Part shown: one piece after another, positions 1-64,000 of the stretch | How the letters are laid out: each line of letters begins with the position of its first letter | Position numbering within the stretch: position 1 is the first letter of the stretch | Assembly (NCBI RefSeq): GCF_009649225.1 | Contig: NZ_WJPP01000001.1 | Location: forward strand, 496,001 to 560,000 | Length of the DNA stretch: 64,000 nucleotides | Direction of reading: 5' to 3' | Source of the DNA: Spiribacter salilacus | GTDB taxonomy: Bacteria; Pseudomonadota; Gammaproteobacteria; Nitrococcales; Nitrococcaceae | The notes under the pieces: generated by a model | The model's database searches: none | Told to the model about the DNA's origin: nothing | Seen by the model: only the letters and a program-made list of their open reading frames with translations | Position numbers and translations under genes: made by a program

Positions 1-155
1 GCAACAATCGGATCCCAACCTTGGCCCGTTAGATACCCGCCAATGCCGCCGGACAATCCCCAAAAAAACGCGGCTAATACCACAAGGGCTATACTGCCCA
101 TTCCGCCTTTACCGGCAGACCAACCCCGCAGCGATGGCGCGATGCTATGCAGCAT
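1..155 (-). CDS. EamA/DMT-type permease, N-terminal part only (runs off the left edge)
   Basis: Reading the minus strand from an ATG at 155 gives an open frame to the window edge. It contains a hydrophobic first helix (SIALVVLAAFFWGLSGGIGG) ending in GYLTGQGWDPIV. The AAFFWGLSGG pattern is typical of the first membrane helix of EamA-family drug/metabolite transporters, ten-helix inner-membrane exporters. The start is uncertain. An ATG at 101 (MGSIAL...) is preceded by the purine-rich stretch AAAGGCGGA and would place the helix right at the N-terminus, which is usual for the family. The gene is divergent from the histidine phosphatase. Only about 34-51 residues are in the window, so substrate and exact family cannot be judged. 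Confidence 0.6.
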   Translation of the reverse strand, partial: MLHSIAPSLRGWSAGKGGMGSIALVVLAAFFWGLSGGIGGYLTGQGWDPIV

Positions 156-202
156 GCCTAAAGGATAACAGCCATGGTGTTTGTTGGGTTATCGTAGGCA
201 AC

Positions 203-757
203 ATGCGCCGATATTTACTCATAGTCCTGAGTGTTTTTTTGCTGTGTGTTACCACCGCTAGCACGGCATCAGAAACCGCACTTGCCGCCATGAAGCAAGA
301 CAGCCACGTGCTGCTGCTAAGACATGCCCTTGCACCTGGGTTTGGTGATCCGCCGGAATTTACCATTGGCGATTGCAGCACCCAGCGTAACCTTTCTACT
401 GAAGGACGCCAGCAAGCCCGCGAATTAGGTAAAACCCTGCACGATGCTGGCTTAGATGACTTGGTTGTTTACTCCAGCCAGTGGTGTCGATGCTGGGATA
501 CCGCCATAGAAATGCAGATTGGCACCCCGGCAACCCACATCGGCTTAAACAGCTTTTTTCAAAACCGCAGCCAACAAGACGCAATTGTGAACGACCTGCA
601 GGCTTTACTTGCCTCCCTAGAGGGTGGCCCGAGTGCCGTGCTAGTTACCCACCTCGTCAACATACGTGCCATCACCGGGCAAAGCGTAGGCTCCGGAGAA
701 GGCATCGTGCTGCGGCTTGAGCCAAATGGCGAATACACCGTTATAGGACGACTATGA
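203..757 (+). CDS. Exported histidine phosphatase family protein
   Basis: The protein has 184 residues. The start is placed at the ATG at 203 because it gives a clean signal peptide (MRRYLLIVLSVFLLCVTTAS); a longer frame from 134 adds 23 residues without secretory character. The mature part has the branch-2 histidine phosphatase layout: the catalytic LLLRHA motif near residues 36-42, a CSTQRNLSTEGRQQA segment, SSQWCRCWDTA, and a second histidine in VLVTHLVNI. It probably acts in the periplasm on phosphate monoesters; the substrate is unknown. It overlaps the next gene by 4 nt (ATGA), so the two are probably translationally coupled. The family call is firm; the function is not known. Confidence 0.8.
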   Translation: MRRYLLIVLSVFLLCVTTASTASETALAAMKQDSHVLLLRHALAPGFGDPPEFTIGDCSTQRNLSTEGRQQARELGKTLHDAGLDDLVVYSSQWCRCWDTAIEMQIGTPATHIGLNSFFQNRSQQDAIVNDLQALLASLEGGPSAVLVTHLVNIRAITGQSVGSGEGIVLRLEPNGEYTVIGRL

Positions 758-1638
758 AACCCCAAAACATTACCCTGCTTGATGGCGGCATGGGCCAGGA
801 GCTGCGTCGCCGCAGCGCTCGCCCCGCCACCCCGCTTTGGTCAGCACAAGTCATGCTAGATGAACCGGAGTTAGTCGTTGCGGTGCATCGCGACTTTATT
901 GGTGCCGGTGCAGCAGTCATCACCGCCAACACCTATGTAGCCACGCCGCCGCGCTTAGCCCGGGACGGTCAAGAAGCATGGCTCGAGCGCCTTCATACCG
1001 CCGCACTCGACGCCGCGCATCAAGCCTGCAAAGACAGCCCACATCCGGTGCAAATTGCCGGCTGCCTACCGCCGCTGGTTGCCAGCTACCACGCAGGGTT
1101 AGTGCCGGATGATGACACCTGCTTACGGGACTATCGCCGTTTAGTGGCCGCACAAGCGGCACGCGTTGATCTTTTTATTTGCGAAACGATGAGCCTGACA
1201 CGCGAGGCCATGGCCGCCACCCGCGCGGCTAAAGAAAGTGGCCTGCCGGTGTGGACGGCCTTTAGCGTTGATGATCAAAACGGCACTCACTTACGCTCAG
1301 GGGAATCGCTCGCACAAGCGGCTAATGCAGTTGTTGCTGCGGGTGCGGACGCCGTCCTCATTAATTGCTCCACGCCTGAAGCCGTGACCACTGCACTGAG
1401 CATGCTCGCCGAGCTAAACACGCCTTTTGGCGCCTATGCCAACGGCTTTGAAGCCGCCGCCAACCTTCCGGCCGGCGGTACCGTTGATGCGCTCAGCGCG
1501 CGTCAAGAGCTCACCCCCACCGCGTATGCTGATTATGCCGCACGCTGGGTTGCCCAAGGCGCCACCATTATTGGTGGCTGCTGTGAAATCGGCCCGCGGC
1601 ACATCGAAGCCATTAAGGAGCGACTGATCAAGTCGTAA
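754..1638 (+). CDS. Homocysteine S-methyltransferase family protein
   Basis: The 294-residue protein begins ITLLDGGMGQELRRR, the barrel entrance of the zinc-dependent homocysteine/selenocysteine methyltransferases (MmuM/BHMT type). The three expected zinc cysteines are present: INCSTPEAV in the second half and GGCCEIGPRHI near the C-terminus. Length matches the roughly 300-residue single-domain family, which moves a methyl group from S-methylmethionine or a betaine-like donor to homocysteine in the cytoplasm. The donor cannot be told from sequence. It is coupled to the upstream phosphatase by an ATGA overlap. Its 3' end overlaps the convergent dehydrogenase gene by 11 nt, an unusually compact tail-to-tail arrangement. 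Confidence 0.85.
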   Translation: MKPQNITLLDGGMGQELRRRSARPATPLWSAQVMLDEPELVVAVHRDFIGAGAAVITANTYVATPPRLARDGQEAWLERLHTAALDAAHQACKDSPHPVQIAGCLPPLVASYHAGLVPDDDTCLRDYRRLVAAQAARVDLFICETMSLTREAMAATRAAKESGLPVWTAFSVDDQNGTHLRSGESLAQAANAVVAAGADAVLINCSTPEAVTTALSMLAELNTPFGAYANGFEAAANLPAGGTVDALSARQELTPTAYADYAARWVAQGATIIGGCCEIGPRHIEAIKERLIKS

Positions 1639-2704
1639 TCGCCACCTTCAGTACGCCGTCACGCTGATGGGAGAAAAGATCATAGGCCTCAACAATGTCT
1701 TCCAGCGCGTAGCGGTGAGTAACCAGTGGGCCCAGATCAATGCGATCATGCGCGATGATGTTCATTAGCCGCCGCATTCGCTCCTTACCCCCGGGGCATA
1801 GGGAAGTCACGATTTTATGATCGCCCAAGCCCGCACAAAAAGCGCCCAGCGGAATGCTCAGGTCTTCGGAGTAAACGCCTAAGCTCGATAGGGTGCCCCC
1901 GGGTTTAAGCACACGTAATGCCGCCTCAAAGGTAGACTGCAGCCCCAGCGCCTCAATCGAGGCATCAACACCCCGGCCACCGGTAATTTTCAGAATCTCC
2001 TCAACCACATCCACCTTATTAAAATCCAAGGCAATGTCTGCGCCCATTTGACGAGCCATATCAAGCCGGGCGTCTACGCCGTCCACCACAATAATCATGC
2101 CCGCGCCGCGGAGTCTTGCGCCGGCTGTAGCGCACAAACCAATCGGGCCCTGCGCAAACACCGCTACAATGTCGCCAATTTTAATGTTGGCCGACTCAGC
2201 GCCCGCAAACCCGGTCGACATAATATCGGGGCACATCAGCACCTGCTCATCAGTTAGACCATCCGGCACAGGCGCCAAGTTGGCCTGTGCATCAGGCACC
2301 AGCAGGTATTCCGCCTGCGCCCCGTTAATCGTGTTACCAAACCGCCAGCCACCCATGGGCTTATAACCGTGCCCGTGATGCCCGCCATCCTGCGAGCTAC
2401 AACCGTCTTGGCAAGCATACGAACTAAAGCTTGGACAAATTGCCCCCGCAATCACCCGCTGACCTTCTTGATAACCCTGAACATTCGCACCGAGCTTCTC
2501 AATCACCCCCACCGGCTCATGCCCAATCGTTAGCCCGCTTTCAACGGGGTACTCGCCTTTGAGAATATGAACATCCGTGCCACATATCGTGGTGGTGGTA
2601 ATGCGCATTAACGCATCATTCGGGCCGATATTGGGGATGGCCTTTTCCTCTACCTCAACGCGGCCGGGCTCCACAAAAATGGTCGCTTTCATCATTTCAG
2701 CCAT
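1628..2704 (-). CDS. Zinc-dependent medium-chain alcohol dehydrogenase
   Basis: The 358-residue protein is a medium-chain dehydrogenase/reductase. Near residues 40-70 it has the catalytic zinc region (TTICGTDVHIL, then GHEPVGVIEKLG), followed by a cysteine-bearing loop (CPSFSSYACQDGCSSQ) where the structural zinc usually sits. A Rossmann segment follows around VAVFAQGPIGLCATAGARLRG. The pattern resembles NAD(P)-dependent secondary alcohol or threonine dehydrogenase-like enzymes; substrate is not decidable. The start MAEMMKATIFVEPG is preceded by AAGGAGAACACCC, a good ribosome site. A 75-nt gap separates it from the dioxygenase gene upstream on the same strand, so it may be read through from that operon. 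Confidence 0.85.
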   Translation of the reverse strand: MAEMMKATIFVEPGRVEVEEKAIPNIGPNDALMRITTTTICGTDVHILKGEYPVESGLTIGHEPVGVIEKLGANVQGYQEGQRVIAGAICPSFSSYACQDGCSSQDGGHHGHGYKPMGGWRFGNTINGAQAEYLLVPDAQANLAPVPDGLTDEQVLMCPDIMSTGFAGAESANIKIGDIVAVFAQGPIGLCATAGARLRGAGMIIVVDGVDARLDMARQMGADIALDFNKVDVVEEILKITGGRGVDASIEALGLQSTFEAALRVLKPGGTLSSLGVYSEDLSIPLGAFCAGLGDHKIVTSLCPGGKERMRRLMNIIAHDRIDLGPLVTHRYALEDIVEAYDLFSHQRDGVLKVAITT

Positions 2705-2779
2705 GGGTGTTCTCCTTGCACGCGGCTAGTTCTTAAAACATAGCCTAGATTGGGGAGCTTACAAGGCGATGACAGCCGC

Positions 2780-3721
2780 TCACCCCTCCAACACCGGCAA
2801 CGCCGCCTCAATGCGCGCGCGCATGGGCTCATGCTCGGCGGTTAGCTTGAGTGACTGCCCTAGTGATTCGGCGGGCTCATCTACGGTAAAGCCGGGGGCA
2901 TCGGTAGCAATCTCAAAGAGCATGCCGCCGGGTTCACGAAAGTAAACGGAGCGAAAATAAAATCGATCTACCTCACCAGAGCATGGCAGGCGAGCTGCTT
3001 GCACCTGATCAAGCATCTCCAGCAATGCAGAGCGATTGGGCACCCGAAACGCAATGTGATGGACCGTGCCATAGCCAGGCTGGCCCATCGCTGATGATTC
3101 AATTAATTCGATATGATCCGCCCGCGCACTGCCTTGGCTTTTGAACCGCCCCACCACGCCAGCGTTTGAATCAACGGGGGTATAGCCCAGCAACTCGGTA
3201 AGCACGCGCGCTGTGGAATCCGGCCGATGGCTGGCGAGCGTCAGACCTGCAAAGCCACGAATCGCAAGCGCAGAGGCTGGCTCTGCTGCCTCTGCTGGCT
3301 CAGGCGCCTCGGCAACTAAAGCCAGCGGCAGGCCATCAGGGTCAGTGAATTGCAAACGATCAGACTGGCCGCTAGAGGGGCCGCCGGAAAAGGCCACGCC
3401 TGCATCCCGCAGGCGCGCCTCCCACTCAACCAGTGTGTTTAGCGGCACAGAAAACTGGGTCTCAATGGGCTGCCCTCGCCCCGGCTTACCAGCTGGCACA
3501 CCGGGGAAGGGAAAAAACGTCATGGCCGTACCGGGCCGGCCCAACTCATCACCGTAATACAGATGATAGGTAAACGGATCATCCTGATTGACGGTTTTTT
3601 TGACAAGCCGCAAGCCGAGCACTCGGGTGTAAAAATCGAGGTTGCGCTGTGGGTCAGCCGCCACTGCGGTTACGTGATGAAGGCCTCGTGTACTACTCAA
3701 ATCGTCTCCCGACGTCATCAA
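2780..3721 (-). CDS. VOC-family ring-cleaving dioxygenase (MhqO/PcpA-like)
   Basis: The 313-residue protein has two tandem vicinal-oxygen-chelate modules. The first begins GLHHVTAVAADPQRNLDFYT; the second contains VHHIAFRVPN and ends with the metal-ligand glutamate in GGMLFEIATDAPGF. These supply the His-His-Glu iron site expected of extradiol-type, hydroquinone-cleaving dioxygenases of the MhqO group. The gene starts inside the 3' end of the S33 hydrolase gene (29-nt overlap), so it belongs to the same transcript as the peptide-export genes. A metabolic role in aromatic or quinone detoxification is the family expectation; a link to the bacteriocin system is only positional. Its 5' coding DNA contains a 27-bp stretch repeated at 14126-14152. 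Confidence 0.85.
   Translation of the reverse strand: MMTSGDDLSSTRGLHHVTAVAADPQRNLDFYTRVLGLRLVKKTVNQDDPFTYHLYYGDELGRPGTAMTFFPFPGVPAGKPGRGQPIETQFSVPLNTLVEWEARLRDAGVAFSGGPSSGQSDRLQFTDPDGLPLALVAEAPEPAEAAEPASALAIRGFAGLTLASHRPDSTARVLTELLGYTPVDSNAGVVGRFKSQGSARADHIELIESSAMGQPGYGTVHHIAFRVPNRSALLEMLDQVQAARLPCSGEVDRFYFRSVYFREPGGMLFEIATDAPGFTVDEPAESLGQSLKLTAEHEPMRARIEAALPVLEG
3660..3686. repeat. 27-bp repeat, copy 1 (inside the dioxygenase gene)
   Basis: This stretch encodes, on the minus strand, the GLHHVTAV motif of the VOC dioxygenase. The identical 27 bases recur at 14126-14152 at the break point of a truncated precursor gene. See the finding on that junction. Confidence 0.9.
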
Positions 3722-5246
3722 CGCAGCTGCGATCTATGGGCTCATTCGGAGCATCTAGAAAGTTAGCAACGACGCTGCGACCACAGAGTAAATTCAAATG
3801 CACATCATGCCCCATGCCTCGAAAGGCAACAAACTGACTATTCGAAAACTGTTCTGCAAGCCGCTGCGCAACAGCATGGGGGACTAACCCATCCGCATCA
3901 CCACTCATGATGAGTACTGGGTGGTCAGTTGCCACAGGCACTTCAAAAGACTCAGGTGCCTGCCCCACATCCCAAATGGGGCAGGTTAAACGATAACTTT
4001 GAAAACCATCTCCGGCCGGGTAGTAGAGCGGATTAGCCTCAACCACCGATTCAAGCGCCGCTGGGTCGTCAACAGGAAAGTCCTCACGACATTTGACTGA
4101 AAGATGCTGCCCAAGCTTCAACCCAGCAACCACATCATTGAGTGCCGCTGAAAAAATTGCCAATACCTCTTGATCATCTAGTGACAAGCGGCCTTGCACC
4201 ATATCGTGCAGTTCGGCGATATAACGCGGCAAATGGGTTGCAGTCTCGCTAAATGCCAGATGCCCAGATAGCGCCTCGATCACATCCGGCCAGCTCACCG
4301 CTTCGCGAACCGTCTCACCGGATTGGGGATCTTGAAATTGCAACAATACCGGCTCTTCTTGAAAATGCGCGGCCACCGCTTTGAATTTCTGCTCGAGGTC
4401 GCCATAGCGCTCCGTGCAGTTAGCATCCGCAGCACAGTCGGCGAAAAGCTGCTTAAAAAGCCGCGGACGCTCAGCAACCGCCTCGGCTGTTGCCTGTGAT
4501 CCGAGTGTTAGCGGAGAGTTAAGCACCATAGCGCGAACCCCAGCGGGGTCAACGCGCAGCAAATCTAACGCAAGCCGTCCCCCATAAGAGGTGCCCTGCA
4601 CATTCCAATGCCGCAACCCCAGCGCTTGGCGGATCGCACGCAGATCCAAAGCGGCCGCCCGCGTATCAAACAATGAGAGATCGACCCCTGCCTCTACCCA
4701 ATGGTCATGACAAGCGGTAAAACGTCTTCGATCTGCCTGATCTGCGTCAAATTCGGCCTCTTCGGTACTGGGGTCATTAAAGCGGTTTTGATCAAGCTCA
4801 GATGGCGCGATTTCCGGGCAATCAAGCGCCGGCTCAGATAGCCCCGTGCCCCGCTGATCAACCAAAATCATGCCGCGATTTCGCCTTAACTCAACCGCAC
4901 CCCCAAACCCAGCGATTGCCTCTGAGCCAGCTTGACCTGGGCCACCACTCAAATAAACAAAGGGATCGGGGTCGGGGCTTGAGGAGAGATTATCCAGAAT
5001 CGTTAGATGCACCCCAATCATTGCCGCGTCTGCCGGCAGACTTCCATCCGCCTGCACCAGCCCATGGTCCATTGGCAGCTCAGCCATTAAGCAAGTGGGT
5101 GTCTCGCCAAGCGGGGGTGTAAATGGACAGTCGATTTCTTCAAGCACAACCATTGGCACCGGGGGTAAGGCCTGTGCCAGTGAGATCGCACCGGGCATTA
5201 ATAGCATTGCACCAAAGGCTATCCACAACTGTTTTGTCGGCATCAC
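3693..5246 (-). CDS. Exported alpha/beta-hydrolase, S33 tripeptidyl-aminopeptidase-like
   Basis: The 517-residue protein begins with a signal peptide (IAFGAMLLMPGAISLAQALP). It has the alpha/beta-hydrolase order of S33 peptidases: the oxyanion motif YLSGGPGQAG, then DQRGTGLSEPALDCPE, the nucleophile elbow GTSYGGRLALDLL (serine near residue 220), the acid in MSGDADGLVPH and the histidine in FRGMGHDVHLN. Cysteines in the exported domain could pair. S33 enzymes of this type (SlpD/TAP-like) remove N-terminal residues from peptides. The start lies only 11 nt after the stop of the second ABC gene, so it is very likely co-transcribed with the exporter. An attractive inference is that it trims exported peptides in the periplasm; general peptide scavenging is the alternative. 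Confidence 0.85.
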   Translation of the reverse strand: MMPTKQLWIAFGAMLLMPGAISLAQALPPVPMVVLEEIDCPFTPPLGETPTCLMAELPMDHGLVQADGSLPADAAMIGVHLTILDNLSSSPDPDPFVYLSGGPGQAGSEAIAGFGGAVELRRNRGMILVDQRGTGLSEPALDCPEIAPSELDQNRFNDPSTEEAEFDADQADRRRFTACHDHWVEAGVDLSLFDTRAAALDLRAIRQALGLRHWNVQGTSYGGRLALDLLRVDPAGVRAMVLNSPLTLGSQATAEAVAERPRLFKQLFADCAADANCTERYGDLEQKFKAVAAHFQEEPVLLQFQDPQSGETVREAVSWPDVIEALSGHLAFSETATHLPRYIAELHDMVQGRLSLDDQEVLAIFSAALNDVVAGLKLGQHLSVKCREDFPVDDPAALESVVEANPLYYPAGDGFQSYRLTCPIWDVGQAPESFEVPVATDHPVLIMSGDADGLVPHAVAQRLAEQFSNSQFVAFRGMGHDVHLNLLCGRSVVANFLDAPNEPIDRSCVDDVGRRFE

Positions 5247-5257
5247 AAAATCTCCTT

Positions 5258-7435
5258 TTAGCTTATCTGTCGCTCTGCCATGTGCGTAAAAAGCCCGTTT
5301 TGCTTCATGAGTACGCTATAGCTGCCCTCTTCAACCAAACGCCCGTCAGACAGCACCAGAATCCGATCCGCCTCCCGCACCGTACTGAGCCGGTGCGCAA
5401 TGACGATTCGGGTGCAGTCTAATGCCGCAAGGCTCTCGCTCACCCGCGCCTGAGTCGCGTTATCCAGCGCACTCGTGGCCTCATCCAGAATTAACAATCG
5501 CGGCTGATCAACAATGGCTCGGGCAATTAATAAGCGCTGCCGTTGCCCGCCCGATAAAGTATCGCCGGCATCCCCCACCAGCGTATGCATTCCCATGGGC
5601 ATGCGGGCAATATCCGCATCCAACCCAGCGCGGCGGGCAGCCTCCTCTGCATCGGCCAGGGTTCGCCCAGTATTGCCAATGATGTTGCGCAAAATATCGC
5701 CACTCATCACGTGCTGTTGCTGAAGCACAACGCCTAATTGCCGGCGCAGCGCGCTCACATCCAAGCCAGCCAGATCCTGTCCATCAAAATACACCCCGCC
5801 GCTGTCAGGCTGCTCAAAACCCAACAGTAAGCGCAGTAGGGTCGACTTACCTCCGCCTGAGGCGCCCACGATGGCAACAAACTCCCCCGGGCTTACGCGA
5901 AAGGAAATTCCATCTAAAATTGGCGGCCCGTCCCGCTCATAACGAAAACGCAGCTCGCTGACCTCAACATCGCCAGTAAGCTCGCCCGGATCCGCCTTAT
6001 TGAAATCAACCTCCGGCTCAGCCTCAAGGATTGGACGGGCGCGCTCATAGAGGGGGACGATATTCAGCACGCCGATCAGCGTTTGGCTCAAACCAAGCAG
6101 CCCGCCTAAGAAAACCCCAAACGCCGCGTTAAAGGCCAAAAAGCCACCAGTCGTGATCGCATCATCACCTAACAAAAACGCCAAACTGGCGAATAACGCC
6201 ATGCTCCCCAGCACCGGATAGACCGCCTGAATGGTTTCTGTGATGTTTTGGATGCGCCCAGCGGCAATCACGTGATGTTGCTGCCGAGCAAAGACCTGTG
6301 ACCAGCACAAAAAAGCACGGAGCTCAGCATTAGCGGCCTGCAGTTTGCCAATACCGCTGAGCAACTGAAGTAAGATCCCGTCAATCCGCCCGGCAATACC
6401 CGCCAACTCACGCTCATGACGAAGCGCTGCTAGTGTAAAAACCGCACTAGTTACCAATAAAACCAGCGCCAGCATCAGGCCAACCAGAGCCAGCATTGGG
6501 CTATAGAGAAACATCAAGCCCAAACTCAGCAACGCGAAGACCGATGTCAGCACACTACTCAGGGTGGTGCCTGAGAGTGCCTCGCGAATCTGTGATATCC
6601 CGTTGGCCCGGCCAGCAAGATCACCCGCGGTGTAGTCTCGGAAAAAGGTGGCCGGCAGGCGCAGCATCCGATCCCACACCGCTGACTGTAACTGCGCATC
6701 GGCCTGACCTTCCAAGCGCAACTGGGCAAAGCGTTGCGTTAACTGAAACATCGCGGAAGCAATGGCAATAGCAATCAACCCTAAAGAAAGCTGCAACAGC
6801 TCGTAGTGACTTGCGCTCGGAATTACCGTATCCACTAAATACCCAGTGGCCACCGGGACCACCAGCCCAAGCAGGCCCACGGCCAGTGCCAGCATACCAA
6901 TCAGCGTGAGGTCGAGTTGGCGCCCATCTAAGGCAAAACCCAAAATCGCAAACATCCCCCCAAGGCGCGCCTGCAACGGGCGATAGATCTGCACCGCACC
7001 GCTTTGCAAAGCCGCCCGATCAGCCGCGGTGAGCGCCCTTGGTGCTTGGTTGGGTGCGTGAATGCGCCACGCCGCACCGGGGCGATGCGCCGGCAGCAAC
7101 GCCACGGGCTGCGCCTCAGGGCCATAAAATGCCAATAAAGGCCCAGCAGCCTGTGCAGGCCAATCCCCCACCAGCGCCACGCGGCGATACCGGCAGCCGG
7201 CGGCCCGTAGGATCACCCGCACACTCGCATTATCGGGCAAGGTTGGCACGCGCAAGGTAAAGCCTAACGCTTCGGCGACAAGGCTGATCGCGGCCTGCAG
7301 AGGATTATGACTGGCCACACTTGCCTGCCCAGGCAGCGGACGGACTAGCCCCGCCAACTCAGCCAAATGATCTGCCATGCGCGCCTTTTCTCGCGCTTGG
7401 CGACGTGCCAGCCGATCGTGCGCCGCGTCGGTCAT
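5258..7435 (-). CDS. NHLM bacteriocin-system ABC transporter, permease/ATPase without peptidase
   Basis: The protein has 725 residues. The first 150 or so form a soluble N-terminal region in the position of a peptidase domain but with no recognisable Cys-His pair. A six-helix ABC membrane domain follows (LTLIGMLALAVGLLGLVVPV and others), then a full ATPase: Walker A GASGGGKST, signature LSGGQRQRL, Walker B LLILDEATSALD and the H-loop IVIAHRLSTV. This matches the second ATP-binding subunit of Nif11/nitrile-hydratase-leader (NHLM) export systems, which pairs with the peptidase-bearing ABC protein. It overlaps that gene by 4 nt (ATGA), as expected for a heterodimer made in equal amounts. It sits in the inner membrane. 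Confidence in the family is high from the context of leader peptides and partners. Confidence 0.9.
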   Translation of the reverse strand: MTDAAHDRLARRQAREKARMADHLAELAGLVRPLPGQASVASHNPLQAAISLVAEALGFTLRVPTLPDNASVRVILRAAGCRYRRVALVGDWPAQAAGPLLAFYGPEAQPVALLPAHRPGAAWRIHAPNQAPRALTAADRAALQSGAVQIYRPLQARLGGMFAILGFALDGRQLDLTLIGMLALAVGLLGLVVPVATGYLVDTVIPSASHYELLQLSLGLIAIAIASAMFQLTQRFAQLRLEGQADAQLQSAVWDRMLRLPATFFRDYTAGDLAGRANGISQIREALSGTTLSSVLTSVFALLSLGLMFLYSPMLALVGLMLALVLLVTSAVFTLAALRHERELAGIAGRIDGILLQLLSGIGKLQAANAELRAFLCWSQVFARQQHHVIAAGRIQNITETIQAVYPVLGSMALFASLAFLLGDDAITTGGFLAFNAAFGVFLGGLLGLSQTLIGVLNIVPLYERARPILEAEPEVDFNKADPGELTGDVEVSELRFRYERDGPPILDGISFRVSPGEFVAIVGASGGGKSTLLRLLLGFEQPDSGGVYFDGQDLAGLDVSALRRQLGVVLQQQHVMSGDILRNIIGNTGRTLADAEEAARRAGLDADIARMPMGMHTLVGDAGDTLSGGQRQRLLIARAIVDQPRLLILDEATSALDNATQARVSESLAALDCTRIVIAHRLSTVREADRILVLSDGRLVEEGSYSVLMKQNGLFTHMAERQIS

Positions 7436-9600
7436 GCCATCTCTCCGACCAATGCGGCATAGGCTTCGTTCATTGCCATTAACTCGGCATGCGTGCCCCG
7501 CTCCACCACGCGCCCTTCATCGAGCACAATAATCTCATCACAATCCCGAACCGTGCTGAGCCGATGGGCCACGATCAGCGCGGCACAACCGCGGCAGCGC
7601 AAATTTGATTCGACGGTGGCTTCGCTGACCGGGTCAAGCGCACTGGTGGCCTCATCAAGTACCAGCAGACTCGGGTCAGTCACCAGCGCACGGGCAATCT
7701 CAAGCCGCTGCAATTGCCCACCGCTAAAATTGCTCCCGCCCTCGCGCAGGGGGCTCTCATAGCCATGCGCCCGGCCAGCGATTTCTTCATGAATCAGCGC
7801 ATCATGGGCGGCATTAATCATGCGCTCCTCAGGCAGCGTGTCATCCCACAGCGTTAAGTTATCGCGCACACTGCCATCAAACACCGCCACGCTCTGATCA
7901 ACCATCGCTAGCGAGTTGGCTAATACGGCACGGGGCCAAAAATCTCGGGGCTTACCATCAAGCAGAACCTCGCCCGACCAGGGCGTGTACAGCCCCATCA
8001 CCAACCGCGCGATCGTAGATTTACCGCTGCCCGAACCACCCACTAGGGCCACGCGCTGGCCGGGCGCAAGCGTTAAATTAAAGTTTTCAATCAAGGGCGC
8101 TTGGTGGGGGCTATAACCAAAGGTTAGATCCTTGAGCTCAAGCTCACCTGTCAAGCGCACAGGCCCTGTATCGATTGCTTCGTCAGTCTCTCGTGTCGCG
8201 GGGTAATCAAACACATCATCCAAACGGCGCATATCGCCACCAAGCTTTTGCAAACGCTCAGCACTGTCCACCAACTCATTAATTGGCTGAATAAAAGCGG
8301 CTGCAAGTGCCTGAAAAGCCACCAATCCGCCAATAGTTAATACGCCTTCAATCACCCGCAACCCACCTACCGACAGGATCAGCGCTGCATTCAGGGCCAT
8401 TAAAAATGGCGGCACAGATAACAAAACCACCCCGGACGCGCCCAGACTTTGCCGGGCCGCCAATGTGCGTGCATGCTGACCTGCCCAGCGCGCAAAAAAG
8501 TCATCCTCCGCGCCGGTTGCTTTTAGGGATTCGATGGCCAGCAAGCCGCTCATCGAAGTCCCAATGAGCTTTCCTTCATCCATGAGCAAACGCTGATTGC
8601 CATCTTTACGCCGGCGCGCAACCGCTCGCAGCGCCACCAAGTTAAAAGCGCCAATGGCAACGGCCACTAACGTCAGCAATGGATCGAAAAGCATCATCAA
8701 CGCGGTGTAGAACACCACGGTAATAATCGCCAGCACGCTCTTAGCAAGGTCATTTGCCAGCGCATCGGCCACCGCATCGTTAATGGTGACGCGATTACCC
8801 ATCTCGCCCGCGGAACGTTGGTTATGAAATGCCAGCGGCAAATGCAGCACATGCCAGAGAAAACGCGCCGAGTGGCTAATGGATAGCTTGCTGCGCAGGC
8901 GCAATAAAACTTGTAACTGCAACCAGTGCAGCAGCGCCATCACGACCAGCGTACCAGCCATAAAAACCAGCAGCGGCATCACCCAATCGTCAAGCCCCCC
9001 AATGAGCACCTCATCCACAAACACCTTACTGAAGACCGGCACGAGTAATCCGGGAATGACCAAGGCCAAGCCAGCCAGCACCAAAAAGCCCACGCTGCCC
9101 CAGTTCCCGGGCAGGCGGTCAAGTATGGCCTCGCGGGCGCCGCGAACACGCCCACCCCGTTCAAAACCCTCATCAGGCGCCATCTCAAGGGCAACACCAG
9201 TAAAGCCAGCATCGAATTCGGCTTGCGTGATGACGCGTGGACCGGTTGCCGGGTCATTTAAATAAACCCGATCTCCACGAAACCCTTCCACCACTAAAAA
9301 ATGATTAAATTCCCAAAAAACAATACAGGGCCTACCGTAGTCACGAACCGCCTCGGGCTGCCAGCGCCTGCCCTGCGCTTGCAAACCAAAAGCGCGCGCA
9401 GCGCGCACAACGCTACTCGCCTTGCTACCGTCACGGGAAACACCACAGTCAATCCGCAAACGCTCAAGCGGCTCAAAGCGCCCGTAATACGCCAGTATGA
9501 TCCCTAAAGCCGCCGCCCCGCATTCAACCGCTTCCATCTGCAAAAGCGTGGGCGTGCGCACCCGCCAATTGCGTGGCCGGCCACTCAAAGCCCCAACCAC
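7432..9600 (-). CDS. NHLM bacteriocin-system ABC transporter with C39 leader peptidase
   Basis: The protein has 722 residues. The N-terminal C39 peptidase domain has its catalytic cysteine in QMEAVECGAAAL (around residue 27) and its histidine in FNHFLVVEGF, followed by the aspartate of YLNDPATGPR. This domain cuts after a double glycine in leader peptides. Membrane helices follow (VGFLVLAGLALVIPGLLVPV and later pairs), then an ATPase with Walker A GGSGSGKST, signature FSGGQLQRLE and Walker B LLVLDEATSALD. It should cleave and export the products of the precursor genes at 12.1-14.0 kb, all of which carry GG sites. It overlaps the HlyD-like gene by 16 nt and the partner ABC gene by 4 nt. Confidence 0.93.
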   Translation of the reverse strand: MVGALSGRPRNWRVRTPTLLQMEAVECGAAALGIILAYYGRFEPLERLRIDCGVSRDGSKASSVVRAARAFGLQAQGRRWQPEAVRDYGRPCIVFWEFNHFLVVEGFRGDRVYLNDPATGPRVITQAEFDAGFTGVALEMAPDEGFERGGRVRGAREAILDRLPGNWGSVGFLVLAGLALVIPGLLVPVFSKVFVDEVLIGGLDDWVMPLLVFMAGTLVVMALLHWLQLQVLLRLRSKLSISHSARFLWHVLHLPLAFHNQRSAGEMGNRVTINDAVADALANDLAKSVLAIITVVFYTALMMLFDPLLTLVAVAIGAFNLVALRAVARRRKDGNQRLLMDEGKLIGTSMSGLLAIESLKATGAEDDFFARWAGQHARTLAARQSLGASGVVLLSVPPFLMALNAALILSVGGLRVIEGVLTIGGLVAFQALAAAFIQPINELVDSAERLQKLGGDMRRLDDVFDYPATRETDEAIDTGPVRLTGELELKDLTFGYSPHQAPLIENFNLTLAPGQRVALVGGSGSGKSTIARLVMGLYTPWSGEVLLDGKPRDFWPRAVLANSLAMVDQSVAVFDGSVRDNLTLWDDTLPEERMINAAHDALIHEEIAGRAHGYESPLREGGSNFSGGQLQRLEIARALVTDPSLLVLDEATSALDPVSEATVESNLRCRGCAALIVAHRLSTVRDCDEIIVLDEGRVVERGTHAELMAMNEAYAALVGEMA

Positions 9601-10805
9601 CGACGTAGTGTGGGAATCACCAATGTGATCGGGCGTCGCTCGGCCACCGTCACACGGGTTTCAGCCAAACCACCCGTGCGAATTTGCATCTCTGGGCCCT
9701 GGCCAGAAGTCCAGCGATACCCACTGGGGGTGTGAGCATCGCGAATCAGATTGACGCTTGCCTCAAAAACTGCGCCCTCCCGCATCAACTGACGCACCAA
9801 TGACTCATTATCGAGCAAACGCATCATTCCATTAAAGGTGGCAGGAAATTCCGACACCCAAGTAATCTTACCCACCAAATAGCCATGCTCTTCGCGCTCG
9901 ACAATGGTGGGCGATACCAATGCCGTCATCCCGGGATTGAGTTGCTTGCCATCTTTCGCAGGCAAAAACATGGCAACCTCAAGTGCATTGATGTCACGCC
10001 CGCTGCGCTCCAGACTAAGAATCTCCGCGCCCGCACTTACTGAAGCGCCAACGTTATACTTAAGCTCTACTACCCGGCCCGCTTGGGGGGCGAGCACCTC
10101 CACCGCCACGCGATACCGCGCGGCAATCCCCTCTAGCTCAGCGCGGGCCTGATCCAACTCAAGCTGTGCCGTCTCAATCCGGTTTGCTCGCTCCTGTGCT
10201 TGCTGCGCATTGTTCAGGGCCAGTTCTTTAAGATCGGCTTTGGTATTGGCGATAGCCTCTGCGGTTTCAATGCGATTGCGCCGCGGAATCAACCCCTTGG
10301 CTTCAAGATCACTTTGCATCGCATAGCGTTCTTCATTAATTGCCAGCAAATCTTCTAGGTTTGTCTGCCTCTGCTCGCTAAACGCAGCCTGTAAATCGGC
10401 CTGCCGCGCTTGATGACGTCGCAACTGCTCCAGCCTGTCAGTTAACGCATCAACACGCGTTTGCTGTACACGCAACTCGGCCCGCAACTCAGGCTGAGCA
10501 AGCCGCGCAATCACCTGCCCTTGCTCCACTTCATCACCAGCCGACAACTCTAATTCGCTAATCCGGCCCGCAGTAGTGACCGTGACCGCCTCTACCCCGC
10601 CGGTGCGAATAAAGACGCCTTCGCCGTCCAGCCGCGTAGGTACAACCCCGTAAAACCCCCACAGCACCACGCTGGTCAGCAGCAATAAGACTGCAGTGAG
10701 CGCCACCCAACCGCGGCGCGAGGTGGCCACCATCATCGCGTCTAACTGCTCAGGCGCAGAAAGCTGGTCAAGCGCTTGTTGGCGAAAGATCCCCGATTTA
10801 GGCAT
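9585..10805 (-). CDS. NHLM-system HlyD-like secretion adaptor
   Basis: The 406-residue protein has a single membrane anchor near residues 31-52 (GWVALTAVLLLLTSVVLWGF) after a short cytoplasmic tail. Then comes a biotinyl-lipoyl half-domain (GRISELELSAGDEVEQGQVI), a long heptad-rich coiled-coil stretch, the second half-domain (VEVLAPQAGRVVELKYNVGASV) and a beta-barrel part. This is the membrane-fusion (HlyD/adaptor) layout, and the neighbourhood marks it as the NHLM subtype. It would link the ABC exporter to an outer-membrane channel; no TolC-like gene is present in the window, so a general TolC is presumably used. An 18-nt gap follows the regulator gene upstream. Confidence 0.9.
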   Translation of the reverse strand: MPKSGIFRQQALDQLSAPEQLDAMMVATSRRGWVALTAVLLLLTSVVLWGFYGVVPTRLDGEGVFIRTGGVEAVTVTTAGRISELELSAGDEVEQGQVIARLAQPELRAELRVQQTRVDALTDRLEQLRRHQARQADLQAAFSEQRQTNLEDLLAINEERYAMQSDLEAKGLIPRRNRIETAEAIANTKADLKELALNNAQQAQERANRIETAQLELDQARAELEGIAARYRVAVEVLAPQAGRVVELKYNVGASVSAGAEILSLERSGRDINALEVAMFLPAKDGKQLNPGMTALVSPTIVEREEHGYLVGKITWVSEFPATFNGMMRLLDNESLVRQLMREGAVFEASVNLIRDAHTPSGYRWTSGQGPEMQIRTGGLAETRVTVAERRPITLVIPTLRRWLGL

Positions 10806-10823
10806 AGGCGGTCATCGCTTACA

Positions 10824-11894
10824 TCAGGTCGAAAGGTGGTGCAGCCAGCGCTCATAGCGCCGATCAACGCGATCCTGACCAATTTGCGCGCCCACAACCC
10901 CCAACCCCTCGCGACGTGCGGTGCTTGGTGATACCCCATAACGGCGCCGAAAAGCCCGACTAAAGGCTGCATCGCTGGCGTAACCGCTGACCAAAGCAAT
11001 GTCTAACAGCGTGCGGTGCGCCTCATTTGGGTTTGTTAACGCGAGCATGGCCAAACGCAGACGACGCTCCCGAATATAACTTCCCACCCCACCCAAACGC
11101 TCAAAAAGCTGATAAAGCTTTGAGCGTGACATACCCACCTGCCCAGCAATCCAATCGGCGCCAAGCTGTGGGTTGGCAAGATGCGCTTCGATAAATCGGC
11201 GAACAGCGGCTAGCCGCACCCGCGCGATGGCATCAGGCTCGGTCGATGACTCCTGATTGACGGCATTGTTCAAACAAGCACTGACCATACCCACCGTTAC
11301 AGGCACCAGCTCACCAACCTGCTGGAAAGACAGCACATCGGCAAAGCGCTTGAGCATACACATATGCTCATGGAGCATTTGCACCATTGGCTGACCAGGC
11401 GCCAACATCCGCATATGTTGCTTCTCGGGTTGTTTAAGATGCGGTTCAAGCAGATCGCGAGGAATGATGAGTGAGAGATTAGAAAAATCAGAGGTTTGAC
11501 TGACGGCCGAGCGAGTCAAGTCAAAAACAACCAGTCCACCCCGTGGGAGGTCAAAACGACCCTGAGCGGTTTGCCACGTCATCTGTCCCCGCTCGAAGAG
11601 TTGAATCATAAAATGATCCATCCCATCACGAGCCATCACAGATTCATTACGCTGCCAGTCATGCGCTGTGGTGGCTGCGCGCGCCAGCATCAGCGGCCCA
11701 AGCATGTGCGCATCAACCTGCGCAAAAAAGTCTTTTTCACGCCGTTCGCGCGCTGCATTAACCTCGAAAATACAGGAGATGCTCTCGTGCCAAACATCAT
11801 AGCGCTCTTTATTAGGCACCTCATCCACTTGGAAGCGCGTATGCGGCAGTGCCTGGGCCTTGGCGTTATTTTGAGTAGTACGGTTATGTTCCAT
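10824..11894 (-). CDS. AraC-family regulator of the peptide-export locus
   Basis: The protein has 356 residues. The start is set at the ATG at 11894 because a strong ribosome site (GGGAGGGCGGG) lies directly before it; an upstream frame to 11969 adds 25 residues with no such signal. The N-terminal two thirds is an AraC_binding_2-like sensor domain (YDVWHESISCIFEV, MIQLFERGQMTWQTAQGRF). The C-terminal hundred residues carry two helix-turn-helix motifs (LGADWIAGQVGMSRSKLYQLF and LLDIALVSGYASDAAFSRAF) ending in GVSPSTARREG. It is the first gene of the minus-strand export operon and divergent from the precursor genes, so it probably controls both. The inducer is unknown. Confidence 0.88.
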   Translation of the reverse strand: MEHNRTTQNNAKAQALPHTRFQVDEVPNKERYDVWHESISCIFEVNAARERREKDFFAQVDAHMLGPLMLARAATTAHDWQRNESVMARDGMDHFMIQLFERGQMTWQTAQGRFDLPRGGLVVFDLTRSAVSQTSDFSNLSLIIPRDLLEPHLKQPEKQHMRMLAPGQPMVQMLHEHMCMLKRFADVLSFQQVGELVPVTVGMVSACLNNAVNQESSTEPDAIARVRLAAVRRFIEAHLANPQLGADWIAGQVGMSRSKLYQLFERLGGVGSYIRERRLRLAMLALTNPNEAHRTLLDIALVSGYASDAAFSRAFRRRYGVSPSTARREGLGVVGAQIGQDRVDRRYERWLHHLST

Positions 11895-12080
11895 CCCGCC
11901 CTCCCTACTGACGACAGCTAACTTGACGCTAGCCCCTAATTTATGGGAATGCAAACCACCAAATCCCATCTGAGCTAATCAAAAACGTCCTACCAACAAT
12001 GCAGGACAAACGATCAAATGTGCGGACAACTCAGCGGTAACACTGAGCTGAAACTGAACAAGATCGACAAGGAGCCAACA
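11895..12080. promoter_or_regulatory. Divergent intergenic control region between regulator and precursor genes
   Basis: This 186-bp region must hold the promoters for the export operon (leftward) and the precursor genes (rightward). Two short inverted repeats are visible: GTCCT...AGGAC around 11987-12007 and CTCAG-N8-CTGAG around 12030-12047. A clear AAGGAG lies before the first precursor ATG. No convincing sigma-70 boxes could be assigned by eye. AraC-type sites are usually direct rather than inverted, so the roles of these repeats are open. Confidence 0.4.
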
Positions 12081-12416
12081 ATGTCTGAACAAGGCGTTGA
12101 GACCTTTCTCAACCAACTCACTGATCAACCGGCACTGCGCGAGCAACTCTCCAACGTCCTGAAGAACGCCGAAGATAGCGCCATCGGCGAAACGGTTGTC
12201 GCGTTTGCCAACGAGGCCGGGTTTGATATCAGTGCTGAGGACCTTGAATGGCTCAATACCGCGTTGTCAGAAGATGCGGTATCGGATGAAGCGCTGGATG
12301 AGGTGAGTGGGGGCTTTACGGGGCCCTTTAACTACTTTTCAGGCGCCACGCTCCGTACAGGGGTCACCAACGAAAAAGACTACTTGAACCCCTTTAAGAA
12401 AGAGTTTTGGCAATAG
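12081..12416 (+). CDS. Nif11-like leader precursor peptide 1 (NPFKKEFW core)
   Basis: The protein has 111 residues. The start is the ATG at 12081 after AAGGAGCCAACA. Residues 1-78 form a Nif11-like leader: VETFLNQLTD..., AFANEAGFDISAEDLEWLN, then an acidic run DEALDEVSGG with the cleavage GG at 77-78. The 33-residue core begins FTGPFNYFSGATLRTG and ends YLNPFKKEFWQ. It has no cysteine and few Ser/Thr. The C39-ABC exporter encoded divergently is the obvious processing partner. The core ending is shared with precursors 3 and 5 but spelled with different codons here, which argues for selection on the peptide. Activity (bacteriocin, signal or other) is not known. Confidence 0.85.
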   Translation: MSEQGVETFLNQLTDQPALREQLSNVLKNAEDSAIGETVVAFANEAGFDISAEDLEWLNTALSEDAVSDEALDEVSGGFTGPFNYFSGATLRTGVTNEKDYLNPFKKEFWQ

Positions 12417-12433
12417 CCAACAAGGAGACCATC

Positions 12434-12991
12434 ATGTCCGACACAACACTTCCCGAGCATCTGGAAAAGCTAATCGATGCTTTACAAACCAATCCCGCCC
12501 TTGGCGAAGGCGTGATTGCCGCGGTGGGTGATCATGAAGGCACCGCTGCCGCTGAAGCTGCCGCAAGCTATTACAACAAAGCCGGCTATCCCGTAACGGC
12601 TGAGGAACTCATCGCACTGGAGATCGCCCGCAAGAACGCTGTGGGCGATGCCCTGAGTGATGCCGAGCTCGATTTAGTGGCAGGTGGCGGGAGCAACTTT
12701 TTCAGTAATTTGCCACGTAATTTATGGGCAACAGGAAAATTGGCCACCTCACTTGTTTCAGATCGGCGGCTAAAGGTATCCATTACCGAAGCGGGCCGTG
12801 ATGCGCGCACTGGCCTGATGCAGTACGAGTTTGCTTATCGCAGCCATCCCTCCCGCCGCTTTCGCGGTGTGATGGCCGACGAAGTGGCCGAGGTGATGCC
12901 TGAAGCCGTGATGGTGATGCCATCTGGATACCATGCTGTGGACTACGGCCGCCTGGGCCTGGAGATGACTGAGGTAGATCACCATGTCTAA
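12434..12991 (+). CDS. Nif11-like leader fused to a Peptidase_S74-like auto-chaperone domain
   Basis: The protein has 185 residues. The start is at 12434 after CAAGGAGACC. Residues 1-85 are a leader of a second type (LPEHLEKLIDALQTNPALGEG, NKAGYPVTAEELIALEIA, then DAELDLVAGGG with the GG at 84-86). Residues 109-180 match the tail-fibre intramolecular chaperone/auto-protease family S74: SDRRLK, then GLMQYEFAYR, FRGVMADEVAEVMPEAV and YHAVDYGRLGLE. Ser109 and Lys114 have the five-residue spacing of the known S74 Ser-Lys self-cleavage dyad. Only about 23 residues lie between the GG and Ser109. It sits between two ordinary precursors and overlaps the next by 8 nt. I know of no described case of this fusion; phage origin of the C-terminal part is likely. 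Confidence 0.85.
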   Translation: MSDTTLPEHLEKLIDALQTNPALGEGVIAAVGDHEGTAAAEAAASYYNKAGYPVTAEELIALEIARKNAVGDALSDAELDLVAGGGSNFFSNLPRNLWATGKLATSLVSDRRLKVSITEAGRDARTGLMQYEFAYRSHPSRRFRGVMADEVAEVMPEAVMVMPSGYHAVDYGRLGLEMTEVDHHV

Positions 12992-13328
12992 GCAAGACGT
13001 CGAAAATTTCCTTAAGCAACTCACTGATGACATCACACTGCGCGAGCAGCTCTCAGCCACACTGGCCAATGTCGAAGACAGCGCCACCGGTGAGACGGTT
13101 ATCGCCTTTGCCACTGAGGCGGGGTTTGATATCAGTGCAGAGGATCTTGAATGGCTCAACAACGCGCTGTCAGAAGATGCCTTGCCGGATGAAGCTCTGG
13201 ATGAGGTGAGTGGCGGCGTGATGGGCGCGATTTCCTACCTCGGCGACAAACTCCATCCCTACCGGACAGAGCCTCCGGCCAAATCAAAAAACGCACTAAA
13301 CCCTTTTAAAAAGGATTTTTGGTGGTAA
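12984..13328 (+). CDS. Nif11-like leader precursor peptide 3 (NPFKKDFW core)
   Basis: The protein has 114 residues. The start at 12984 lies inside the end of the S74-fusion gene (8-nt overlap), with GAGGTAG upstream as ribosome site. The leader (residues 1-78) is almost the same as in precursors 1 and 5 and ends DEALDEVSGG. The 36-residue core starts VMGAISYLGDKLHPY, has a proline/lysine-rich middle, and ends ALNPFKKDFWW. No cysteine is present. The leader DNA is nearly identical to that of the gene at 13676 while the core DNA is not, until the last 11 codons, which converge again. This indicates a recent duplication with divergence of the middle of the core. Confidence 0.85.
   Translation: MSKQDVENFLKQLTDDITLREQLSATLANVEDSATGETVIAFATEAGFDISAEDLEWLNNALSEDALPDEALDEVSGGVMGAISYLGDKLHPYRTEPPAKSKNALNPFKKDFWW
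13298..13318. repeat. Near-palindrome coding for the NPFKKDF motif (precursor 3)
   Basis: Ten bases on each side of a central A pair with one mismatch (arms AAACCCTTTT and AAAAGGATTT), followed by more T. It lies entirely in codons for the conserved peptide ending. A perfect version occurs at 13984-14004. Confidence 0.85.
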
Positions 13329-13350
13329 TCAAAGCTAAGAGGTGCTCGCA

Positions 13351-13641
13351 ATGACAGAGAAAAATATCGAAACCTTTTTAAATACCCTCGCCGATGACTC
13401 GGCGATGCAAGCGCGTTTATCCGCAACGATCAACGAAACCATCATCTCTTTTGCTGCAGATGCCGGGTTTGAATTCACGGCTGACGACCTTCTCGCACTG
13501 AACGACAAGCTATCTGATGAAGCGCTAGATAGCGTGACGGGTGGATCTTTCTTAACCGATGCGGGGCGTTCGCTGAAAGATTGGTTTCTGCCACACCGGA
13601 TCTCGAAGGACGAGAAAAAGAACCCATGGAACCATCCTTAA
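13351..13641 (+). CDS. Nif11-like leader precursor peptide 4 (divergent core)
   Basis: The protein has 96 residues. The start is set at the ATG at 13351 preceded by AAGAGGTGCTCGCA. The leader is shorter (65 residues): IETFLNTLADD, ADAGFEFTADDLLALNDKL, then DEALDSVTGG. The GFEFTADDL segment is the closest in this set to the classic Nif11 helix. The 31-residue core starts SFLTDAGRSLKDWF and ends KKNPWNHP, a diverged version of the shared NPF..FW ending. It again lacks cysteine. It is less similar to its neighbours than they are to one another and is probably an older member of the family. Export by the C39-ABC pair is inferred from the GG. Confidence 0.8.
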   Translation: MTEKNIETFLNTLADDSAMQARLSATINETIISFAADAGFEFTADDLLALNDKLSDEALDSVTGGSFLTDAGRSLKDWFLPHRISKDEKKNPWNHP

Positions 13642-13675
13642 ATTCAACCACCCGACTGCAAACAAGGGGAACATC

Positions 13676-14023
13676 ATGTCCGAACAAACCGTTAAAACCT
13701 TTCTGAGTCAACTCAGCAATGACCCCACACTGCGCGAGCAGCTCTCAGCCACACTGGCCAATGTCGAAGACAGCGCCACCTCTGAGACGGTTATCGCCTT
13801 TGCCACTGAGGCTGGGTTTGATATCAGTGCGGAGGATCTTGAATGGCTCAACAACGCGCTGTCAGACGATGCGTTATCGGATGAAGCGCTGGATGAGGTG
13901 AGTGGCGGCTGGCTCGGCGCCACCGCTTACGCATTACAAAAAATAGAGCCCCAGCTTAACTACGGCAAAAATAAAAACGCACTAAATCCTTTTAAAAAGG
14001 ATTTTTGGAAACCAATTGGTTAA
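13676..14023 (+). CDS. Nif11-like leader precursor peptide 5 (NPFKKDFW core)
   Basis: The protein has 115 residues. The start is at 13676 after AAGGGGAACATC. The leader (1-78) ends DEALDEVSGG. The 37-residue core begins WLGATAYALQKIEPQ and ends ALNPFKKDFW followed by four extra residues KPIG. The core has no cysteine, serine or threonine cluster of lanthipeptide type. Leader DNA matches precursor 3 nearly base for base over about 170 nt. The coding DNA of the ending contains a perfect 10-bp inverted repeat. This is the last intact member of the set; only a broken copy follows. Confidence 0.85.
   Translation: MSEQTVKTFLSQLSNDPTLREQLSATLANVEDSATSETVIAFATEAGFDISAEDLEWLNNALSDDALSDEALDEVSGGWLGATAYALQKIEPQLNYGKNKNALNPFKKDFWKPIG
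13984..14004. repeat. Perfect palindrome coding for the NPFKKDF motif (precursor 5)
   Basis: Arms AAATCCTTTT (13984-13993) and AAAAGGATTT (13995-14004) are exact reverse complements around one A, followed by TT. It resembles a weak intrinsic terminator but lies in frame inside the gene end, about 19 nt before the stop codon. Confidence 0.9.
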
Positions 14024-14041
14024 TCACAAAACGAAAACATC

Positions 14042-14143
14042 ATGCCCGACACAACACTTTCCGAGCATCTGGAAAAGCTAATTGATGCTTTACAAAACGA
14101 TCCCGCCCTTGGCGAAGGCGTGATTGCCACTGCGGTTACGTGA
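14042..14143 (+). pseudogene. Truncated second copy of the leader-S74 precursor gene
   Basis: From the ATG at 14042 the frame reads MPDTTLSEHLEKLIDALQND and on to GEGVIA. It matches the start of the S74-fusion gene at 12434 almost base for base for 84 nt. It then switches to foreign sequence at 14126 and stops at 14141 (TAVT-stop). The remaining leader, the GG site and the S74 domain are missing, so it cannot yield a product like its parent. The break coincides with a 27-bp stretch also present in the VOC dioxygenase gene. Confidence 0.85.
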
Positions 14144-14152
14144 TGAAGGCCT
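14126..14152. repeat. 27-bp repeat, copy 2 (junction of the truncated precursor)
   Basis: These bases are identical to 3660-3686. On the minus strand they read GLHHVTAVA in a frame that continues upstream as PNIQ, the usual lead-in of a VOC dioxygenase. They are therefore likely the 5' scrap of a second dioxygenase gene rather than a chance match. About 11 kb separates the two copies. Confidence 0.85.
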
Positions 14153-14358
14153 TGAATGTTTGGATGAACACATTGCTCCTTATCACCCGCGCGATGCTGA
14201 TCGGAGTAATGTGATTCTTGAGTACCCTACTCGCATCGCTTGGTCTGCGGAGGCATTACAATTGCACATACAGACAGCAAAATTAGCGACTTCTCGATTA
14301 CCAGCTGCTACGCCATCGGCCTAGAGCTTGGCCTTGTAAACGCCGCAGAACTTGTGCG
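14153..14358. other. Scar region without a supported gene
   Basis: About 200 bp between the broken precursor and the HMCES gene. On the minus strand 14153-14180 seems to extend the dioxygenase scrap. On the plus strand a short frame around 14255-14390 reads DFSITSCYAIGLELGLVNAAEL, which looks protein-like but starts and ends nowhere sensible and overlaps the convergent HMCES gene. I regard it as gene debris. Confidence 0.5.
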
Positions 14359-15012
14359 CTATACCGACTCAACCAACCCTGCATCATCATTGGCTGGGCG
14401 ATTGACTCGCGGGTCAACAGGCCAGGCCAGCAGATGAGCCGGGTCCAGCGCCTGTGTAACGGCTTTGACCTCATCGCGGGTCTTGTGTGATGGATCGAGC
14501 CACCCTTCCACGCAAGCGGGGTCTAGTACCACGGGCATGCGAGAGTGGATTTGCGCAATGGATTGAGCTGCAGGCTGGGTAATGATGGCAAAGCACCCGT
14601 CGCTATCCTCCCGCGGCGGGTCATAAATGCCTGCAAACAGCATTAAACCGGCATCACTGCTGATGTAGTACGGCTGCTTTTTGCCCTGGTGACTTTGCCA
14701 CTCATACCAGCCTGTGGCAGGCACCACGCAGCGATAGCGCGCAAACGCATCGCGAAAAAACGGCGATGCCGCCACCTTTTCTGCTCGAGCATTGATGGGC
14801 TGCGGCGCCTTATTGTCTGCCCAAATCGGCCGATAACCCCACCACAATTGATTGAACGCCACATCGCCATCGGCACCCGTGCGCGCAACCCACTGCTGCG
14901 TACCAGGCGGGATGTTAAACGACGGCGTGACCTCCGGTGCTGCGGCCTCCGCCGCCCCCACCACCCGCGCGATTTGATTGCCTGGGGTATTAATAACGTA
15001 GCGGCCGCACAT
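14359..15012 (-). CDS. SOS-response-associated (HMCES/YedK) abasic-site protein
   Basis: The 217-residue protein begins MCGRYVINTP, giving the catalytic Cys2 that crosslinks to abasic sites in single-stranded DNA. The other family residues are present: the asparagine of INARAEKV, the glutamate of PATGWYEWQ and the histidine of IHSRMPVVL. Length fits the family (about 220). It shields abasic sites during replication; the old peptidase label refers to release of its own N-terminal methionine. It lies 13 nt downstream of the tautomerase gene on the same strand, so they may share a transcript. Confidence 0.92.
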   Translation of the reverse strand: MCGRYVINTPGNQIARVVGAAEAAAPEVTPSFNIPPGTQQWVARTGADGDVAFNQLWWGYRPIWADNKAPQPINARAEKVAASPFFRDAFARYRCVVPATGWYEWQSHQGKKQPYYISSDAGLMLFAGIYDPPREDSDGCFAIITQPAAQSIAQIHSRMPVVLDPACVEGWLDPSHKTRDEVKAVTQALDPAHLLAWPVDPRVNRPANDDAGLVESV

Positions 15013-15025
15013 GGGAAGTGGCTAC

Positions 15026-15229
15026 CTACTCGCCTCGCTTGCGCCGGTGGGTAACTTGCTCGCCCCCGATGCCCCAATTATCCGTTTCGACCTCGTCGAT
15101 GACCACCATAGTGGTTGCCGGATTCTTGTTAAGTACGCGTTCGAGCAAATCGGTAACACCTTCGATGAGCTCCGCTTTCTGCTCGGACGTCACACCCTCA
15201 CGGGTGACCTTGATATTCACATAGGGCAT
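15026..15229 (-). CDS. 4-oxalocrotonate tautomerase family protein
   Basis: The 67-residue protein starts MPYVNIKVTREGVTSEQKAELIEG. Proline 2, which becomes the N-terminal catalytic base after methionine removal, is in place, and length (about 62-70) and the VVIDEVETDNWGIGG segment are typical. Such small enzymes form hexamers and tautomerise keto-enol substrates in aromatic degradation; the actual substrate is unknown. A link to the ring-cleaving dioxygenase genes (intact at 2.8 kb, remnant at 14.1 kb) is possible but only suggested by proximity. Confidence 0.88.
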   Translation of the reverse strand: MPYVNIKVTREGVTSEQKAELIEGVTDLLERVLNKNPATTMVVIDEVETDNWGIGGEQVTHRRKRGE

Positions 15230-15317
15230 GAATTGAACCTCAGATTTAGGATCAAAGTAGGAGACTACAATCTCTAGCGAGACACGCCAATATCCAGCTC
15301 ATTAATCTGTTGATGCC

Positions 15318-15578
15318 TCAGCGCCGATAGACCTGGCCCCTATGGCCAACTTTAACTACAGTAACAATCAAAGCGCCATCAGCAATTTCATAGATAATCC
15401 GATAAACGCCTTGCCGGATCCGATACCGCTCCTCACCAGTCAGCTTCTGACTCCCTGACGGTCGGGGCTCATTGCTTAGCGCATAAATACGCTCAAGAAT
15501 TTTTGCAACGTCGGGATTTGGGATTCGCCGCAGATCCTTTGCGACTGAACGCTTGAAAAGCAGCTCATATCTTTCCAT
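15318..15578 (-). CDS. RelE/ParE-family toxin
   Basis: The 86-residue protein begins MERYELLFKRSVAKDLRRI and ends with the basic RelE-like strand VKVGHRGQVYRR. It contains the family core YRIRQGVYRIIYEI. Those arginines and the terminal YRR are the residues that attack ribosome-bound mRNA in RelE-type toxins. It overlaps the upstream antitoxin gene by 14 nt, the normal antitoxin-toxin order. Target (mRNA versus gyrase, as in ParE) cannot be decided, but the HRGQVY ending favours RelE. Confidence 0.88.
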   Translation of the reverse strand: MERYELLFKRSVAKDLRRIPNPDVAKILERIYALSNEPRPSGSQKLTGEERYRIRQGVYRIIYEIADGALIVTVVKVGHRGQVYRR

Positions 15579-15798
15579 GCGCCCTCAGATCGTTCAACAA
15601 CGCTTCGTAGGAGATGGTCGGTTCTGCAACTCGATCCTCAAAAGCGGCGAGGTCTTCCTGATCTTCCGCCAAAGACAAACGCACGGCCTCGTTAACAATC
15701 TCCGAGACCGTTTGATTCGTGTGAGCCGCCTTGATGCGCAGGGCAGCATGCAACTGTGGATCGAAGTAAATGGTTGAGCGCCGCGCGGAGTCCGTCAT
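15565..15798 (-). CDS. Ribbon-helix-helix (CopG-like) antitoxin
   Basis: The 77-residue protein carries an N-terminal ribbon-helix-helix (RSTIYFDPQLHAALRIKAAHT, then TVSEIVNEAVRLSL) and an acidic C-terminal half (EDQEDLAAFEDR) that would wrap the toxin. It is the first gene of the pair and would repress its own promoter. GGAGGTGAGTC precedes the start codon. An imperfect inverted repeat at 15837-15851 upstream is a candidate operator. It is divergent from the HigBA-like pair, with about 100 bp between the two start codons. Confidence 0.87.
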   Translation of the reverse strand: MTDSARRSTIYFDPQLHAALRIKAAHTNQTVSEIVNEAVRLSLAEDQEDLAAFEDRVAEPTISYEALLNDLRAHGKI

Positions 15799-15836
15799 GA
15801 CTCACCTCCTGATTAGCCTTAATACTCAGTTTAGCG

Positions 15837-15851
15837 GTTAAACGTTTTAAC
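15837..15851. promoter_or_regulatory. Inverted repeat, candidate operator of the RHH/RelE pair
   Basis: The 15-bp sequence GTTAAACGTTTTAAC is an inverted repeat with one mismatch, 39 bp before the antitoxin start on the minus strand. Position and form suit a ribbon-helix-helix repressor site. Confidence 0.45.
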
Positions 15852-15864
15852 GTCAGTTTGGACC

Positions 15865-15892
15865 TTGCAAATATACGCAAATTGCGTACCAT
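15865..15892 (+). promoter_or_regulatory. Promoter with embedded palindrome before the HigBA-like pair
   Basis: TTGCAA (15865-15870) and TACCAT (15887-15892), 16 bp apart, form a plausible sigma-70 promoter. Between and overlapping them lies the perfect 15-bp palindrome TACGCAAATTGCGTA (15874-15888), a likely operator for the HigA-like antitoxin. The transcript would start at or just before the toxin ATG at 15900, so it may be nearly leaderless. Confidence 0.5.
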
Positions 15893-15899
15893 TCATCGC

Positions 15900-16244
15900 A
15901 TGAAGTTGGTTTTCCTAGAGACACCCTCTTTCACTCGGCACCTCAGGGACTACCTGACCGATGATAGTTACCGCGAATTGCAGCACAAACTGATGGACAA
16001 CCCTGAAATGGGTGTTGTGATACCGGGCACTGGTGGGTTTCGCAAGGTCCGCTGGGAAGACGCCCGTCGCGGAAAAGGTAAACGAAGTGGACTGAGGATT
16101 ATCTACTACTATCTCACGAGTGATCGCCAGATTTGGTTCTTCGCAATTTATAACAAGGACGAGACCCTAGATTTGACGGTAGAGGAAAAGAAGGTGCTCA
16201 AGAAGACTATCCATGCCGAAATCGAAGCCAGGAGACGAGACTAA
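15900..16244 (+). CDS. HigB-like RelE-superfamily toxin
   Basis: The protein has 114 residues from the ATG at 15900 (MKLVFLETPSFTRHL); an upstream start at 15858 would lie across the promoter. It has the HigB2/GraT-like pattern: LTDDSYRELQHKLMDNPEMG, GGFRKVRWEDARRGKGKRSGLRIIYYY, and IWFFAIYNKDETLDLT. These toxins cleave mRNA on the ribosome. The gene precedes its antitoxin, the reverse order typical of hig loci, and shares one nucleotide with it. A possible weak point is the lack of a strong ribosome site, which fits a nearly leaderless transcript. Confidence 0.87.
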   Translation: MKLVFLETPSFTRHLRDYLTDDSYRELQHKLMDNPEMGVVIPGTGGFRKVRWEDARRGKGKRSGLRIIYYYLTSDRQIWFFAIYNKDETLDLTVEEKKVLKKTIHAEIEARRRD

Positions 16245-16576
16245 TGACGCAAAAACGCAAATTGTTCGATGAACTCATGGAAGGCGTCAACGCAATGCAG
16301 CAGCATCGTGAAGGCAAAATCACTCTGCGCTCGCATGAGGTAGAAGACCTTCTCCCGCTCGAGGTAGACGCGAATCTTATTCGTGACACACGTGAGCGTT
16401 TGAACGTCTCCCGCGCTGTATTCGCCCGACGTCTGCGGGTATCGACGCGCACACTGGAAAACTGGGAACAAGGTCGGGCGCGCCCCAATGCTCAAGCAGC
16501 GGCTCTAATTTTGATGGTCAGGACATTTCCTGACACGCTGGAGAAACTGAGCGGCCTAGATAGCCATGCGGCTTAG
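16244..16576 (+). CDS. HigA-like XRE antitoxin
   Basis: The 110-residue protein has an N-terminal toxin-binding arm (KRKLFDELMEGVNAMQQHREGK) and a C-terminal XRE helix-turn-helix (IRDTRERLNVSRAVFARRLRV, STRTLENWEQGRARPNAQA). This arrangement is that of HigA antitoxins. The start ATG overlaps the toxin stop by one base, and a GGAG in the toxin gene end serves as ribosome site. It should neutralise the upstream toxin and repress the promoter palindrome at 15874-15888. Confidence 0.88.
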   Translation: MTQKRKLFDELMEGVNAMQQHREGKITLRSHEVEDLLPLEVDANLIRDTRERLNVSRAVFARRLRVSTRTLENWEQGRARPNAQAAALILMVRTFPDTLEKLSGLDSHAA

Positions 16577-16659
16577 TGCAAAGCCGGGGTACTGCTGCGA
16601 ACACCGCTAGGCTCGCAATGTCACTGGCAAGGCACACATCATGCTTATATGATCTATAA

Positions 16660-16703
16660 ATAGGTCATTAAACTACCAAATGTATTGTTTATAGGTCATA
16701 AAA
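16660..16703. promoter_or_regulatory. Direct repeats before the orphan HTH gene
   Basis: The word ATAGGTCATnAAA occurs twice, at 16660-16672 and 16691-16703, 31 bp apart (three helical turns), in an AT-rich region directly upstream of the HTH gene. This is a probable self-binding site plus promoter. Confidence 0.5.
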
Positions 16704-16708
16704 TCAAA

Positions 16709-17047
16709 ATGGCAAAACCCCTATCCCGGCCATACTCACGTTACGCCGCGCAAGCCGCTGAGCTACTCGGCCTCACCATTCATGAGGCCAGGATTCGGCG
16801 CGGCATGACGGCAGCCGAAGCTGCAGAGCGCGCCGGCATCTCTCGTGGTCTCGTAAACCGCATTGAGAAAGGCGAGATGGGTTGCGCCATCGGAGCGGCT
16901 TTTGAACTCGCCGCAATCGTCGGTGTACCGCTTTTCGATGCCGAGCCCACCACCCTAACCCGCTATCTAACCGATGCGAGGGATAAGGTAGCTCTGCTAC
17001 CCAAAAAAGCGGGCAGGACCACCCAGGCGGTGAAGGATGACTTCTAG
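16709..17047 (+). CDS. Orphan HipB-like XRE regulator
   Basis: The protein has 112 residues from the ATG at 16709. A central helix-turn-helix (RIRRGMTAAEAAERAGISRGLVNRIEKGEM) is followed by a stretch (AAFELAAIVGVPLFDAEP) typical of the HTH partners of HipA kinases. No hipA gene follows: the next gene, rlmKL, is convergent and overlaps by 4 nt. It is therefore either a lone survivor of a HipBA pair or a stand-alone regulator. The paired repeats upstream suggest it still controls itself. Confidence 0.75.
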   Translation: MAKPLSRPYSRYAAQAAELLGLTIHEARIRRGMTAAEAAERAGISRGLVNRIEKGEMGCAIGAAFELAAIVGVPLFDAEPTTLTRYLTDARDKVALLPKKAGRTTQAVKDDF

Positions 17048-19185
17048 CGAAGGCTTCGAGGGCAACCACGAATAAACCAACATCCATGCACCCACCCGGG
17101 GCGCTGAAAATCTTTGGGGATGGACCAGGCGGTGCGGTCTTCGATGCTGAACTGCTCGTGCAGCAGCGGGTCGAGCTTAAAGCCTTTGCGGTTGGTGGAA
17201 AAAATCAGCAAGCCGTCTTCACTCAAACAGGCAGCCGCCGCCTGAATCAGCGCCACATGATCGCGCCGAATGTCCAAATTACCGGCCATGCGCTTTGAGC
17301 TGGAAAAACTGGGGGGGTCTAAAAAGATTAGGTCGTAGCGCCGATCACAGCGCTGCAACCACCCCATCACATCCTCTTGGATTAGATTATGCGCGGGGCT
17401 GTTGAGTTGATTCAGATTTAGGTTGCGCTGCAGCCAGGCAAGGTAGGTTTTTGATAAATCCACACTGGTGGTGCTAGCCGCGCCGCCCAAGCCCGCGTGC
17501 ACGGTGGCGGCACCCGTGTACGCGTACAAGTTAAGAAAATGCGCATTTTGCGCGTGCTCACCAATCCACTGCCGCACCGGGCGATGGTCTAAAAACAGGC
17601 CCGTATCCAAATGATCGGTTAAGTTAACCAGCAAGCGGCAAGGCCCCTCTTGCACCTCTAAATACTGGCCTTGCTCGGCCATGCGCTGGTACTGCTGCTC
17701 ACCGCGTTGGCGCTGGCGCACTTTATAGACCAGTTTTGAGGGTGCGGTGTCGAGTGCGCTGGGCAACACACTTAACGCCGCGCGCAACCGAGCTTGTGCC
17801 TTACCGGCATCTACCGTGGCAGGTGCCGCGTATTCTTGAACATGCAGCCACCGGCCGTCTTGACTGTTATACACATCCACGGCCAGCGCATACTCGGGGA
17901 TGTCGGCGTCATACACCCGATAGGCGTAAATGTCTTCACGCGCCAGCCACTTTTTTAATTGCCGTTGGTTTTTCTGCAAGCGGTTGATTAAGTCTTGCGC
18001 GGGGTTTACGCCCTCGCCCTCGCGCTCGCCCTCACCCTCACCTCGGCCTTGCAACTCAAAGCGCTCAAGCCGGCACTCAATGGGGCCATTAAACACCTGC
18101 CAGCTGCGCTCAGGTTTTAAGCCCAGCGCACAGCCCGAGCCATTGAGCACCATCGCGCGCCAGCCCGAAAACTGCGTTTTCAGGACCTGGCCTAGGCTTA
18201 AATACAACGGCACCAACTCATGTTGCTCGGCTAAGCGTTGGCCATAGGGTGGATTGGTGATGAGCAAGCCGCGGGGCAGATCAGCCGGCCGTTGCAGTTG
18301 GCCCACCTCAGCGCACTCCACCTGCACCCAATCGGCCAAACCCGCTCGACGCAGATGATCGCGGCTAGCGGTGACTGCCCCTTCGTCTTGATCAAAGCCC
18401 AGGATGGTGGGTGGGTTTTCTGCACCACGCTCTTGGCGCTCCAGCGCTTCGTCGATTAGGGGTTTCCACAGTGTATCGTTATGACCCCGCCAGCGATGAA
18501 AGCCAAAGCGGGTGCGCAATAGACCCGGTGCGGTGTCTGTGGCCATCCATGCCGCTTCGATTAACAGCGTGCCCGAGCCACACATCGGGTCAATTAACGC
18601 CCCGCCCTCGGCCGCTAGTGCGGGCCAGTCAGCGCGCAGCAGCATGGCCGCGGCCACATTCTCTTTGAGCGGCGCGCTGCGGCCTTCGCGCCGATAGCCG
18701 CGCTGATGCAGGCTCTCGCCCGATAAATCGATCGCTACCGTTACCGTGGCTTCCATCATATGCACGTTGATGCGCACATCGGGCTGATCGGTATCTACCG
18801 ATGGCCGCGCGCCACTGGCATCCCGCAGCTGATCGACCACGGCATCTTTCACGCGCTGCTGGGCAAAGCGGCTATGCGCAATGCGCGCCCGCACGCCGGT
18901 AAAGTCCACCGCCAGCGTGTTGCCCACCCCCAAATGCGCGGACCAATCGATACCTTGCACGCCGTTATACAAGGCCTGTTCGTCTTGCGCCTCAAAGCGC
19001 GCAACATGCAGAAGGATGCGGTTTGCCACCCGAGACCACAAACACGCGCGGTAGGCACCCGCCAGCGGTTCGGTAAAGGCGACCCCGCCACGCTGCACCC
19101 GCGCGCTGGCCAAGCCAAGGTCACGCAACTCCGCGGCCAGCAGCTCTTCGAACCCGCGCGGGGCGGTGGCAAAAAATTCAGTCAT
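17044..19185 (-). CDS. rlmKL: Bifunctional 23S rRNA (G2445-N2/G2069-N7) methyltransferase RlmKL
   Basis: The 713-residue protein has a THUMP/ferredoxin-like N-terminus (FFATAPRGFEELLAAELRDLG), a RlmL methyltransferase domain with SAM motif DPMCGSGTLLIEAAW and catalytic motif LITNPPYGQRL, and a C-terminal RlmK domain with LYAYTGAATVHAGLGGA and FLDPPSFSSSKRM. The fused form is characteristic of Gammaproteobacteria and is about 700 residues long. It methylates two guanines of 23S rRNA during large-subunit assembly. An odd feature is a low-complexity linker (GRGEGEGEREGEGV, at about 18005-18050) made of near-repeats of a GAGGGC-like hexamer, probably slippage-prone but harmless. Confidence 0.95.
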   Translation of the reverse strand: MTEFFATAPRGFEELLAAELRDLGLASARVQRGGVAFTEPLAGAYRACLWSRVANRILLHVARFEAQDEQALYNGVQGIDWSAHLGVGNTLAVDFTGVRARIAHSRFAQQRVKDAVVDQLRDASGARPSVDTDQPDVRINVHMMEATVTVAIDLSGESLHQRGYRREGRSAPLKENVAAAMLLRADWPALAAEGGALIDPMCGSGTLLIEAAWMATDTAPGLLRTRFGFHRWRGHNDTLWKPLIDEALERQERGAENPPTILGFDQDEGAVTASRDHLRRAGLADWVQVECAEVGQLQRPADLPRGLLITNPPYGQRLAEQHELVPLYLSLGQVLKTQFSGWRAMVLNGSGCALGLKPERSWQVFNGPIECRLERFELQGRGEGEGEREGEGVNPAQDLINRLQKNQRQLKKWLAREDIYAYRVYDADIPEYALAVDVYNSQDGRWLHVQEYAAPATVDAGKAQARLRAALSVLPSALDTAPSKLVYKVRQRQRGEQQYQRMAEQGQYLEVQEGPCRLLVNLTDHLDTGLFLDHRPVRQWIGEHAQNAHFLNLYAYTGAATVHAGLGGAASTTSVDLSKTYLAWLQRNLNLNQLNSPAHNLIQEDVMGWLQRCDRRYDLIFLDPPSFSSSKRMAGNLDIRRDHVALIQAAAACLSEDGLLIFSTNRKGFKLDPLLHEQFSIEDRTAWSIPKDFQRPGWVHGCWFIRGCPRSLR

Positions 19186-19295
19186 TGGTGATTATGGCTC
19201 AGCGAGTTATTGAGTATCGTAAAGCTGCTCACGCGTCCACTCGCGATCGGCGGACTGTTCGCATGGGCAAAGTCTAACAGGGAATCTAGCCTTGC

Positions 19296-20258
19296 TTAAT
19301 CTTTATCCCGGGCAAGCAGGTGCATAACCAGCCGGACCATCAAGTCCTTCGCCTTCGGATCGCTCTCGGCAATCAGCAAAGTCAATGCCGTTAGGCCATT
19401 GTCGTTGAGGGTCAACGGCATCCCTTCCTGACGCAAGTACAGAAGAAACAGGAAGGCGCCCGAGCGTTTGTTACCATCGGAAAAGGGATGGTTTTTGATC
19501 ACGAAATACAACAAATTCGCGGCGCGTTCTTCGCGCGTTTTATACAGCGGCTCGCCGAACATGGTCTGCTCGATGTTGCCGAGGATCGCCGCAAGCCCCT
19601 CACCCCGGTCGCGAGCAAATAGTTCGTTGGCCTCGCCACGGCTTTTTAACTCCATTGCTAGCGCATCAAGCGCGCCACGTGCTTCATCCAAGTTAAGCAC
19701 GCCCCGTGCCGGCTGGCCTCCGGCTAATTCACCGAGCTGACCTTCGTCGTAATTAAGCAGCAAGCGCCAAGTACGGGCATACCCGAGCACCAGCCCGATC
19801 ACATCACGCCCAATGTCGCCTACCAGCTCCTGGCGCACCAGCGTTTCGCCCAGCAGATGAACAGCCTGCTCCAGCTCGCTTAGGCCCCGCTGGGCCAGCC
19901 GATGTTCATTAAGGGTGTAGCCCTGCGTGAGATGCTCTCGAAGGACGCGCGTGGCCCACTGGCGGAAACGGGTGGCTCGCGTTGAATTGACTCGATAGCC
20001 TACTGAAAGGATTGCGTCCAGATTGTAATGATCTACCAAGTAGGTCTTGCCATCGGCAGCAGTTGTTGCATTTTTTGCAACAACTGCCTCACGCTCGAGT
20101 TCTTCAGAGGAAAAGACATTCCGCAGATGCCGGGAGATAACCGATTTATCTCGTCCGAAAAGATCAGCCAATTGCTGCAAGCTCAACCACAAGGTTTCAC
20201 CTTCCAAACGAACTTCAACCGTATTTGTTTCACCCGTGAAGATGACGATTTCACTCAT
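19296..20258 (-). CDS. RhuM-Fic/DOC fusion protein
   Basis: The protein has 320 residues. Residues 1-110 match the RhuM (virulence/phage-derived) domain: WLSLQQLADLFGRDKSVISRH, VYRVNSTRATRFRQWATRVL-type ending, and YLVDHYNLDAILSVGYRVNS. The C-terminal half is a Fic domain with the catalytic motif HPFSDGNKRSGAFLF, complete in His, Asp, Asn-Lys-Arg. Fic enzymes usually attach AMP to target proteins; RhuM may bind DNA or a target. No inhibitory-helix antitoxin gene is visible next to it. It is divergent from the MazG operon with about 140 bp between starts and opens the defence island. Confidence 0.88.
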   Translation of the reverse strand: MSEIVIFTGETNTVEVRLEGETLWLSLQQLADLFGRDKSVISRHLRNVFSSEELEREAVVAKNATTAADGKTYLVDHYNLDAILSVGYRVNSTRATRFRQWATRVLREHLTQGYTLNEHRLAQRGLSELEQAVHLLGETLVRQELVGDIGRDVIGLVLGYARTWRLLLNYDEGQLGELAGGQPARGVLNLDEARGALDALAMELKSRGEANELFARDRGEGLAAILGNIEQTMFGEPLYKTREERAANLLYFVIKNHPFSDGNKRSGAFLFLLYLRQEGMPLTLNDNGLTALTLLIAESDPKAKDLMVRLVMHLLARDKD

Positions 20259-20339
20259 ACAGCGTCTTCTATCTTGTGTTCCATGTACTTTAACCTAGTT
20301 TAAGTGTTTGAAGGTGCAGCGGGATTCTTAAACTTCTTT

Positions 20340-20380
20340 TTGAGCAAAACTGTGGCTAGGCTACAATCGCAACTAGCCAC
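20340..20380 (+). promoter_or_regulatory. Promoter overlapped by an 8-bp inverted repeat, before the MazG operon
   Basis: TTGAGC (20340-20345) and TACAAT (20362-20367), 16 bp apart, form a good sigma-70 promoter. The exact inverted repeat GTGGCTAG (20352-20359) / CTAGCCAC (20373-20380), with a 13-bp spacer, brackets the -10 box and the expected start site. A repressor bound here would block the operon. The downstream helicase carries a LexA-like S24 peptidase domain, so relief by self-cleavage is an attractive but untested idea. GGACGGAG just downstream is the ribosome site. Confidence 0.6.
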
Positions 20381-20396
20381 GCCAATGGACGGAGCG

Positions 20397-20717
20397 ATGC
20401 AACATCTCACTGACCAACTCAAGCAATTTCGCGACGAGCGTGATTGGGCACAGTTTCATAACCCCAAAGACCTTGCACTGGCACTGAGCATTGAGGCCAA
20501 TGAGCTGCTCGAGGCCTATTTGTGGAAATCATCCGAGCAAGCGGACCCTGCCAAAGTTAAAGAGGAGCTTGCGGATGTTTTTGCGTTTGCCCTTTTACTG
20601 GCAGATCACTATGACTTTGATGTCAGCGAAATCGTTTTGGATAAGATGGCTCAAAACGCCGCCAAATACCCAGTGGCAAAAGCCAAGGGCACGGCAAAAA
20701 AATACACTGAGCTATGA
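20397..20717 (+). CDS. MazG-like nucleotide pyrophosphohydrolase
   Basis: The protein has 106 residues. The start is set at the ATG at 20397, six bases after GGACGGAG; a frame open from 20304 would run through the promoter. It contains the MazG helices: RDWAQFHNPKDLALALSIEANEL, LLEAYLWKSS, and KEELADVFAFALLLADHYDFD. The EANELLE and EELAD acid clusters bind magnesium and nucleotide. Single-domain MazG proteins hydrolyse NTPs/dNTPs to monophosphates and are common in defence loci. It overlaps the next gene by 4 nt (ATGA), so expression is coupled. Its substrate is unknown. Confidence 0.88.
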   Translation: MQHLTDQLKQFRDERDWAQFHNPKDLALALSIEANELLEAYLWKSSEQADPAKVKEELADVFAFALLLADHYDFDVSEIVLDKMAQNAAKYPVAKAKGTAKKYTEL

Positions 20718-22915
20718 GCCAATCGCAGACGCCGCAAGTTACCGTTCAGCAATATACCTTTGGCAAACAGGTGCTCGTGGAAATTGATGCGCACCCGCAT
20801 GCGTCTAATAACTGGCCGGTGGTTTACATCTTAAGCGATAAAAAAACCAAATCCGCTTATGTTGGCGAAACCACCAATGCCAAATCACGCCTTAGCACCC
20901 ACCTAAAAGATAAAAAGAAACAAAAGCTCACCACTGCCGCTTTGGTCAGTAGCACCAAATTTAATAAAAGCGCCGCGCTGGACATTGAAGCCTCATTGAT
21001 TCGCTACTTGGCTGGCGATGGAAATTTAAAGCCAATTAACAGCAACTTAGGCGGTGCAATTGACCATAACTATTACCAAAAAAATGAGCTATACCGTGAA
21101 ATCTTTCAGGAAACTTGGGATAACCTTCGCCGCATAGGGCTTGTGCAGCGTTCGTTGGAGTCCATCGATAATTCTGATGTCTTTAAATACTCGCCTTACA
21201 AAACGCTCTCGGCCGATCAGCGCGAGAGCTTAATCGGCATCCTAACCGCCCTATTAGATGACCGCGTTAAAACACTGCTTGTTGAAGGCGGCGCTGGCAC
21301 TGGCAAATCCGTATTGGCGATTTTTCTATTCAAACTGTTGCATAGCGACCTCGATGATATTCAGCTGCGCGAATTTTCGGATGATGGAGTTAAGCTGCGA
21401 GAGCTCGTCACGCGTTTTAAAGAGCGGTTTCCAGAGCCGCGCATGGCACTAGTTGTGCCGATGTCATCATTTCGCAGCACCCTAAAACGAGCATTCAGCC
21501 AGATCGCAGGCTTGAGCGCCAAAATGGTGATAGGGCCAGCCGAATTGGCGCGACAGCATTATGACGTTGTATTAGTGGACGAGGCCCATCGCCTGCGCCA
21601 ACGCAAGAACCTTGGATCGTATTTCGGCCGCTTTGACGCGGTTTGTAAGGAACTCGGCATGGATGCCGGAACCGCTTCAGAAGTTGACTGGGTGTTGGCA
21701 CAATCCACCAAGTCTGTTTTCTTTTACGACGAAAACCAATCTATCAAACCCTCGGATGCAGACTCGGGCGTTTTCAAGCAACTCAAAAAGCAACCCACCA
21801 CGCAACAACAAATGTTGTTGTCCCAATTCCGCGTAAACGCTGGGAACTCATACTCTCAATTTATCAGCGACTTACTGCGTGTGGCTTTGGGCGAAACTGA
21901 GGTTTTTCGTTCCAAGCAATACGAGCTGAAGGTTTTTGATCGAATCGATGACCTAATCGCGACCATCGAGGATCGCAACGAAAAACAGGGCTTATCACGT
22001 TTAGTGGCTGGGTTTTCCTGGCCTTGGGTCTCTAAAAATAACCCCCAACTCTTTGACATCCAGATCGAAAATACTGCCCTGCAATGGAACCGCACCAACA
22101 ATGACTGGATCAACTCCGACAACGCTGTCAAAGAAGTAGGCTGCATTCATACTACCCAGGGCTACGACCTCAACTACGCCGGTGTCATCTTTGGCCATGA
22201 AATCAAGTTTGACCCCGATCGCCAAGAAATCATCATTGACGTTGATCGATACTTCGATAAAAACGGCAAAACCGCGATCGATGATCCTGCGCAACTCAAG
22301 CAGTACATCTTAAACATCTACCAAACCATCTTGATGCGCGGCATTCGCGGCACTTTTATCTACGCGTGCGATCCGGCCCTGCGTGCTTATCTTAAGCAGC
22401 ACATTCCAACCCACCAGCAAGTGCAGCCGCCAGCTGCTGACAATGTGGTTGAGCTTAAACCCTTTGTTAATGCCGTGCCGCTGTATAACTTAGACGTGGC
22501 TGCAGGCGCATTCAGTGACCTGCAAATGGCGGAAGTGGCCGACTGGGTGGCCGTACCCCCTACCCAGCCGATCGATGAAACCTACTTTGCCTGCCGGGTG
22601 ATTGGCGAGTCGATGAACCGCATCATTCCCAACGGCGCAACCTGCCTCTTCCGCAAAGACCCCGGCGGCAGCCGTAACGGCAAAATCGTACTGGTGGAAT
22701 TAACCAACCTACGCGACCAAGAAAGCGGCTATGGCTACACCATAAAAGAATACCAAAGCATCAAAACCGAAGATGACGATGGGTTTCACCATCAAATCAT
22801 TCGGCTTAAGCCCCGCTCTTCCGACCCATCCATAGCAGCCATCGAACTCACGGCTCAGGATGACGCCGAATTCCACGTGGTGGGCGTGTTTGAGGGAGTT
22901 TTGGATGACGGGTGA
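20714..22915 (+). CDS. GIY-YIG / DUF2075 helicase / S24 peptidase fusion protein
   Basis: The 733-residue protein has three parts. Residues 36-100 form a GIY-YIG nuclease-like domain (VVYILSDKKTKSAYVGET). Residues about 170-570 form a DUF2075 P-loop helicase-like domain with Walker A GGAGTGKS near 192 and DEAH-like VVLVDEAHRLRQ, plus IHTTQGYDLNYAGVIF near the C-terminal motif. Residues about 610-733 resemble the LexA/UmuD S24 peptidase: the serine in VIGESMNRIIPNGA and the lysine in NGKIVLVEL. No DNA-binding HTH is present. The arrangement suggests a DNA-acting effector with a built-in sensor or self-cleaving switch. It is the middle gene of a tightly coupled three-gene operon. Confidence 0.85.
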   Translation: MSQSQTPQVTVQQYTFGKQVLVEIDAHPHASNNWPVVYILSDKKTKSAYVGETTNAKSRLSTHLKDKKKQKLTTAALVSSTKFNKSAALDIEASLIRYLAGDGNLKPINSNLGGAIDHNYYQKNELYREIFQETWDNLRRIGLVQRSLESIDNSDVFKYSPYKTLSADQRESLIGILTALLDDRVKTLLVEGGAGTGKSVLAIFLFKLLHSDLDDIQLREFSDDGVKLRELVTRFKERFPEPRMALVVPMSSFRSTLKRAFSQIAGLSAKMVIGPAELARQHYDVVLVDEAHRLRQRKNLGSYFGRFDAVCKELGMDAGTASEVDWVLAQSTKSVFFYDENQSIKPSDADSGVFKQLKKQPTTQQQMLLSQFRVNAGNSYSQFISDLLRVALGETEVFRSKQYELKVFDRIDDLIATIEDRNEKQGLSRLVAGFSWPWVSKNNPQLFDIQIENTALQWNRTNNDWINSDNAVKEVGCIHTTQGYDLNYAGVIFGHEIKFDPDRQEIIIDVDRYFDKNGKTAIDDPAQLKQYILNIYQTILMRGIRGTFIYACDPALRAYLKQHIPTHQQVQPPAADNVVELKPFVNAVPLYNLDVAAGAFSDLQMAEVADWVAVPPTQPIDETYFACRVIGESMNRIIPNGATCLFRKDPGGSRNGKIVLVELTNLRDQESGYGYTIKEYQSIKTEDDDGFHHQIIRLKPRSSDPSIAAIELTAQDDAEFHVVGVFEGVLDDG

Positions 22916-24617
22916 CGACAGGAAGTCGGTGGATTACTACTCGGATAATGCCGAAGCCCTTTTTACAGCCTACACCGCGCTTGATTTTGAGACCGTGCAC
23001 ACCGATTGGCTTACCTGCCTACCCGAGAAACCGGGCACCGCATTGGATGTTGGCGCTGGATCAGGTAGAGATGCGCTAGCACTTGCAAAACGGGGCTGGG
23101 AGGTGGTGGCGGTTGAGCCAGCGCAGCGGCTCCGCCAGCTCGGCGGCACTCACACGGCAGGCACAGCGGTCCAATGGATGGACGATCAGCTTCCAGAGTT
23201 GGCACAAGTCCGCGCCCTATCAGAGCGTTTTGATCTAATTCTTTTATCTGCAGTGTGGATGCATTTGCCGCCCTCAGAGCGTGAGCGCGCGATGCGCGTG
23301 CTCAGCGAGTTACTCGCACCAGGTGGAAGACTCTGCGTAACGCTAAGACATGGCCCCGGCGATGGGCAGAGAACGTTTCATCCCACGAGCCGTGAGGAAC
23401 TGGAGCATCTGGCACACCAACGCGCCCTAGTGAACATCACCCCACCGGCAAGCCGAGGTATCCGGCAAGACTGTCAGGGTCGAGGCGAGGTTACTTGGGA
23501 AACGGTGTGTCTGCAGCTACCCGATGATGGCACGGGCGCCCTGCCGGTGTTGCGCCACATCATCGTTAACGACCAAAAGTCATCAACCTACAAACTGGGG
23601 CTACTGCGCGTGATTACCCGCATTGCTGATGGCCTACCCGGCATGGTGATGCGCCGAACCGATCATCATGTGACCGTGCCATTTGGCCTGATTGGCCTTT
23701 ACTGGCTGCGGCTTTATAAACCCCTCATCCTCGAGCACCAGTTACGCCAGACCCAAGGCCACACCGGGTATGGCTTTGCGAAAGAACCGTTCTATGCACT
23801 TGGACGTTTGTCGGCTTTTGATTTAGCGATCGGGCAGGCCTTTGACGCCAACACCGGTAAAATGCTGCTTGCAGCGATTCGTGATGCCTGCCAGAACATT
23901 CGCGCAATGCCGGTACGCTACACCACATGGCCGGGCTCTAAAGATCCGTTATTTGCGACGGAACAATCCACAATACGCCTGCGCAATGGGCCTGTTCGAC
24001 TAGATCGCGAAACACTATCAAGCTTTGGTGAATTCCACATACCTAGTCATATCTGGGATTGCGCAAGCCGATATGCCTGCTGGCTAGAGCCCGCCATCAT
24101 CAATGAGTGGGTTGAAGTCATGAACCGCTACGAACTGCGATATAACAACAACGCGGCGCGCGACGCATTGCGTTGGTCAGAGCCTGTGCGCCGGACTCAA
24201 CTGGTTCGCGAGCTCATCGAATCGCAACTCGATACGGGCAACAACCTCCACTGCACCTGGACAGCGAAGCGACTACGAGCAAGTCAATATGAAGTTGACC
24301 ACTGCCTGCCTTGGGTGCATTGGAATAACAACGACTTATGGAATCTGTTGCCTGCAACACGCCGCGCTAACCGCGACAAACGTGACCGGCTGCCGGCCGC
24401 TGAGCTGTTGAGCCATGCACATAATCGTATCGTCAACTGGTGGGAGGCCACCTACCTCAACGGCCGATATCGCGAGCAATTCATTGTGGAAGCTGAAGCC
24501 GCACTGCCAATGGTAAACGATGCTAGTCAGGCTCAGGCCGTGTTCGATGGCCTGCAACATCAGCGCCGGCGCTTAAAGCAGAATCAGCAGATTGCGGAAT
24601 GGATGGGGTTGGGATAG
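22905..24617 (+). CDS. SAM methyltransferase-HNH nuclease fusion protein
   Basis: The protein has 570 residues. The start is at 22905 after GAGGGAG, overlapping the helicase gene by 11 nt. Residues about 1-190 form a class I SAM-dependent methyltransferase (LDVGAGSGRDALALAKRGWE; FDLILLSAVWMHLPP; LLAPGGRLCVTLRHG). No NPPY/DPPY motif is seen, so a DNA amino-methyltransferase is not supported. The middle (about 200-450) is a region without a name I recognise. Around residue 463 comes an HNH nuclease (EVDHCLPWVHWNNNDLWNLLPA, then NRDKRDRLP). Joining a modifying and a cutting activity in one chain, next to MazG and a nuclease-helicase, suggests phage defence by base or nucleotide modification. This is inference. 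Confidence 0.8.
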   Translation: MTGDDRKSVDYYSDNAEALFTAYTALDFETVHTDWLTCLPEKPGTALDVGAGSGRDALALAKRGWEVVAVEPAQRLRQLGGTHTAGTAVQWMDDQLPELAQVRALSERFDLILLSAVWMHLPPSERERAMRVLSELLAPGGRLCVTLRHGPGDGQRTFHPTSREELEHLAHQRALVNITPPASRGIRQDCQGRGEVTWETVCLQLPDDGTGALPVLRHIIVNDQKSSTYKLGLLRVITRIADGLPGMVMRRTDHHVTVPFGLIGLYWLRLYKPLILEHQLRQTQGHTGYGFAKEPFYALGRLSAFDLAIGQAFDANTGKMLLAAIRDACQNIRAMPVRYTTWPGSKDPLFATEQSTIRLRNGPVRLDRETLSSFGEFHIPSHIWDCASRYACWLEPAIINEWVEVMNRYELRYNNNAARDALRWSEPVRRTQLVRELIESQLDTGNNLHCTWTAKRLRASQYEVDHCLPWVHWNNNDLWNLLPATRRANRDKRDRLPAAELLSHAHNRIVNWWEATYLNGRYREQFIVEAEAALPMVNDASQAQAVFDGLQHQRRRLKQNQQIAEWMGLG

Positions 24618-24647
24618 TTCAGACGCCTGTCATTTACGCAACAACGC

Positions 24648-26708
24648 TCAGAAAATCCCTTCCTCACGAGCTTTATCCAGAACAGCGATCAGTATTTCGC
24701 TTTGTTTCTCAGACGGGATTTTGTGAGGTATTTGTTCTGCCACTCTTATTATTCCAACCTCTTTTTCAGTCAAAATCTCCCTTTCAACGCCAACTTGCCG
24801 GATTTTACTCCATGCTTGCCCGGGCACCTTTAGGACCTTTCGCTGCGCGTCAATTCCGTCGTCTATCCGTTGTACTTTTTTTGCCTGTTTCTGCTCGTTT
24901 TTTTGCGCATCACTACTAATTAGGCTCGTAAAGAATGCCTGATCAATTTCGAACTCCAACTCGTCAAGCTTTCCTTGAATCCGATCCCAACAGGAATCTT
25001 TTTTACACCACTCAGAAATATTCGATATTCCCTGAGGTGGCTGTGTAATATCGTCGTTAACGAATTTAGCCGCTTTGCGCAGGCCTTCCGCCAGCTCTGG
25101 ATAAACCGCCTGCGATTGCCAGCATTTTTGAAAATCAACCGATTTCCCAGCTCGTTTACAGAGCTCGTTTACCGTGGCAATCGCATACGCCACCGTATTA
25201 GCTCGGTAGCCTCCGTTATACCAAGGTTCCCCAGAAACCATCTTCTCGGTCCATCTGAAAATGATGGCTCGTGCGATCGCGCGCCTATAATACAGTTCAT
25301 TAAAACTATCAGGATTTTTGCTCCAAGCCTTGCCAATGCGACCGGCATAACTCGAGAAATTCTTCTGGGCGCCGAGGTTAACCCACTTAGGGTGGTCGTC
25401 CCAGACATTCTCAAATTTGGCTAGGTCTGTCTTTGTAAACATCTGCGGTTTCGGATATTCAGCCTTAAAGCGTTTCTGCTCGCTTGGAGTGAGCTTTGCT
25501 TGTGCGTCCGCATACTGTCCTCTAGCTCGCTCATAGAACCATTTGGTTTCACGTTGGGCACCACTCTGAGCAGGCGCCCAAATGCGCCGAGAAAACCCCT
25601 CCATCCGAACATGAAATGGATGGTTTGAGAAAAAGTCAGCAGCGTTCACGCGATTCTGTGTGTTGGCATACTCCGAAATTCTGGGAACAACAATCTCACT
25701 ATCCTCAGGGCTTATCACTGATAGCTTCATCTGTACAAAAACACGATCCAATGTTGCCTTGTCACGTCTCTTGGTATGAAAGAGAGAAGCTGTGGTCTGC
25801 CCACCGTTCACAATCTGAAGGTCTTTAATACGTACAATTTCCGGAGCCTTATCACCCAGCTCTACCTCAACCTCTTGCGCAGTAGCCGTAATACCGTTGT
25901 TATACGCAAAGAACATTCCAGGTTCATTCAGTATCGTCGTGCGAATACCCTTATTGACTTTCCCGCGCGCTTGAAGGAAAGAGCGAACGTTTTGCTCAAG
26001 AAGGCGCGCACCATGCTTTGCATAAAGCGTTGCCAACATATCGCCGGGCATCACTACAAGATATGACTTATGCGCGCCTGAGCCTAGGTGCGCAGACAGG
26101 CTGCTTAAACCGCTTCCAAACTCCGCCTTAAAGTCAATATCTAAAGGCTCTTTATGGCCGCGGGAGCTACGTTGACGTTGCAACCGGGACATGTCCCATA
26201 TCTGATAGGTCGCTTCGATATCGCAAATTTTACCCGCTTCGATGTTCTGCATGCGGTCGCTTAACGCACGCTCAGATACAACGAAGAAGTTAACTCTGCG
26301 GAGCAAAGATTTTCGATCTGATATCTCTCTAGATAAGCCAAATTCCGGGGTGGTTTCATCTAGATCATCGAAGAGACGCTTTGTAAGACTTGCTTCGAAG
26401 AAGTTTTCCACCCTTTTGAACACCGCTATCACATCTGTTTGTGTAAGCGATTGAAGCGCCTCCCGACTATCGAAATCCGCTACAAACAAATCAAGCTCAC
26501 CCTCATCATTGAACCAGTAACCATCGACGCGCATCCCTCGTTGTGCTCTGTAATGACAGAGCTCAAAGCCCTCAATGAAGCCGGTTTCCATGAGCTCAGC
26601 TGCGAAAGCTTCCATGAACTCGGAGAGTTGGAATGCACCATGCGCCTCCGCGCCGGCCATGAGTTCTTGGCGAAAATCGTGAAAAAATTCAGAAATTGGC
26701 TGTTCCAT
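24648..26708 (-). CDS. AIPR-family protein of the MORC-type R-M cassette
   Basis: The 686-residue protein carries the AIPR (abortive infection/phage resistance) domain in its middle: GMFFAYNNGITATAQEVEV, IKDLQIVNGGQTTASLFH and EYANTQNRVNAADFFSNHPFH. These blocks are diagnostic. The role of AIPR proteins is not well established; they recur in restriction-modification-like loci. It is the last gene of a five-gene minus-strand operon and shares one nucleotide with the stop of the PD-(D/E)XK gene. The next gene downstream, methyltransferase-HNH, is convergent with 30 bp between. Confidence 0.9.
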   Translation of the reverse strand: MEQPISEFFHDFRQELMAGAEAHGAFQLSEFMEAFAAELMETGFIEGFELCHYRAQRGMRVDGYWFNDEGELDLFVADFDSREALQSLTQTDVIAVFKRVENFFEASLTKRLFDDLDETTPEFGLSREISDRKSLLRRVNFFVVSERALSDRMQNIEAGKICDIEATYQIWDMSRLQRQRSSRGHKEPLDIDFKAEFGSGLSSLSAHLGSGAHKSYLVVMPGDMLATLYAKHGARLLEQNVRSFLQARGKVNKGIRTTILNEPGMFFAYNNGITATAQEVEVELGDKAPEIVRIKDLQIVNGGQTTASLFHTKRRDKATLDRVFVQMKLSVISPEDSEIVVPRISEYANTQNRVNAADFFSNHPFHVRMEGFSRRIWAPAQSGAQRETKWFYERARGQYADAQAKLTPSEQKRFKAEYPKPQMFTKTDLAKFENVWDDHPKWVNLGAQKNFSSYAGRIGKAWSKNPDSFNELYYRRAIARAIIFRWTEKMVSGEPWYNGGYRANTVAYAIATVNELCKRAGKSVDFQKCWQSQAVYPELAEGLRKAAKFVNDDITQPPQGISNISEWCKKDSCWDRIQGKLDELEFEIDQAFFTSLISSDAQKNEQKQAKKVQRIDDGIDAQRKVLKVPGQAWSKIRQVGVEREILTEKEVGIIRVAEQIPHKIPSEKQSEILIAVLDKAREEGIF

Positions 26709-27679
26709 TAGCTCTCCCAGACTCCTTCCTCTCTACATTCAAAAGATGCGATACGCTCCAATTGAAGATTGTATTTCACGTCAACAACGCCTTCCGGCAG
26801 CCCCGATCTCACCAACTTGGGAAACCCATCAGATATCCGGTAAGTATTTGAACCATTAATTAAAAACCGTGGCTTGTCGTACTCTCGCAATTCCACATAT
26901 CCATAGGTTGCAAGCTTGGCCCAATATGCCTCAATTGCATCAGCGTCACTGAGCTCATCACCTACCGTTGCAGCCAGTTGATTGATTGACTGCGCTGCAG
27001 CACCGTCGGGGGCTTCGGTGAGGCGATAAACTTGAAGGAAAAGACGATCAGAAACTGTCTCGAGCTGGTCTTCGGAGGAGACCCGCACTACGCTTCGATC
27101 TTTACCACTGATCGATTTAACCTCAACTGCAGTATCTCCAAATATGAAGTCCTGATGAATCCGATCAGGACCACACCACGCGTCAACTGATTGGCCATCA
27201 GTAAGACGCTTTTTCCTGAGACGACGAAGGAAGCTCAGTTCGGCGAAAAGGCCCCGCACTTCCTCCGCCGATAGAACCCGAGGTCTTTTGCCCGCCAAAA
27301 ATGCCTTCCAACGTTTGATGTGGTTGAACGCAACGCTCAAGGCAACGGGCGGATCAGTAACCCCCTTAAGATTACCGATCAGCGTCTGGCATAGGGCATG
27401 AAAAAGGTCGCGATCCACGTGTCTCTCAAGTGTAAGGATCAGCCCTTGACGGCCAGATTCCGCCAACTGCCGGAGATCAACTCTAATACCGTTTACGTCG
27501 CTTGAGTTCTTTCGGAATTGCTCTGTATGTTCTCCCGCCAGCTGGAGTATAAAAAGACAATGCCCCTCAGCGTCCTTTCCCCAGCATAAGGTAACGTCAC
27601 CTAATGCAGTTGCATATCGAACGGTGTAGTCACTGTCCGGGGTCTTCATCTCATCCCAAGGTGCCTCGTTCCTAATCAT
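26708..27679 (-). CDS. PD-(D/E)XK motif protein (DUF4420)
   Basis: The protein has 323 residues. The start is set at the ATG at 27679, overlapping the Z1 gene end by 8 nt; a frame to 27748 would overlap far more. The nuclease core is visible near residues 172-188: HQDFIFGDTAVEVKSISG, with the aspartate, glutamate and lysine of the PD-(D/E)XK fold. This family is known next to Z1 helicases and MORC ATPases and is the presumed cutting enzyme of the system. It lies between Z1 and AIPR genes, the usual order. Confidence 0.88.
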   Translation of the reverse strand: MIRNEAPWDEMKTPDSDYTVRYATALGDVTLCWGKDAEGHCLFILQLAGEHTEQFRKNSSDVNGIRVDLRQLAESGRQGLILTLERHVDRDLFHALCQTLIGNLKGVTDPPVALSVAFNHIKRWKAFLAGKRPRVLSAEEVRGLFAELSFLRRLRKKRLTDGQSVDAWCGPDRIHQDFIFGDTAVEVKSISGKDRSVVRVSSEDQLETVSDRLFLQVYRLTEAPDGAAAQSINQLAATVGDELSDADAIEAYWAKLATYGYVELREYDKPRFLINGSNTYRISDGFPKLVRSGLPEGVVDVKYNLQLERIASFECREEGVWES

Positions 27680-30323
27680 AGTCGTCTTCTTCGTCGGGAG
27701 TATCGAACGATGCCCCCTGCATCCGTTCGATCCACACCTGATTCGCAACTACTTCTACTTCCGTTTGATAATCGCCAGGCGGAAAGCTGAGTCCGAATGC
27801 TGGGACACGCGCATTAGCATCTCTACCTACCGGCCGGAGCACATGAATCATCAATAAGGGCTTCTTGCGTACTGAGCGGAAATGATAGTCAGATGGGTTC
27901 TTGTCTTGGCCATCCTTCCTGGCAATCTTTACTGCTTCATCTTTCTGTAACTCAGACAGCCCTAGCTTTTCATCACCGCGGCTCGCCACACGGTCTTTAC
28001 TAATTCGCCATGTATCACCGTTATGGCCTGCGCTACTGCGTTCTTGGGGTCCCAAAATGTAATTCGCCGCGTCTTCCCCATTTGCTGAAACCGATAAAAT
28101 CAGAACATCTCCCGTAGTGTATTTCTCGGAAAGCGCGCTGAGATAACTGATCGCCGCATTCTTACGATCAGTGAAATCAGGATGACTACGGAACGCCATT
28201 AGGAACGCCTCGATTTCCGAAATCTCTACATCACGAGCAAGCCAACCCTTACCAGTATCTTCCAAACCAGTGCAACCAAACTTGTTCCGCCAGTATTTTT
28301 TAATTAGCTGCTCGTTCTCTTCATTTATCTTTTTATTAACCGGAAGAATATAGCTCTCCACAATTCGGCCCGTGAAGTTCTGATTTACAATAACTCTTTC
28401 ACCAGCTCTCATTTTATTAGCAGCAGTAATGAGCAACCTTTCAGGGTGCGCTTTCACATAAAGCCCAAACTGCTTAGGGCTCATTCCGTCCCGCCGCATT
28501 GCTTTAATCTGTTGACGTAGTTCCTCTGAGGCTTCAGCGATGTGGCCGTACCAGTTTATGGAATCCGGAGACAGATGCACCCGGCATAAGTCCTCGAAAC
28601 CGGATCGATAGCCAAACCAACGTCCCATCTGCATGAGTGTGTCGTACATTCGAGTATTGCGATACATGTAGCTCACCGTAAGGCCTTCAATAGTGAGGCC
28701 GCGCGAGAGACTCAATCCGCCAATCGCTATAGCCGTCAAACTACTCCCGTCACGCTCATACTTCTTGTAATCGAGTGCTTCGTCAGAGCTACTGTTTACT
28801 ACGAAGATTTGGAGATTGCCGAAAACGTCATTGAGAGCACCCTTAATATCCGGCCAGATAAACCCACAATCAGAATACTCAGTTTCCAGACAGGACTTTA
28901 AAGCGCCCATAATATCGTTCTTTTGGGATACTGAATCCGGCATCGCATAATTTGCTTTTACCGCCTCCCGCAATTTCTTTTCGTAAATGCTTACAAAGTT
29001 GCGCACCCTCTGTTGCACAGCTACGAACCGGGAAACATTAATCATCATTGAGCAGTGTTTATTGATTTGCCCCCTCAAGTTGCGTATCGCCCTAGCAACA
29101 ATGAACTGATCAATGGCCGCGTAGAGACTTGGCGGCAATTCGATTGGCTCGTCATCCTTCCTATGAGATAAAGGGAGGTAGTCTTCGCAATCCAAAATCG
29201 GTCTTACGATTCTTGCGCTACTACTATCATCAATGAAGACTTTTTCTGGTCCGAAATAGGTATTTGGAGCGTCGAGACTGACGATGAAGTCACGAGGAAA
29301 TAATTCTTCATAGGCTTCATCATCATATGAATCGGGGTTGATAAAGATGTTTGCGAAAGGTGTAGCGGTGTACCCGACATAACATGACTTAGCAAAGAGA
29401 CCGAGGATCTTTCGAAGCATTGCGTTCGTCTTTGTCGGGTCTAGTTCAGGCTTGTTCGTATTAATCGAAGCGTTATCGGCTTCATCATCAATCATAAGCA
29501 TTGGAACATCGGTTATTAGTCCATCTGCCTGCGCGTTCATCTCCTTAAGCCAATCATGCAGCGATTTCAGAGTACTAACGTTCTTCTTTATTACTAACAC
29601 AGTCGGCTTATTCAGATCGTTGATCTTCCATCCGCTCTGGTTAGCGGTCCTCTTGCTGAAATCATCATGGACATTTGTCAGGGTGGCTGGATGAGGATAG
29701 TCACGGAGCAGACCGACACCAACCTTTTTACGGTCTTCCGGGTCGCTGGAGCGTCCAACAAAACCCTCGTCTATGCGTCCCTGGGTCTGTTTCCGTAAGT
29801 TATTGTGAATACCCGCAATCACGATTATAAACTTATACCCTGCATCCGCGGCCTTGGCGATCACCCCCATATAATTTGCAGTTTTACCGGATTGGACATG
29901 CCCAATTACAAGCCCTCGGCGGTCCCACTTGCCGTCGCTTTTAGGATCTTGCAAATGACCAAGTATTTTAGTTGCGACATCGCTTAACGATTGCACAACT
30001 GTTGGATGCAGCTGTTCCTTTTTTAGATATGCTTGGTAAGCATCAGAATATATCCAATCGATATCCCCACGTTTATCGATCCATTGATCATCGTGATCAG
30101 CTTCTACATCAACTAGGGAAACACCCGCACCCATGCGCGAATCCACAGCTACGAGCGCATCTTCAATGACGCTCTCAAGTGGGTCATCGTATCCAAATAC
30201 ACACGCAAGCTCCCTTGCCCGACGCCTTACCTCATCACGTGTTGGCGGCTCCGGCAAAATCGATAGCGCTGATATAAGCGCGCTGGTGAAATTCCTCTGA
30301 TTCTCAATCTTATTGACTGTCAT
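27672..30323 (-). CDS. Z1-domain SF2 helicase
   Basis: The 883-residue protein has Walker A VIGHVQSGKT near residue 140, followed by NYMGVIAKAADAGYKFIIVI, a Walker B-like MLMIDDEADNASIN, and the conserved Z1 domain stretch (GGLSLSRGLTIEGLTVSYMYRN, MQMGRWFGYRSGFEDLCRV). The last segment is the helicase motif that reads MGRxxGYR in this family. It likely moves on DNA and directs the DUF4420 nuclease. Start overlaps the MORC-like gene stop by 4 nt. The Z1 name comes from analysis of MORC/MutL-linked R-M systems. Confidence 0.92.
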   Translation of the reverse strand: MTVNKIENQRNFTSALISALSILPEPPTRDEVRRRARELACVFGYDDPLESVIEDALVAVDSRMGAGVSLVDVEADHDDQWIDKRGDIDWIYSDAYQAYLKKEQLHPTVVQSLSDVATKILGHLQDPKSDGKWDRRGLVIGHVQSGKTANYMGVIAKAADAGYKFIIVIAGIHNNLRKQTQGRIDEGFVGRSSDPEDRKKVGVGLLRDYPHPATLTNVHDDFSKRTANQSGWKINDLNKPTVLVIKKNVSTLKSLHDWLKEMNAQADGLITDVPMLMIDDEADNASINTNKPELDPTKTNAMLRKILGLFAKSCYVGYTATPFANIFINPDSYDDEAYEELFPRDFIVSLDAPNTYFGPEKVFIDDSSSARIVRPILDCEDYLPLSHRKDDEPIELPPSLYAAIDQFIVARAIRNLRGQINKHCSMMINVSRFVAVQQRVRNFVSIYEKKLREAVKANYAMPDSVSQKNDIMGALKSCLETEYSDCGFIWPDIKGALNDVFGNLQIFVVNSSSDEALDYKKYERDGSSLTAIAIGGLSLSRGLTIEGLTVSYMYRNTRMYDTLMQMGRWFGYRSGFEDLCRVHLSPDSINWYGHIAEASEELRQQIKAMRRDGMSPKQFGLYVKAHPERLLITAANKMRAGERVIVNQNFTGRIVESYILPVNKKINEENEQLIKKYWRNKFGCTGLEDTGKGWLARDVEISEIEAFLMAFRSHPDFTDRKNAAISYLSALSEKYTTGDVLILSVSANGEDAANYILGPQERSSAGHNGDTWRISKDRVASRGDEKLGLSELQKDEAVKIARKDGQDKNPSDYHFRSVRKKPLLMIHVLRPVGRDANARVPAFGLSFPPGDYQTEVEVVANQVWIERMQGASFDTPDEEDDYD

Positions 30324-31801
30324 TTATCCAACTCTCTAGTGATGTAGTCTTCAACAGCGTCCTCGAAACCAATGAAGAATCTAGTGGACCTTACGACTTC
30401 TCGAAAGGCCTCAACATTTACATCACCGTTGCCAAAAAGGCATTGCTTCAGATCATTAAGGCGGACATTGATTTCTTCCCGCGAAAGTTCGTTCTGATGA
30501 GTCTCTTGGGGCTTAGTGGAAAAATCTGAATAAATCATCTCAATCGGAAGCGAAGACGCAACCGCCTCCAGGTATATCGCGAGCCGGCGATCATTTTCAG
30601 AATCAAGGTTTGCACGTAAGGCTTCAGCTAGCGGATGCTCACTATTTAGACCGTACCTTATGGCTCCCTGAGTTGCGTATCGCTCCCAAACTGGCGCATT
30701 TACCTCGTCAAATAGCTTTTTTCCTCTACCACGATGCACTTTGGTGCTACGTGCAGTTACCGTGTCTATGACTTGCCGTAGACGGTTTCTAACCGGTGCT
30801 GGAGGACGTGCACGTGATTTCTTAATATCGATCGTCCACAACTCATCGAGGCTATTTGGGAAATCAATCTGCACTCGAGCCAATTTTGTGGCTTCCCCTT
30901 TTGGGATGAGTCTGAACCAGTCGCCCCATGCCATTAGGCGACCGGCGCGGTAGACGTAAGCGCCTTGGTTTGAAACAAAATCGCTGCGGTTTTGATAGAA
31001 GTCGTATTCTTGTGCGCTCAATTTGCTGTGGTGCGGAAGGATGTATGGCTGCATTTGAACTGCCGCGCCATCAACCCGCACAACTTCTTCCGGCAATATT
31101 TGCGTAGCCGGATTTTTGCGGCAGAACGGGTCAAAGGGCTTAATCGAATGACCATTCAGGGAGAGTGCCAGTTTGTTACGGCCACTCACTTCGCCGCTTA
31201 TAAACCTATGAAAAACTAAAGCTAGATGTTTTTCGACGAGATCTAGCTTCTCATTAACGATTTCATGCAGTCCGGCACCAACCTCCTCCTCGAATAGCCT
31301 ATCGAGGTTACGCCAGATCACCGCTGTACCCGTGCCGATGATCAGATCATGAAATGGCACCTCCGCGATTTCTTCGGTATCAAGAATTGAGATAAGCCAA
31401 TCATCCTTTTTATGTACAGTCTCTAGGTCCCATTCCGCTGCGTGCAGCCCACTACCATTGTTACTAACTACCGTTAGCCTTTTACACTGCGAAAAGGAAG
31501 CCGTCTTGAGCCCGAGCCCAAAGCGACCAAGGTCTTTTGGTGAACGCATTTCCGATGGGTTCTTTGACCCATGCCGCAAGGCATCAATTATGCCCGCCTC
31601 ATCCATGCCATTACCGTTGTCAATGATGCCCAATGTGGGGTTTGTTTGGCTCAGATCACAAAGAATATCGACCTTGGTTGCTTCTGCCGAGATGCTATTG
31701 TCAACAAGATCCGCAATCGCAGTTTCTAGTGAATAGCCTAAATCACGCATCGATGCAGATAGAGATGAGGCACTTGGAGGAAGATGGTGATGTCTAGCCA
31801 T
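30320..31801 (-). CDS. MORC-like GHKL ATPase
   Basis: The 493-residue protein carries the GHKL (Hsp90/MutL/MORC) ATPase signature: N-box LETAIADLVDNSI (about 28-40), G1 box GIIDNGNGMDEAG and G2 box GRFGLGLKTASFS. The C-terminal half holds a transducer-like domain with the catalytic-type lysine region (WTIDIKKSRARPPAPVRN). Bacterial MORC-like ATPases in R-M loci are thought to gate DNA for the attached helicase and nuclease. It is co-directional with the Z1 gene (ATGA overlap). Upstream, 222 bp separate it from dcm and hold a decayed Vsr-like gene. Confidence 0.9.
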   Translation of the reverse strand: MARHHHLPPSASSLSASMRDLGYSLETAIADLVDNSISAEATKVDILCDLSQTNPTLGIIDNGNGMDEAGIIDALRHGSKNPSEMRSPKDLGRFGLGLKTASFSQCKRLTVVSNNGSGLHAAEWDLETVHKKDDWLISILDTEEIAEVPFHDLIIGTGTAVIWRNLDRLFEEEVGAGLHEIVNEKLDLVEKHLALVFHRFISGEVSGRNKLALSLNGHSIKPFDPFCRKNPATQILPEEVVRVDGAAVQMQPYILPHHSKLSAQEYDFYQNRSDFVSNQGAYVYRAGRLMAWGDWFRLIPKGEATKLARVQIDFPNSLDELWTIDIKKSRARPPAPVRNRLRQVIDTVTARSTKVHRGRGKKLFDEVNAPVWERYATQGAIRYGLNSEHPLAEALRANLDSENDRRLAIYLEAVASSLPIEMIYSDFSTKPQETHQNELSREEINVRLNDLKQCLFGNGDVNVEAFREVVRSTRFFIGFEDAVEDYITRELDK

Positions 31802-32027
31802 AACCTGCCCTATATTCGGACGAGGGGTGGCACTGTCCGCTCCGAAATGAAGTATCTACCTGCGATCTTGCAGCGTTTCGCCAATCTAAGCCTTGACGGC
31901 AGTAACAGGCACTCAAAAAAATCACACTGGCATACTGGGAAAGGACCAGCTCCGATCCCATTTCCTCGGATCGGATGCGAGCAGTGCCCCGCCCCCCTAG
32001 CTCGCAGGAAACACGGTCGATTCTCAC
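31794..32027 (-). pseudogene. Decayed Vsr-like mismatch endonuclease gene
   Basis: A 77-codon frame starts with GTG at 32027, overlapping the dcm stop by 4 nt (GTGA), and ends 8 nt inside the MORC-like gene. Near its start ARIRSEEMGSELVL resembles the N-terminal SRIRSKD..PEL of Vsr. A little later YASVIFLSACYC resembles the Vsr strand AVIFVHGCFWH. The segment between them, which in Vsr holds the catalytic aspartate (LPGKPDxVF), is missing. MORC-type cassettes often place vsr directly after the cytosine methyltransferase, so position supports the reading. It is probably non-functional. Confidence 0.45.
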
Positions 32028-33574
32028 TTAATCTCTCCGGCTCTATCAAGAATATCTGCGATTATTTCGGCGATCTGCCTTGCGAGATACGGCGGCACCG
32101 CATTGCCTACTTGGTGATACTGAGATGTTCTTGGTCCCTCGAATCTATAATTATCCGGAAAAGTTTGCAGCCGCGCGGCTTCTCTGACTGTCAAGCTCCG
32201 ACATTGCATAGGATCGTAGTGAATAAAATAGTGCCCATCTTTAGAGATATGAGAAGTGATAGTAGTAGCAGGCTGCTTAGGAAGCTGAACCCGAAATCGA
32301 TCTGAGAACATCTTCCCAGCTCTGCCGTCGCCAACATTTGCATGGTTAGGCAGTAAAAAAGGTGGAAAATCAGCTAACTTGGGACTCCTGCCGGTAACTG
32401 ATGCGAATGAAGCTGCGAAGGCATAACGGCGAAGATCGGACGGCATATGAGAGCGCGAGTGATGACTATCCAATCTTGAAAGACGCGCATCGTAGATGCT
32501 CTCGAAGACACTATGCGAACAAAAAGGCCGCGCTGGATATCGAGTAGAGGATTTTTCCAAGGGGACTACGGGCGCGGGATCGCAAGCAGCAAGCGTCGCA
32601 AAAAGCTCCTCCGCGTAGCAATTTCCCCTTAGCTCTTTGTTGATCCGCTGTAAATCTAGCGAGCCGACTGCTACCCGCCAACTCTCATAACTATCTTCAC
32701 TCTTTGAAATTCCACTCCGAATTTTTGGCAAGTTGCCAATCGTCTCTTCTAGTGTTGGCGATTTGTGAGGCCTTAACTTTTTAGGACGGACTGCAATATC
32801 GTCTCTGATACCCACAATAAACATTCTGTGGCGGGCTTGCGGCACTCCATATTCTTCCGCCCTAACGAGAAAAAGGCGCGGATCGACGCAGAACCCTGGA
32901 AGCTCCTCTTCCGCGAGCGAATAAAGCTTATAGCCTAGGCCATTTGGCGAAATGCCAAGGGCACCTTCCGGTTCAGTTAGGTCAGATATAATGCGATTAA
33001 TTACAAGGTCGCCATTTACCCGGGCTGACAGCAGGCCCTTCACGTTCTCCATTACAAATACTGGTGGACCGTGATCAACAATGATTCGCAAGTATTCCCT
33101 ATAGAGAAAGTGGCGTTCGTCGCTCTCAAACGCTGGATCACCTTTCATCCGTGACCTACCCACCAAAGAGTATGCTTGGCAAGGAGGCCCACCGACCAAC
33201 GCCCACTTTTTTTCGTTTCCAAGCTTATTGGTGATGAGCGCACGAACTTGGCGATGATTTTCAGCGCCAAGGGACAACCTTATCGCCGACTGATCCGCCC
33301 GAGCCTTTTCTTTGGGATGCCGCGAATAAAGCTCATTAAGGGTGATATGACCGTTTAAATATCGATAATAATCTTCAGGAAACTCATCGCTTTCAAACAC
33401 TCTAAGAAAATGGCGCAAAAGGAGTGTTCTGTGAGCAAACTTATCTTGTTCAATGGCGACAATACTTTCAAAGTATGAACGCTCTTTCCCATTCCTTTGC
33501 AATGAAGCGAAGCCTTCCCCAAGGCCACCTGGGCCAGCAAACACATCAACCAAAGGATAGGGCCGCTTCTTCAC
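32024..33574 (-). CDS. DNA (cytosine-5) methyltransferase
   Basis: The 516-residue protein has the ordered motifs of C5 methyltransferases: motif I VDVFAGPGGLGEGF (8-22), motif IV GGPPCQAYSLVG with catalytic Cys132, motif VI FVMENVKGLL with Glu176, motif VIII ARHRMFIVGIRDD, and motifs IX-X near the end (RSLTVREAARLQTFPDNY, YHQVGNAVPP). It would protect host DNA for the MORC/Z1/DUF4420 system downstream. The target recognition region (about 250-420) gives no readable specificity. It is the first gene of the operon. Confidence 0.93.
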   Translation of the reverse strand: MKKRPYPLVDVFAGPGGLGEGFASLQRNGKERSYFESIVAIEQDKFAHRTLLLRHFLRVFESDEFPEDYYRYLNGHITLNELYSRHPKEKARADQSAIRLSLGAENHRQVRALITNKLGNEKKWALVGGPPCQAYSLVGRSRMKGDPAFESDERHFLYREYLRIIVDHGPPVFVMENVKGLLSARVNGDLVINRIISDLTEPEGALGISPNGLGYKLYSLAEEELPGFCVDPRLFLVRAEEYGVPQARHRMFIVGIRDDIAVRPKKLRPHKSPTLEETIGNLPKIRSGISKSEDSYESWRVAVGSLDLQRINKELRGNCYAEELFATLAACDPAPVVPLEKSSTRYPARPFCSHSVFESIYDARLSRLDSHHSRSHMPSDLRRYAFAASFASVTGRSPKLADFPPFLLPNHANVGDGRAGKMFSDRFRVQLPKQPATTITSHISKDGHYFIHYDPMQCRSLTVREAARLQTFPDNYRFEGPRTSQYHQVGNAVPPYLARQIAEIIADILDRAGEIK

Positions 33575-34554
33575 TGACTGATCCTCACGTTTGGATCACT
33601 CTTAAAAGGGTAACCACATCTTTTTCGTCATACCGCCCACTGATTGGCGGAGCCAGCCCCGACTGGTCTCCCTTGACACCAAAGGTGCCGGAAATACTGA
33701 ACAGATCAGAATTACAGTTGTTGAAATTATAGGGTTTATCAAAGTCCGTTGAAGAACTTACACAACGATGGCCCAAATTAACACCTCTGCACTCTCTAGA
33801 CTCTTCGGGCTCTTCCCCTATAAGCAGCCGCGCCAAGCGGCTAGCATGTCGATGGATATCGCCTACGATGTTGCACATGCCCTATTCCTTGGCTGTTCGC
33901 CTACGGCGCATTTGCAAGTGTAAGCCTTTAGCCGCCACTCCAACACTGCCTATAATTATATCGTGCGAAATGGTTGACCATGCCTCCGACAGAAGACGTC
34001 GGAAAAACCGATAAACCTGCCTAGGGGAGTGAGTTAATTGCGTAATCGTGGACAGGGGGCATGTGACATCAATCTTCAGCGGTTTAATGCGCATTCAAAT
34101 ACGCACACGCTGTGCTTACAAACACTGACCCGAGATTAACAATGCAACTCAGCAAAGCTGGGATCGCGGAGACTTTGAAACTGCTTAAACAGGAGCAGTA
34201 GCTCAAAGAGGTTGCCAGCGCCTTGGCAAGCTTGAGGTCGTAGATTGAAACAAATGGCCTACCCTTAGCTCGCCTCCGTCAATTCTAATGCCCGGTGATC
34301 TTATCCACCTCAGTTAGAGACCCAGTCGGTGGAAGTAGACCACAATCGCTAATTCGGGATAAACGGTGCTTAAAGAGGAGCGAGCGGTTCTGGACTGAAC
34401 CTGATAATCAAGACACCAGTATACCCAGCATGCTTTTGAGAGAATTTGTCTAAACGAAAACCGTGGGAAGTTCTGAGCTGGGGTCAGTGCCGCTTTAGGT
34501 GTTAACGTATAAGCATTGACGCGAGCAAGAGGCAAGGAGGCTGTCGCAGAAAAC
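33575..34554. other. Long intergenic region between dcm and the TPR gene
   Basis: This 980-bp stretch separates two divergent defence modules and must contain both promoters. No gene in it is convincing. A 97-codon minus frame (33585-33878) begins CNIVGDIHRHASRLARLL, reminiscent of a metallophosphoesterase start, but nothing downstream supports it. A 51-codon plus frame starts at 33774 (MAQINTSALSRLFGLFPYK). The strong AAGGAGG at 34534-34540 belongs to the TPR gene. The region may be a module join. Confidence 0.5.
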
Positions 34555-36069
34555 ATGGATGATAATGTTTTGGATGAAAACGAAATACTAACGAAGGCAA
34601 ATCATCTTGTTATCGAAGGGCTTCGCCAAGCAGCGATTCTCCTGCTTCAGCAAAACTTAGAACTCCATCCCCACTCTACCGCACTCCTTACCGCACTCGG
34701 TCATGTTTATCTGCTTGAGAATCAACCGACGAAAGCCCTTAATCATTTCAACAAATCACTCAAGGCCAGTCAGGCGGCCAATGATTTTACTGATGAAGAC
34801 TTAGAGTTTATAAATACGCAAGCTGAGCAGAGTAAAGAAGTCGATTATTCACCGCACGACGACGCTGTATCGGATGCAAGCGACGCTGATTCAGGAAAAG
34901 TCCAACAATTATCACTGCGGCCGAAATTATCTCTTTCATCACCAAGAAATACTAGCCAAACGGAAAGACCAGCCAAGCATCAGGTCAAAATCAAGTACCG
35001 ACAGCGTAAGTATCTCAATACGAATAACAGCACCCCTAGGTCTAGGGCGACAGGTTCACTAGGTGAGGGGTCGCCTGCTACGGAACCAGTAATACCGAAA
35101 GACCAGTTACAAAGGGAGGCCACTACTTTCACAACTCCCAACTCGCGTCATGTCAGCTCTCACACCGACAATAAGGAGCCTGATGTTCAAGCGGTCGAGC
35201 AATCATTAGATGATCTCTACTATGAAGAATTACAACCAAACGCCGATTTTGCTGTGCCAGAAAACGACGATGCTGCTTACAGTCTCTTCGACTACCTTCC
35301 GGATTCCCTCGATAATCAGGAGATCGATGAATTCGCGTGGGATGAATACGAAGACCTTGATGAGTTTGATGAAGAAGCTAATCGCGGGGACACCGAACAC
35401 ATCCTACCGACTGATTACGTTGGCCGCGAGAGACGTGCCCTTCAAGTCGCCACAGAAGTCATTGCAAACTGCGATTGGCATCCCTGTTCAATTGAGCTAC
35501 TTCAAAAGGTTTTTGTTGAGAATGGATGGAATGCGACCCGCGTAGCCATTGAGCGAGAAATTAGTAAAGGCATGATCCCGGATGAGCTTATGCTCGCTAG
35601 GGCGATTCGCAATTATTGGTTCAATAATGATCGCTATTGGATAACTTTCGCTCGGATCAAGAGCAACGCGCTCTACATGGAAGCCACCGCGGCCTACTGC
35701 AACATAAGTTGGGTGGATGCACTGCGTGTCATACGATGTTTCCCAGCGATTCCCGCAGTCGAGGAAGTAATAACTCTCATTGAGGATTTGTACGAATGGT
35801 GGTATGCCGATCAAAGCCTATGCCGCAGCTTCAAAACCTTTCTAAGGTTTCTTCAATACCGAACCGGGTCAGTGCGGGGCGCGCTCTCCGGTGAAAGCGT
35901 TTTCAGTTTTCATGGATGGGCAGACGAAAACATTGGCTCTGAAAATATTACTCTATGCCACTACAACACGCCCGCACGCCACTGTTTACAGGAACTCGGC
36001 ATAAAACTTCCACTAAGTGAACCTCCGCCACTTAGGGGCATGAGAAAAAGAAAGGAATCAGAAGAATGA
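34555..36069 (+). CDS. TPR-like acidic protein paired with a SNF2 helicase
   Basis: The protein has 504 residues. The first ATG is at 34555, 14 bases after AAGGAGG. Residues about 1-85 look like two tetratricopeptide-type helical pairs (GLRQAAILLLQQNLELHPHS, GHVYLLENQPTKALNHFNKS). The middle is low-complexity and very acidic (EEANRGD and EFAWDEYEDLDEFDEE). The C-terminal 200 residues are better folded, with WHPCSIELLQKVFVENGWNA and WYADQSLCRSFKTFLRF. I recognise no catalytic motif. It overlaps the helicase gene by 4 nt (ATGA), so the two act together, perhaps as adaptor and motor. Confidence 0.75.
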   Translation: MDDNVLDENEILTKANHLVIEGLRQAAILLLQQNLELHPHSTALLTALGHVYLLENQPTKALNHFNKSLKASQAANDFTDEDLEFINTQAEQSKEVDYSPHDDAVSDASDADSGKVQQLSLRPKLSLSSPRNTSQTERPAKHQVKIKYRQRKYLNTNNSTPRSRATGSLGEGSPATEPVIPKDQLQREATTFTTPNSRHVSSHTDNKEPDVQAVEQSLDDLYYEELQPNADFAVPENDDAAYSLFDYLPDSLDNQEIDEFAWDEYEDLDEFDEEANRGDTEHILPTDYVGRERRALQVATEVIANCDWHPCSIELLQKVFVENGWNATRVAIEREISKGMIPDELMLARAIRNYWFNNDRYWITFARIKSNALYMEATAAYCNISWVDALRVIRCFPAIPAVEEVITLIEDLYEWWYADQSLCRSFKTFLRFLQYRTGSVRGALSGESVFSFHGWADENIGSENITLCHYNTPARHCLQELGIKLPLSEPPPLRGMRKRKESEE

Positions 36070-38891
36070 CTAAAAACCGTACCCCACTGCTCCCGGTGCG
36101 CCACGCTTGGGTAAAACAAACCCTTTCCGATCAGACCGAACGCGTAGGTAGAGTGGAGTCCGCAATTGATCGAGGGAATCAAGTCGATGTTACTGTCCAT
36201 TGGCAAGGTGAAAACCGGAAATCTGTGGTCCCACTTTCTAGTCTGCGCTGCGGGTTCCGCCCAATGATGGACGTGCAAGACGTACCTGCAAGTCGAACAC
36301 GAAAGACGATGGGAGAAGGTATTGTCCTAAAGACTCGCACCTTGGGTGGCCGTGACCAAGTACTGGTTGATTTCCCGAGAGTAGGCAAACAACTCTGGCT
36401 CCCTTATGAAACTTTAAAGCAGATTAAGGGCAGCAAACACCGATTCATCCTCGGTGAAACAGGCCCCGCAGATAGTGCAGAGCGGTTCCGACTAAAATCG
36501 CTGGCGCATGCTCTGGAAATGTGGAACGAAAATACAGGATCCCTTTCACATTTGGAGATCGACCCACTTCCCCACCAAATCCACTTAGTTCACCATATCT
36601 TGGCCTCTGGAAACCTCAATTGGTTGATCGCTGATGACGTCGGGCTTGGCAAGACTATCGAGACCGGCATGCTTTTGGCTGCGCTTAAGCAGCGGGATAG
36701 TCTTAATAGAGTGCTGCTAGTTACTCCCGCTGGATTAACCAAACAATGGCAAGACGAGCTTAACCACAAGTTCAAAATGGGCGATTTTTTAATTTATGGT
36801 GATGACTTCCAGATAAATGAGCCGCGCCACTGGAAGATGTTTGACTATGTTATCGCGTCAATGGATAGGCTGAAGGATGATCGTCACCTAGCAGCATTGG
36901 AGCAGGCCGGTGGTTGGGATTTGGTTGTTTTCGACGAGGCGCATCGCCTTAGTCGGCGACAGTACGGTATGAAACTTGATGCCTCACAGCGGTTCCAGTT
37001 AGCTGCCCAACTGCGGCGAAAAACAGATGCGATGGTCCTGCTAACAGCTACGCCACATCAAGGGATGCAAGACAAATTCCAGGCACTATTGGAGCTGCTC
37101 CGGCCCGAGCTGACCGATAAAATCAACAGTTTAAGGAACAATCCGGAAATTATCGGAGATATGGTATTCCGAAATAATAAAGCCGATGTAACTGATGTGG
37201 ACGGCAACTTCATTTTCAATGGCAAAACCACGTCAGCAATGGAAGTGTCGGTCTCTCAGGCGGCGAAAGTATTCGATAACACCCTACAAGCGTATCTTCG
37301 TAAAGGCTATGAAGCGAGCGCCAAACTTGGCGTCAAAGGCAATGCTATCGGCTTTGTAATGACGGTGTACCGCAAGCTCGCTGCCTCAAGTGCTGCGGCG
37401 ATCCACAATGCGCTGATTAACCGTAAATTGCGACTTCAAACTCAGGCCAACATAGAGCCGATGGGTAATTATGCAGAAAAAGATCAGCGGTTTATTGGCG
37501 AATGGGAAGAACAGCTGCAGACCGAAGCGGCACAGTTCTTTGATGGTGAGCTGGATCTACTCGATCAACTAATCAGCGAGGCAGAACGCCTGCGCGACAA
37601 TGACCGTAAGCTTCAGCTTTTTCTCGATGAATTAATCGAAGCCATCCGCGCCGATAATCCAGATCAAAAAGTGCTAATTTTTTCCGAATATCGAACCACC
37701 CAAACTTATATCAAGTCAGCTCTAGAGGGTCGTTTTGGCGCCGGCTGTGTGGAGCAAATTAACGGTTCTATGCCTCACCACTTGAGGCATGCCGCGATTG
37801 CCCGATTTGAGGAATCAGCCCAATTTCTGATCTCCACAGAAGCTGGTGGCGAGGGCATTAATTTGCAGCGCAACTGTCACATCATGATCAACTACGACCT
37901 ACCATGGAATCCAATGCGTCTGGTGCAGCGCATTGGCCGCCTGTATCGCTATGGGCAAAGGAATCGAGTAGTTGTATTCAATATCCACTCTCCAGACACA
38001 GCCGACGAACAAATTATGGAAATGATGTATAGCCGTATTGAACAGGTGGTTACTGATCTAGCTGGGGTTAGTCCTGAATTTGATTCTCAGCTACACGACG
38101 ATATCCTTGGCGAGATTGCAGATCTAATTGACGTTTCGCAGATTCTGGAAGAGGCGACCGTAGCAGGAATCGATCGTACCGAAGAGCGGATCAACACAGC
38201 CCTAGCCCTCGCTAAAGAGGCCACAGAAAAACAGCACGAGCTATTTGCGTATGCTGCGAGCTTTAATCCCAACGAGACCCGAAATGAGCTGCGTATTACG
38301 AGCGAGCACAGTACGGCTTTCGTTCAGGGTATGTTCCAGCAACTCGATGTTGAGATAGTAGACACCAGTCACGACGGCAGACTCTGGCATATCCGTATCC
38401 CTGAGACAATGCAAAATGCCCTAGGTAGCACCCGAACCCGCTATGAGGTAACACTAGACCGTATCTTAGCCATCAAGCGGCCCAACACGCATATTCTTGA
38501 TCTGGATTCGCACATAATGCGTTACCTATTACAAGAAGCGAAAAGCTACGACTTCATGGGCTTGAGTGCAGTAGTACGCAATTTACCGAACAGCGCGGCA
38601 CTGACCACTAGTATTTTACGCTGGCAGAATGACCAAGGGCACCGCAGGCGCCAAGAATACGCAGTATTTGGAATAACCGAAGACGACCAAGTGCAAATTA
38701 ATCCGGAATCTTTTGTAGACTGGCTAAAACGGCCGGCCAACACCGGCACCGTCGAAATAGACCGAGACCAAAACAGACGTTGGTTTCTAGCAGCAGAAAA
38801 AGCAGCAGATCGGCGACTAGCGGAAGTAAGCAATCGGCATCTCCATCCTGAAAACATGCAGTGGGTTTCGGGTGCATGGGTGGGAAGATGA
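36066..38891 (+). CDS. SNF2-family (HepA/RapA-like, DrmD-like) helicase
   Basis: The 941-residue protein contains SF2/SNF2 motifs: I DDVGLGKTIETGMLL, II VVFDEAHRLSRR, III LLTATPHQG, and V-VI AGGEGINLQR with QRIGRLYRYGQ. The N-terminal 150 residues resemble SH3-like/KOW-like modules (VDVTVHWQGENRKSVVP). Helicases of this class occur as DrmD in class 1 DISARM and in other defence loci. Here it is separated from the DrmA/DrmB genes by 5 kb of insertion sequences and lies on the opposite strand, so membership in that system is doubtful. With its TPR partner it may be an independent two-gene module. Confidence 0.88.
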   Translation: MTKNRTPLLPVRHAWVKQTLSDQTERVGRVESAIDRGNQVDVTVHWQGENRKSVVPLSSLRCGFRPMMDVQDVPASRTRKTMGEGIVLKTRTLGGRDQVLVDFPRVGKQLWLPYETLKQIKGSKHRFILGETGPADSAERFRLKSLAHALEMWNENTGSLSHLEIDPLPHQIHLVHHILASGNLNWLIADDVGLGKTIETGMLLAALKQRDSLNRVLLVTPAGLTKQWQDELNHKFKMGDFLIYGDDFQINEPRHWKMFDYVIASMDRLKDDRHLAALEQAGGWDLVVFDEAHRLSRRQYGMKLDASQRFQLAAQLRRKTDAMVLLTATPHQGMQDKFQALLELLRPELTDKINSLRNNPEIIGDMVFRNNKADVTDVDGNFIFNGKTTSAMEVSVSQAAKVFDNTLQAYLRKGYEASAKLGVKGNAIGFVMTVYRKLAASSAAAIHNALINRKLRLQTQANIEPMGNYAEKDQRFIGEWEEQLQTEAAQFFDGELDLLDQLISEAERLRDNDRKLQLFLDELIEAIRADNPDQKVLIFSEYRTTQTYIKSALEGRFGAGCVEQINGSMPHHLRHAAIARFEESAQFLISTEAGGEGINLQRNCHIMINYDLPWNPMRLVQRIGRLYRYGQRNRVVVFNIHSPDTADEQIMEMMYSRIEQVVTDLAGVSPEFDSQLHDDILGEIADLIDVSQILEEATVAGIDRTEERINTALALAKEATEKQHELFAYAASFNPNETRNELRITSEHSTAFVQGMFQQLDVEIVDTSHDGRLWHIRIPETMQNALGSTRTRYEVTLDRILAIKRPNTHILDLDSHIMRYLLQEAKSYDFMGLSAVVRNLPNSAALTTSILRWQNDQGHRRRQEYAVFGITEDDQVQINPESFVDWLKRPANTGTVEIDRDQNRRWFLAAEKAADRRLAEVSNRHLHPENMQWVSGAWVGR

Positions 38892-38934
38892 ACAACATGA
38901 AATGGTGTGCATCTTGCAGCACTAAATCAACACG

Positions 38935-39132
38935 GTCAGAGCGTATGGACTAACCCACGAGTTCATCACGCCCTATACGCCGGAGCGGAATGGGCTAATG
39001 GAGCGCTTCTTCCGATCCCTAAAAGAGGGATGCATCTGGCAGCACCAGTTCGAGCCGCTAGCGCATGCGCGGCAGGTGATCGTGCAATGGATCCGGTTTT
39101 ACAATAACGAACGGCCGCACCAGTTATCCGCT
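38935..39132 (+). mobile_element. IS3-family transposase C-terminal fragment
   Basis: The frame reads AYGLTHEFITPYTPERNG, then LMERFFRSLKEGCIWQ and ends with FYNNERPHQLS. This is the DDE C-terminus of an IS3-family integrase-like transposase (the catalytic glutamate lies in LMERFFRSLKE). The remainder is missing and the frame runs on into unrelated sequence to 39234. It is a different group from the other IS3 elements here. Confidence 0.8.
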
Positions 39133-39256
39133 GCAGTGATTTTACATTCTTGTGCAAATGCCACTTCTGAAATTAGCAGCACAAGCATTAGCGATAAAAT
39201 TATGGCTCGCATCCAATCTCCTTTTGACGCATAACGCCTGCCATGAGGCGCGGCCT

Positions 39257-40135
39257 TTAGGACCTCGCCTCCATGCCTTTGTTGGACAAGTATTCTCTAT
39301 GCCGCGTGACGGTTAGATTAAGAAACTTTGGGTCAACGCCCGCGAGTAATGCTTTGCGATCATCTTTTGAGATTTGGCTGCAATGAAAGGTAGCGACAGA
39401 GTCATCAATTTCAGAGTCAACAAGAAGTTCACCGGTTGAGGCAATAGCGATATATTGAAGATCTAGCGCACGATGGCAGTACTTGCAAAGGCATATACCA
39501 TTAGCAGGGTTTGCTCTGTTCTTCACATCCGTGGCGTAGGGGCTCAGATGTGCAGCCTCCACAAGACCAGGGAGACATGATCCGCAAACAACGCACCGAC
39601 TGTCACTTCGCTTCATGACGGTGTCAGTGAAGCCTTTTATGGCTAAGCGAGACTTGGTCTTGCTCCAGCTGTCAGGAACGGAGAAGTCCTCCGTTGAGAC
39701 GGAAGGAAGAAGATGACGAAGATCTGCCAAGTCGAGAATCGCTTGATACATAGATTCACCGAGTGATGGCATCGACTGTGACCAGCCGAGCAGGTTGACA
39801 TCCGTAATACCAAGCTGAGCACGATTTCGCTTTCCCTCTTTGCTTGTTGGCGAGACGGAAAGAGGCGTTGTGAACCTCACAACATCTGTGAGATGGGCTG
39901 TGTATACCACTCTAACTTTGCGTGTTCGCAGTGCTTCTTGTTCAGTTGGCTTTCTTTCCGAAAGTTGTTTTACAGTTCCTGTAGCTGTGAATGAGTATCC
40001 TTGTGTCTTGTCGAGGTATAGAAAAGTGTCCCCCTTCTGGACCCGAACTGAGTGAGTGTTGTCATACACGTACTTCAGCCCTGGCTCGTCGGGATACAAA
40101 TCCTGCTCCGCAACCTTGAATATCCAATATGCCAT
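39257..40135 (-). CDS. HNH endonuclease with an N-terminal EVE/PUA-like domain
   Basis: The protein has 292 residues, with AAAGGATTAG before the start. The first 110 residues (MAYWIFKVAEQDLYPDE, VQKGDTFLYLDKTQGYSFTA) look like an EVE/PUA-like fold that can read modified bases. The C-terminal HNH has SRCVVCGSCLPGLVEAAHL, then NGICLCKYCHRALDL: paired Cys-x2-Cys zinc ligands, the AHL histidine and the CHRALD histidine. The combination of a modified-base reader with HNH is that of type IV (modification-dependent) restriction enzymes. It is flanked by IS fragments on both sides, so it may have moved recently. The domain call at the N-terminus is tentative. Confidence 0.8.
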   Translation of the reverse strand: MAYWIFKVAEQDLYPDEPGLKYVYDNTHSVRVQKGDTFLYLDKTQGYSFTATGTVKQLSERKPTEQEALRTRKVRVVYTAHLTDVVRFTTPLSVSPTSKEGKRNRAQLGITDVNLLGWSQSMPSLGESMYQAILDLADLRHLLPSVSTEDFSVPDSWSKTKSRLAIKGFTDTVMKRSDSRCVVCGSCLPGLVEAAHLSPYATDVKNRANPANGICLCKYCHRALDLQYIAIASTGELLVDSEIDDSVATFHCSQISKDDRKALLAGVDPKFLNLTVTRHREYLSNKGMEARS

Positions 40136-40200
40136 TTCTATCTAATCCTTTCTGTGTCGGTAACCCCGCCATTTATAACCGAGGCGATAAGTAAAGCTCA

Positions 40201-40923
40201 TCAGGCGGCCATGGCTACCTTCTGTTTCGGGGTTATGCCGCCAAGTGCCATATTCGGTCGTTCATTGTTGTAAGTCCATAGCCAGCGAGTGGCAAAGTCC
40301 TGGACTTCAGCGATTGACTCGAACAAATAGTGGCTTAGCCAGTCAGAACGGATCGTTCGGTTGTAGCGTTCAACATAGGCATTCTGCTGGGGGTTGCCTC
40401 GCCACTCGATGAGCTGCTCGAGAGAACGAATGACGCGCTCTGCGGGCAGCGAGAAGTCTGCATCAATGATCAGTCCTTCGCGGTTGTAGTCATCGATGAC
40501 GTTGAATAGCCGATAGGTTCGTCCATCCGCTAGCTGGTCGTGCATAAAATCCATCGACCAGCCCTAGTTTACGGCCTCTGGGACAGCAAGTGGCTCGGGC
40601 TTTTCACGGATCAGGCGTTTCGTCGGCTTGATCCGCAGGTTGAGCTCAAGCGATCGGTAAATGCGATACACGCGCTTGTGGTTCCACCGGAACCCTTTGA
40701 CGTTGCGAAGGTATAGGTAGCACAGCCCAAAGCCCCAGTTGCGCTGATTGTGGGTTAGACGAACCAACCAGTCGGCGATCTCCGCGTTCTCATGCCGGAG
40801 CTTTGACCGGTAGCAATAGCAGGTCGCACTGATGGAAAATGCCTGACAGGCAAGCCGGATGTTACAGCGGCCGGCGGCGACTGCCTTGCTGGCCATCTCA
40901 CGGCGATGAGACGGCCTTACCAC
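40201..40923 (-). pseudogene. orfB transposase of IS3 element A, with in-frame amber codon
   Basis: The frame encodes a DDE integrase-type transposase ([75 protein letters not shown]). At 40561 region it reads PEAVN-TAG-GWSMDF, where related transposases have glutamine, so a CAG to TAG change (C to T) is likely. It splits the frame into 40564-40923 and 40201-40554. Apart from this the reading frame is intact, so the mutation is recent. Confidence 0.88.
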
Positions 40924-41070
40924 TTTCCCTCGAGGGCTTCCCTGCGTAACTCAGACTTCAGTCGCTCCTCGGCATACATCTTCTTCAAGCGCCGGTTCTC
41001 CTCCTCGCGCTCCTTGAGCCGCTTCATCATCGAGGTGTCCATGCCGCCAAACCTAGCGCGCCACTTAATG

Positions 41071-41683
41071 GGATGGACTACCTCCCGACTTATACTACGG
41101 CGGTCAGTTCACTCAGCGGAGATTATCTTATGGCAAATGTACATTACCTCGGAATTGATTTGGCCAAGAACGTTTTCCAACTGTGTGGTCTGTCTCGATC
41201 CGGCAAAGTCGTTTACAAAACTCGTTTAAAGCGCGATGAACTCTTGCGATCGGTTGCGCAACTTGAAACCTGTACCATTGGTGTCGAAGCCTGCAAGGGC
41301 GCCTTTTACTGGCAAAACCTGATGCAAGCCTCTTTGGTAAATGGGTCGATCAGTTAAGGGAGCGACGGGGTTCCAACAAGGCAGCTGTAGCAGTCGCTAA
41401 TAAGAATGCGAGAATCATTTGGTCGATTCTGCGCAACAAAACCAGCTACGTTTGCTCCTGACATACCCGTGGATTGCGAATGCACTGGAAATGGCAAAAA
41501 GGTCGAACCATCACGCTTGGAACCTGACTTTTATAATGATCCTTGAGATCGTCCACTTGTTGAGGTGAGCGTGAGCGGATTCCCCATTTGGACACTACTT
41601 TCTCAGAAACTCTGATGCCGGATAGATGTATGCAGTTCGGACCCGCTGCAACTTAGTGCTTGCAATAGGGAGGTAGTCCATAG
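41071..41683 (+). mobile_element. IS110-family (IS1111-like) element with internal deletion
   Basis: The 14-bp subterminal inverted repeats ATGGACTACCTCCC (41073-41086) and GGGAGGTAGTCCAT (41668-41681) flank the element, as known for the IS1111 group. It sits inside orfA of IS3 element A, exactly between codons for FY and KW. At about 600 bp it is less than half the usual length, and its transposase is deleted internally. Confidence 0.8.
41130..41461 (+). pseudogene. Internally deleted IS110-family transposase
   Basis: The N-terminal part (MANVHYLGIDLAKNVFQLCG to GVEACKGAFYW) holds the DEDD-type acids of the RuvC-like domain (GIDLAKN, GVEACKG). From 41343 a different frame gives the family C-terminus (QLRERRGSNKAAVAVANKN, IIWSILRNKTSY) to the stop at 41459. 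About 230 residues between the two are gone. It cannot be active. Confidence 0.82.
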
Positions 41684-41865
41684 ATATAGAATGTCGCACT
41701 GCTGATACCGTGCTCGCAGCAGAGGTCTGGGACTTTAACCCCTGCCTCGGCCTGCTTGAGGACCGCCATGATCTGGCTGTCCGTGAAACGTGATTTACGC
41801 ATGTGGAATCTCCTGTCCTTGCTAGGGTACAAAATTCCACTTATCACCTCGATTATTTTTCGGGG

Positions 41866-42440
41866 GGATTACCTCTCCAGCTTCTTCAAGATCTAACTCA
41901 ATGTTCCGATAGCCATAGTTACAGCCACTCTCCATCCAAAATTGCTTGATCTTGGTCTCCAACCGCTGGGCCTCACGCGCCCGGCGAGACAGCGGTGCGT
42001 GCCGCCAAGCATAAAACCCGCTGCGGTGGACCTCGAGAATGCGGCACATCGTGGTGATGGGATCCTTATGTTGTCGAGACTCAATGAACCGGTACCTCAC
42101 TTCGACTCTTGCGCGAAGTACCGGGCGGCTTCCTTTAATATGTCACGCTCCTGCGTGACCCTTTTAAGCTCTGCCTTCAGCTTCCTGAGTTCTTCCTGAT
42201 CGGCTCTTGTGGCCTGAATCGCGCCGGACTCTGGCCCGTAGGCTTTAATCCAGTCATACAGACTTTTGTTGCTGATCCCAAGCCGGCTGGCCACATCATA
42301 GACCCCGTGACCGGCTTCAGTGACCTGACGAACCGCCTCAACTTTGAAGGCGTCTGTTTATCGTTTTCGACCCATATGCGTAACCCCTCTCATGAGTGAA
42401 TGTTACGCTATCAACTGTCCTAAAAACTGGGTCCGTACCA
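41866..42440 (-). mobile_element. IS3-family element B, right part only
   Basis: orfA runs 42375 to 42097: MGRKR, a TAA at 42358-42360 where tyrosine is usual, then TDAFKVEAVRQVTEAG, GISNKSLYDWIKAYGP and an E/K-rich coiled coil. orfB begins near 42100 (MRYRFIESRQHKDPITTMCR) and is broken after NIELDLEEAG at about 41870 by the end of element A. A terminal repeat candidate (GGACCCAGTTTTTAGGACA on the minus strand) lies near 42417-42436. The other end is absent. Non-functional. Confidence 0.8.
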
Positions 42441-42505
42441 GTAAACACCTTCACTTCAAGACGATTGCAGCAATTAAAATTTACCGGCTTAAGCAATGCA
42501 AAATT

Positions 42506-44182
42506 TTAAAAGCCTTTTAACAATTCATCAGCAACCGCAGAAGACGACACAACGCATAAATATGCTCGGGCCCTTGAGAAAGCGACGTATGCGAGTTCAC
42601 GACGACCCATCTCGTCGCCATCCACGACTAACACCACCGCGGACCGTTCTAGCCCCTTGAAGCGACGCACAGTATCAACAACAACATCCTCTAACGTCAT
42701 AGTGTCAGCATCGGTAAGTGGAATGTTTGTGCCAATGGTTTTTTCTAAGAAGCTTTCTATAACAGCGGGGCTATTAGCAAGTACAGCTATGTCACCGGGC
42801 GCCACATCCTCCTTGAAAATAAGCTTTCGAAGCTCTCGGTAAGCAGATTCAATCATCGTGGCGGAATCCTCAGCGCTAACCCAAGATACCTCCAAACCAT
42901 CCGGCCCATCTGCGAAGATTTCCGGACCTGAGTAATAGGCTGAGGCCGCTTTGTGGATATTTTTGGTATTTCGAAGATTTCTTGAGAGCCGGACAGGAAC
43001 CAAGCTGAAATCACAAACACGATCTGCGGACCTCTGATAAACACGTTGATTGCTGTCCATAAAAACCCGAATGCGACCATCGGGCACTAAACATGCGTCC
43101 AATGCTATCCACCACTCGTCCAAGAAATCCTGACCTTCATCTACGATTACGGTTTCCCATCGCAGACTAGGCTTTTGTTCCATTGCGTCACATAGCGCAT
43201 TCGGCAAAGAGTTTTCATACAGGCTTACATCATTGATATCAGAGGGTATCGAGATGCCGACTTGATGCGAAGCCCAACCACATAACGTATGAAATCCGGC
43301 GACTGATAAATGTTCGATGCCGCTCAATCTTCTTTCAAAGTAATTGGCTAACGGTTTATTAAAACAGGTCAATAGGGTCTTGCGCCCTGCCCTCGCGGAT
43401 CTCAGAGCTTCTTCCATCGCGACAATTGTCTTGCCAGTGCCTGCACCACCTTGGAGTAAAGCCCGAGGAATATCTTCAATCACCTCGAGAATCTGATACT
43501 GCAATGGTTCGAGGACGCGGAATATCGCCTCGGTGTCGGCGAGCTCGGTGCCAATAGAAAAACTCAGTGTGAAAGGACGCGCCAGAAGAGATTCCAATGC
43601 ACTAATGCCGTCTCGGCCTAGTGGTTCGCAATTATCGGGGCGGCTACCAGCTTTGATACGGCTAGTGACCCATCCTTTTAAGTCACCATGAAACTGGCGT
43701 GAGCAGCAAAAGATCTCAGCCGGTCGATCCGCACCCAAAGCCCCAGAAGGCGAACCAGCGCTTGGGAAGATCACCCCGTGAACGGCGTGAATAAAGCGAC
43801 TTGGCCACTTTTTTGAATTGTTCATCTTTTTGAGGATTTCGTGCTTAGCGCTGCGCGCTTGTGCAACAGGATCCTTAATCTTGTGGACAAACCCGCCGTG
43901 ATCCGTGCTGCGCCACTGGCCGTCCATCGGGTCGAACGAGATTTCCCTGCCGCCCTTGACTTCGATTGTTAGGATGCCGTGCTCGGGATGAGCGATCAGG
44001 AAATCGCATTCACCATCCTTCTCGTTTCCGAGTCTATCGGTGCCCAGCCACGGGCTGGAGTAGAAGACATGGAAGCTGTCGTCGAGCACCTCGGCAAGGC
44101 GATCGTAGACGCGAACCTCTGCCTTTCGCCGCGGATCGTCCACGATCGAACGAGGAAGTTTTTTAGGCCAGAGCACTGCCAT
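42506..44182 (-). CDS. NERD-domain nuclease fused to SF1 helicase
   Basis: The protein has 558 residues. Residues about 18-100 are a NERD (nuclease-related) domain with the PD-(D/E)XK-like triad visible as ECDFLIAHPEHGILTIEVKGG (Asp60, Glu74, Lys76). From about 225 a UvrD/Rep-like helicase follows: Walker A GGAGTGKTIVAMEEA near 247, VIVDEGQDFLDEWW, MDSNQRVYQRS and the late motif VDTVRRFKGLERSAVVLVV with YVAFSRARAYLCV. It is the last gene of the DrmA/DrmB operon and shares one nucleotide with the DrmB gene. NERD may supply the nuclease role that PLD-type DrmC has in standard DISARM. Confidence 0.88.
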   Translation of the reverse strand: MAVLWPKKLPRSIVDDPRRKAEVRVYDRLAEVLDDSFHVFYSSPWLGTDRLGNEKDGECDFLIAHPEHGILTIEVKGGREISFDPMDGQWRSTDHGGFVHKIKDPVAQARSAKHEILKKMNNSKKWPSRFIHAVHGVIFPSAGSPSGALGADRPAEIFCCSRQFHGDLKGWVTSRIKAGSRPDNCEPLGRDGISALESLLARPFTLSFSIGTELADTEAIFRVLEPLQYQILEVIEDIPRALLQGGAGTGKTIVAMEEALRSARAGRKTLLTCFNKPLANYFERRLSGIEHLSVAGFHTLCGWASHQVGISIPSDINDVSLYENSLPNALCDAMEQKPSLRWETVIVDEGQDFLDEWWIALDACLVPDGRIRVFMDSNQRVYQRSADRVCDFSLVPVRLSRNLRNTKNIHKAASAYYSGPEIFADGPDGLEVSWVSAEDSATMIESAYRELRKLIFKEDVAPGDIAVLANSPAVIESFLEKTIGTNIPLTDADTMTLEDVVVDTVRRFKGLERSAVVLVVDGDEMGRRELAYVAFSRARAYLCVVSSSAVADELLKGF

Positions 44183-46041
44183 CAGCTTATCCGAAGCATC
44201 TCTTCGAAGTAGCCGAGACCCGAGCCCGTCCCGTCGCCCGTGAGGAGCGCACGGTCGAGGAAGCTGTTGAACGCTTCACACGATGTCTCCGGGGCAAGAC
44301 AGCAGGCGTGGCACACCGAGTGGGAGTAGCTATTCTCGGCTCCCATCATGTCGGTGATGCAGAGTGGGTCCGAGGAGCACCACTCAATCGCGTCGATTGC
44401 CCGTTGGAGGATGCCAGCAATGCGCTCCGCCCTCCCCTGCCGTTCGAGCCCTCCAAGCGTCCCATCCGAGTCGGGAGTCGCGGTATAGATGAGAAGCCCC
44501 GCCATCTGCTCCTCGCCAGTACCGGCATAGATCCGCTCCTGGAGAGATGCCGAGGAATAGCCACATTCGAGAGTAAGCTGACGCATGAGAGCGTGCGCAA
44601 GGGTGTGGCAGAGCATATATCGCGGGGTGATCGCCTGAGGTCGTTTCGCGTCTTCTCCGTACCGTTCCTTCCAATCGGCCTGATGCCGCGCCTCGCACTC
44701 GGAAACGCGCGCCACGACGTCTGGCCGGTTTTCCCAGCTCAACAGGCGCTCCTCATTCAGGGCGAGAAAGATGCCCTCGCCGCGGACCTCGATGGCTGGC
44801 AACCATTCAAGAGGCTCCTTGGAGAGACGAGCAACCTCTGGCGAGTCTGGATCGCCTGGTGGGTTGATGCGGGTAAAGCCCTTGATGGCTCGCACCTCTC
44901 TCAGTCGTACGACCCTTACCACCCGAAAAATCCACGGGGCGATTTCCGCGGCGACGGCTTCCCTGCGTGTCTCAAAATCGATTTCGAGCGTTCGACTGCG
45001 GCTAGGTTCCATAACGAACTGCCGATACTCTGCTGGTCTCAAATCATCGGTCTGTAGCTGTCCATAAGATGTGAGACGAGCGCGAATTGCCTCTGCAAGT
45101 TCGGCAGGCGACATTTCAAGTTCGTCTAAGGCGCTTTTGAGCTCTCCCTTTGCGAGAGTACCTATGAAACTCGCCAGCTCGGAATGATCGTCGAGATTTA
45201 TGAGCGTACTCCACCAGTTCCCCAATGCTTCCTGCAGACTGTCAGACCACGGTGGAATACTCAGCGCGGACTCCGTTACAGCGAAATACAGGTTCGACGC
45301 GCCTCTTTGAACGGCATACTGCTCCTTACCGCAGCTCTCATTGCCATCGGCCAGCCATGGTCGGTGGCCGCGACATTTGGGGGCGCGTTCCCAAGTCTTC
45401 TTGGAAAAGACGCCATCCATTGATCGGCGTGCACCACACTTCGGGCAGCTGAGGATCAGACCAGCGAGGCCCGGCCTCTCGGACCGCAGGAAAAGCCCCG
45501 GATGGCGATCCGTGTTTTCTCGTTTCGCCACTGGGCATTCGGGCTTGTGTCCGACCCACCAGTCCCAAGGAAATTCGTCAACATGCCCATGCTTGCATGC
45601 CATGACGAAGCGGACGGGAATGACAAAAACCTTGCTGTCGCCATGTGCCTTTTCGGTGCACGTCGGGCAGTAACGGTAGGCCTTTCCAGGGTCGTTCTTC
45701 CATCGGCGCTCCGGCTTGATGATATCGCAGCTGGGGCATTGCAGCCATTTCGGGAAGCGCACGGCAACAAGGCGCCGAGTATCCGGATCGTCATCCTTTC
45801 CCCGCTCGAGCGTGACAGGGGGCGTTCTGAATCCCTTGACGCCGAGCTTTTTCTGGAGGCGCGTCTCGCGGATGACCTGCGGGTGCGCCAGTCCCGCCGG
45901 AGGAAAGGACCGATCCCATTCCTCGAGCCCTGCAGCGATGCCAGAGACGGCTCCTCCACCCGCCCTGAAGTCCACGACGGAACCTGGACCAAAGGTAGAA
46001 ACGACTGCGCTTCGCCGCAGCTCCTGCAACTCATTCTTCAT
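44182..46041 (-). CDS. drmB: DrmB-like (DUF1998) protein
   Basis: The 619-residue protein begins RRSAVVSTFGPGSVVDFRAGGG, the typical DrmB start. It has four cysteine pairs suited to zinc (CPSCDIIKP with YCPTC; CKHGHVDEFPWDWW with PEC; CPKCGARRS; SVCHACCLAPETSCEAF) and the DUF1998 helix MLCHTLAHALMRQLTLECGYS with SLQERIY. In DISARM, DrmB forms the core complex with the DrmA helicase and holds back phage DNA. It overlaps the DrmA gene by 11 nt. The coding DNA is GC-rich compared with the IS region next door. Confidence 0.92.
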   Translation of the reverse strand: MKNELQELRRSAVVSTFGPGSVVDFRAGGGAVSGIAAGLEEWDRSFPPAGLAHPQVIRETRLQKKLGVKGFRTPPVTLERGKDDDPDTRRLVAVRFPKWLQCPSCDIIKPERRWKNDPGKAYRYCPTCTEKAHGDSKVFVIPVRFVMACKHGHVDEFPWDWWVGHKPECPVAKRENTDRHPGLFLRSERPGLAGLILSCPKCGARRSMDGVFSKKTWERAPKCRGHRPWLADGNESCGKEQYAVQRGASNLYFAVTESALSIPPWSDSLQEALGNWWSTLINLDDHSELASFIGTLAKGELKSALDELEMSPAELAEAIRARLTSYGQLQTDDLRPAEYRQFVMEPSRSRTLEIDFETRREAVAAEIAPWIFRVVRVVRLREVRAIKGFTRINPPGDPDSPEVARLSKEPLEWLPAIEVRGEGIFLALNEERLLSWENRPDVVARVSECEARHQADWKERYGEDAKRPQAITPRYMLCHTLAHALMRQLTLECGYSSASLQERIYAGTGEEQMAGLLIYTATPDSDGTLGGLERQGRAERIAGILQRAIDAIEWCSSDPLCITDMMGAENSYSHSVCHACCLAPETSCEAFNSFLDRALLTGDGTGSGLGYFEEMLRIS

Positions 46042-49000
46042 CCGTATCGTCCTTTGCCCTCAGTACTGGGGCCATCCTGAATGGGGTTCCGGCTTCGACG
46101 GTCCGCATGGAGTTGAGGGTAGGCCAAGCGGCGCCAGCATCGCGGCCGGCAGCTCGACGAGCGGCAGCGCGCTCGGCGCTCTGCAGAAGGGATTTTTCCC
46201 CCTTGTAGTCGCTCCAGTAGACCGTCGGCGATCTTGCTCGCCATTTATTAAGGAGGAGCCGTTCGAGTTCATCCCGCACGGCCGTCTCTTCTGGATCGAT
46301 GCGTTTTGCCCGCTCTACAATGAGGTCGATGAGATCCATTGCCTCGTCTTCCGCCTCGTCTTCCATTCGAGGGGAGTCGAGCATGTCCGGAACCAGATGA
46401 CGTACTGCCGCCACAAGAGCGGCATGCAGCGCCCTGTCGCGAGCACGCGATGCGAAGGGTGTGACGCTTGTCGCCTCAACGTCCCTGTACAATGTGCGGT
46501 GCCAGCTGCAGAACGTCTCGAAATGCGAGCGATCCCTTGCCTTGGCGTTGTTGAGGACCGAAACGACCAAGCCGCTCACGTCACCGCGCCCGACGCGGCT
46601 AGTTGACTGGATGTACTCTGCGATCGTCTTTGGTTGCCCGTTGACCAGCATCAGTCCCAGTCGGGAGATGTCGACGCCGACACTCACCATGTTAGTCGCT
46701 AGCACCGCATCGACTGCGCCAGGAGCCCCAATCTTGATATCGAGAAGGTCGAGCATCTCGCGGATCTCCTCCTGCGTCCGGCGAGAGGTGAGTTCTTCGA
46801 CGTTGCTGAGAGGGCGATTCTCTTCGGACCGAGCGTTCGCGTAGAGCGCGATACTATCGGTGACGTCATCCTGCATCAGCACAAGGGCGCCGCCTAGCTC
46901 CCGAAGGGAGTTGAAGTAGCCGACAAGTGTCCAGTAGGCGTCCCGACGGACATCATCGCTGAACGCTCCGAAGGCGGTCTGCAGCAAGGAGCCAGCCACT
47001 GCCTGAAGGGTGAACTTCGCGGATCGGCCCGCTGTCGTGACCCCGAGATATCGCCGTCCTTTGGCGCTGGGGCGGCGGTCGCGCACCGCAAACCCTGTAT
47101 CGTCGTAGTCGATCGCCGGCGGCGGAAACTGGAAGGCCTCACGATCGAAAAGCGCTAGAACCTGTTCCGGAGCCCTGCGGATCGTAGCTGTCGAGCCAAT
47201 GACCTTGGCGCGATGTCCGCGCGCGGCGAACATCAAGTCGAAAGCGGATTCATAAACGCCAGCGATTGTCCCGAGCGGACCCGAAATGAGATGAAGCTCG
47301 TCTTGGAGGATCAGGTCAGGAGGGGACCCTTCCGAAACGGCAAACAGGCTGTTGGTTCGCTTTTCACGGACAACCTGAGCGAACTTGTCTGCTGTTCCAA
47401 TGATCAGCGTCGGACGATTTTCATAGACATCCTCGTCCACGGTATGGACCGGGAGCAGCCCGTACATCGCGCATTCAGGTTTCTCGCAGGAAACCTCCAC
47501 AGGAGATGTCGGACTTGCTATCGACCAGTTCAGCTTCGACTCGCAGGCAGGGCAACGCGCGAGTTGCTTTGGCGAAGCCACTTCCTGCGAACGCAGCACG
47601 ATGGAAGCGTAAGCGGCTGTCCGTTTGTTGGGGGTAGCATCGCCACCAACCCACAGGCCTATCGAGAAAGGCTCTCCGCCCTGAAGCGGCAATCCCTCGG
47701 GAGCGGCTACCCGACCAGAGCGGATGGCCTCAAGGGCCACGATCATTGCGGCGGAACGCGCAAACTGCTGGGTTGTAAGAAGGCGAAGCGTGTAGCGCAT
47801 TAGGGCGCAAACGCCGCTGTGGTCATCGGCATTGTCCGAGAGGCGGCGATAGACGGCGATACACGCGATCAGCGCCAGATAAGCCTCGGTCTTGCCGCCA
47901 CCCGTTGGGAACCAGAGCAGGTCCATGACGCCTCGGTGCTCGTGATCCCGGATCACCGACGACGGAGCGCTCAGAAGCAGAAAGCCCAGCTGGAACGGGC
48001 GCCAGCGGAGAGGACCTTGACGGCTCTTCGACTTGTCCCACGAGTGCTGCAGGTGCATGGCGAAGTTTGCCAGCTGGAACGCTCTCCGCAGCCTCGGGTT
48101 GGCGCCGAGTTCATCAACCGAGACTCGCATGCGATCCAGGGCCTTGTTGCACTGAATGAGATGCGCCTTGGCAACATGCTTCAATGCAGGGGCAACGTCC
48201 CCGGCATCTTCCAACCGCTTCCTCTGCGTCTCAATCCACTCCGCATAGGCGTCGCAGAAGGTGACAAGTCCGTTCCTGAGGGTTGTCGAGTCAGCGGAGG
48301 CCAGCGCTTCGGCCAGAAGAGGATCGAATGTCCCAGGCTCACCTCCCAGTTCTGCGAAGTATGGATGCCCATTGGGATCCACCCCCTCGACAATGGCCGA
48401 GGGCAGCCATGTCGTCGCGACCCACCGAGCATGGGGCTGTGAGCCTGCCGAAGCCTCTGCCTCTTCCCACTCGGCCGAACATACGTGGCCGACGGCCAAC
48501 TCCGCGACGTTTCTGTATAGAAGCGCTCCGCTCTCCTCGTCGGTAATCGCGTCCGTTTCGCCGTCAGTCGTCGGCTTTAAAGGAGCTGCGCGCCTAGGAG
48601 GCTTCGGGACCAGTAAAGTACCCTCGCAGGGCTCGATGCGTAGCGAGGTCTGAAAAAGAGAGGCCGCCTCGATCTCATTTCGGTCCTGCTCCGGAACCAC
48701 CGAATTGACCAGAGCGAGGGTCGCCAAGATGGTATCCGCAGCCTTGATGCATCTGACACTGAGGGAAACTTCAGGAAGCCCATCGCAGTGCTCGGCAAGT
48801 TGGATCTCGCGCGTCGGCCCGGGCGGCAATTCGAGGGACGAGATTTCGACAGTGTGAGCTCGCCGAACCCACACATCTCCATGATCGCGTTTCTCGGCCC
48901 GATAGGTCCCGAAGCTGCATACGACGCGTACCTTCGCAACACCATCTGCGTTTGCGCTGAAGGATATGCCAGCGACTGAGGGCTTCTGGATCGACCCGGT

Positions 49001-49228
49001 TCGGACCGCATCGCTTTCGCCATCGCTCTCCTCCACACCGCCCGCGCCCGCTGTGCCAAGGCGATCGTCATCCTCCCCTGACATGGCAGTTCGCTGCGGC
49101 CACAAGATGCCGGTCAGGTAGACATCGGAAGGCCGAGCCGGGAGTTCCTCGTCTTCGGTCCGAGGACCGACAAGATCCTCTGCGAGCCTGAGCGCAACAA
49201 TGTCCCTTTCCTCTGATCTGTCCAGCAT
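46031..49228 (-). CDS. drmA: DrmA-like DISARM helicase
   Basis: The protein has 1065 residues. The start is placed at the ATG at 49228, 5 nt after the UvrD-like gene stop, giving MLDRSEERDIVALRLAEDLVGP, the usual DrmA opening; a frame open to 49309 overlaps the upstream gene. Helicase motifs: FPTGGGKTEAYLAL (about residue 441), LILQDELHLISGPLGT, IGSTATIRRA, ATNMVSVGVDISRLGLM and QSTSRVGRG. A zinc-like CPACESKL...CEKPEC lies between. It is the DNA-translocating half of the DISARM core. High confidence in family; the operon lacks the usual other members. Confidence 0.93.
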   Translation of the reverse strand: MLDRSEERDIVALRLAEDLVGPRTEDEELPARPSDVYLTGILWPQRTAMSGEDDDRLGTAGAGGVEESDGESDAVRTGSIQKPSVAGISFSANADGVAKVRVVCSFGTYRAEKRDHGDVWVRRAHTVEISSLELPPGPTREIQLAEHCDGLPEVSLSVRCIKAADTILATLALVNSVVPEQDRNEIEAASLFQTSLRIEPCEGTLLVPKPPRRAAPLKPTTDGETDAITDEESGALLYRNVAELAVGHVCSAEWEEAEASAGSQPHARWVATTWLPSAIVEGVDPNGHPYFAELGGEPGTFDPLLAEALASADSTTLRNGLVTFCDAYAEWIETQRKRLEDAGDVAPALKHVAKAHLIQCNKALDRMRVSVDELGANPRLRRAFQLANFAMHLQHSWDKSKSRQGPLRWRPFQLGFLLLSAPSSVIRDHEHRGVMDLLWFPTGGGKTEAYLALIACIAVYRRLSDNADDHSGVCALMRYTLRLLTTQQFARSAAMIVALEAIRSGRVAAPEGLPLQGGEPFSIGLWVGGDATPNKRTAAYASIVLRSQEVASPKQLARCPACESKLNWSIASPTSPVEVSCEKPECAMYGLLPVHTVDEDVYENRPTLIIGTADKFAQVVREKRTNSLFAVSEGSPPDLILQDELHLISGPLGTIAGVYESAFDLMFAARGHRAKVIGSTATIRRAPEQVLALFDREAFQFPPPAIDYDDTGFAVRDRRPSAKGRRYLGVTTAGRSAKFTLQAVAGSLLQTAFGAFSDDVRRDAYWTLVGYFNSLRELGGALVLMQDDVTDSIALYANARSEENRPLSNVEELTSRRTQEEIREMLDLLDIKIGAPGAVDAVLATNMVSVGVDISRLGLMLVNGQPKTIAEYIQSTSRVGRGDVSGLVVSVLNNAKARDRSHFETFCSWHRTLYRDVEATSVTPFASRARDRALHAALVAAVRHLVPDMLDSPRMEDEAEDEAMDLIDLIVERAKRIDPEETAVRDELERLLLNKWRARSPTVYWSDYKGEKSLLQSAERAAARRAAGRDAGAAWPTLNSMRTVEAGTPFRMAPVLRAKDDTDEE

Positions 49229-49233
49229 GAGCG

Positions 49234-51108
49234 CTATTTCCGGCGAAAGAAGAAGAATGAAGGGAAGGCCGTAATTCTCGGCGCAAGCATGAAGCCAGAG
49301 GTGGCCCAAGGTTCGTTGAGCGCCTCTAGGTCACTGTCATCGGGACTCAGCACAATCGTCGCGCTGCCTTGGCCCCGGACATGATTCACGTAGCCTGGAG
49401 GCTTGTGGCTGTGCCTCTGCTTCCTTTTCTCGAGTATCTCCCACAGGTCAAATGTCAGATTACGTGAAATGACCCCGACACAGGGACCTCCGTCGCCGAC
49501 ACGGATCCTGTAGCACCAATAGAGTTCGGGATCCGCTTCCAGCTTGTAAGTGGTGACCACATCCGCGGCCTTTGCGAGGAAAGCCTGCCCGGTTTTCGCA
49601 TCGGCCGCGCTGAACTCGCTGCGGCCGACAAGGCCGCGAGCGGTGATGTCGCCGTCGCGACCGACTTCAACCATCGTGGACTTGCCGTTCCTCGCGGACC
49701 GATGAACCCGGCCAGATGCGAGCGTTGACGCTCGAAAAGCGTTGCTCTCGCCAACGATGAGGGAGGTGCGCGCGCGCGTGGCCCCGACGAAAAGGACCCT
49801 TGCTTCCTCTGCCTCGTCCTCGACCGTCTCGAATTCTGCGCCGTTCGGAAGCAGAAACACAACGTTGCTGGCCTCACGTCCCTTGCTGGCGTGGATTGTT
49901 CCGACGATCGGTCCCTGAAGGCCGTACTCGGGAAGGGTCAGTTCCACCGGAGGACGGGCCTGGCCCAGCCGCTTTCTGAGCTTCTGCATATCGACCGAGC
50001 CATCTCTGCGCCCTGCAACGCGCAAGAGGTGCTGCCATGCTTCGGCCGGCCCATAGTGCGGCGCAGTCTTGTTTTCGATCCGCGCAGCCCAGAGACCGAG
50101 GAAATGCCGCTCGGCCACGTGAGGCTCGACGAAATCCGAGAAGCAGATTGCAAGCCACGCCGGGAGCGTCGCTCCGTATCCTGACAGGCGCAGCCGATGA
50201 GGGAGGTCACAGAACTGCGCCGCCATCAGTACTTCGCCGCGGGTTCTGAAGAGCAGAAGATCGTCGCTTGTGAAGTCGGCGACCTTCATCTGGGTCCACT
50301 TCAAGCCCTTACTGTCTGCAAGCTCCCGGATTCTTTCTGCCGTCTCGGCGTGAAAGCCGTCGCGATGCCTATTCTTGTCGAGGACATCCTTCCGCAGATC
50401 GGAGAAGATCTTTTTCAGTCCCGGCGACGAAGTGCGGTAAATCTCCTTCAGGATCAACGTCTCGAAGCCCAGAGATCTTTGCGCACGCAGCCTTTCGAGA
50501 AGCGCTTCCCCTAGCTTGGCAGCGTCGCCGCTGCGATGTCCGAGGCTGTCGTCCGAAAACCCATAGATGGCCTGTGCCTCGTCAGCGAAGACTGTGACAC
50601 CGCAATCAGACGGCAACCTCTTCACCAGCTCCTCGATCAGGTCTGCCCGCTGCCCTACGAGGTCCTGTGCCTCGTCGATTACGACATGCTCGACCTGTGA
50701 CAGTTCATCGGCCACATCGTCATCAAACTTCAGGAGATCGATGACCCGGGCGATGTTCTCCTCATAGGACCCGGTCAGCCTCGCATTCGGGTCGTGCCCG
50801 GAGTGGATGGACCATGCGTGAGAATCGATCGTCGCTATCCTGATCGCGAAGGAGGCATCGCCGATGTAGGAATGCAACCGCGCGCGAATTTCTGCTACTG
50901 CGGTCCGGGTAAAGCTGATCATCCACGTGTTGCTGGGCTCGACATCCGCCGCACTTGTTAGATACGCAAGCCGCGCGCAAGCAACAGCTGTCTTGCCTGT
51001 TCCTGGCCCGGCTTCTACGATAATTCTGGCCTCAGCTACGGTTTCGATTACCTGACGCTGCTCTGCATCCCACTCTGTAACCACTGACGCCTGCTTGACC
51101 GCTATCAT
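49234..51108 (-). CDS. UvrD-like SF1 helicase of the DISARM-like operon
   Basis: The protein has 624 residues. The start is set at the ATG at 51108 with GGAG upstream; a frame to 51165 is possible. SF1 motifs are complete: IIVEAGPGTGKTAVACARLA (Walker A), SFTRTAVAEIRARL, HVVIDEAQDLVGQRAD, VFADEAQAIYGFSD, GTIHASKGREASNVVFLL and LFVGATRARTSLIVG. The C-terminal 120 residues are an uncharacterised domain (LYWCYRIRVGDGGPCVGVIS). It is the first gene of the operon, 5 nt before drmA. A second SF1 helicase (with NERD) closes the operon, which is unusual for DISARM. Confidence 0.88.
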   Translation of the reverse strand: MIAVKQASVVTEWDAEQRQVIETVAEARIIVEAGPGTGKTAVACARLAYLTSAADVEPSNTWMISFTRTAVAEIRARLHSYIGDASFAIRIATIDSHAWSIHSGHDPNARLTGSYEENIARVIDLLKFDDDVADELSQVEHVVIDEAQDLVGQRADLIEELVKRLPSDCGVTVFADEAQAIYGFSDDSLGHRSGDAAKLGEALLERLRAQRSLGFETLILKEIYRTSSPGLKKIFSDLRKDVLDKNRHRDGFHAETAERIRELADSKGLKWTQMKVADFTSDDLLLFRTRGEVLMAAQFCDLPHRLRLSGYGATLPAWLAICFSDFVEPHVAERHFLGLWAARIENKTAPHYGPAEAWQHLLRVAGRRDGSVDMQKLRKRLGQARPPVELTLPEYGLQGPIVGTIHASKGREASNVVFLLPNGAEFETVEDEAEEARVLFVGATRARTSLIVGESNAFRASTLASGRVHRSARNGKSTMVEVGRDGDITARGLVGRSEFSAADAKTGQAFLAKAADVVTTYKLEADPELYWCYRIRVGDGGPCVGVISRNLTFDLWEILEKRKQRHSHKPPGYVNHVRGQGSATIVLSPDDSDLEALNEPWATSGFMLAPRITAFPSFFFFRRK

Positions 51109-51331
51109 ATCAACATTACTCCAAGATCTAAGAGCTATAACTTTGGCTTTTGCTCGAGCTGGCAAACAGCGCGAGGTAATCGCATATATATCTCTCGTTC
51201 AGCTCCTTAACTAGGGTTAAAGGTTAGTAAAAGAACAAAAAGCTGGCGCACCACTCCCTATAATTTCAGTTCGTCGATCATCACCTTGCACAACCATCAT
51301 GTCTTGAGCCCTAATCTTTATCATTAACCCT

Positions 51332-51658
51332 TCAAAGCTCTTTTCGACACCCAACAACCCTCTCCCCCAAATAAGCCGCCTCGTTGCTCCCATCCAACAC
51401 ACGCCGCGACGCCGCGGTCACCTCATCATCCAACTCATGGCGCTCGAGGCCTAGATCGGCGGCCAGTTCAGCACCTGCAACGATGTTATATTTGGCAGCT
51501 TCAGCGAACTCATCACTCCCAGCCGACACCTGCTCCAACCATCCACACTCAAGGTGCATACGCATCAAAGCAATGCCATCGGAGGATTCCGCCCCTGCGG
51601 CTTTACCAGCCATTAGCAGACAGGCTAAACAGATTAAGACAGTCGTTCGTTGCTTCAT
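51332..51658 (-). CDS. Small exported protein of unknown function
   Basis: The protein has 108 residues from the ATG at 51658; a signal peptide is clear (TTVLICLACLLMAGKAAGAES). The mature part is acidic and helical with three cysteines overall (one in the signal, then LECGWLEQV and VVGCRKEL). I do not recognise the family. It stands alone between the DISARM-like operon and the divergent MoxR gene, with AAAGGATTGAT before the start codon. The region 51109-51331 upstream of the helicase operon holds no gene. Confidence 0.6.
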   Translation of the reverse strand: MKQRTTVLICLACLLMAGKAAGAESSDGIALMRMHLECGWLEQVSAGSDEFAEAAKYNIVAGAELAADLGLERHELDDEVTAASRRVLDGSNEAAYLGERVVGCRKEL

Positions 51659-51782
51659 ATCAATCCTTTGAAAGGCCGCTCCCTTTCGAACGCTAAATTG
51701 ATATTGCCAGATTTTTTCCATGGGCACACATTGGCATCTGCATCCGACGTTATTTGTCGCATCTGCGAATTATTTTTGCGGT

Positions 51783-52814
51783 ATGACAACCGTAAACCTT
51801 AAAGAAGCCCGGGAGCTTATCCGCACCTGCGGCACCAGCAATACCTTCATCTTTCAGGGGGAGCCGGGCGCGGGTAAATCGGCCATGCTCCAGACGCTAG
51901 CCGAGCAGACAGCGCTTGAGGCGCGCTACATCGACTGCGCGTTACTGGACCTAGGCGATCTGCAAATGCCGCGCGTGGGCGATGCGGTGGAGTTTGTGCC
52001 TAATCAGATGTTTGTGGGTAACAAACCCCTCATTGTCATGCTCGATGAGATTGGCAAAGCAATGCGCCCTGTGCAAAACGCGCTGCTCACCCTGTTGCTA
52101 GAGCACCGCATTGGTAATCACCCCCTGCCCGCTGGATCGATTGTGTTTGGCACTACCAACATGACCACCGATGGGCTGGGGGATATGCTGCAAGCCCATG
52201 CCAAAAACCGCGTCACCTTTTTAACCGTTCGCAAGCCCGATGCCGATGAATGGATTGAGTGGGGCATGGCCAATGGCATTGATGCCACGGTCTTAGCCTG
52301 GGTCAGGGAATACCCCCATTGCCTAGATAGCTACATCGACGACCCAGATGGTGCTGAAGACAACCCCTACATTTTTAACCCGCGCGAGCAGCAGACGGCT
52401 TTTGTTTCACCTCGCTCACTGGCGCATGCCTCGCATATCATCAAGCAGCGCAAACACTTCTCTGATGAACTGTTAATAGCCGCCTTATCCGGAACCATCG
52501 GTGAATCAGCCGCGCGAGATATGGAGGCCTTCCTCTCAGTGGCCGATGCCCTGCCCGCATTTAAAACCATTGTTACCGAGCCAGAGTCAGCAAAGGTACC
52601 CAAATCGCCCATTGCCTGCGTCATTCTGGTTCTCAGCGCACTAACACGGGTATCGGCCGAGACCATTGATGCGTGGATGACTTACCTACCCCGCCTGCCC
52701 CGCGAGGTGCAGATGATGTTTGCCACTCAGGCCATGCGCGGCAGCAACGCATTGGTATTCGCCCAATCAAAAACCTTCACCCAATGGGCGCGCGAGAACA
52801 GCTGGGCCGTCTAA
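51783..52814 (+). CDS. MoxR-like AAA+ ATPase
   Basis: The protein has 343 residues from the ATG at 51783. AAA+ motifs: Walker A FQGEPGAGKSAMLQTLAEQ (near 27), Walker B KPLIVMLDEIGKAMRPVQNA, sensor 1 IVFGTTNMTTDG and RNRVTFLT-type region with the arginine finger near AKNRVTF. MoxR ATPases work as chaperones with a VWA protein, here the DUF2201 protein encoded 4 nt downstream. Such pairs remodel or activate protein complexes; some are carried by phages or defence loci. The partner target is unknown. Confidence 0.87.
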   Translation: MTTVNLKEARELIRTCGTSNTFIFQGEPGAGKSAMLQTLAEQTALEARYIDCALLDLGDLQMPRVGDAVEFVPNQMFVGNKPLIVMLDEIGKAMRPVQNALLTLLLEHRIGNHPLPAGSIVFGTTNMTTDGLGDMLQAHAKNRVTFLTVRKPDADEWIEWGMANGIDATVLAWVREYPHCLDSYIDDPDGAEDNPYIFNPREQQTAFVSPRSLAHASHIIKQRKHFSDELLIAALSGTIGESAARDMEAFLSVADALPAFKTIVTEPESAKVPKSPIACVILVLSALTRVSAETIDAWMTYLPRLPREVQMMFATQAMRGSNALVFAQSKTFTQWARENSWAV

Positions 52815-52818
52815 TAAG

Positions 52819-53991
52819 ATGACAAAAAGCAAACTGAGCCCTCAGCGCCGACTACAGCGCAGTCATATCGCGCTAATGCGCTCTCCCCGCTTTGCTTTGA
52901 TCTCAGGGATTATTCTTTTAGGCGATAGCCGGGTTGAAGATGGCATCCCCACGGCCTACACCGACGGCCGCAATAAGGTCTATGGCCGGCAATTCCTGAA
53001 CACGTTAACCGACAAGCAGCTCAATTTTGTGGTGGCGCATGAAAATTTTCATGTGCTCTACAAGCACATGACCACCTGGCAAGGGCTGTGGAGACAGAAT
53101 CCAAGGCTTGCCAACATGGCCTGTGACTATGTCATCAACCAGCAAATCCTTGATCTCGACCCCGAAGGTAAGGAAATCGAGCTGCCTGACCTACCGCTTT
53201 GTATTGAGGAGCAATACCGCGGCTGGAATGCCGGTCAGGTTTATGAAGATTTAAGGCAGCAGCAAGAAGAGTCCGGTGCAGACGAGCAGTTCGACGACCA
53301 AGGGAGTTTCGACGAGCATGGTTTTGTAGATGCCCGATCGATGAGTGAACAGGCGAGAAAAGCGCTTCACCAAGCCATCGACCGGGCAGCACGTCAGGGC
53401 GACGGCTTGGCCACTCGACTCAATGGCACAAGGAGCCGCGATATTGGTGCGATCATAGAGTCTCAAGTTGATTGGCGCTCGCAATTGCAGGATTTTGTGC
53501 AATCCGTTTGCGCAGGCCGCACCAGCACCTCCTGGCGCAGGCCCAACCGGCGCTGGCTGGCCAGTGATATTTATATGCCAACGCCCTTCTCTGAGATCAT
53601 TGGGCCGATGGTCATTGGCGTTGATACCTCTGGCTCAATCGATGCAAGTCTGCTGAATCGGTTTTTATCGGAGATCGTGCATATCACCCAAACTATGCCG
53701 CCTGAGCGCGTCCATCTGCTGTATTGGGATACCCAGATTACCCGCGAGGAGGTTTACATATCCGGGGAATATGAGGCTTTGGCCTGCTCAACCAAGCCTG
53801 TGGGAGGCGGCGGTACCGATGCCGCCTGTGTAAAGCACTTTGTCGATGCTATGAATACCAAGCCAGAGCTGGTCTTGATGCTAACTGACGGCTACCTATG
53901 CGGTGCATGGCCCTGTTTCAACGAACCGGCACTATGGCTATCAAGCAGTGACGAGAAGTCTCCCTATGGCAAGACCATTCACATTGAGTAG
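52819..53991 (+). CDS. VWA-like metallopeptidase-type protein (DUF2201)
   Basis: The protein has 390 residues. The start is at 52819, right after the ATPase gene stop (TAATAAG-ATG). N-terminal half: a zinc-peptidase-like motif VVAHENFHVLYKH (HENFH), then NMACDYVINQQILDL. C-terminal half: a VWA-like domain with MIDAS-type motif VIGVDTSGSIDASLLNRFL, the threonine-like GGGGTDAACVKHF and LVLMLTDGYLCG. This order is that of the DUF2201 family, regular partner of MoxR ATPases. It probably acts in the cytoplasm, as no signal is seen. Confidence 0.88.
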   Translation: MTKSKLSPQRRLQRSHIALMRSPRFALISGIILLGDSRVEDGIPTAYTDGRNKVYGRQFLNTLTDKQLNFVVAHENFHVLYKHMTTWQGLWRQNPRLANMACDYVINQQILDLDPEGKEIELPDLPLCIEEQYRGWNAGQVYEDLRQQQEESGADEQFDDQGSFDEHGFVDARSMSEQARKALHQAIDRAARQGDGLATRLNGTRSRDIGAIIESQVDWRSQLQDFVQSVCAGRTSTSWRRPNRRWLASDIYMPTPFSEIIGPMVIGVDTSGSIDASLLNRFLSEIVHITQTMPPERVHLLYWDTQITREEVYISGEYEALACSTKPVGGGGTDAACVKHFVDAMNTKPELVLMLTDGYLCGAWPCFNEPALWLSSSDEKSPYGKTIHIE

Positions 53992-54018
53992 GTTCCTAAT
54001 TAGGAAGGTAACAGTCAC

Positions 54019-54282
54019 ATGGAGGTTTTCCATCCCATGCTAAGGGTATTCAGAGAACCGGATGGCACCTGGTCATCCGATCGCTACGGGATGGGCGTCA
54101 CACCCCGTTGGCGCGATGGCCCCAAACGCGCGGATTCAATTGAGGAGTTTGAGGACGAGGTGGCTGACCGCCTCGCCATCCTGCTACTCGTTGACCCCGG
54201 CGTAAGCCTTGATAACGTGGGCCGACGCATCAACAACGATATCTTTTGGCTTTTTTATGAAGTAGAGGCCGAGGCGGATTAG
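54019..54282 (+). CDS. Small acidic protein following the MoxR/DUF2201 pair
   Basis: The 87-residue protein has FREPDGTWSSDRYGMGVTPRW and an acidic C-terminus (NDIFWLFYEVEAEAD). It starts 27 nt after the DUF2201 gene with AGGAAGG upstream, so it is probably the third gene of the operon. I do not recognise a family. No membrane segment or cysteine is present. It could be a substrate or regulator of the ATPase. Confidence 0.65.
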   Translation: MEVFHPMLRVFREPDGTWSSDRYGMGVTPRWRDGPKRADSIEEFEDEVADRLAILLLVDPGVSLDNVGRRINNDIFWLFYEVEAEAD

Positions 54283-54310
54283 TTGTGTAGGCCGCGCTGG
54301 GGGCGGTTCA

Positions 54311-54600
54311 CTAGCGGCTGCTCTCTTGCCATTGCTGATATTCCTTTTCTGAAAGGAAATCCCGGGCTAAGACTCGACGGATGTAGGCAGAAAGACTCTC
54401 GCCCGCTGCCTCAGCAAGATCCTCTAGGTTCTGTTTGAGAAGTAACGGGATTTCGACGCAAGCAACCGCGCTGGCAGCCAGAGCTTGATCACTGCATCGT
54501 TGATAGAAAAGCGCGCAAAGACATCCCCATCAAAACGCGTCCCTCTTTTGGCATGTGGCCACATAGCTTTTACCCATCCTTGACCGCTATTGCTTTGGCA
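54311..54600 (-). pseudogene. Frameshifted ribbon-helix-helix-like gene remnant
   Basis: On the minus strand 54311-54458 reads VEIPLLLKQNLEDLAEAAG, then ESLSAYIRRVLARDFLSEKE, a good CopG/RHH-type helix pair, to a stop at 54311. In this frame no start codon is found before a stop upstream. A neighbouring frame (to 54654) carries INDAVIKLWLPARLLA, which would suit the first strand of such a domain. A single frameshift would join the two. Probably a dead antitoxin-like gene. Confidence 0.4.
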
Positions 54601-54633
54601 GTGTACTAAAAGAAGGCTGTTCAAGGAGCGATC

Positions 54634-55446
54634 ATGCCAACAAAAAGCCACCATAAACTGCTTTTAAGCCTGTGGTTTAGCGCGTCATTATTTTCGACAA
54701 CGCTAAGCGCGCAGCCCAGCGAGGAAGATCTTGCGCCTCATATTGTTGACTACTTCCAAAGTGATGATGCGCAGCGCGAGATTGTCCAGAACCTCGACAT
54801 TCCAGCGGATCGGGAAGACATATACCGTGATCACCTTCAGAAGCTATTCAGCGAAGAGGGCCTGATTGATGAGATTGCGCTCAATACCGCCGGCATCCTC
54901 GCCTCGGCGCCCAACACCAAGTTAGAGACGCTGCAGCCAAGTTTTGCCGAAGTGGGATTTGCGATTGCTGAGAATGCAGTATCTGAAGGATTACAGCGCC
55001 TACCCCCTGCCGAGGCACGTTTACTGGTGGCCCATGATCTTGTTGCTACAAACGAACTGCCGCCGCGGCTTTGCATGGCCGCGATCAACAATGAGCTTTC
55101 CGCAGCCGAGCAAACCGCATTGAGCATTGATTATCAAAACCTGCTCCCACGCCAGACGCTGCGCGAGTACCTCACACTCACCCGAAGGGCCATGCAGGCG
55201 CATTACCGTGGATCCCCCATGCCGCGCAGTATCTCGCCCAGCCAGCAGAAAATCGCCAACGAGGCTTTTTACCAACGCCTATTCGAACACCCCCATTACG
55301 AGCTGCTCAGTAAAGTCCTGGCCAATCCCGATCAATACTCAGACGCTGAAAACTGCTGGGCCAATATTGAGACAGGCTGGATCGTGTTAGAAACGCCCGG
55401 CGTGATTGGCGATTGGCTCATCATTTCGTTGATTGGTAGCTTATGA
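54634..55446 (+). CDS. Exported protein of unknown function
   Basis: The protein has 270 residues, with AAGGAGCG before the ATG. A signal peptide is clear (HHKLLLSLWFSASLFSTTLSAQ). The mature protein is helical and acidic, with repeated short motifs such as NLDIPADREDIYRDHLQKLF and QKIANEAFYQRLFEHPHYELL; two cysteines (RLCMAAINN, AENCWANIE). I know no family for it. It may be coupled with the small membrane protein downstream (75 nt gap). Confidence 0.72.
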   Translation: MPTKSHHKLLLSLWFSASLFSTTLSAQPSEEDLAPHIVDYFQSDDAQREIVQNLDIPADREDIYRDHLQKLFSEEGLIDEIALNTAGILASAPNTKLETLQPSFAEVGFAIAENAVSEGLQRLPPAEARLLVAHDLVATNELPPRLCMAAINNELSAAEQTALSIDYQNLLPRQTLREYLTLTRRAMQAHYRGSPMPRSISPSQQKIANEAFYQRLFEHPHYELLSKVLANPDQYSDAENCWANIETGWIVLETPGVIGDWLIISLIGSL

Positions 55447-55521
55447 ATGGGGGTGTGGTAACGCGATATGTCGGCACAGAAGCACTGCTAAAACACTCAA
55501 ACCGGCAAGTGGGAGAAAACA

Positions 55522-55761
55522 ATGACCGACGAAGGAATTCTCCTGATAGTTGGCGCCCTGCTTTTCATTTTTATCGCCCTTCCGATCGCGCTTTGGCTGA
55601 TCACACGCACGTTGTTTGGTGCGGCTTTTTTATTTGCCTACGCCGGTGAGCAAGGGTTTATCGGATTCGCGGTTTATATCGCTTGTTGGGTTTTTATGTT
55701 TCCGGTCATGTTAATCGTGTCGTTAATCGTTGGCATTTTAAACAATTCTAAAAACGCGTAG
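55522..55761 (+). CDS. Small two-helix membrane protein
   Basis: The 79-residue protein, with GGGAGAAAACA before its ATG, consists of two long hydrophobic segments (ILLIVGALLFIFIALPIALW and FIGFAVYIACWVFMFPVMLI) with a short loop between. Function is unknown. Small membrane proteins next to exported ones can act in stress or as immunity proteins, but nothing in the sequence decides this. The 145 bp after it, to 55906, hold nothing I can support. Confidence 0.65.
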   Translation: MTDEGILLIVGALLFIFIALPIALWLITRTLFGAAFLFAYAGEQGFIGFAVYIACWVFMFPVMLIVSLIVGILNNSKNA

Positions 55762-55906
55762 TGGAACGGACATCGATCCGCCCGGAGGCTTGATCTTACT
55801 CGGTGACGGCGGCGTCTCATGAATAATCTCACATGCCGATGACTGTTTAATCTAGTTGTGCCCAAATGGGAACTCCACTTCGTCGTTCATAATGCCCTCC
55901 TGTCAT

Positions 55907-56278
55907 GGTATTCCCCCCATTTATAACCGGGGCGATAAGTAGAGCTCATCAGGCGGCCATGGCTACCTTCTGTTTAGGGGTTATGCCGCCAATCAAAAAA
56001 TTAGGTCGTTCATTGCTGTAAGTCCATAGCCAGTCATAACGGACCGTTCGGTTGTAGCCCTCAAAGTAGGCATTCTGCTGAGGCTTCGCTCGCCACTCGA
56101 TGAGCTGCTCACGAGAGCCGATGAGTCGATCAGCCGGCGGCGAGAAGTCCGCATCCATGATCAGCCCTTCATAGTTGGAGTCATCGATGACGTTTAATAG
56201 TCGGTAGGGCCGTCCATCCAATAGCTGCTCGTACATAAAGTCCACTTATCACCTCGATCATTTTTCGGTGGAATTACC
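55907..56278 (-). mobile_element. 372-bp deletion derivative of IS3 element A (MITE-like)
   Basis: Both terminal repeats are present (left 55907-55940 with GGGGCGATAAGTAG; right 56243-56278 with ACTTATCACCTCGATCA), related to those at 40159 and 41873. Between them remains only the last third of orfB (MDFMYEQLLDGRPYRLLNVI ... [13 protein letters not shown]), missing about 14 codons at the DWL-W junction. orfA and the first two thirds of orfB are deleted. It lies at the 3' end of the gene at 56258-56677. Confidence 0.85.
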
Positions 56279-56677
56279 CTCCTCCGTACGACCGTGCAGA
56301 ATCTCCTCTTCAATCCGTTCGATCGTTCCATCAATCCGCTCCAATCTCTGAGCTAACCTATCTGCAATCTGGCTGAGCGCGTGATGCCCGGAAAGGGAGG
56401 ACGCGAGAACAAAATTCTGAAGTGCCACCTCGTCGACAATGCGATATGGAATATCCCTCTCCTGGTTTTCCAATTGGACACGCTCAATCCATCCGCGATG
56501 CCTCATTTCCCGCAGGTGCGGTTGACATTGCGCATTCAACTGCCCCGCAGCGGCAGTAAACCGGCTAGTGGCTTGAAGCTGAGCTCGGACCCTGCTGGAC
56601 TTGAAATATCGGTATTCTGGATCGCCATGGACTTTAAGTATGGCGTCTGCGACGTCAACTAAAGTTGGCCGTGTCAT
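56258..56677 (-). CDS. Winged-helix-like protein with C-terminus altered by an IS end
   Basis: The 139-residue protein (TLVDVADAILKVHGDPEYRY; QCQPHLREMRHRGWIERVQ) looks like a small DNA-binding or adaptor protein with a C-terminal helix rich in Arg/Glu (LERIDGTIERIEEEILHG). I do not recognise a family. The last five residues (NSTEK) and the stop are encoded by the terminal repeat of the IS fragment at 55907-56278. The original C-terminus is therefore lost, and function is uncertain. Confidence 0.55.
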   Translation of the reverse strand: MTRPTLVDVADAILKVHGDPEYRYFKSSRVRAQLQATSRFTAAAGQLNAQCQPHLREMRHRGWIERVQLENQERDIPYRIVDEVALQNFVLASSLSGHHALSQIADRLAQRLERIDGTIERIEEEILHGRTEEGNSTEK

Positions 56678-56873
56678 CGTCTAATCCCCTTGTCTCCGTA
56701 TCTGACTGCCGGTCCATTCAGAATGGTATGCACACGTTTCAATCTCAGCAAATCATAAATTCTTTTGTACCTAAGAAGACCATAAACTTCATATCTTAAC
56801 CATGTCCCGCGACAATCATTGTCGTGCCACTGACTTAATCTGGAATGAAAAAAAGGTATAGGCAAGGGCAAGC
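56678..56873. other. AT-rich intergenic stretch
   Basis: Divergent region between the winged-helix-like gene and the short gene remnant. It is AT-rich and probably carries promoters; no gene or clear box is supported. Confidence 0.4.
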
Positions 56874-57145
56874 GTGAACAAACCAAAACACTTCACACTC
56901 GAATCACTAGAAAAAGCCGAGAGACGTCTGGCGCGCCTCATGCGACTCGCCGAGCTGAACGCACCACAGATGGTGCTAGAAGAAGAATAGCTGTGGTTCC
57001 AGATCGACGCGGACCGGGCCGACAAGCTGACCCATGGCCTGCCAGCGCCGTACTCCGTAGAGCAACAAGCAAAGCTTGCTTGGCTAGAGCAGGTAGAGCA
57101 GGACAACGAGCAAGCCCGCCTAAATAACCGTCAAAGAGCGGCACG
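56874..57145 (+). pseudogene. Small gene interrupted by an amber codon
   Basis: From a GTG at 56874 (after GGCAAGGGC) the frame gives VNKPKHFTLESLEKAERR, then LMRLAELNAPQMVLEEE and a TAG at 56988. It continues without a break as LWFQIDADRADKLTHGLPAP, with a further helix AKLAWLEQVEQDNEQARL. Both halves have the same helical, charged style, so TAG probably replaces a tryptophan codon of one gene of about 90 residues. Family unknown. Confidence 0.45.
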
Positions 57146-57400
57146 ATGTCGTCCTACGTTTATCTTTTGCTTGAACCCGAGACCAAGCGCCCGTTCTTTG
57201 CTCGCACCGATAGGTGGATCGAGCTACCCTTTACAAGCAGTTGTTTGGGTGTATCGACACTGACTATAGCCGAACCCGCCGCCATTCTGCCTTCAGATAC
57301 ATCAGCCCAGATGCATTCGAGGCTCAGGTTGCGGTGTAATCAGCTGTTCACTTTTTTTGGGCAAGGTCACTATAGATATAACCGGGCTCGTAGGCTTTAA
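57146..57400 (+). CDS. Doubtful short protein, possibly a truncated GIY-YIG-like start
   Basis: An ATG at 57146 opens MSSYVYLLLEPETKRPFFAR. The beginning resembles the first strand of GIY-YIG-type domains (YVYLLxxPxTxxPFxxG), but the expected glycine and later motifs are absent. The end overlaps the truncated transposase gene on the other strand. It is either debris or a gene cut by that IS. Confidence 0.25.
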   Translation: MSSYVYLLLEPETKRPFFARTDRWIELPFTSSCLGVSTLTIAEPAAILPSDTSAQMHSRLRLRCNQLFTFFGQGHYRYNRARRL

Positions 57401-57845
57401 ACGGCTTCGCTTTGACCGCATCGCACGGTTCGGCCGGGCGAAGATCCGCCAGCCGGGAGACGCCATTGCACCGCAGGCAGCGATCCAGCGCCGAGCGCGA
57501 GAGATCGGAGTGGATGAACCCACGCACCACCGTCAGCAGGTCATCGAGCGGCAGCAGCAGTGTGCGGCGCAGCTCGATGACGATGGCCTCCTGAGCGGAG
57601 CTGAGTGTTGCCAGCAGGTTTTTCCGCGTGTGCGAGTCATCGTGGATCGTCTCGCTATTGCGCCAGTGGAGTACCGTCGACACCGAAACGCCGAGCTCCT
57701 CGGCCAGCGCCCGGATGCTCTTTTCGGAGGACTGAATGTGCGCTCTCGTTTTGGGTATCGTTGTCGCGTTCGCGTGAAACCGGATATTCAACGTCGGGCC
57801 TCCTCGAGCAAAGTGTTCAGCAATTCGCGTGCACACCACAAACAA
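57348..57845 (-). pseudogene. Truncated IS481-like transposase
   Basis: The frame encodes the N-terminal helix-turn-helix part of an IS481-type transposase: NIRFHANATTIPKTRAHIQS, RALAEELGVSVSTVLHWRN, LDRCLRCNGVSRLADLRPAE, KPFKAYEPGYIY. It ends at SDLAQKK exactly where the DDE catalytic domain would begin. The catalytic part is absent. The likely original start is the TTG before NIRFHAN (near 57790) rather than the first ATG. Confidence 0.75.
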
Positions 57846-57901
57846 TAGCTCTCCGGGAACATGGAATCATCCGAGACGTGACAGCTATGCGAACCTAAAC
57901 A

Positions 57902-59605
57902 TTATTCAACATTCAGAATTTGGCACAATTTATCGACAATCGCATCGCGGCGTGCATTCCACAACCGGGTTGGGTCATCCCAGATATTGATAACATTCGC
58001 TGCCTGATCATTCTCGGGCAGTATGTTGTGCCTTCTCCAGTCCGACGAAAACGTGTCATTGTGGTAAAGGACTGCTGGCGTTTGGTTAGTCTTTTTCGTA
58101 TTTTCAGGCGCAGTCAAAAGCTGTAGATTCCAAACCTTATGGATATCGTTTGGGTGCTGATCAGCATACGGTTTCCGTGGGAAAATGTGATCGATTTCAT
58201 ACCCGACAACATTCGCTGATTGGATGTTATCCTTTAACAACATAAGCAACTGCCTGACTTGCAAAGCCCCCCCTTGATAGGTTAAACCTTCGACGAAACT
58301 GGTTAGACCACCCCTCGTCTGAAAATCGAATCTATGGTGATTCTCCAACACGCCAAAAAGCTCACGTTGTGGAAAATAGTCTGCTCTCCCATACTGATCA
58401 ATAACCCTGAGAGCATCACGTATGGTAGTCGTTGACTGACCACCAAAAGTCCTATTCATGAGTACGACAAGTAACCATTGCCTGACTTTTTCTACCTCGG
58501 CATTGGCGACGTTATTCTCCATCTCAAACCGAAAATTTTTGCGCGCTTGCATAGCTAGTATTGGAAGCAGAGCATTAATGGCCGATACGCACTTGCTCCT
58601 AGTCATCCCCCAGAGACTTAATTGCTCAACCAATGCAACGTATTTATTTTGGAAAATCCCCCAATAATCACGTAGGTTGTTAATAACTTCAGGGGTCAAA
58701 TCACTCCATCTGTAACCTGGGGGAAGGCCATCTTCTGAACTCTGGACAAAAACATTAAGGTAGTTTTTTGTTGTCATCGGATTGTTACCCTGAAATCTTT
58801 GATTTATTTGCTTGAAGCTTTCAGGTAATTGACGTCTTAGCGGAATATCTGCCCATGCCACCTGAAGTGTTGCCATTAACAAGTCCGTTTTCTCTAATTC
58901 CTTACCTGTGCTATTTGCCAACTGAAATGCGTTAAGGGCATCCTGAAGATCTCTAGCATGATAAACTCCGTAGCAGAACGCCTCCGTTTCCCAAATACTC
59001 GTTCTGAGTCGCCGAATATTCTCCTCAATCATGTCTACAGGTACTGCTTGATTCCGACCAACTATCGAATTAAAGTAATTCGTAAGAAAGTGTTCAAAGC
59101 CAGGATCAGTTTGCCAATTCGGAATGTCAGCAAGCCGAATCAGATGATTATCTGGCACATTACCTTGCGGCACAAACAGAAAAGCTCGTCGCGCATTATT
59201 ACCCATTGCTGTCGGATCGAAGAACAGCTGCATTGGCCCGTTATTATTACTAGTCCATGTACCAAAAACACCCACTGCGAGGGAAGTGAGCCGCTGTTGA
59301 CCGTCTAGAACAAGGGTAATATCTGTTCCGTCTTGTACATTAGCTTGAACTGGAGGCAATTCTTCTGCTTGATGTGCGTGCACCACATAGACACGTCTAG
59401 CACCATCATTATTGGGATTGTGGTAGGTTGTCGGCCAGACTAAACTAGTTCCAATTGGGTAACCCGAATAAATGGAATTAAATAGTGCTAAAATGTCGGG
59501 GGTTTTCCATACATACGGCCTCTGCATCACTGGTATGAACCACGTTGGATTCATTGGATGTACTTTGCTTAGCGCGGCGCCAATTGTCGTTATTTCGTAA
59601 GGCAC
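57902..59605 (-). CDS. DUF262 (GmrS-like)-HNH protein
   Basis: The protein has 567 residues. A GTG at 59605, eight bases after GGGAGAT, is the best start; the frame is open to 59776 but the upstream part is IS debris. The N-terminal DUF262 domain has WFIPVMQRPYVWKTPDILAL, YSGYPIGTSLVW and the catalytic motif LVLDGQQRLTSLAVG (near residue 93). The C-terminal part carries an HNH of the DUF1524/GmrD kind: YEIDHIFPRKPYADQHPNDI, WNLQLLTAPENTKK. In GmrSD these domains restrict phages with modified cytosines using NTPs. A single chain with both domains is a known variant. Confidence 0.88.
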   Translation of the reverse strand: MPYEITTIGAALSKVHPMNPTWFIPVMQRPYVWKTPDILALFNSIYSGYPIGTSLVWPTTYHNPNNDGARRVYVVHAHQAEELPPVQANVQDGTDITLVLDGQQRLTSLAVGVFGTWTSNNNGPMQLFFDPTAMGNNARRAFLFVPQGNVPDNHLIRLADIPNWQTDPGFEHFLTNYFNSIVGRNQAVPVDMIEENIRRLRTSIWETEAFCYGVYHARDLQDALNAFQLANSTGKELEKTDLLMATLQVAWADIPLRRQLPESFKQINQRFQGNNPMTTKNYLNVFVQSSEDGLPPGYRWSDLTPEVINNLRDYWGIFQNKYVALVEQLSLWGMTRSKCVSAINALLPILAMQARKNFRFEMENNVANAEVEKVRQWLLVVLMNRTFGGQSTTTIRDALRVIDQYGRADYFPQRELFGVLENHHRFDFQTRGGLTSFVEGLTYQGGALQVRQLLMLLKDNIQSANVVGYEIDHIFPRKPYADQHPNDIHKVWNLQLLTAPENTKKTNQTPAVLYHNDTFSSDWRRHNILPENDQAANVINIWDDPTRLWNARRDAIVDKLCQILNVE

Positions 59606-59639
59606 GATTTTTATCTCCCTTGACCAAAATTTGATGAAA

Positions 59640-59764
59640 TTAATTGAAGAGGACTTCTGCGATAGCGCAACTGCAAGCGGTACAGGGGCACATGCTGTGA
59701 GATTTTGCTGATCACGTCGTAAGCAGCCAAAGTGTGGCCCAACAGAGGTGCAGCACCACATTTT
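59640..59764 (-). mobile_element. IS66-like transposase fragment
   Basis: A minus-strand frame reads GHTLAAYDVISKISQHVPLYR, then LQLRYRRS. It resembles the IS66 transposase segment GLLAHVLVSKYxDHLPLYRQ. About 40 codons are left. It joins the truncated phosphoesterase gene at about 59760 and lies just before the DUF262 gene, whose spurious upstream frame runs through it. Confidence 0.45.
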
Positions 59765-60089
59765 CCGGCACTCCATTTCGCAGGAGCTGGTCCCAGAGGC
59801 CGTGAGGGCGATTCCGATCGTGGTTGCTGGGCATCAAATGCCAGGTAACGCTTTCAAATCTCCGCATGCGTTCCAGCGGCTGATTTAGGGAACGGGAGGA
59901 TATTGCCTCCATGTCGTAGACATCACCGGCAACGAATATATGACCGACATCATGCTCAACCGCTAAATCACCCAACCGCGTTATCGCTGCAAGTCGTGCC
60001 TCCTGAAGAAGCCCCATTGTGCCTTTATCAACGAAACGGAATACCTTGCCGATCTGCCAGTCAGATGTATGGAAAAACTTAATCGTCAT
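59712..60089 (-). pseudogene. Truncated SbcD/Mre11-like metallophosphoesterase
   Basis: The start is the ATG at 60089 (MTIKFFHTSDWQIGKVFRFV). The metal-binding blocks are present: HTSDWQIGK, HIFVAGDVYDME, LMPSNHDRN. The protein breaks off after NGVPENVVLHL at about 59760 and runs into IS debris (CWATLWLLTT). Full-length relatives have 370-420 residues and usually a large ATPase partner, both missing here. It is probably inactive. Confidence 0.7.
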
Positions 60090-60223
60090 CGAGACGCTCA
60101 ATTTCTGCCGACATACCTAATACTCCAACTACCCTAGTGCCGGAAAGTGCAGTCACCAACGTCAAAAAAGTATCATGCCCCCGTGACAAAGAATGTCGCA
60201 AAGCCTGTCTACGGTTTCTCAGA

Positions 60224-60919
60224 TTAAGCCGACGCTTCCCCTCCTCGCCCCTGCCTTCGTGCAGGATCTTCTACCACGGGGTAAATGGGCGTTCCCCAGC
60301 TCTCCTCGGGATGCTGCATCAGCAACGAGATGATCAAAGGCACCAAACGCCCCATGATATTAGCCCCATCCGTTACCTGCGCTCGGTTCACACTGCTATG
60401 CCAAGTAGAACCACCGTGCATAATTTGATTGCGCAGAACGTATAAACGTTGGAAAACAATGGATAACACCGTATAAGAATTACCGTTTGATAGCGCACGG
60501 AGTGCTGCCGAACGGGCTCTTTCAAAAGCGCTGTCCCAATCAGCTTGACTGATCTCCCCATTCTGAAAGCGCCAAAACGGCTTAAAGACGTAGGGATTAT
60601 TTATAAGTACCCGAATGGGGCCTGGGAACTGCTCCCAAATGAGTTTATAGAGCAGCTTCTCCCGATCAACCTCTACAAGGCGCCGCAGAAATTGCTGAAA
60701 CCGCGATTGCTCGGGCGCCACGGCCAAATCAGCAGGTATCTCATTGGCATAAGCAGCATTAAATGCGATCCAGAGAAAAATTAACTGCGCATCCGGATCT
60801 TCTGTTTCTTTTTCAGCACGCTGCAACCAGCTCAGTGCCCGGTGAACACGCAAAGAAAGTGACTGCTCAAAACCATCACGCAGCGCACGATGGCGGGCTT
60901 TTAGAGTCTCGTAATCCAA
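60224..60919 (-). CDS. HEPN-domain (putative RNase) protein
   Basis: The protein has 231 residues. The first codon appears to be TTG at 60919, with GGGAG some way upstream, so the start is uncertain. The helical protein contains IFLWIAFNAAYANEIPADLA and, near residue 163, the motif VLRNQIMHGG (Arg-x4-His). This is the HEPN ribonuclease signature, as in Apea-like HEPN domains. HEPN proteins degrade RNA in toxin-antitoxin and phage-defence systems. No obvious MNT-type antitoxin is adjacent; the divergent DUF2779 gene is the nearest neighbour. Confidence 0.72.
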   Translation of the reverse strand: MDYETLKARHRALRDGFEQSLSLRVHRALSWLQRAEKETEDPDAQLIFLWIAFNAAYANEIPADLAVAPEQSRFQQFLRRLVEVDREKLLYKLIWEQFPGPIRVLINNPYVFKPFWRFQNGEISQADWDSAFERARSAALRALSNGNSYTVLSIVFQRLYVLRNQIMHGGSTWHSSVNRAQVTDGANIMGRLVPLIISLLMQHPEESWGTPIYPVVEDPARRQGRGGEASA

Positions 60920-61005
60920 ATCTATTTTGAAAACTCCCAGTGCGACATCCTGTGACGTGCTTGTAGGTTATCCTACGAACTGCACTATGGGTATGGGGAT
61001 AAAAC

Positions 61006-63090
61006 ATGACAAATCTTGACATTACGCACAACCAGAAGAAACGTTATCTAACCAAATCCCGATTCAAATTAGCAGTGGAATGCCCGGCTAAGCTTAACTA
61101 TGTAGTCAATAAAGCTTACGCAAACACCAACGACGATAGCGAGATTCTTGAGAGTCTGGCGCAAGGCGGCCATCAAATTGGCGCTCTGGCACAATGGATT
61201 TATGCGCGCAAAGCTCGGGCAGACGACATGGAAGCCATCGAAATCACCGGAGATCAAGAAGAACAAATACGTAAAACTAAAGAACTGCTAAAACGGGACA
61301 GGATCGTCTTGTTTGAACCCACACTGGTCGTCCATAACTTTCTGATTCGCGTGGATGTACTTTGCAAACGCGGAAACCAAGTTGACCTTATCGAAGTCAA
61401 GTCCAAAAGCTTTGATTCTTTGGAAAAGAATTTCCCCCGAACCAACAATGGCAAAATTCTTTCTGGGTTTCTGCCTTATCTTCAGGATGTGGCGTTTCAG
61501 ACGTTGGTGGCAAAAAAAGCTTATCCCGCCTGGACTGTTAACCCCTTTTTGATGATGCCCGATAAATCCGTTAAAACATCAACTACGGATCTGCATGCGC
61601 TGTTTCCAATACAAACCGGTGCTAACGGCAATGCTAAAAAAGCCACGGTTGCCCTGCCGCCGCTGGATCAGGACATTGACCATGCTTTCCTAAAGACGGT
61701 TAATGTAGCTAGCGAAGTCGAAGAGATATTGAATGCCCCCCTAAAATCTAAATCACCGGGAATTAGCGGGGGCTTTGAGGAGTTAAGTAGTCAGTGGGCC
61801 ATGGAATACGCCAATGGCAGTCCATTGCGGGCGGAGATTTCGGCCACAACTTGTGGAAAATGTGAATTCTATTCCGCACACCCCACCGATCAAAATCGCA
61901 GCGGATTTCACGAATGCTGGAGGGGGAAGGAACTCAACGGCTTCGACTCGCGCATAACGCGAGAAGAGACTGTGCTTGGGCTTTATAACGACCGTAAAAA
62001 ACTCAAAAATACACTCTTGGCGCAGGGTATCTGGCGTTTACAAGACGTTCCGACAGACCTTTTGTTCAAAGCCGACGAAACGCGTGACTGTAGCATTGAT
62101 GACCCAATCAGCAACGCCCAGCGCCAAAACATGCAAATCACGCAAACGTGGCCCGGTGGCGGTAGTCACTATTTCAATCATTCAGGCTTTAAGGCTCTAC
62201 AAAAAAAATGGGAATACCCCTACTATTTTTTAGATTTTGAAGGCGCTCGCAGCGCACTACCCATCCGATCGGGTCAAAAACCTAATGCCCTGACCGCTTT
62301 TCAGTACTCCCTGCATGTTATGCACGACGATGGTCGCATCGAGCATAAGGACCAATTTCTTGAACTGCGTCAATCAAACGACCCCCACGTGGCGCTACTG
62401 CGGCAACTGAAACAAGCCCTTGGCACTAAAGGCACCATATTTCGTTGGGATATTTATGAAAACACTCTCCTCAATGAACTCCGAGAGGAGCTAAGCGAAA
62501 GGGATAATCCCCCATCTGATAAAGATGAATTAGTCTCGTTTTGCCAACAAATTACAGAGTCCGAAGAGTTTGGCGTCGGTTCACGTAATATGGTGGATCA
62601 ATGCAAACTTGCAGCAGATCTGTACTTCCATCCGAGTACGCGGGGCAGCTCTAGCATCAAACCCTTACTGCCGGCCGTGATGTCGGAATCACCCTATTTA
62701 AAGCAACGCTACAGTAGAGCGGACTATGGCGGTGATGGTGATATAAGCAGTTTAAACCACTTAAATCAGGCGGTGACTTGGTGGCAGGAAGACCGCGACA
62801 AGCCCGGCTCGGTACTCAATCCCTATGACCTTTTAGCTGGCCTAATCAATACAAGCATGAGCTCTGCTGACGATGACTTAATGTCGCCAGGGGATCTTGA
62901 TAGGAAGGCAAATGCCGAACTTTCTGGCATCAATAACGGCGGCGCCGCCTTGATGATCTACCTGATGATCCAATCTAAGAGCATCCCCAAAACACAGCTT
63001 GAACTATACAAAACCAGCATGAAGTACTACTGCGAACTAGATACGCTAGCCATGGCCATGATTATGGAGTCGTGGATAAATGATTATTAG
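61006..63090 (+). CDS. DUF2779 protein: Cas4-like Fe-S nuclease joined to a DEDD-like domain
   Basis: The protein has 694 residues. The N-terminal part has LTKSRFKLAVECPAKLNYVV (Cys26), IRVDVLCKRGNQVDLIEVKS (Asp and Glu-x-Lys of a PD-(D/E)XK core, near 115-132) and CGKCEFYSAH plus GFHECWRG (three more cysteines, about 283, 286 and 304). Together they suit a 4Fe-4S nuclease of the Cas4/AddB type. Near residue 406, YYFLDFEGARSALPI and AFQYSLHVMHDD resemble an RNase H-like DEDD exonuclease. The family is named DUF2779; I infer a nuclease role in DNA processing or defence. The gene stands alone. Confidence 0.85.
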   Translation: MTNLDITHNQKKRYLTKSRFKLAVECPAKLNYVVNKAYANTNDDSEILESLAQGGHQIGALAQWIYARKARADDMEAIEITGDQEEQIRKTKELLKRDRIVLFEPTLVVHNFLIRVDVLCKRGNQVDLIEVKSKSFDSLEKNFPRTNNGKILSGFLPYLQDVAFQTLVAKKAYPAWTVNPFLMMPDKSVKTSTTDLHALFPIQTGANGNAKKATVALPPLDQDIDHAFLKTVNVASEVEEILNAPLKSKSPGISGGFEELSSQWAMEYANGSPLRAEISATTCGKCEFYSAHPTDQNRSGFHECWRGKELNGFDSRITREETVLGLYNDRKKLKNTLLAQGIWRLQDVPTDLLFKADETRDCSIDDPISNAQRQNMQITQTWPGGGSHYFNHSGFKALQKKWEYPYYFLDFEGARSALPIRSGQKPNALTAFQYSLHVMHDDGRIEHKDQFLELRQSNDPHVALLRQLKQALGTKGTIFRWDIYENTLLNELREELSERDNPPSDKDELVSFCQQITESEEFGVGSRNMVDQCKLAADLYFHPSTRGSSSIKPLLPAVMSESPYLKQRYSRADYGGDGDISSLNHLNQAVTWWQEDRDKPGSVLNPYDLLAGLINTSMSSADDDLMSPGDLDRKANAELSGINNGGAALMIYLMIQSKSIPKTQLELYKTSMKYYCELDTLAMAMIMESWINDY

Positions 63091-63186
63091 GCCTAGACGA
63101 CTGATCTCGCTCAACATGAAGTAACCACCGGGTTTGTCTGAAATAAATCGGTTTCGACGCGTGTCAACATGCAAGAAACCAATGGG
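63091..63186. other. Short intergenic gap
   Basis: Convergent gap between the DUF2779 gene and the next minus-strand gene. No hairpin with a T-run could be seen. Confidence 0.4.
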
Positions 63187-63819
63187 CTACGGTTCGATTT
63201 TTCTCTCCATCCGGCTTGGATCAAAGCGTCCAATCAGCATCAGGCACTTATCAGCAAACCTCATTCGGAGAACTTGAGGTGAGATACTAGAATTTTCTTT
63301 GAGATGCTTTGCAATTACTTCTTGCGCGCTTTTCTTACGTAAAAGTGCTTGGTGAAATTCCATAAATAATCTAAAGTATTGCGAATAATCGTGTGGATTG
63401 ATCCTATGTTCAAAAAGAGACCTTAGCCCTTGCTGCCCAAATTGGTCATAAGGCGGGATACTCTCTGGACATAGAGAGCACACAAACTTTGATGCAAGAC
63501 TAGTCTGACGATTTATCGTAGCCCCGTTTCTTTTTAACGTTTCTGCTAATTCCTCTACAGCCATAGGCAGATCTTTTACGTCGGTGTTTTTTATCTTTGC
63601 ACGAGCTATCTGCAGTTGTCGGGCGAGAACTTCTCGATAAGCCACAGGATTAGCCCGCGCCAGCTTCCATTTGGTGAGCCACTCCTTTAGACCCGGCACT
63701 GATATGTCAGCACCTGATTGGAGCCAAGCCGCCAAGCGCCCTTCGTCCCCCTTCCACTGGTACTTTGCCTCTTGAGCGGCAAGCTTTAACTCTTGAGGAT
63801 TTAATTCTATTTGCACCAT
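63187..63819 (-). CDS. Unrecognised helical protein
   Basis: The 210-residue protein is rich in helices and lysine/arginine (LKLAAQEAKYQWKGDEGRLA; EVLARQLQIARAKIKNTDVK). It has one notable block, SKFVCSLCPESIPPYDQFGQ, where a lysine, two cysteines and a P-x-YD motif recur in a number of conserved hypothetical proteins of defence regions. I do not recognise a named family. Direction is the same as the partial gene to the right (gap about 52 bp), so they may form an operon. Confidence 0.65.
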   Translation of the reverse strand: MVQIELNPQELKLAAQEAKYQWKGDEGRLAAWLQSGADISVPGLKEWLTKWKLARANPVAYREVLARQLQIARAKIKNTDVKDLPMAVEELAETLKRNGATINRQTSLASKFVCSLCPESIPPYDQFGQQGLRSLFEHRINPHDYSQYFRLFMEFHQALLRKKSAQEVIAKHLKENSSISPQVLRMRFADKCLMLIGRFDPSRMERKIEP

Positions 63820-63871
63820 GCTGTACCCTACTAGTTACACATATTCCATTGGTATTCTTAGGCTAATTAAT

Positions 63872-64000
63872 TCAGACCTCCATCGCTCCTCTTAAGCTTT
63901 CTAAAACCTTTAAAAGGGATGGGATATCAGGGATATTACGATATTTTTTATCAGGCTTTAGCCACGAATATTTGCGACCCGCTTTTGCTTTGCCCAACAC
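63872..64000 (-). CDS. C-terminal end of a gene entering from the right edge
   Basis: The minus frame is open from the window edge to a TGA at 63872-63874. It encodes 42 residues ending KYSWLKPDKKYRNIPDIPSL and LESLRGAMEV. Too little is present for a family call. It lies directly upstream of the 210-residue gene on the same strand. Confidence 0.5.
   Translation of the reverse strand: MLGKAKAGRKYSWLKPDKKYRNIPDIPSLLKVLESLRGAMEV

Follow-up and report, generated by a model that had tools for sequence, protein, structure and literature searches.

A Nif11-leader peptide array with a shared tryptophan-containing tail beside an NHLM-type exporter in Spiribacter salilacus

The window analysed here, a stretch of 64,000 nucleotides from the genome of Spiribacter salilacus (NZ_WJPP01000001.1, positions 496,001 to 560,000), raises the question of what a set of short precursor genes with a common C-terminal motif is for when no modifying enzyme is recognised beside them. 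Nif11 peptides exported by NHLM transporters are usually read via their modifying enzymes, and an enzyme-free array is a simple system for asking what such peptides do.

Precursor genes, hybrid gene and export cassette

Four cysteine-free precursors are encoded on the + strand between 12081 and 14023, as the earlier note had claimed: P1 (12081..12416), P2 (12984..13328), P3 (13351..13641) and P4 (13676..14023). Pfam Nif11 and TIGR03798 both matched all four above their cut-offs, TIGR03798 with 45.0, 45.2, 50.6 and 56.5 bits, respectively (cut-off 32.3). Each leader ends in GG, the predicted cleavage site, and is followed by a variable core (FTGPF...NPFKKEFWQ, 33 aa, in P1; VMGAI...NPFKKDFWW, 36 aa, in P2; SFLTD...NPWNHP, 31 aa, in P3; WLGAT...NPFKKDFWKPIG, 37 aa, in P4). 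The cores of P1-P4 have masses of about 3.90, 4.21, 3.72 and 4.26 kDa, respectively, and a net charge of +1 to +4, and the leaders a net charge of -10 to -16. The leader of P3 is shorter and more diverged than those of the other precursors, and a GTG at 13342 is an alternative start for this gene. The coordinates given earlier also include a fifth gene, which lies among the four at 12434-12991. Gaps between the five genes are 17, -8, 22 and 34 nt, the negative value being the overlap of the start of P2 with the end of the fifth gene, and this spacing indicates that they probably form one transcription unit.

The motif NPFKK(D/E)FW was found three times in the genome, always at this locus and on the + strand: at 12387..12410 in P1 (as NPFKKEFW), 13299-13322 in P2 and 13985-14008 in P4. 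These precursors had been said to end in the motif; it is present in all three, though not at the extreme C-terminus, as the tail Trp is followed by one residue in P1 (...EFW-Q) and P2 (...DFW-W) and by four in P4 (...DFW-KPIG). P3 does end in NPWNHP, as described, and retains only KKNPW close to its end.

The fifth gene (12434..12991, + strand) is a hybrid, encoding a weak Nif11-type leader that ends at a GGG site, a 23-aa stretch and a Peptidase_S74 domain (PF13884, 27.7 bits, cut-off 22). The leader scored 23.5 bits against TIGR03798, under the cut-off of 32.3, and can be called leader-like only. In addition to the PF13884 match, a candidate catalytic dyad of the S74 self-cleaving chaperones is present, with Ser109 and Lys114 five residues apart; the available text of PMC8326128 gives dyads with the same spacing in MyRF (S587/K592) and endoNF (S911/K916). 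In that text, MyRF is cleaved only as a trimer, which a coiled coil at the C-terminus holds together. The hybrid protein ends 26 residues past the Pfam match, and its structure model is poor (mean pLDDT 53), models at this locus being of low confidence. If the protein were cut both after GG and before Ser109, a peptide of 23 residues, GSNFFSNLPRNLWATGKLATSLV, would result. If the hybrid is self-cleaving, the peptide would be made from both ends, an arrangement for which we found no precedent in the open-licence literature or the genomes searched. No second Nif11/S74 hybrid was found among 369 genomes of the class, where the search returned the gene itself and an S74-only match (a 342-aa frame in G369, locus L080), or in the viral contigs. 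A truncated copy of the S74-type precursor, comprising the leader start only, lies behind P4 at 14042..14143 (+ strand; 90% identity over 106 nt, 83% over residues 1-30), and the precursor-plus-hybrid block has therefore probably been duplicated.

On the opposite (-) strand, an AraC-type regulator identified by a domain match (10824..11969, divergent from the precursor operon), an NHLM-type HlyD adaptor (9585..10805; TIGR03794, 321.7 bits, cut-off 156.2), ABC1, an NHLM C39 peptidase/permease/ATPase (7432..9600; TIGR03796, 1025.1 bits, cut-off 853.3), and ABC2, an NHLM permease/ATPase with no peptidase (5258..7435; TIGR03797, 856.8 bits, cut-off 709.4), are tightly packed. The C39 domain of ABC1 (PF03412, 100.6 bits) is of the GG-cleaving exporter type, and the curated models place the system in the N11P/NHLM kind. 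The earlier proposal of a complete export unit is not supported, as the cluster shows no gene of TolC type. A cluster in G681, a genome of the same phylum and another class, consists of the same set of genes; identity to the counterparts in the window is 52% for AraC, 52% for ABC1 and 30% for HlyD. Among the best 30 of 314 plasmid records, AraC relatives were at most 34% identical. Further along the window, genes resembling toxin-antitoxin components (tautomerase, RelE-like and helix-turn-helix, all by eye) were seen downstream of an SRAP gene at 15026-16576.

Candidate modification enzymes

The earlier note saw no modifying enzyme near the precursor genes, and no recognised maturase is present beside them. 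The genome-wide search for RiPP enzymes that it had suggested returned no match for YcaO (PF02624) or LanC-like (PF05147) proteins and one PoyD-type epimerase on another contig. With LanC-like and YcaO enzymes absent from cluster and genome, the peptides do not group with the lanthipeptides or the azol(in)e RiPPs. Eight radical SAM proteins (PF04055) are encoded in the genome; NCBIfam models assign seven to housekeeping functions (MoaA, MiaB, HemW, HemN, LipA, RlmN and EpmB), and the eighth has no class, its neighbours look unrelated and no precursor was seen beside it in a 3.4-kb locus. An alpha/beta hydrolase gene (TAP-like, 3693..5246, - strand) starts 11 nt behind ABC2 and belongs to the unit by position only. 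It was considered as a maturase and rejected: a 70% identical relative in G008 sits on a contig of 3 kb that shows no exporter gene, and in 12 further members of the genus the hydrolase is missing or only weakly matched.

The PoyD-type epimerase (TIGR04517, 509 bits) belongs to another NHLM unit of the same genome, located on contig C14 (L015, G000:C14:96000-115900, 9652-11819), together with two Nif11 precursors with Ala/Val-rich cores, a Methyltransf_36 protein and an outer-membrane efflux protein. The leaders of these precursors differ from those of P1-P4. As the epimerase has precursors and an NHLM exporter of its own, epimerisation of the window peptides in trans is possible but unsupported. 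A relative of the C14 unit is present in G008 (L017). A lone Nif11 precursor with the core GNWFTKFWNNIGNSDVVFGKPQI was also found in the Spiribacter genome (L014 9806-10084, G000:C1:579805), and no adjoining NHLM genes were recognised.

We consider it unlikely that the window encodes RiPPs modified in trans, with the tail Trp or the core serving as substrate for an enzyme located elsewhere, either SrpI-like or the C14 epimerase. Such an enzyme has a precedent in SrpI, a brominase acting on proteusins at their C-terminal Trp (PMC10286304, available text). In the same text, SrpI tolerates one residue after the Trp but not three, which would fit P1 and P2, where a Trp is at the C-terminus or one residue from it, but not P4, where four residues follow, nor P3. 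The epimerase in the genome, an FAD-binding oxidase beside the G681 array and LanM genes near two other Trp-tailed loci all favour modification in trans. Set against them are the separate precursors, leaders and exporter of the C14 unit, the lack of YcaO or LanC-like enzymes and the absence of a precursor from the locus of the unclassified PF04055 protein.

The C-terminal tail and its relatives

The stretch LNPFKK[DE]FW is common to P1, P2 and P4, with eight of nine columns identical in all three. When the three cores were shuffled, none of 2000 shuffles reached eight identical columns in the best shared 9-mer (maximum 3), and the conservation of the tail is thus not due to chance. Between leader and tail the cores are unlike, as had been claimed, with pairwise aligned identities of 9/24 residues for P2-P4, 4/16 for P1-P4 and 2/7 for P1-P2.

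The codons of the tail bear on the possibility that it reflects only a recent shared origin of tandemly duplicated genes and does nothing in itself. The tails of P2 and P4 differ at a single silent site, so this pair represents a recent duplication, and P1 is older. The leaders are also alike, and other arrays have shared tails of their own (...PPTCK/...PPCK in L059 and ...GPLQ[YI]VKS in L121), so part of the conservation in the window may reflect paralogy. Compared with P1, however, the nine tail codons carry silent differences at four (P2) or five (P4) places and one D/E change each while the core is largely unlike. Few codons are involved, but the pattern points to selection acting on the tail at the level of its protein sequence. 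Ancestry as the sole explanation is also opposed by the recurrence of Trp endings in arrays with another leader family, and we judge it distinctly unlikely. Given the shared tails of other kinds elsewhere, sharing within one array is in itself unremarkable; it is the recurrence of Trp that is remarkable.

The search of other genomes for the exact motif, another check proposed earlier, leaves it known from one genome only. The scan, which permitted Lys or AGR-encoded Arg but covered neither Arg encoded by CGN nor other versions of the tail, matched 18 loci in the genome contigs and five in the viral contigs, none of them in another Nif11-type precursor. These loci were rejected as relatives using their translations and the leader HMM run over all of them; with no Nif11-type leader, they look like chance matches. 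A profile search with the four precursors found, besides the genome itself, 2/369 genomes of the class and 2/398 of the phylum, with matches to the leader only. No match to P2 was obtained by tblastn against plasmids and phages, and none was confirmed in the viral contigs using the precursor alignment.

A looser form of the ending was found more widely, including, unexpectedly, in the two phylum matches, G681 and G608. G681 has six Nif11-like frames on contig C66, one of them weak and lacking GG, and one on C68. In six of these seven precursors (five on C66 and the one on C68) the final residue is Trp, preceded by Lys, Arg or Gln (FFKKW, LFKKW, FVKQW, LLKQW, FLKQW, FLRKW). The single precursor in G608 ends in SDFFSGW. 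Exporter relatives were present in 21 plasmid records, and the loci of 16 were examined; these brought in Pseudanabaena galeata, with a Nif11 precursor ending in PPIKW, and Azospirillum sp. B510, on whose plasmid seven of eight NHLP precursors are Trp-terminal, mostly after Lys (L110 11642-17610). Trp tails thus occur with two families of leader, Nif11 (G681, Pseudanabaena) and NHLP (B510), and this recurrence makes them a searchable mark for such peptides. As LanM is encoded near the B510 and Pseudanabaena arrays, such tails are not a feature of enzyme-free clusters alone.

Across the examined loci, 16 of 59 leader-matching frames end in Trp and 22 have Trp within the last five residues, in a set that was partly picked for matching leaders and takes in weak or doubtful matches (e.g. 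a 604-aa frame in L121 and the GG-less L102:13011-13292). As background, 448 ORFs with a length of 200 aa or more from the same loci include six that are Trp-terminal, one of them with Lys or Arg in the three residues before the Trp. The tail in the window is one form of a wider Lys/Arg...Trp ending. A single transporter clade for the Trp-tailed arrays was considered and rejected: on an ABC1 tree of 20 of the 29 sources (L072, L074, L075, L105, L107, L111, L113, L114 and L116 were left out), these arrays need four changes, no better than shuffled labels. In this tree the window ABC1 is nearest to that of G036 (support 93/90), from a locus read by eye as YcaO-type.

A working model and its comparison with known systems

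The reading we prefer, and to which we give about an even chance, is a multi-peptide system resembling class II bacteriocins, exported by the NHLM transporter, probably unmodified and equipped with a cationic-aromatic C-terminal anchor. The four precursors would be made from one operon, probably under the control of AraC, and the acidic Nif11 leader would hold them inactive and address them to the exporter. The C39 domain of ABC1 would cut after GG, with export via ABC1/ABC2 and HlyD through an outer-membrane channel encoded elsewhere. The released cores of 31-37 residues would be cationic, probably unmodified and presumably able to kill; their middle part varies, and the Lys-Lys/Phe/Trp tail may be kept as a shared interface or a membrane or receptor anchor.

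A class II-like mode of working is favoured because of the GG leader, the C39 exporter, the cationic Cys-free cores, the absence of the maturases searched for and two near-cut-off matches to Pfam Bacteriocin_IIc. The latter (25.0 and 25.9, just below the cut-off of 27.1) involve one B510 and one Pseudanabaena precursor with hydrophobic Trp-tailed cores (L110 12296-12682 and L117 2133-2471), which suggests that class II-like cores follow leaders of both the Nif11 and the NHLP family. The cores of P1-P4 matched no bacteriocin family above cut-off in the Pfam and NCBIfam models, the best being P1 to Lactococcin with an E value of only 0.1, and for this reason the system is said to work like a class II bacteriocin and not to be one. 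Also weighing against the model are the lack of a recognised immunity gene, the LanM genes near two other Trp-tailed arrays, the FAD-binding oxidase of the G681 array and the placement of the window ABC1 nearest to that of G036. The earlier suggestion of a new peptide class is not supported, since leader, GG site and exporter all belong to the N11P/NHLM kind already described and one genome only is known to have the exact motif. The peptides seem to be an uncommon form of a bacteriocin-type system that is already known, and not a wholly new class.

That the peptides are instead signals or surface-acting factors is very improbable, as several unlike cores per operon are more in keeping with an arsenal of peptides than with one signal and no receptor gene was recognised, even though the AraC regulator adjoins the exporter and no immunity gene was recognised by eye at the locus. 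A bolder proposal, which we regard as decidedly doubtful, combines two parts. In the first, GG peptides with a Lys/Arg...Trp tail would be a functional class of their own that recurs with both Nif11 and NHLP leaders, and their tail would serve for targeting or anchoring whatever the leader and with or without a maturase. In the second, the S74 hybrid would be a precursor whose C-terminal part is a follower able to cleave itself off, and this step together with C39 cleavage would release GSNFFSNLPRNLWATGKLATSLV. A search of the open-licence literature found no publication on the tail or the hybrid; papers on Trp bromination and prenylation did surface.

Among known systems, the closest in kind are the N11P precursors (TIGR03798) with NHLM export (TIGR03794/03796/03797) described by Haft et al. 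2010 (PMC2887384, available text), which have in common with the window the leader model, GG site, hypervariable core, paralogous array and three transport families. The window differs in having no TOMM or LanM gene beside the array, in its Lys-Phe-Trp tail and in the S74 hybrid gene inside the array. The NHLP array of Azospirillum sp. B510 (figure 4B of the same paper) likewise consists of tandem GG precursors, but has a nitrile-hydratase-type leader, long hydrophobic cores and LanM nearby. Tryptophan is not mentioned for this array in the available main text. The G681 array resembles that of the window in its Nif11 precursors and Trp tails; its cores are longer and mostly hydrophobic, and it has a trailing FAD-binding oxidase gene and, by eye, an outer-membrane efflux gene. 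In the SrpE/SrpI bromination system (PMC10286304, PMC10858898, available texts), a C-terminal Trp follows a long GG leader as in the window, but SrpE has an NHLP leader and a Cys-rich LCCCW core, with YcaO and the brominase in the cluster. Class II microcins and bacteriocins share with the window a GG leader, a C39 ABC exporter and a small cationic peptide, which in the window is probably likewise unmodified; the window is set apart from them by its Nif11-type leader of about 78 aa, two ABC subunits and no visible immunity gene.

Follow-up and report, generated by a model that had tools for sequence, protein, structure and literature searches.

The question raised by this locus is why a short gene, lying among the precursors of exported peptides, should join a double-glycine leader to a Peptidase_S74 domain of the phage type, and what such a domain would do at the end of a peptide precursor. 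The maturation of precursors of this kind is known from the leader side. In the window, that is the whole stretch of 64,000 nucleotides of Spiribacter salilacus DNA analysed here, the gene occupies positions 12434-12991 of the forward strand, is preceded by an AAGGAG ribosome site at positions 12422-12427 and encodes a protein of 185 residues. The fusion of leader and S74 domain, to which a first-pass annotation had drawn attention, is confirmed.

A divergent Nif11-like leader with a predicted C39 cleavage site

Residues 1-85 of the protein (12434-12688, forward strand) form a double-glycine leader that resembles Nif11 in the TIGR03798 alignment (residues 8-85) and in the helices of the AlphaFold model. 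The Nif11 models align end to end with residues 8-85, yet they score below their curated cut-offs, with 18.2 bits against 23.8 for PF07862 and 23.5 bits against 32.3 for TIGR03798. Given this alignment and the presence of four adjoining paralogues above the cut-off, the leader probably works like Nif11 and represents a divergent case.

At its end the leader carries three glycines, residues 84-86. The consensus for C39 peptidases comprises L(-12), E(-8), L(-7), V(-4) and GG (PMC6363468), and the leader matches every one of these positions (L74, E78, L79, V82 and G84-G85). Since the consensus fits solely a cut after G85, the cargo would begin at G86, and cleavage after Gly85 by the C39 peptidase is a well-supported prediction. 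Between this cut and the S74 domain lies a segment of 23 residues, GSNFFSNLPRNLWATGKLATSLV (residues 86-108; 12689-12757, forward strand), which is modelled with low confidence and whose GC content is 42%, against 57% and 59% in its flanks. The double-glycine site and the segment proposed at the outset, running from GSNFFSNLPR to ATSLV, agree with the position given by the consensus.

A precursor operon beside a complete export cassette

Five precursor genes lie in a row at 12081-14023 on the forward strand, with the S74 gene in second place; the other four score clearly above the Nif11 cut-offs. Specifically, these are paralogue 1 (12081-12416; PF07862 41.3 bits, TIGR03798 45.0 bits), whose VSGG precedes a cargo of about 33 residues, paralogue 2 (12984-13328; PF07862 43.2 bits), paralogue 3 (13351-13641; TIGR03798 50.6 bits) and paralogue 4 (13676-14023; TIGR03798 56.5 bits). 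The TAA stop of the S74 gene overlaps the ATG of paralogue 2, so that the two genes are probably coupled, which argues for a real gene within an operon. Further downstream, at 14030-14128 on the same strand, the start of the S74 gene is repeated in tandem as a truncated copy, which retains the ribosome site and the first 30 codons before the frame is lost; no S74 domain was found downstream of it, and its presence points to a precursor array undergoing reshuffling. A C-terminal motif, LNPFKK(D/E)FW, is common to three of the remaining four precursors and is absent from the S74 precursor.

Divergent from this operon, on the reverse strand, lie an AraC-family regulator, recognised by a profile match (10824-11969), and a complete NHLM cassette. 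The latter consists of an HlyD-type adaptor (9585-10805; TIGR03794, 321.7 bits, cut-off 156.2), an exporter with a C39 peptidase (7432-9600; TIGR03796, 1025 bits, cut-off 853) and a second ABC transporter (5258-7435; TIGR03797, 857 bits, cut-off 709). All three models are far above their cut-offs, in line with the C39 exporter that had been postulated for this locus, and the Peptidase_C39 domain of the exporter (E 7.9e-29) keeps its catalytic Cys (VECGAA). Among the genes adjoining the cluster none was recognised as coding for a modifying enzyme, and the cargoes may therefore be unmodified. Directly behind the transporter genes, on the same strand, an alpha/beta-hydrolase with a TAP-like domain (3693-5246, reverse strand) is possibly a co-transcribed peptidase.

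The remainder of the window holds several other loci. A ParE toxin with an RHH antitoxin, followed by a RelE-like toxin with an HTH antitoxin, occupies positions 15318-16576, and a single protein encoded at 20714-22915 on the forward strand combines GIY-YIG, Schlafen group 3 helicase and S24 peptidase domains. On the reverse strand, neighbouring genes at 24648-31801 match MzaB, MzaC, MzaD and MzaE and probably constitute an Mza defence system, while matches to DrmMII, DrmD/BrxH, DrmB and DrmA, together with helicases, form a DISARM-like set at 32024-51165 in which apparent transposase fragments are interspersed.

A short S74 domain that keeps its catalytic dyad

The S74 domain spans residues 109-185 (with the stop codon, positions 12758-12991 of the forward strand). 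The PF13884 profile matches residues 109-159 with 27.7 bits (E 3.5e-6, cut-off 22), and PHROG virion/ejection families match residues 105-174, with a best E value of 6.8e-14 for phrog_6121. A Pfam score above the cut-off and the PHROG matches together place the S74 identity, as first recognised by eye, well beyond chance.

The predicted structure is compatible with the same family. In the AlphaFold model of the 185-residue protein the S74 part is modelled confidently, with block means of pLDDT between 92 and 97 for residues 111-180, the leader is helical and residues 92-104 fall under 50. When the model was passed to a structural aligner, the intramolecular chaperone auto-processing (ICA) domain of MyRF (7dc3) ranked fourth, with a Z value of 3.8 and 2.3 A over 54 residues; for the model of a relative from a lasso precursor (see below), the top three entries were all S74 domains, namely 7dc3 (Z 4.4), 3gud (2.7) and 3gw6 (2.6). 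Such low Z values count solely because S74 entries lead the list of the lasso model and because the sequence families agree. Kinase entries in the aligner lists were taken to reflect a common arrangement. Among viral models, BFVD returned 21 matches at E <= 1e-3, several of them named ICA; a Foldseek search of the PDB gave no significant match, and when PDB sequences were searched with the S74 profile, MyRF and the long tail fibre of a phage appeared only at E of about 0.01.

Ser109 (codon 12758-12760) and Lys114 (codon 12773-12775) are five residues apart, the spacing of S911/K916 in endoNF and of S587/K592 in MyRF, as the initial reading of the dyad had it. All 75 distinct profile matches have both the Ser and the Lys of SDxxxK, while the residues in between vary, a count that is strong and yet not wholly unbiased, because the profile itself rewards the Ser and Lys positions and a few fibre-type matches are included. 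What the window domain does not share with the fibre-type S74 domains is the tail. These continue for 24-73 residues past a conserved V-x-Y, with coiled-coil sequence, whereas short S74 domains continue for 3-20 residues in phage-type proteins and for 8-12 in lasso precursors (the values of 175 for L106 and 14 for L081 derive from a misplaced search pattern). The protein of the window ends 14 residues after Y171, with no C-terminal alpha4 coiled coil, and upstream of its S74 domain the low-confidence segment of 23 residues stands in place of a beta-helical stalk.

Distribution and probable phage origin of the domain

The S74 domain of the window is the sole one in a genome of 2.24 Mb, and a prophage beside the gene was on this ground rejected as its source. 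No close relatives of the whole protein were found in a collection of genome contigs, in 193 related genomes or, at E 0.01, in plasmids or phages, and the fusion of Nif11 with S74 was not found in the 193 relatives, in 369 genomes of the class or in 398 genomes of the phylum. Two sister species carry Nif11 genes, both without S74. Nor does the domain occur at the remaining Nif11 loci in this genome, an observation that bears on the idea that the S74 domain acts in trans, namely as a processing enzyme or chaperone for its four companion precursors after it has been cut off or exported. The position of the gene and its overlap with the next one would suit such a role, but known S74 cutting is confined to the domain's own chain, the paralogues have no SDxxxK and the other Nif11 loci do without the domain, so that we consider trans action very improbable.

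Searches with the S74 part alone yield phage contigs and prophage proteins. The closest relative is a 339-residue Allochromatium prophage protein (L033), 53% identical over residues 96-181, and the closest relatives in general are small phage virion/ejection-like proteins rather than tail fibres. The domain was probably taken from a phage protein of the virion/ejection type.

Several further kinds of exported protein were also seen to end in a short S74 domain. In alphaproteobacteria, recurring small proteins consist of a signal peptide, a membrane helix and a short S74 domain (L036, L049 and L089). In another protein (L039) a signal peptide and a Thr-rich linker precede the domain, and a lipoprotein (L046) ends in it. 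A lipoprotein-like protein of a Rhizobium plasmid (L124, 4671-5309) lies between a gene for a caspase-family protein and one for an isoprenylcysteine methyltransferase, and S74 matches of its kind occur in 65 Rhizobium plasmid records. Finally, in one alphaproteobacterial genus, DUF3300-like proteins (so named by eye; L054-L060) continue through a Gly-rich linker into a terminal short S74 domain, whose tail reaches up to 28 residues and does not appear by eye to be a coiled coil; L053 is a smaller secreted relative of these.

Predicted lasso precursors with an S74 domain

A profile of the short S74 domains, run against the 398 genomes of the phylum, detected two small proteins in which a lasso-type leader (YVRPxLxxxGSVRNLTG) is followed by a terminal S74 domain, both of sphingomonad type, a family label taken from similar proteins on named contigs. 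A wider search brought the number of such precursors to ten, of which nine come from a single genus and the tenth from a second one (L103-L112, in G534, G1367, G1353, G1354, G1334, G1345, G997, G1333, G1347 and G494), and also yielded nine sister precursors that share this leader but have no S74 domain. As lasso precursors we took proteins with a leader of the form YxxPxLxxxG....LTG and a core with Gly at position 1 and Asp or Glu at positions 7-9. In all ten, the Y, P, L, G, T and G of the leader are invariant, and the cores start with GS and have Asp at position 8, as an eight-residue ring needs. The lasso-leader model scores 17.5 on the precursor L072, just below its cut-off of 19, and the lasso-cyclase model 328.6 against a cut-off of 525. 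We therefore regard L103-L112 as predicted lasso precursors; no description of precursors of this type was found in the literature searched.

The position of the S74 domain in these proteins is informative. Counted from G1 up to the last position ahead of the S74 serine, the cores measure 16, 16, 16, 16, 17, 15, 23, 18, 18 and 25 residues (median 16.5), and those of the nine sisters without S74 end at 16, 17, 17, 21, 16, 16, 26, 16 and 21 (median 17), with no significant difference in length between the two sets (Mann-Whitney p 0.77). The domain follows the cores with no consistent linker and, since the sisters end naturally at 16-26 residues, its serine sits where the peptide should end. That the sisters might be S74 genes truncated by nonsense mutations was rejected, as no S74 remnant lies past the stop in any of three frames; stops inside three tblastn matches (L113, L114 and L117) were put down to chance extensions.

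Nine of the ten genes directly follow a gene for an asparagine-synthase-type cyclase in conserved cyclase/PqqD/kinase clusters. Downstream come a methyltransferase (in six), an HprK-like kinase, a PqqD protein and a nucleotidyltransferase, an order identical in the clusters without S74. The PqqD protein would be the B1 component; as for B2, four of these clusters have a Transglut_core3 protein next to the cyclase, and the other five have no B2 peptidase gene nearby. The tenth gene (L112, in G494) is an orphan, with no cluster within the stretches read. Among the five closest precursors conservation is highest in the S74 domain (identity 0.80, dN 0.14, dS 1.3), in comparison with the core (0.61, 0.32 and 1.7) and the leader (0.67, 0.26 and 1.7), figures whose dN/dS ratios are rough because dS is near saturation.

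In a tree of 48 S74 domains, in which few columns were available and most deep forks remain open, the ten lasso S74 domains form one clade (94/91) and the domain of the window lies nearest the phage-type L068, L033 and L048. This separation points to two independent fusions, and a separate origin of the two is likely, though not proven. The lasso precursors also bear on a further explanation for the gene of the window, namely that the end of a phage gene fell by recent accident behind a duplicated Nif11 leader and has as yet no selected use. Its occurrence in a single genome, the sub-threshold Nif11 scores of its leader and the truncated copy, a sign of an array in flux, are what such an accident would leave behind. 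Nevertheless, the reading frame is unbroken through all 185 codons, catalytic residues, GVMADEV core, predicted fold and the perfect C39 motif have all been retained, and the stop overlaps the start of the next gene; moreover, the lasso precursors show that fusions of this kind can persist under purifying selection. For these reasons an accidental fusion appears unlikely.

Two cuts or an uncut module

The best reading of the S74 precursor, to which we assign a little less than an even chance, is that a peptide of 23 residues is released by two cuts. The Nif11-like leader would bring the precursor to the NHLM exporter, whose C39 peptidase would cut after Gly85. The short S74 domain would act as a follower: once folded, its Ser109 and Lys114 would cut their own chain between Val108 and Ser109, either before export, in which case leader and cargo would be exported, or after it. 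Both cuts together would free the peptide. In the predicted lasso precursors of another bacterial family the same device, apparently acquired independently, starts where the core should end.

The mechanism has precedents. The S587A and K592A substitutions each abolish cutting in MyRF, a reaction that depends on trimers held together by the coiled coil of the C-terminal alpha4 helix (PMC8326128); likewise, an S74 MAT fibre of Bdellovibrio cuts itself at the Ser of SDxxxK (PMC10769870). What stands against self-cutting is that the short S74 class ends before alpha4, and that the protein of the window is also without a stalk. In addition, short S74 domains with an intact dyad end secreted proteins, lipoproteins and DUF3300-like proteins, in which a peptide-releasing role is not obvious. 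Short S74 domains that keep the dyad in the absence of alpha4 may trimerise otherwise, may cut as monomers or may keep the dyad for folding, and autoproteolysis before Ser109 in the window protein is accordingly judged about evenly balanced.

The main rival to the release of a 23-residue peptide is that the S74 domain stays attached. The C39 peptidase would remove the leader and the 100 residues 86-185 would be exported whole, a course of events that we regard as doubtful but well worth considering. As part of this explanation, and with the same reservation, the uncut domain would help in folding, oligomerisation or binding once it is outside the cell, or would shield the cargo; a folding or trimerisation module had been the alternative offered by the first-pass annotation. 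The recurrence of short S74 domains at the ends of the exported proteins described above is equally compatible with a general exported module and with a cutting one. The missing coiled coil, needed for cutting in MyRF, speaks for an uncut module as well, and the hydrophobic stretch that precedes the S74 domain is found in phage relatives too, for example ADMWGTIVGAGLGAATK in L033. On the other hand, a module of this sort hardly explains the invariance of both catalytic residues, nor the occurrence of S74 after lasso cores of natural length with no consistent linker.

Taken with the lasso precursors, the release of the peptide by two cuts leads to a broader proposal, which we advance tentatively and hold to be somewhat less than evenly likely: a self-cutting short S74 follower may have been attached repeatedly and independently to Nif11/C39-exported and to lasso precursors, as a phage-derived autoprotease that sets the C-terminus. 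Against the explanation as a whole, the fusion of the window is known from one genome and the lasso parallel is itself predicted.

Relation to known systems and significance

The ICA domains of endoNF, of the phage T5 L-shaped fibre, of GA-1 gp12 and of human MyRF share with the window S74 domain the SDxxxK motif with Ser and Lys five apart, a common GV(M/I)A(D/Q)EV core and probably the predicted fold. The domain of the window differs in being short, in having neither C-terminal coiled coil nor beta-helical stalk, and in its place behind a 23-residue segment and an export leader. The phage virion/ejection-type proteins (phrog_6121 and phrog_4287) are its closest sequence relatives and have the same short ending, but there the domain ends phage proteins of 200-430 residues instead of an export precursor. 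With the Nif11/NHLP (N11P) precursors (Haft 2010, PMC2887384) the locus has the leader, the GG site, the three-gene exporter and paralogous precursors in common; an S74 or folded C-terminal domain, present in the window, is undescribed there. The MAT fibres of Bdellovibrio are likewise a bacterial, non-phage use of S74 (PMC10769870), but they are long adhesins that form trimers and possess a signal peptide as well as a beta-helical stalk, unlike the protein of the window. The lasso precursors L103-L112 come closest in design, being short leader-core precursors with a short S74 domain directly after the core; they differ in their lasso-type leader, their cyclase cluster and their separate S74 clade, where the window has a Nif11 leader and a C39 exporter.

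Each of the parts is thus known, and the combination of leader and S74 was not found described in the open-access literature, the part searched, where no relevant paper joins lasso or Nif11 with S74; this agrees with the first-pass annotation, which knew of no account of such a fusion. The more important lead is the repeatedly acquired S74 follower for peptide precursors. If true, an autoprotease contained in the precursor itself and fixing the opposite end of the peptide would be a new maturation step, and the S74 follower would be useful for peptides with exact C-termini. It would need a mode of cutting other than that of the known trimerising coiled coil, and it raises the question whether S74 domains cut without the known trimer. 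Lastly, it would suggest a function for small bacterial proteins that are at present annotated as 'tail fiber domain-containing'.

What the first reader, a model, noticed from the sequence alone, without database searches (positions are those of the whole stretch)
42506..51108. DISARM-like operon with two SF1 helicases and a NERD nuclease but no DrmC or methyltransferase
DrmA and DrmB are clear, but the usual PLD protein DrmC and a DNA methyltransferase are missing. In their place are a UvrD-like helicase upstream and a NERD-SF1 helicase downstream, all tightly spaced. Without a methyltransferase the system must tell self from non-self by another way, or borrow the dcm at 32 kb. It may be a separate DrmAB-based system type.
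Basis: partly seen in the sequence, partly recalled or inferred. Interest (0 to 1): 0.72.

Follow-up and report, generated by a model that had tools for sequence, protein, structure and literature searches.

The report
DISARM-like defence operon with NERD nuclease
Four tightly packed genes appear to form a phage-defence module that keeps the DNA-sensing core of the known DISARM system but carries a different nuclease-helicase in place of the usual nuclease; in a sample of other bacteria this alternative is about as common as classical DISARM, and it offers a candidate for the missing DNA-cutting part of such systems.

Summary
On the minus strand, 51108-42506, lie UvrD-like SF1 helicase, DrmA, DrmB and NERD-SF1 helicase, nearly back to back, without DrmC, DrmE or methyltransferase. 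They match Shinella as one 8.5-kb block ending at the operon's edges, under purifying selection; the NERD gene is older-diverged and lower in GC, as if exchanged. The layout occurs in 23 distinct loci from several phyla. Among 52 surveyed DrmAB loci, 15 have DrmC, 19 NERD, none both; DrmC loci carry DrmMI-type methyltransferases (13 of 15), NERD loci cytosine methyltransferases (14 of 19, all 14 of the kind with NERD upstream). In two DrmA trees DrmC and NERD loci lie on opposite sides of one branch. So this belongs to a widespread NERD/SF1 division of DrmAB systems, outside the two DISARM definitions I could read. The dcm at 32 kb belongs to an MZA system, yet is DrmMII-like and the genome's only PF00145 match; some close relatives have such a gene right after NERD, where the window has IS remnants. 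Lending in trans is plausible, unproven. Function, and NERD as effector, are inferred. New variant of a known kind.

The parts
49234..51108 (-). UvrD-like SF1 helicase (624 aa from ATG 51108; the TTG ORF extends to 51165), first gene
   Evidence: Pfam UvrD-helicase 1.1e-24; Walker A lysine and DExQD invariant in 22 of 22 full-length relatives; AlphaFold2 pLDDT 86.2, best PDB fold matches PcrA/UvrD/Rep
46031..49228 (-). DrmA: SF2 helicase of the YprA/DISARM family, compact form (1065 aa)
   Evidence: PADLOC DrmA 1.2e-192; PDB 7s9v 1.1e-123; V1071 (TTG numbering) aligns with Serratia V1296; dN/dS 0.13 against Shinella
44182..46041 (-). DrmB (MZB/DUF1998 protein, 619 aa)
   Evidence: NCBIfam DrmB_fam 522 bits, cut-off 240; PDB 7s9v_B 3.4e-89
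42506..44182 (-). NERD nuclease domain fused to an SF1 helicase (558 aa), last gene; proposed effector in place of DrmC
   Evidence: Pfam NERD 2.9e-10; PADLOC RTasNERD-Hel 5.9e-55; E22, D60, E74, K76, Walker A lysine and DExQD invariant in 22 of 22; AlphaFold2 pLDDT 86.8
42543..51072 (-). Block shared with Shinella sp. PSBB067 (L022), 87.6% over 8532 bp, coextensive with the four genes
   Evidence: blastn, single match
32024..33574 (-). m5C methyltransferase heading the MZA genes, DrmMII-like; candidate source of methylation in trans, not part of the operon
   Evidence: Pfam PF00145 2e-44; best PADLOC match DrmMII 282 bits, followed by MzaB-E on the same strand; only PF00145 match of the genome
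40201..42400 (.). Broken IS transposase pieces directly downstream of the operon, where relatives L022, L030, L036 carry an m5C methyltransferase and Vsr
   Evidence: ORFs, sequence, relatives; read as IS pieces from the sequence and recall, no family search made

Best explanation
The four genes are one anti-phage module of the DrmAB (DISARM) superfamily. DrmAB loads on unprotected single-stranded or 5'-ended phage DNA (inferred from the Serratia DrmAB structure), the UvrD-like helicase extends or channels the unwound DNA, and the NERD-SF1 protein cuts it, taking the place of DrmC. Self is spared by autoinhibited DrmAB and, possibly, by m5C methylation from a cytosine methyltransferase that need not lie in the operon; in relatives it often lies nearby, here the only PF00145 candidate is that of the MZA system at 32 kb. 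Shown: gene content, conservation, one shared block with Shinella, DrmC/NERD exclusion in the sample, intact catalytic residues.
For: Homology to DrmA/DrmB with a solved structure. The proposed methylation-sensing valine is conserved: Serratia SMREVES (V1296) against window SMRTVEA. Same four-gene order in 23 distinct loci of several phyla. One 8.5-kb block shared with Shinella that stops at the operon's edges, dN/dS 0.10-0.16. NERD and both SF1 catalytic residues invariant in 22 of 22 full-length relatives. Survey: DrmC 15, NERD 19, both 0, neither 18 of 52 (Fisher p 3e-4); DrmC and NERD loci on opposite sides of one branch, SH-aLRT 100. m5C gene within 8 kb in 14 of 19 NERD loci against 1 of 15 DrmC loci, in 8 of 12 window-type loci with full flanks, and somewhere in the genome in 31 of 32 NERD-type genomes (18 of 18 surveyed, 12 of 13 seeded window-type, and the window's) against 8 of 14 DrmC-only genomes.
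Against: No experiment. The DrmC/NERD split is one change on the tree, so the Fisher p overstates independence. All 14 surveyed NERD loci with m5C have NERD upstream of DrmA; of the 4 surveyed window-type loci none has m5C, though three of them have little flank. 13 of 23 window-type loci, the window included, show no m5C gene within 8 kb. 10 of 14 control genomes have PF00145 anyway, and one window-type genome (L107) shows none. The sensor match is one residue; the N-terminal piece with the trigger-loop region found nothing on its own. The NERD gene has another history than its neighbours: dS 1.47 against 0.23-0.54 and GC 50.9% against 59.5-60.7%, while in Shinella it has 61.2%, which argues against a strictly fixed quartet. 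The best PADLOC match of the NERD protein is a partner of reverse transcriptases, so it may be a general accessory.
Confidence: 0.7

Rival explanations
1. It is a degraded DISARM class 2 locus that lost DrmC, DrmE and DrmMII when the IS elements came in; what remains works poorly or not at all.
For: IS pieces lie directly downstream, and close relatives L022, L030 and L036 have an m5C methyltransferase and Vsr there. DrmE occurs upstream of NERD in other DrmAB loci.
Against: DrmC was found in 0 of 26 loci of this layout. SF1 is not a DrmE remnant (hhalign probability 0.1%). All four genes are open and under purifying selection, and the Shinella match stops at the NERD gene.
Confidence: 0.1
2. 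The system needs no methylation at all: DrmAB and the SF1 helicases recognise exposed 5' ends or replication forks of phage DNA, and the m5C genes nearby are ordinary restriction-modification neighbours of a defence island.
For: Nearby m5C genes vary in side, strand and partners and often come with Vsr and restriction genes; in Shinella an N6_N4 methylase and ResIII pair lies upstream too. The block shared with Shinella carries no methyltransferase. None of the 4 surveyed window-type loci shows m5C nearby. In Serratia DrmAB binds ssDNA and 5' overhangs, not dsDNA (PMC9142583, passages).
Against: The m5C link of NERD loci is strong against DrmC loci (14 of 19 against 1 of 15), and 31 of 32 NERD-type genomes hold an m5C gene. 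The sensor valine is conserved.
Confidence: 0.45
3. The UvrD-like and NERD-SF1 genes are independent defence genes (Gabija-like or RT-associated) that happen to sit beside a DrmAB pair.
For: Top PADLOC matches are GajB for SF1 and RTasNERD-Hel for the NERD protein. The NERD gene has its own GC and divergence.
Against: Overlapping or near-touching genes, the same order in 23 distinct loci, one shared block with Shinella. NERD sits directly upstream of DrmA or directly downstream of DrmB in 18 of 19 surveyed NERD loci, never with DrmC.
Confidence: 0.1

Closest known systems
DISARM class 2 (PADLOC paper: DrmA, DrmB, DrmC, DrmE, DrmMII)
   Same: DrmA and DrmB; link to a DrmMII-like cytosine methyltransferase in part of the relatives
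   Different: No DrmC, no DrmE; SF1 helicase upstream, NERD-SF1 downstream; methyltransferase not in the operon
DISARM class 1 (DrmD, DrmMI, DrmA, DrmB, DrmC; Serratia structure PDB 7s9v/7s9w)
   Same: DrmA and DrmB families, sensor valine
   Different: DrmA about 260 aa shorter, beginning near Serratia residue 155 by alignment offset, so most of the N-terminal part that Bell et al. call EVE-like has no counterpart (inferred); no DrmMI, no DrmC; opposite side of the DrmA tree
Loci with DrmE, NERD-SF1, DrmA, DrmB and m5C (L150, L151, L153, L137)
   Same: DrmAB plus NERD-SF1, no DrmC found, m5C nearby
   Different: NERD-SF1 lies upstream of DrmA, DrmE before it; no UvrD-like SF1 in the operon
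TALON (Bell et al. 2025, PMC12458937)
   Same: YprA-family helicase together with a NERD nuclease
   Different: TALON's helicase is ARMADA-like, with TPR-CSD and TBP genes; here DrmA and DrmB are separate and DISARM-like
NERD-helicase of reverse-transcriptase systems (PADLOC RTasNERD-Hel)
   Same: Same NERD plus SF1 protein family (185 bits)
   Different: No reverse transcriptase among the four genes; coupled to DrmAB
Gabija GajB
   Same: UvrD-like SF1 helicase
   Different: No GajA among the four genes; partner is DrmAB

Membership tests
DISARM class 1 | DrmA and DrmB | tested here: met
   (DrmA under NCBI's equivalog cut-off: 833 of 950 bits)
DISARM class 1 | DrmC (PLD nuclease) | tested here: not met
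   none in the operon; the genome's PLDc_2 matches lie in two other proteins, frames 468 and 722 aa
DISARM class 1 | DrmMI adenine methyltransferase in the operon | tested here: not met
   the only N6_Mtase match of the genome is on another contig, no N6_N4_Mtase match; other adenine-methylase families not searched
DISARM class 1 | DrmD SNF2 helicase | tested here: inconclusive
   a BrxHII/DrmD-like SNF2 helicase lies at 36066-38891 on the other strand, outside the operon
DISARM class 2 | DrmC | tested here: not met
DISARM class 2 | DrmE | tested here: not met
   no Pfam DrmE match in the four genes; SF1 against a DrmE profile 0.1%
DISARM class 2 | DrmMII cytosine methyltransferase | tested here: inconclusive
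   not in the operon; a DrmMII-like gene 8.9 kb away heads the MZA genes
DrmAB core | SF2 motifs and the DNA-contacting valine of DrmA | tested here: met
   GGGKT, DELH and V1071 invariant in six DrmA; V1071 aligns with Serratia V1296
DrmAB core | Autoinhibitory trigger loop | tested here: inconclusive
   an acidic stretch stands near the place by alignment offset, but the N-terminal piece alone gave no match
TALON | ARMADA-like YprA helicase with TPR-CSD and TBP genes | tested here: not met
   DISARM-like DrmA with separate DrmB; no TPR-CSD or TBP match among the four genes
Anti-phage system | Protection against phage | not testable with these tools
   needs experiment

The most novel reading that the evidence does not exclude
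DrmAB defence consists of two divisions that parted early: one uses the PLD nuclease DrmC and mostly adenine methylation (classical DISARM), the other, about as common, uses NERD-SF1 helicase-nucleases and further SF1 helicases and leans on cytosine methylation supplied from inside or outside the operon. Many 'DISARM loci without DrmC' would be this second division, with a nuclease of its own that is exchanged between operons.
Probability: 0.5. Interest if true: 0.75.

Novelty: new variant of a known kind. Interest (0 to 1): 0.6.

Why it matters
Bravo et al. [quoted passage not shown] A NERD-SF1 gene that stands in for DrmC in 19 of 52 surveyed DrmAB loci makes that directly testable. The operon is also a natural case of a DISARM-like module without its own methyltransferase, which allows a clean test of how DrmAB tells self from non-self. 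DrmA of this kind scores under NCBI's DrmA cut-off here and is named only 'helicase-related protein' or 'DNA helicase' in the records L023-L028, so annotation may tend to miss it.

Tried and rejected
Rejected: SF1 as a diverged DrmE (hhalign 0.1%); a DrmC elsewhere in the genome; dcm remnants between the IS pieces: the Shinella dcm matches the window only at the MZA gene and its Vsr nowhere (tblastn, E up to 1e-3); membership in TALON (PMC12458937 section 5). A regex count suggested a missing DExQ motif in 5 of 23 SF1 proteins; the alignment shows it in 22 of 22 full-length ones (L045, truncated, left out; NERD proteins over 640 aa cut to their last 640). A flank-restricted recount returned 0 loci because its limits exceeded the fetched flanks; it is not used. 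The promoter scan found one weak match, fewer than chance. The C-terminal domain of SF1 (about residues 490-624, well ordered in the model) was not identified. Ofir et al. 2018 is not held, so class 2 is taken from the PADLOC paper.

Rows dropped: L152, L163, L166 (no DrmA or DrmB found in the piece); from the 52 also the loci of start genomes: window, L135, L159, L170 (the start genome of the L067 phylum was not refetched). Truncated L115 and L162 stay among 'neither'. For the genome-wide m5C count I gave 13 of 21 seeded window-type loci (left out: four plasmid records, three duplicates of surveyed loci, truncated L045), and G473, which holds both kinds of locus, counts in neither group. Surveyed flanks are limited: medians about 5.3 kb upstream and 8.9 kb downstream, alike for DrmC and NERD loci, so 'within 8 kb' is partly cut off.

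Full report
Observation. The window carries, on the minus strand, UvrD-like SF1 helicase (49234-51108), DrmA (46031-49228), DrmB (44182-46041) and a NERD-SF1 helicase (42506-44182), all open. From the coordinates the junctions are 5 bp apart, 11 bp overlapping and 1 bp overlapping. Family searches identify each, and the PDB holds DrmA and DrmB homologues (7s9v). Neither DrmC nor a methyltransferase is in the operon.

The dcm and the rest of the genome. The cytosine methyltransferase at 32024-33574 is followed on the same strand by MzaB, MzaC (Z1), MzaD (DUF4420) and MzaE (AIPR) matches, so it most likely belongs to an MZA system. It is the only PF00145 match of the genome, and its best PADLOC match is DrmMII (282 bits). 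PLDc_2 matches lie in two other proteins, with frames of 468 and 722 aa (which enzymes these are was not tested). One N6_Mtase match on another contig and no N6_N4_Mtase match were found; other adenine-methylase families were not searched.

A shared block. Shinella sp. PSBB067 (plasmid record NZ_CP069303.1) holds the same four genes. At DNA level the 27-kb Shinella piece and the 64-kb window share one block, window 51072-42543, 87.6% over 8532 bp, and nothing else at that setting. The block starts 36 bp inside the first ATG and ends 37 bp before the last base of the operon. dN/dS is 0.16, 0.13, 0.11 and 0.10 for SF1, DrmA, DrmB and NERD. The block is a mosaic: dS is 0.54, 0.23, 0.28 and 1.47, and GC is 59.5, 60.7 and 59.5% for SF1, DrmA and DrmB but 50.9% for NERD, against 61.2% for the Shinella NERD gene; the neighbouring stretches of the window have 50.8 and 52.7%, its first 20 kb 56.1%. 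So SF1-DrmA-DrmB look recently acquired, and the NERD gene looks exchanged for a more distant copy. By inference the window's genome is not alphaproteobacterial: L118 (G283, 'same phylum' only) has the same DrmA as L043, Frigidibacter albus.

It recurs. Adding plasmid and survey loci, 26 loci have an SF1 gene directly upstream of DrmA and a NERD gene directly downstream of DrmB; three pairs are the same locus fetched twice, leaving 23. By record title they include Alphaproteobacteria, Lysobacter, Balneolia, Bryobacterales, Prochlorococcus, Bacillota and Gastranaerophilales, and L134 from the Actinomycetota draw. None shows DrmC. In 22 full-length copies the NERD residues E22, D60, E74, K76, and the Walker A lysine and DExQD of both SF1 proteins, are invariant. 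Reading E22-D60-E74-x-K76 as a PD-(D/E)xK site is from knowledge of that fold.

The wider picture. I searched DrmB (NF038324) in 397 genomes of the window's phylum, 296 of L063's, 299 of L067's and 247 of L106's phylum: over the cut-off in 11, 24, 7 and 15 genomes, start genomes included. Regions were fetched and annotated with HMMs built here. Of 59 pieces 56 had DrmA and DrmB; without four start-genome loci, 52: DrmC within 3 kb 15, NERD within 4 kb 19, both 0, neither 18. DrmC loci: DrmMI-type within 6 kb 13 of 15, m5C within 8 kb 1 of 15. NERD loci: 0 of 19 and 14 of 19. Of the 18 'neither', 4 have DrmMI and 4 an adjacent SF1 gene. Fisher p is 3e-4 for the exclusion and 1e-4 for m5C, but loci are related, so these are not independent trials. 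All 14 m5C-positive NERD loci have NERD upstream of DrmA; the 4 surveyed loci of the window's layout have none, three of them with about 2-2.6 kb held on one side. For the window's layout the link rests on the seeded loci: 10 of 23, or 8 of the 12 with 8 kb on both sides.

Trees. In a FastTree of 133 DrmA all 18 DrmC loci fall in one 25-row group (support 99) without any NERD locus. A quick IQ-TREE run on 63 rows puts 18 DrmC and 27 NERD rows on opposite sides of one branch, SH-aLRT 100; 18 rows with neither were not counted. In one search the window's DrmA groups with L022, L030 and L031. NERD stands upstream of DrmA in some groups and downstream of DrmB in others, which suggests that the link survived rearrangement. 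Of 11 DrmE-profile hits 10 lie in loci with NERD upstream of DrmA; Pfam DrmE_C is found in L150 and L151. So DrmE occurs here without DrmC. Many actinomycete loci instead have a ~1600-aa protein; the one scanned (L063) has a weak sacsin match and a helicase end.

Methylation. V1296 of Serratia DrmA, proposed as methylation sensor (PMC9142583, passages), aligns with window V1071 (TTG numbering), invariant in six DrmA. In L022, L030 and L036 an m5C methyltransferase is the next gene after NERD, on the opposite strand, with Vsr beyond; in L022 it too matches DrmMII best. Over whole genomes PF00145 is present in 18 of 18 surveyed NERD-type genomes, 12 of 13 seeded window-type genomes and the window's own, against 8 of 14 DrmC-only genomes (p 0.002); 10 of 14 control genomes have it anyway (31 of 32 against 10 of 14, p 0.02). 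This is compatible with protection in trans without proving it.

Mechanism. Most likely DrmAB senses unprotected ends or ssDNA, SF1 helicases process it and NERD cuts it. The models are confident (pLDDT 86.2 and 86.8). Foldseek places SF1 nearest PcrA/UvrD/Rep and the NERD protein nearest human SLFN11/SLFN14 and UvrD, at modest TM-scores (0.40-0.49 for the ten best of each), perhaps because domains are placed differently.

Literature. Full-text searches with DISARM, DrmA, DrmB, DrmC, DrmE, DrmMII, DrmAB, NERD, UvrD, DUF1998, DISARM-like and nuclease-helicase in various sets listed no paper that I recognised as describing DrmAB with NERD-SF1; only titles, abstract starts and the passages named were seen. 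Bell et al. 2025 (PMC12458937: abstract, sections 5 and 8, passages) describe DISARM as typically having DrmC, and name NERD for TALON; figures and supplements were not seen. The Shield paper (PMC10270631, passages) reports about 70 ShdA homologues (RmuC-domain proteins) in DISARM-like operons. PADLOC requires DrmC in both DISARM types (PMC9252829, passage). Ofir et al. 2018 is not held, so the claim of novelty is limited to this library.

Noticed in passing
24648-33574: MZA-type system: m5C methyltransferase, HATPase (MzaB), Z1 (MzaC), DUF4420 (MzaD), AIPR (MzaE), all on the minus strand.
   Followed up: partly
34516-38891: Plus-strand pair: 517-aa protein without a family match (TPR-like by eye) and a 941-aa SNF2 helicase like BrxHI/BrxHII and DrmD (321 bits).
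   Followed up: no
39257-40135: HNH_2 endonuclease of 292 aa; its N-terminus looks EVE-like by eye (untested), which would suggest a modified-base-dependent nuclease.
   Followed up: no
L024, L025, L031, L035, L036, L037, L040, L043 (upstream of SF1): A divergent pair, DpdE/SNF2-like helicase plus a ~1000-aa protein, lies directly upstream of the SF1-DrmA-DrmB operon in eight loci; the L025 copy of the second protein has no Pfam or PADLOC match.
   Followed up: partly
L063:3286-8049 and relatives: Proteins of about 1550-1650 aa precede SF1-DrmA-DrmB in many actinomycete loci; the L063 copy has a weak sacsin/TmtA-like N-terminus and a helicase end.
   Followed up: partly
L065:6161-7597 and relatives: An Hsp70-like protein lies directly upstream of the SF1 gene in L065; a profile from it has 9 hits in the loci held.
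   Followed up: no
window 42506-44182 against L022: NERD gene: dS 1.47 and GC 50.9% against dS 0.23-0.54 and GC 59.5-60.7% for the other three genes: possible exchange of the effector.
   Followed up: partly
L145 and L127: One genome (G473) carries both a DrmC-type and a NERD-type DrmAB locus, at separate places.
   Followed up: no
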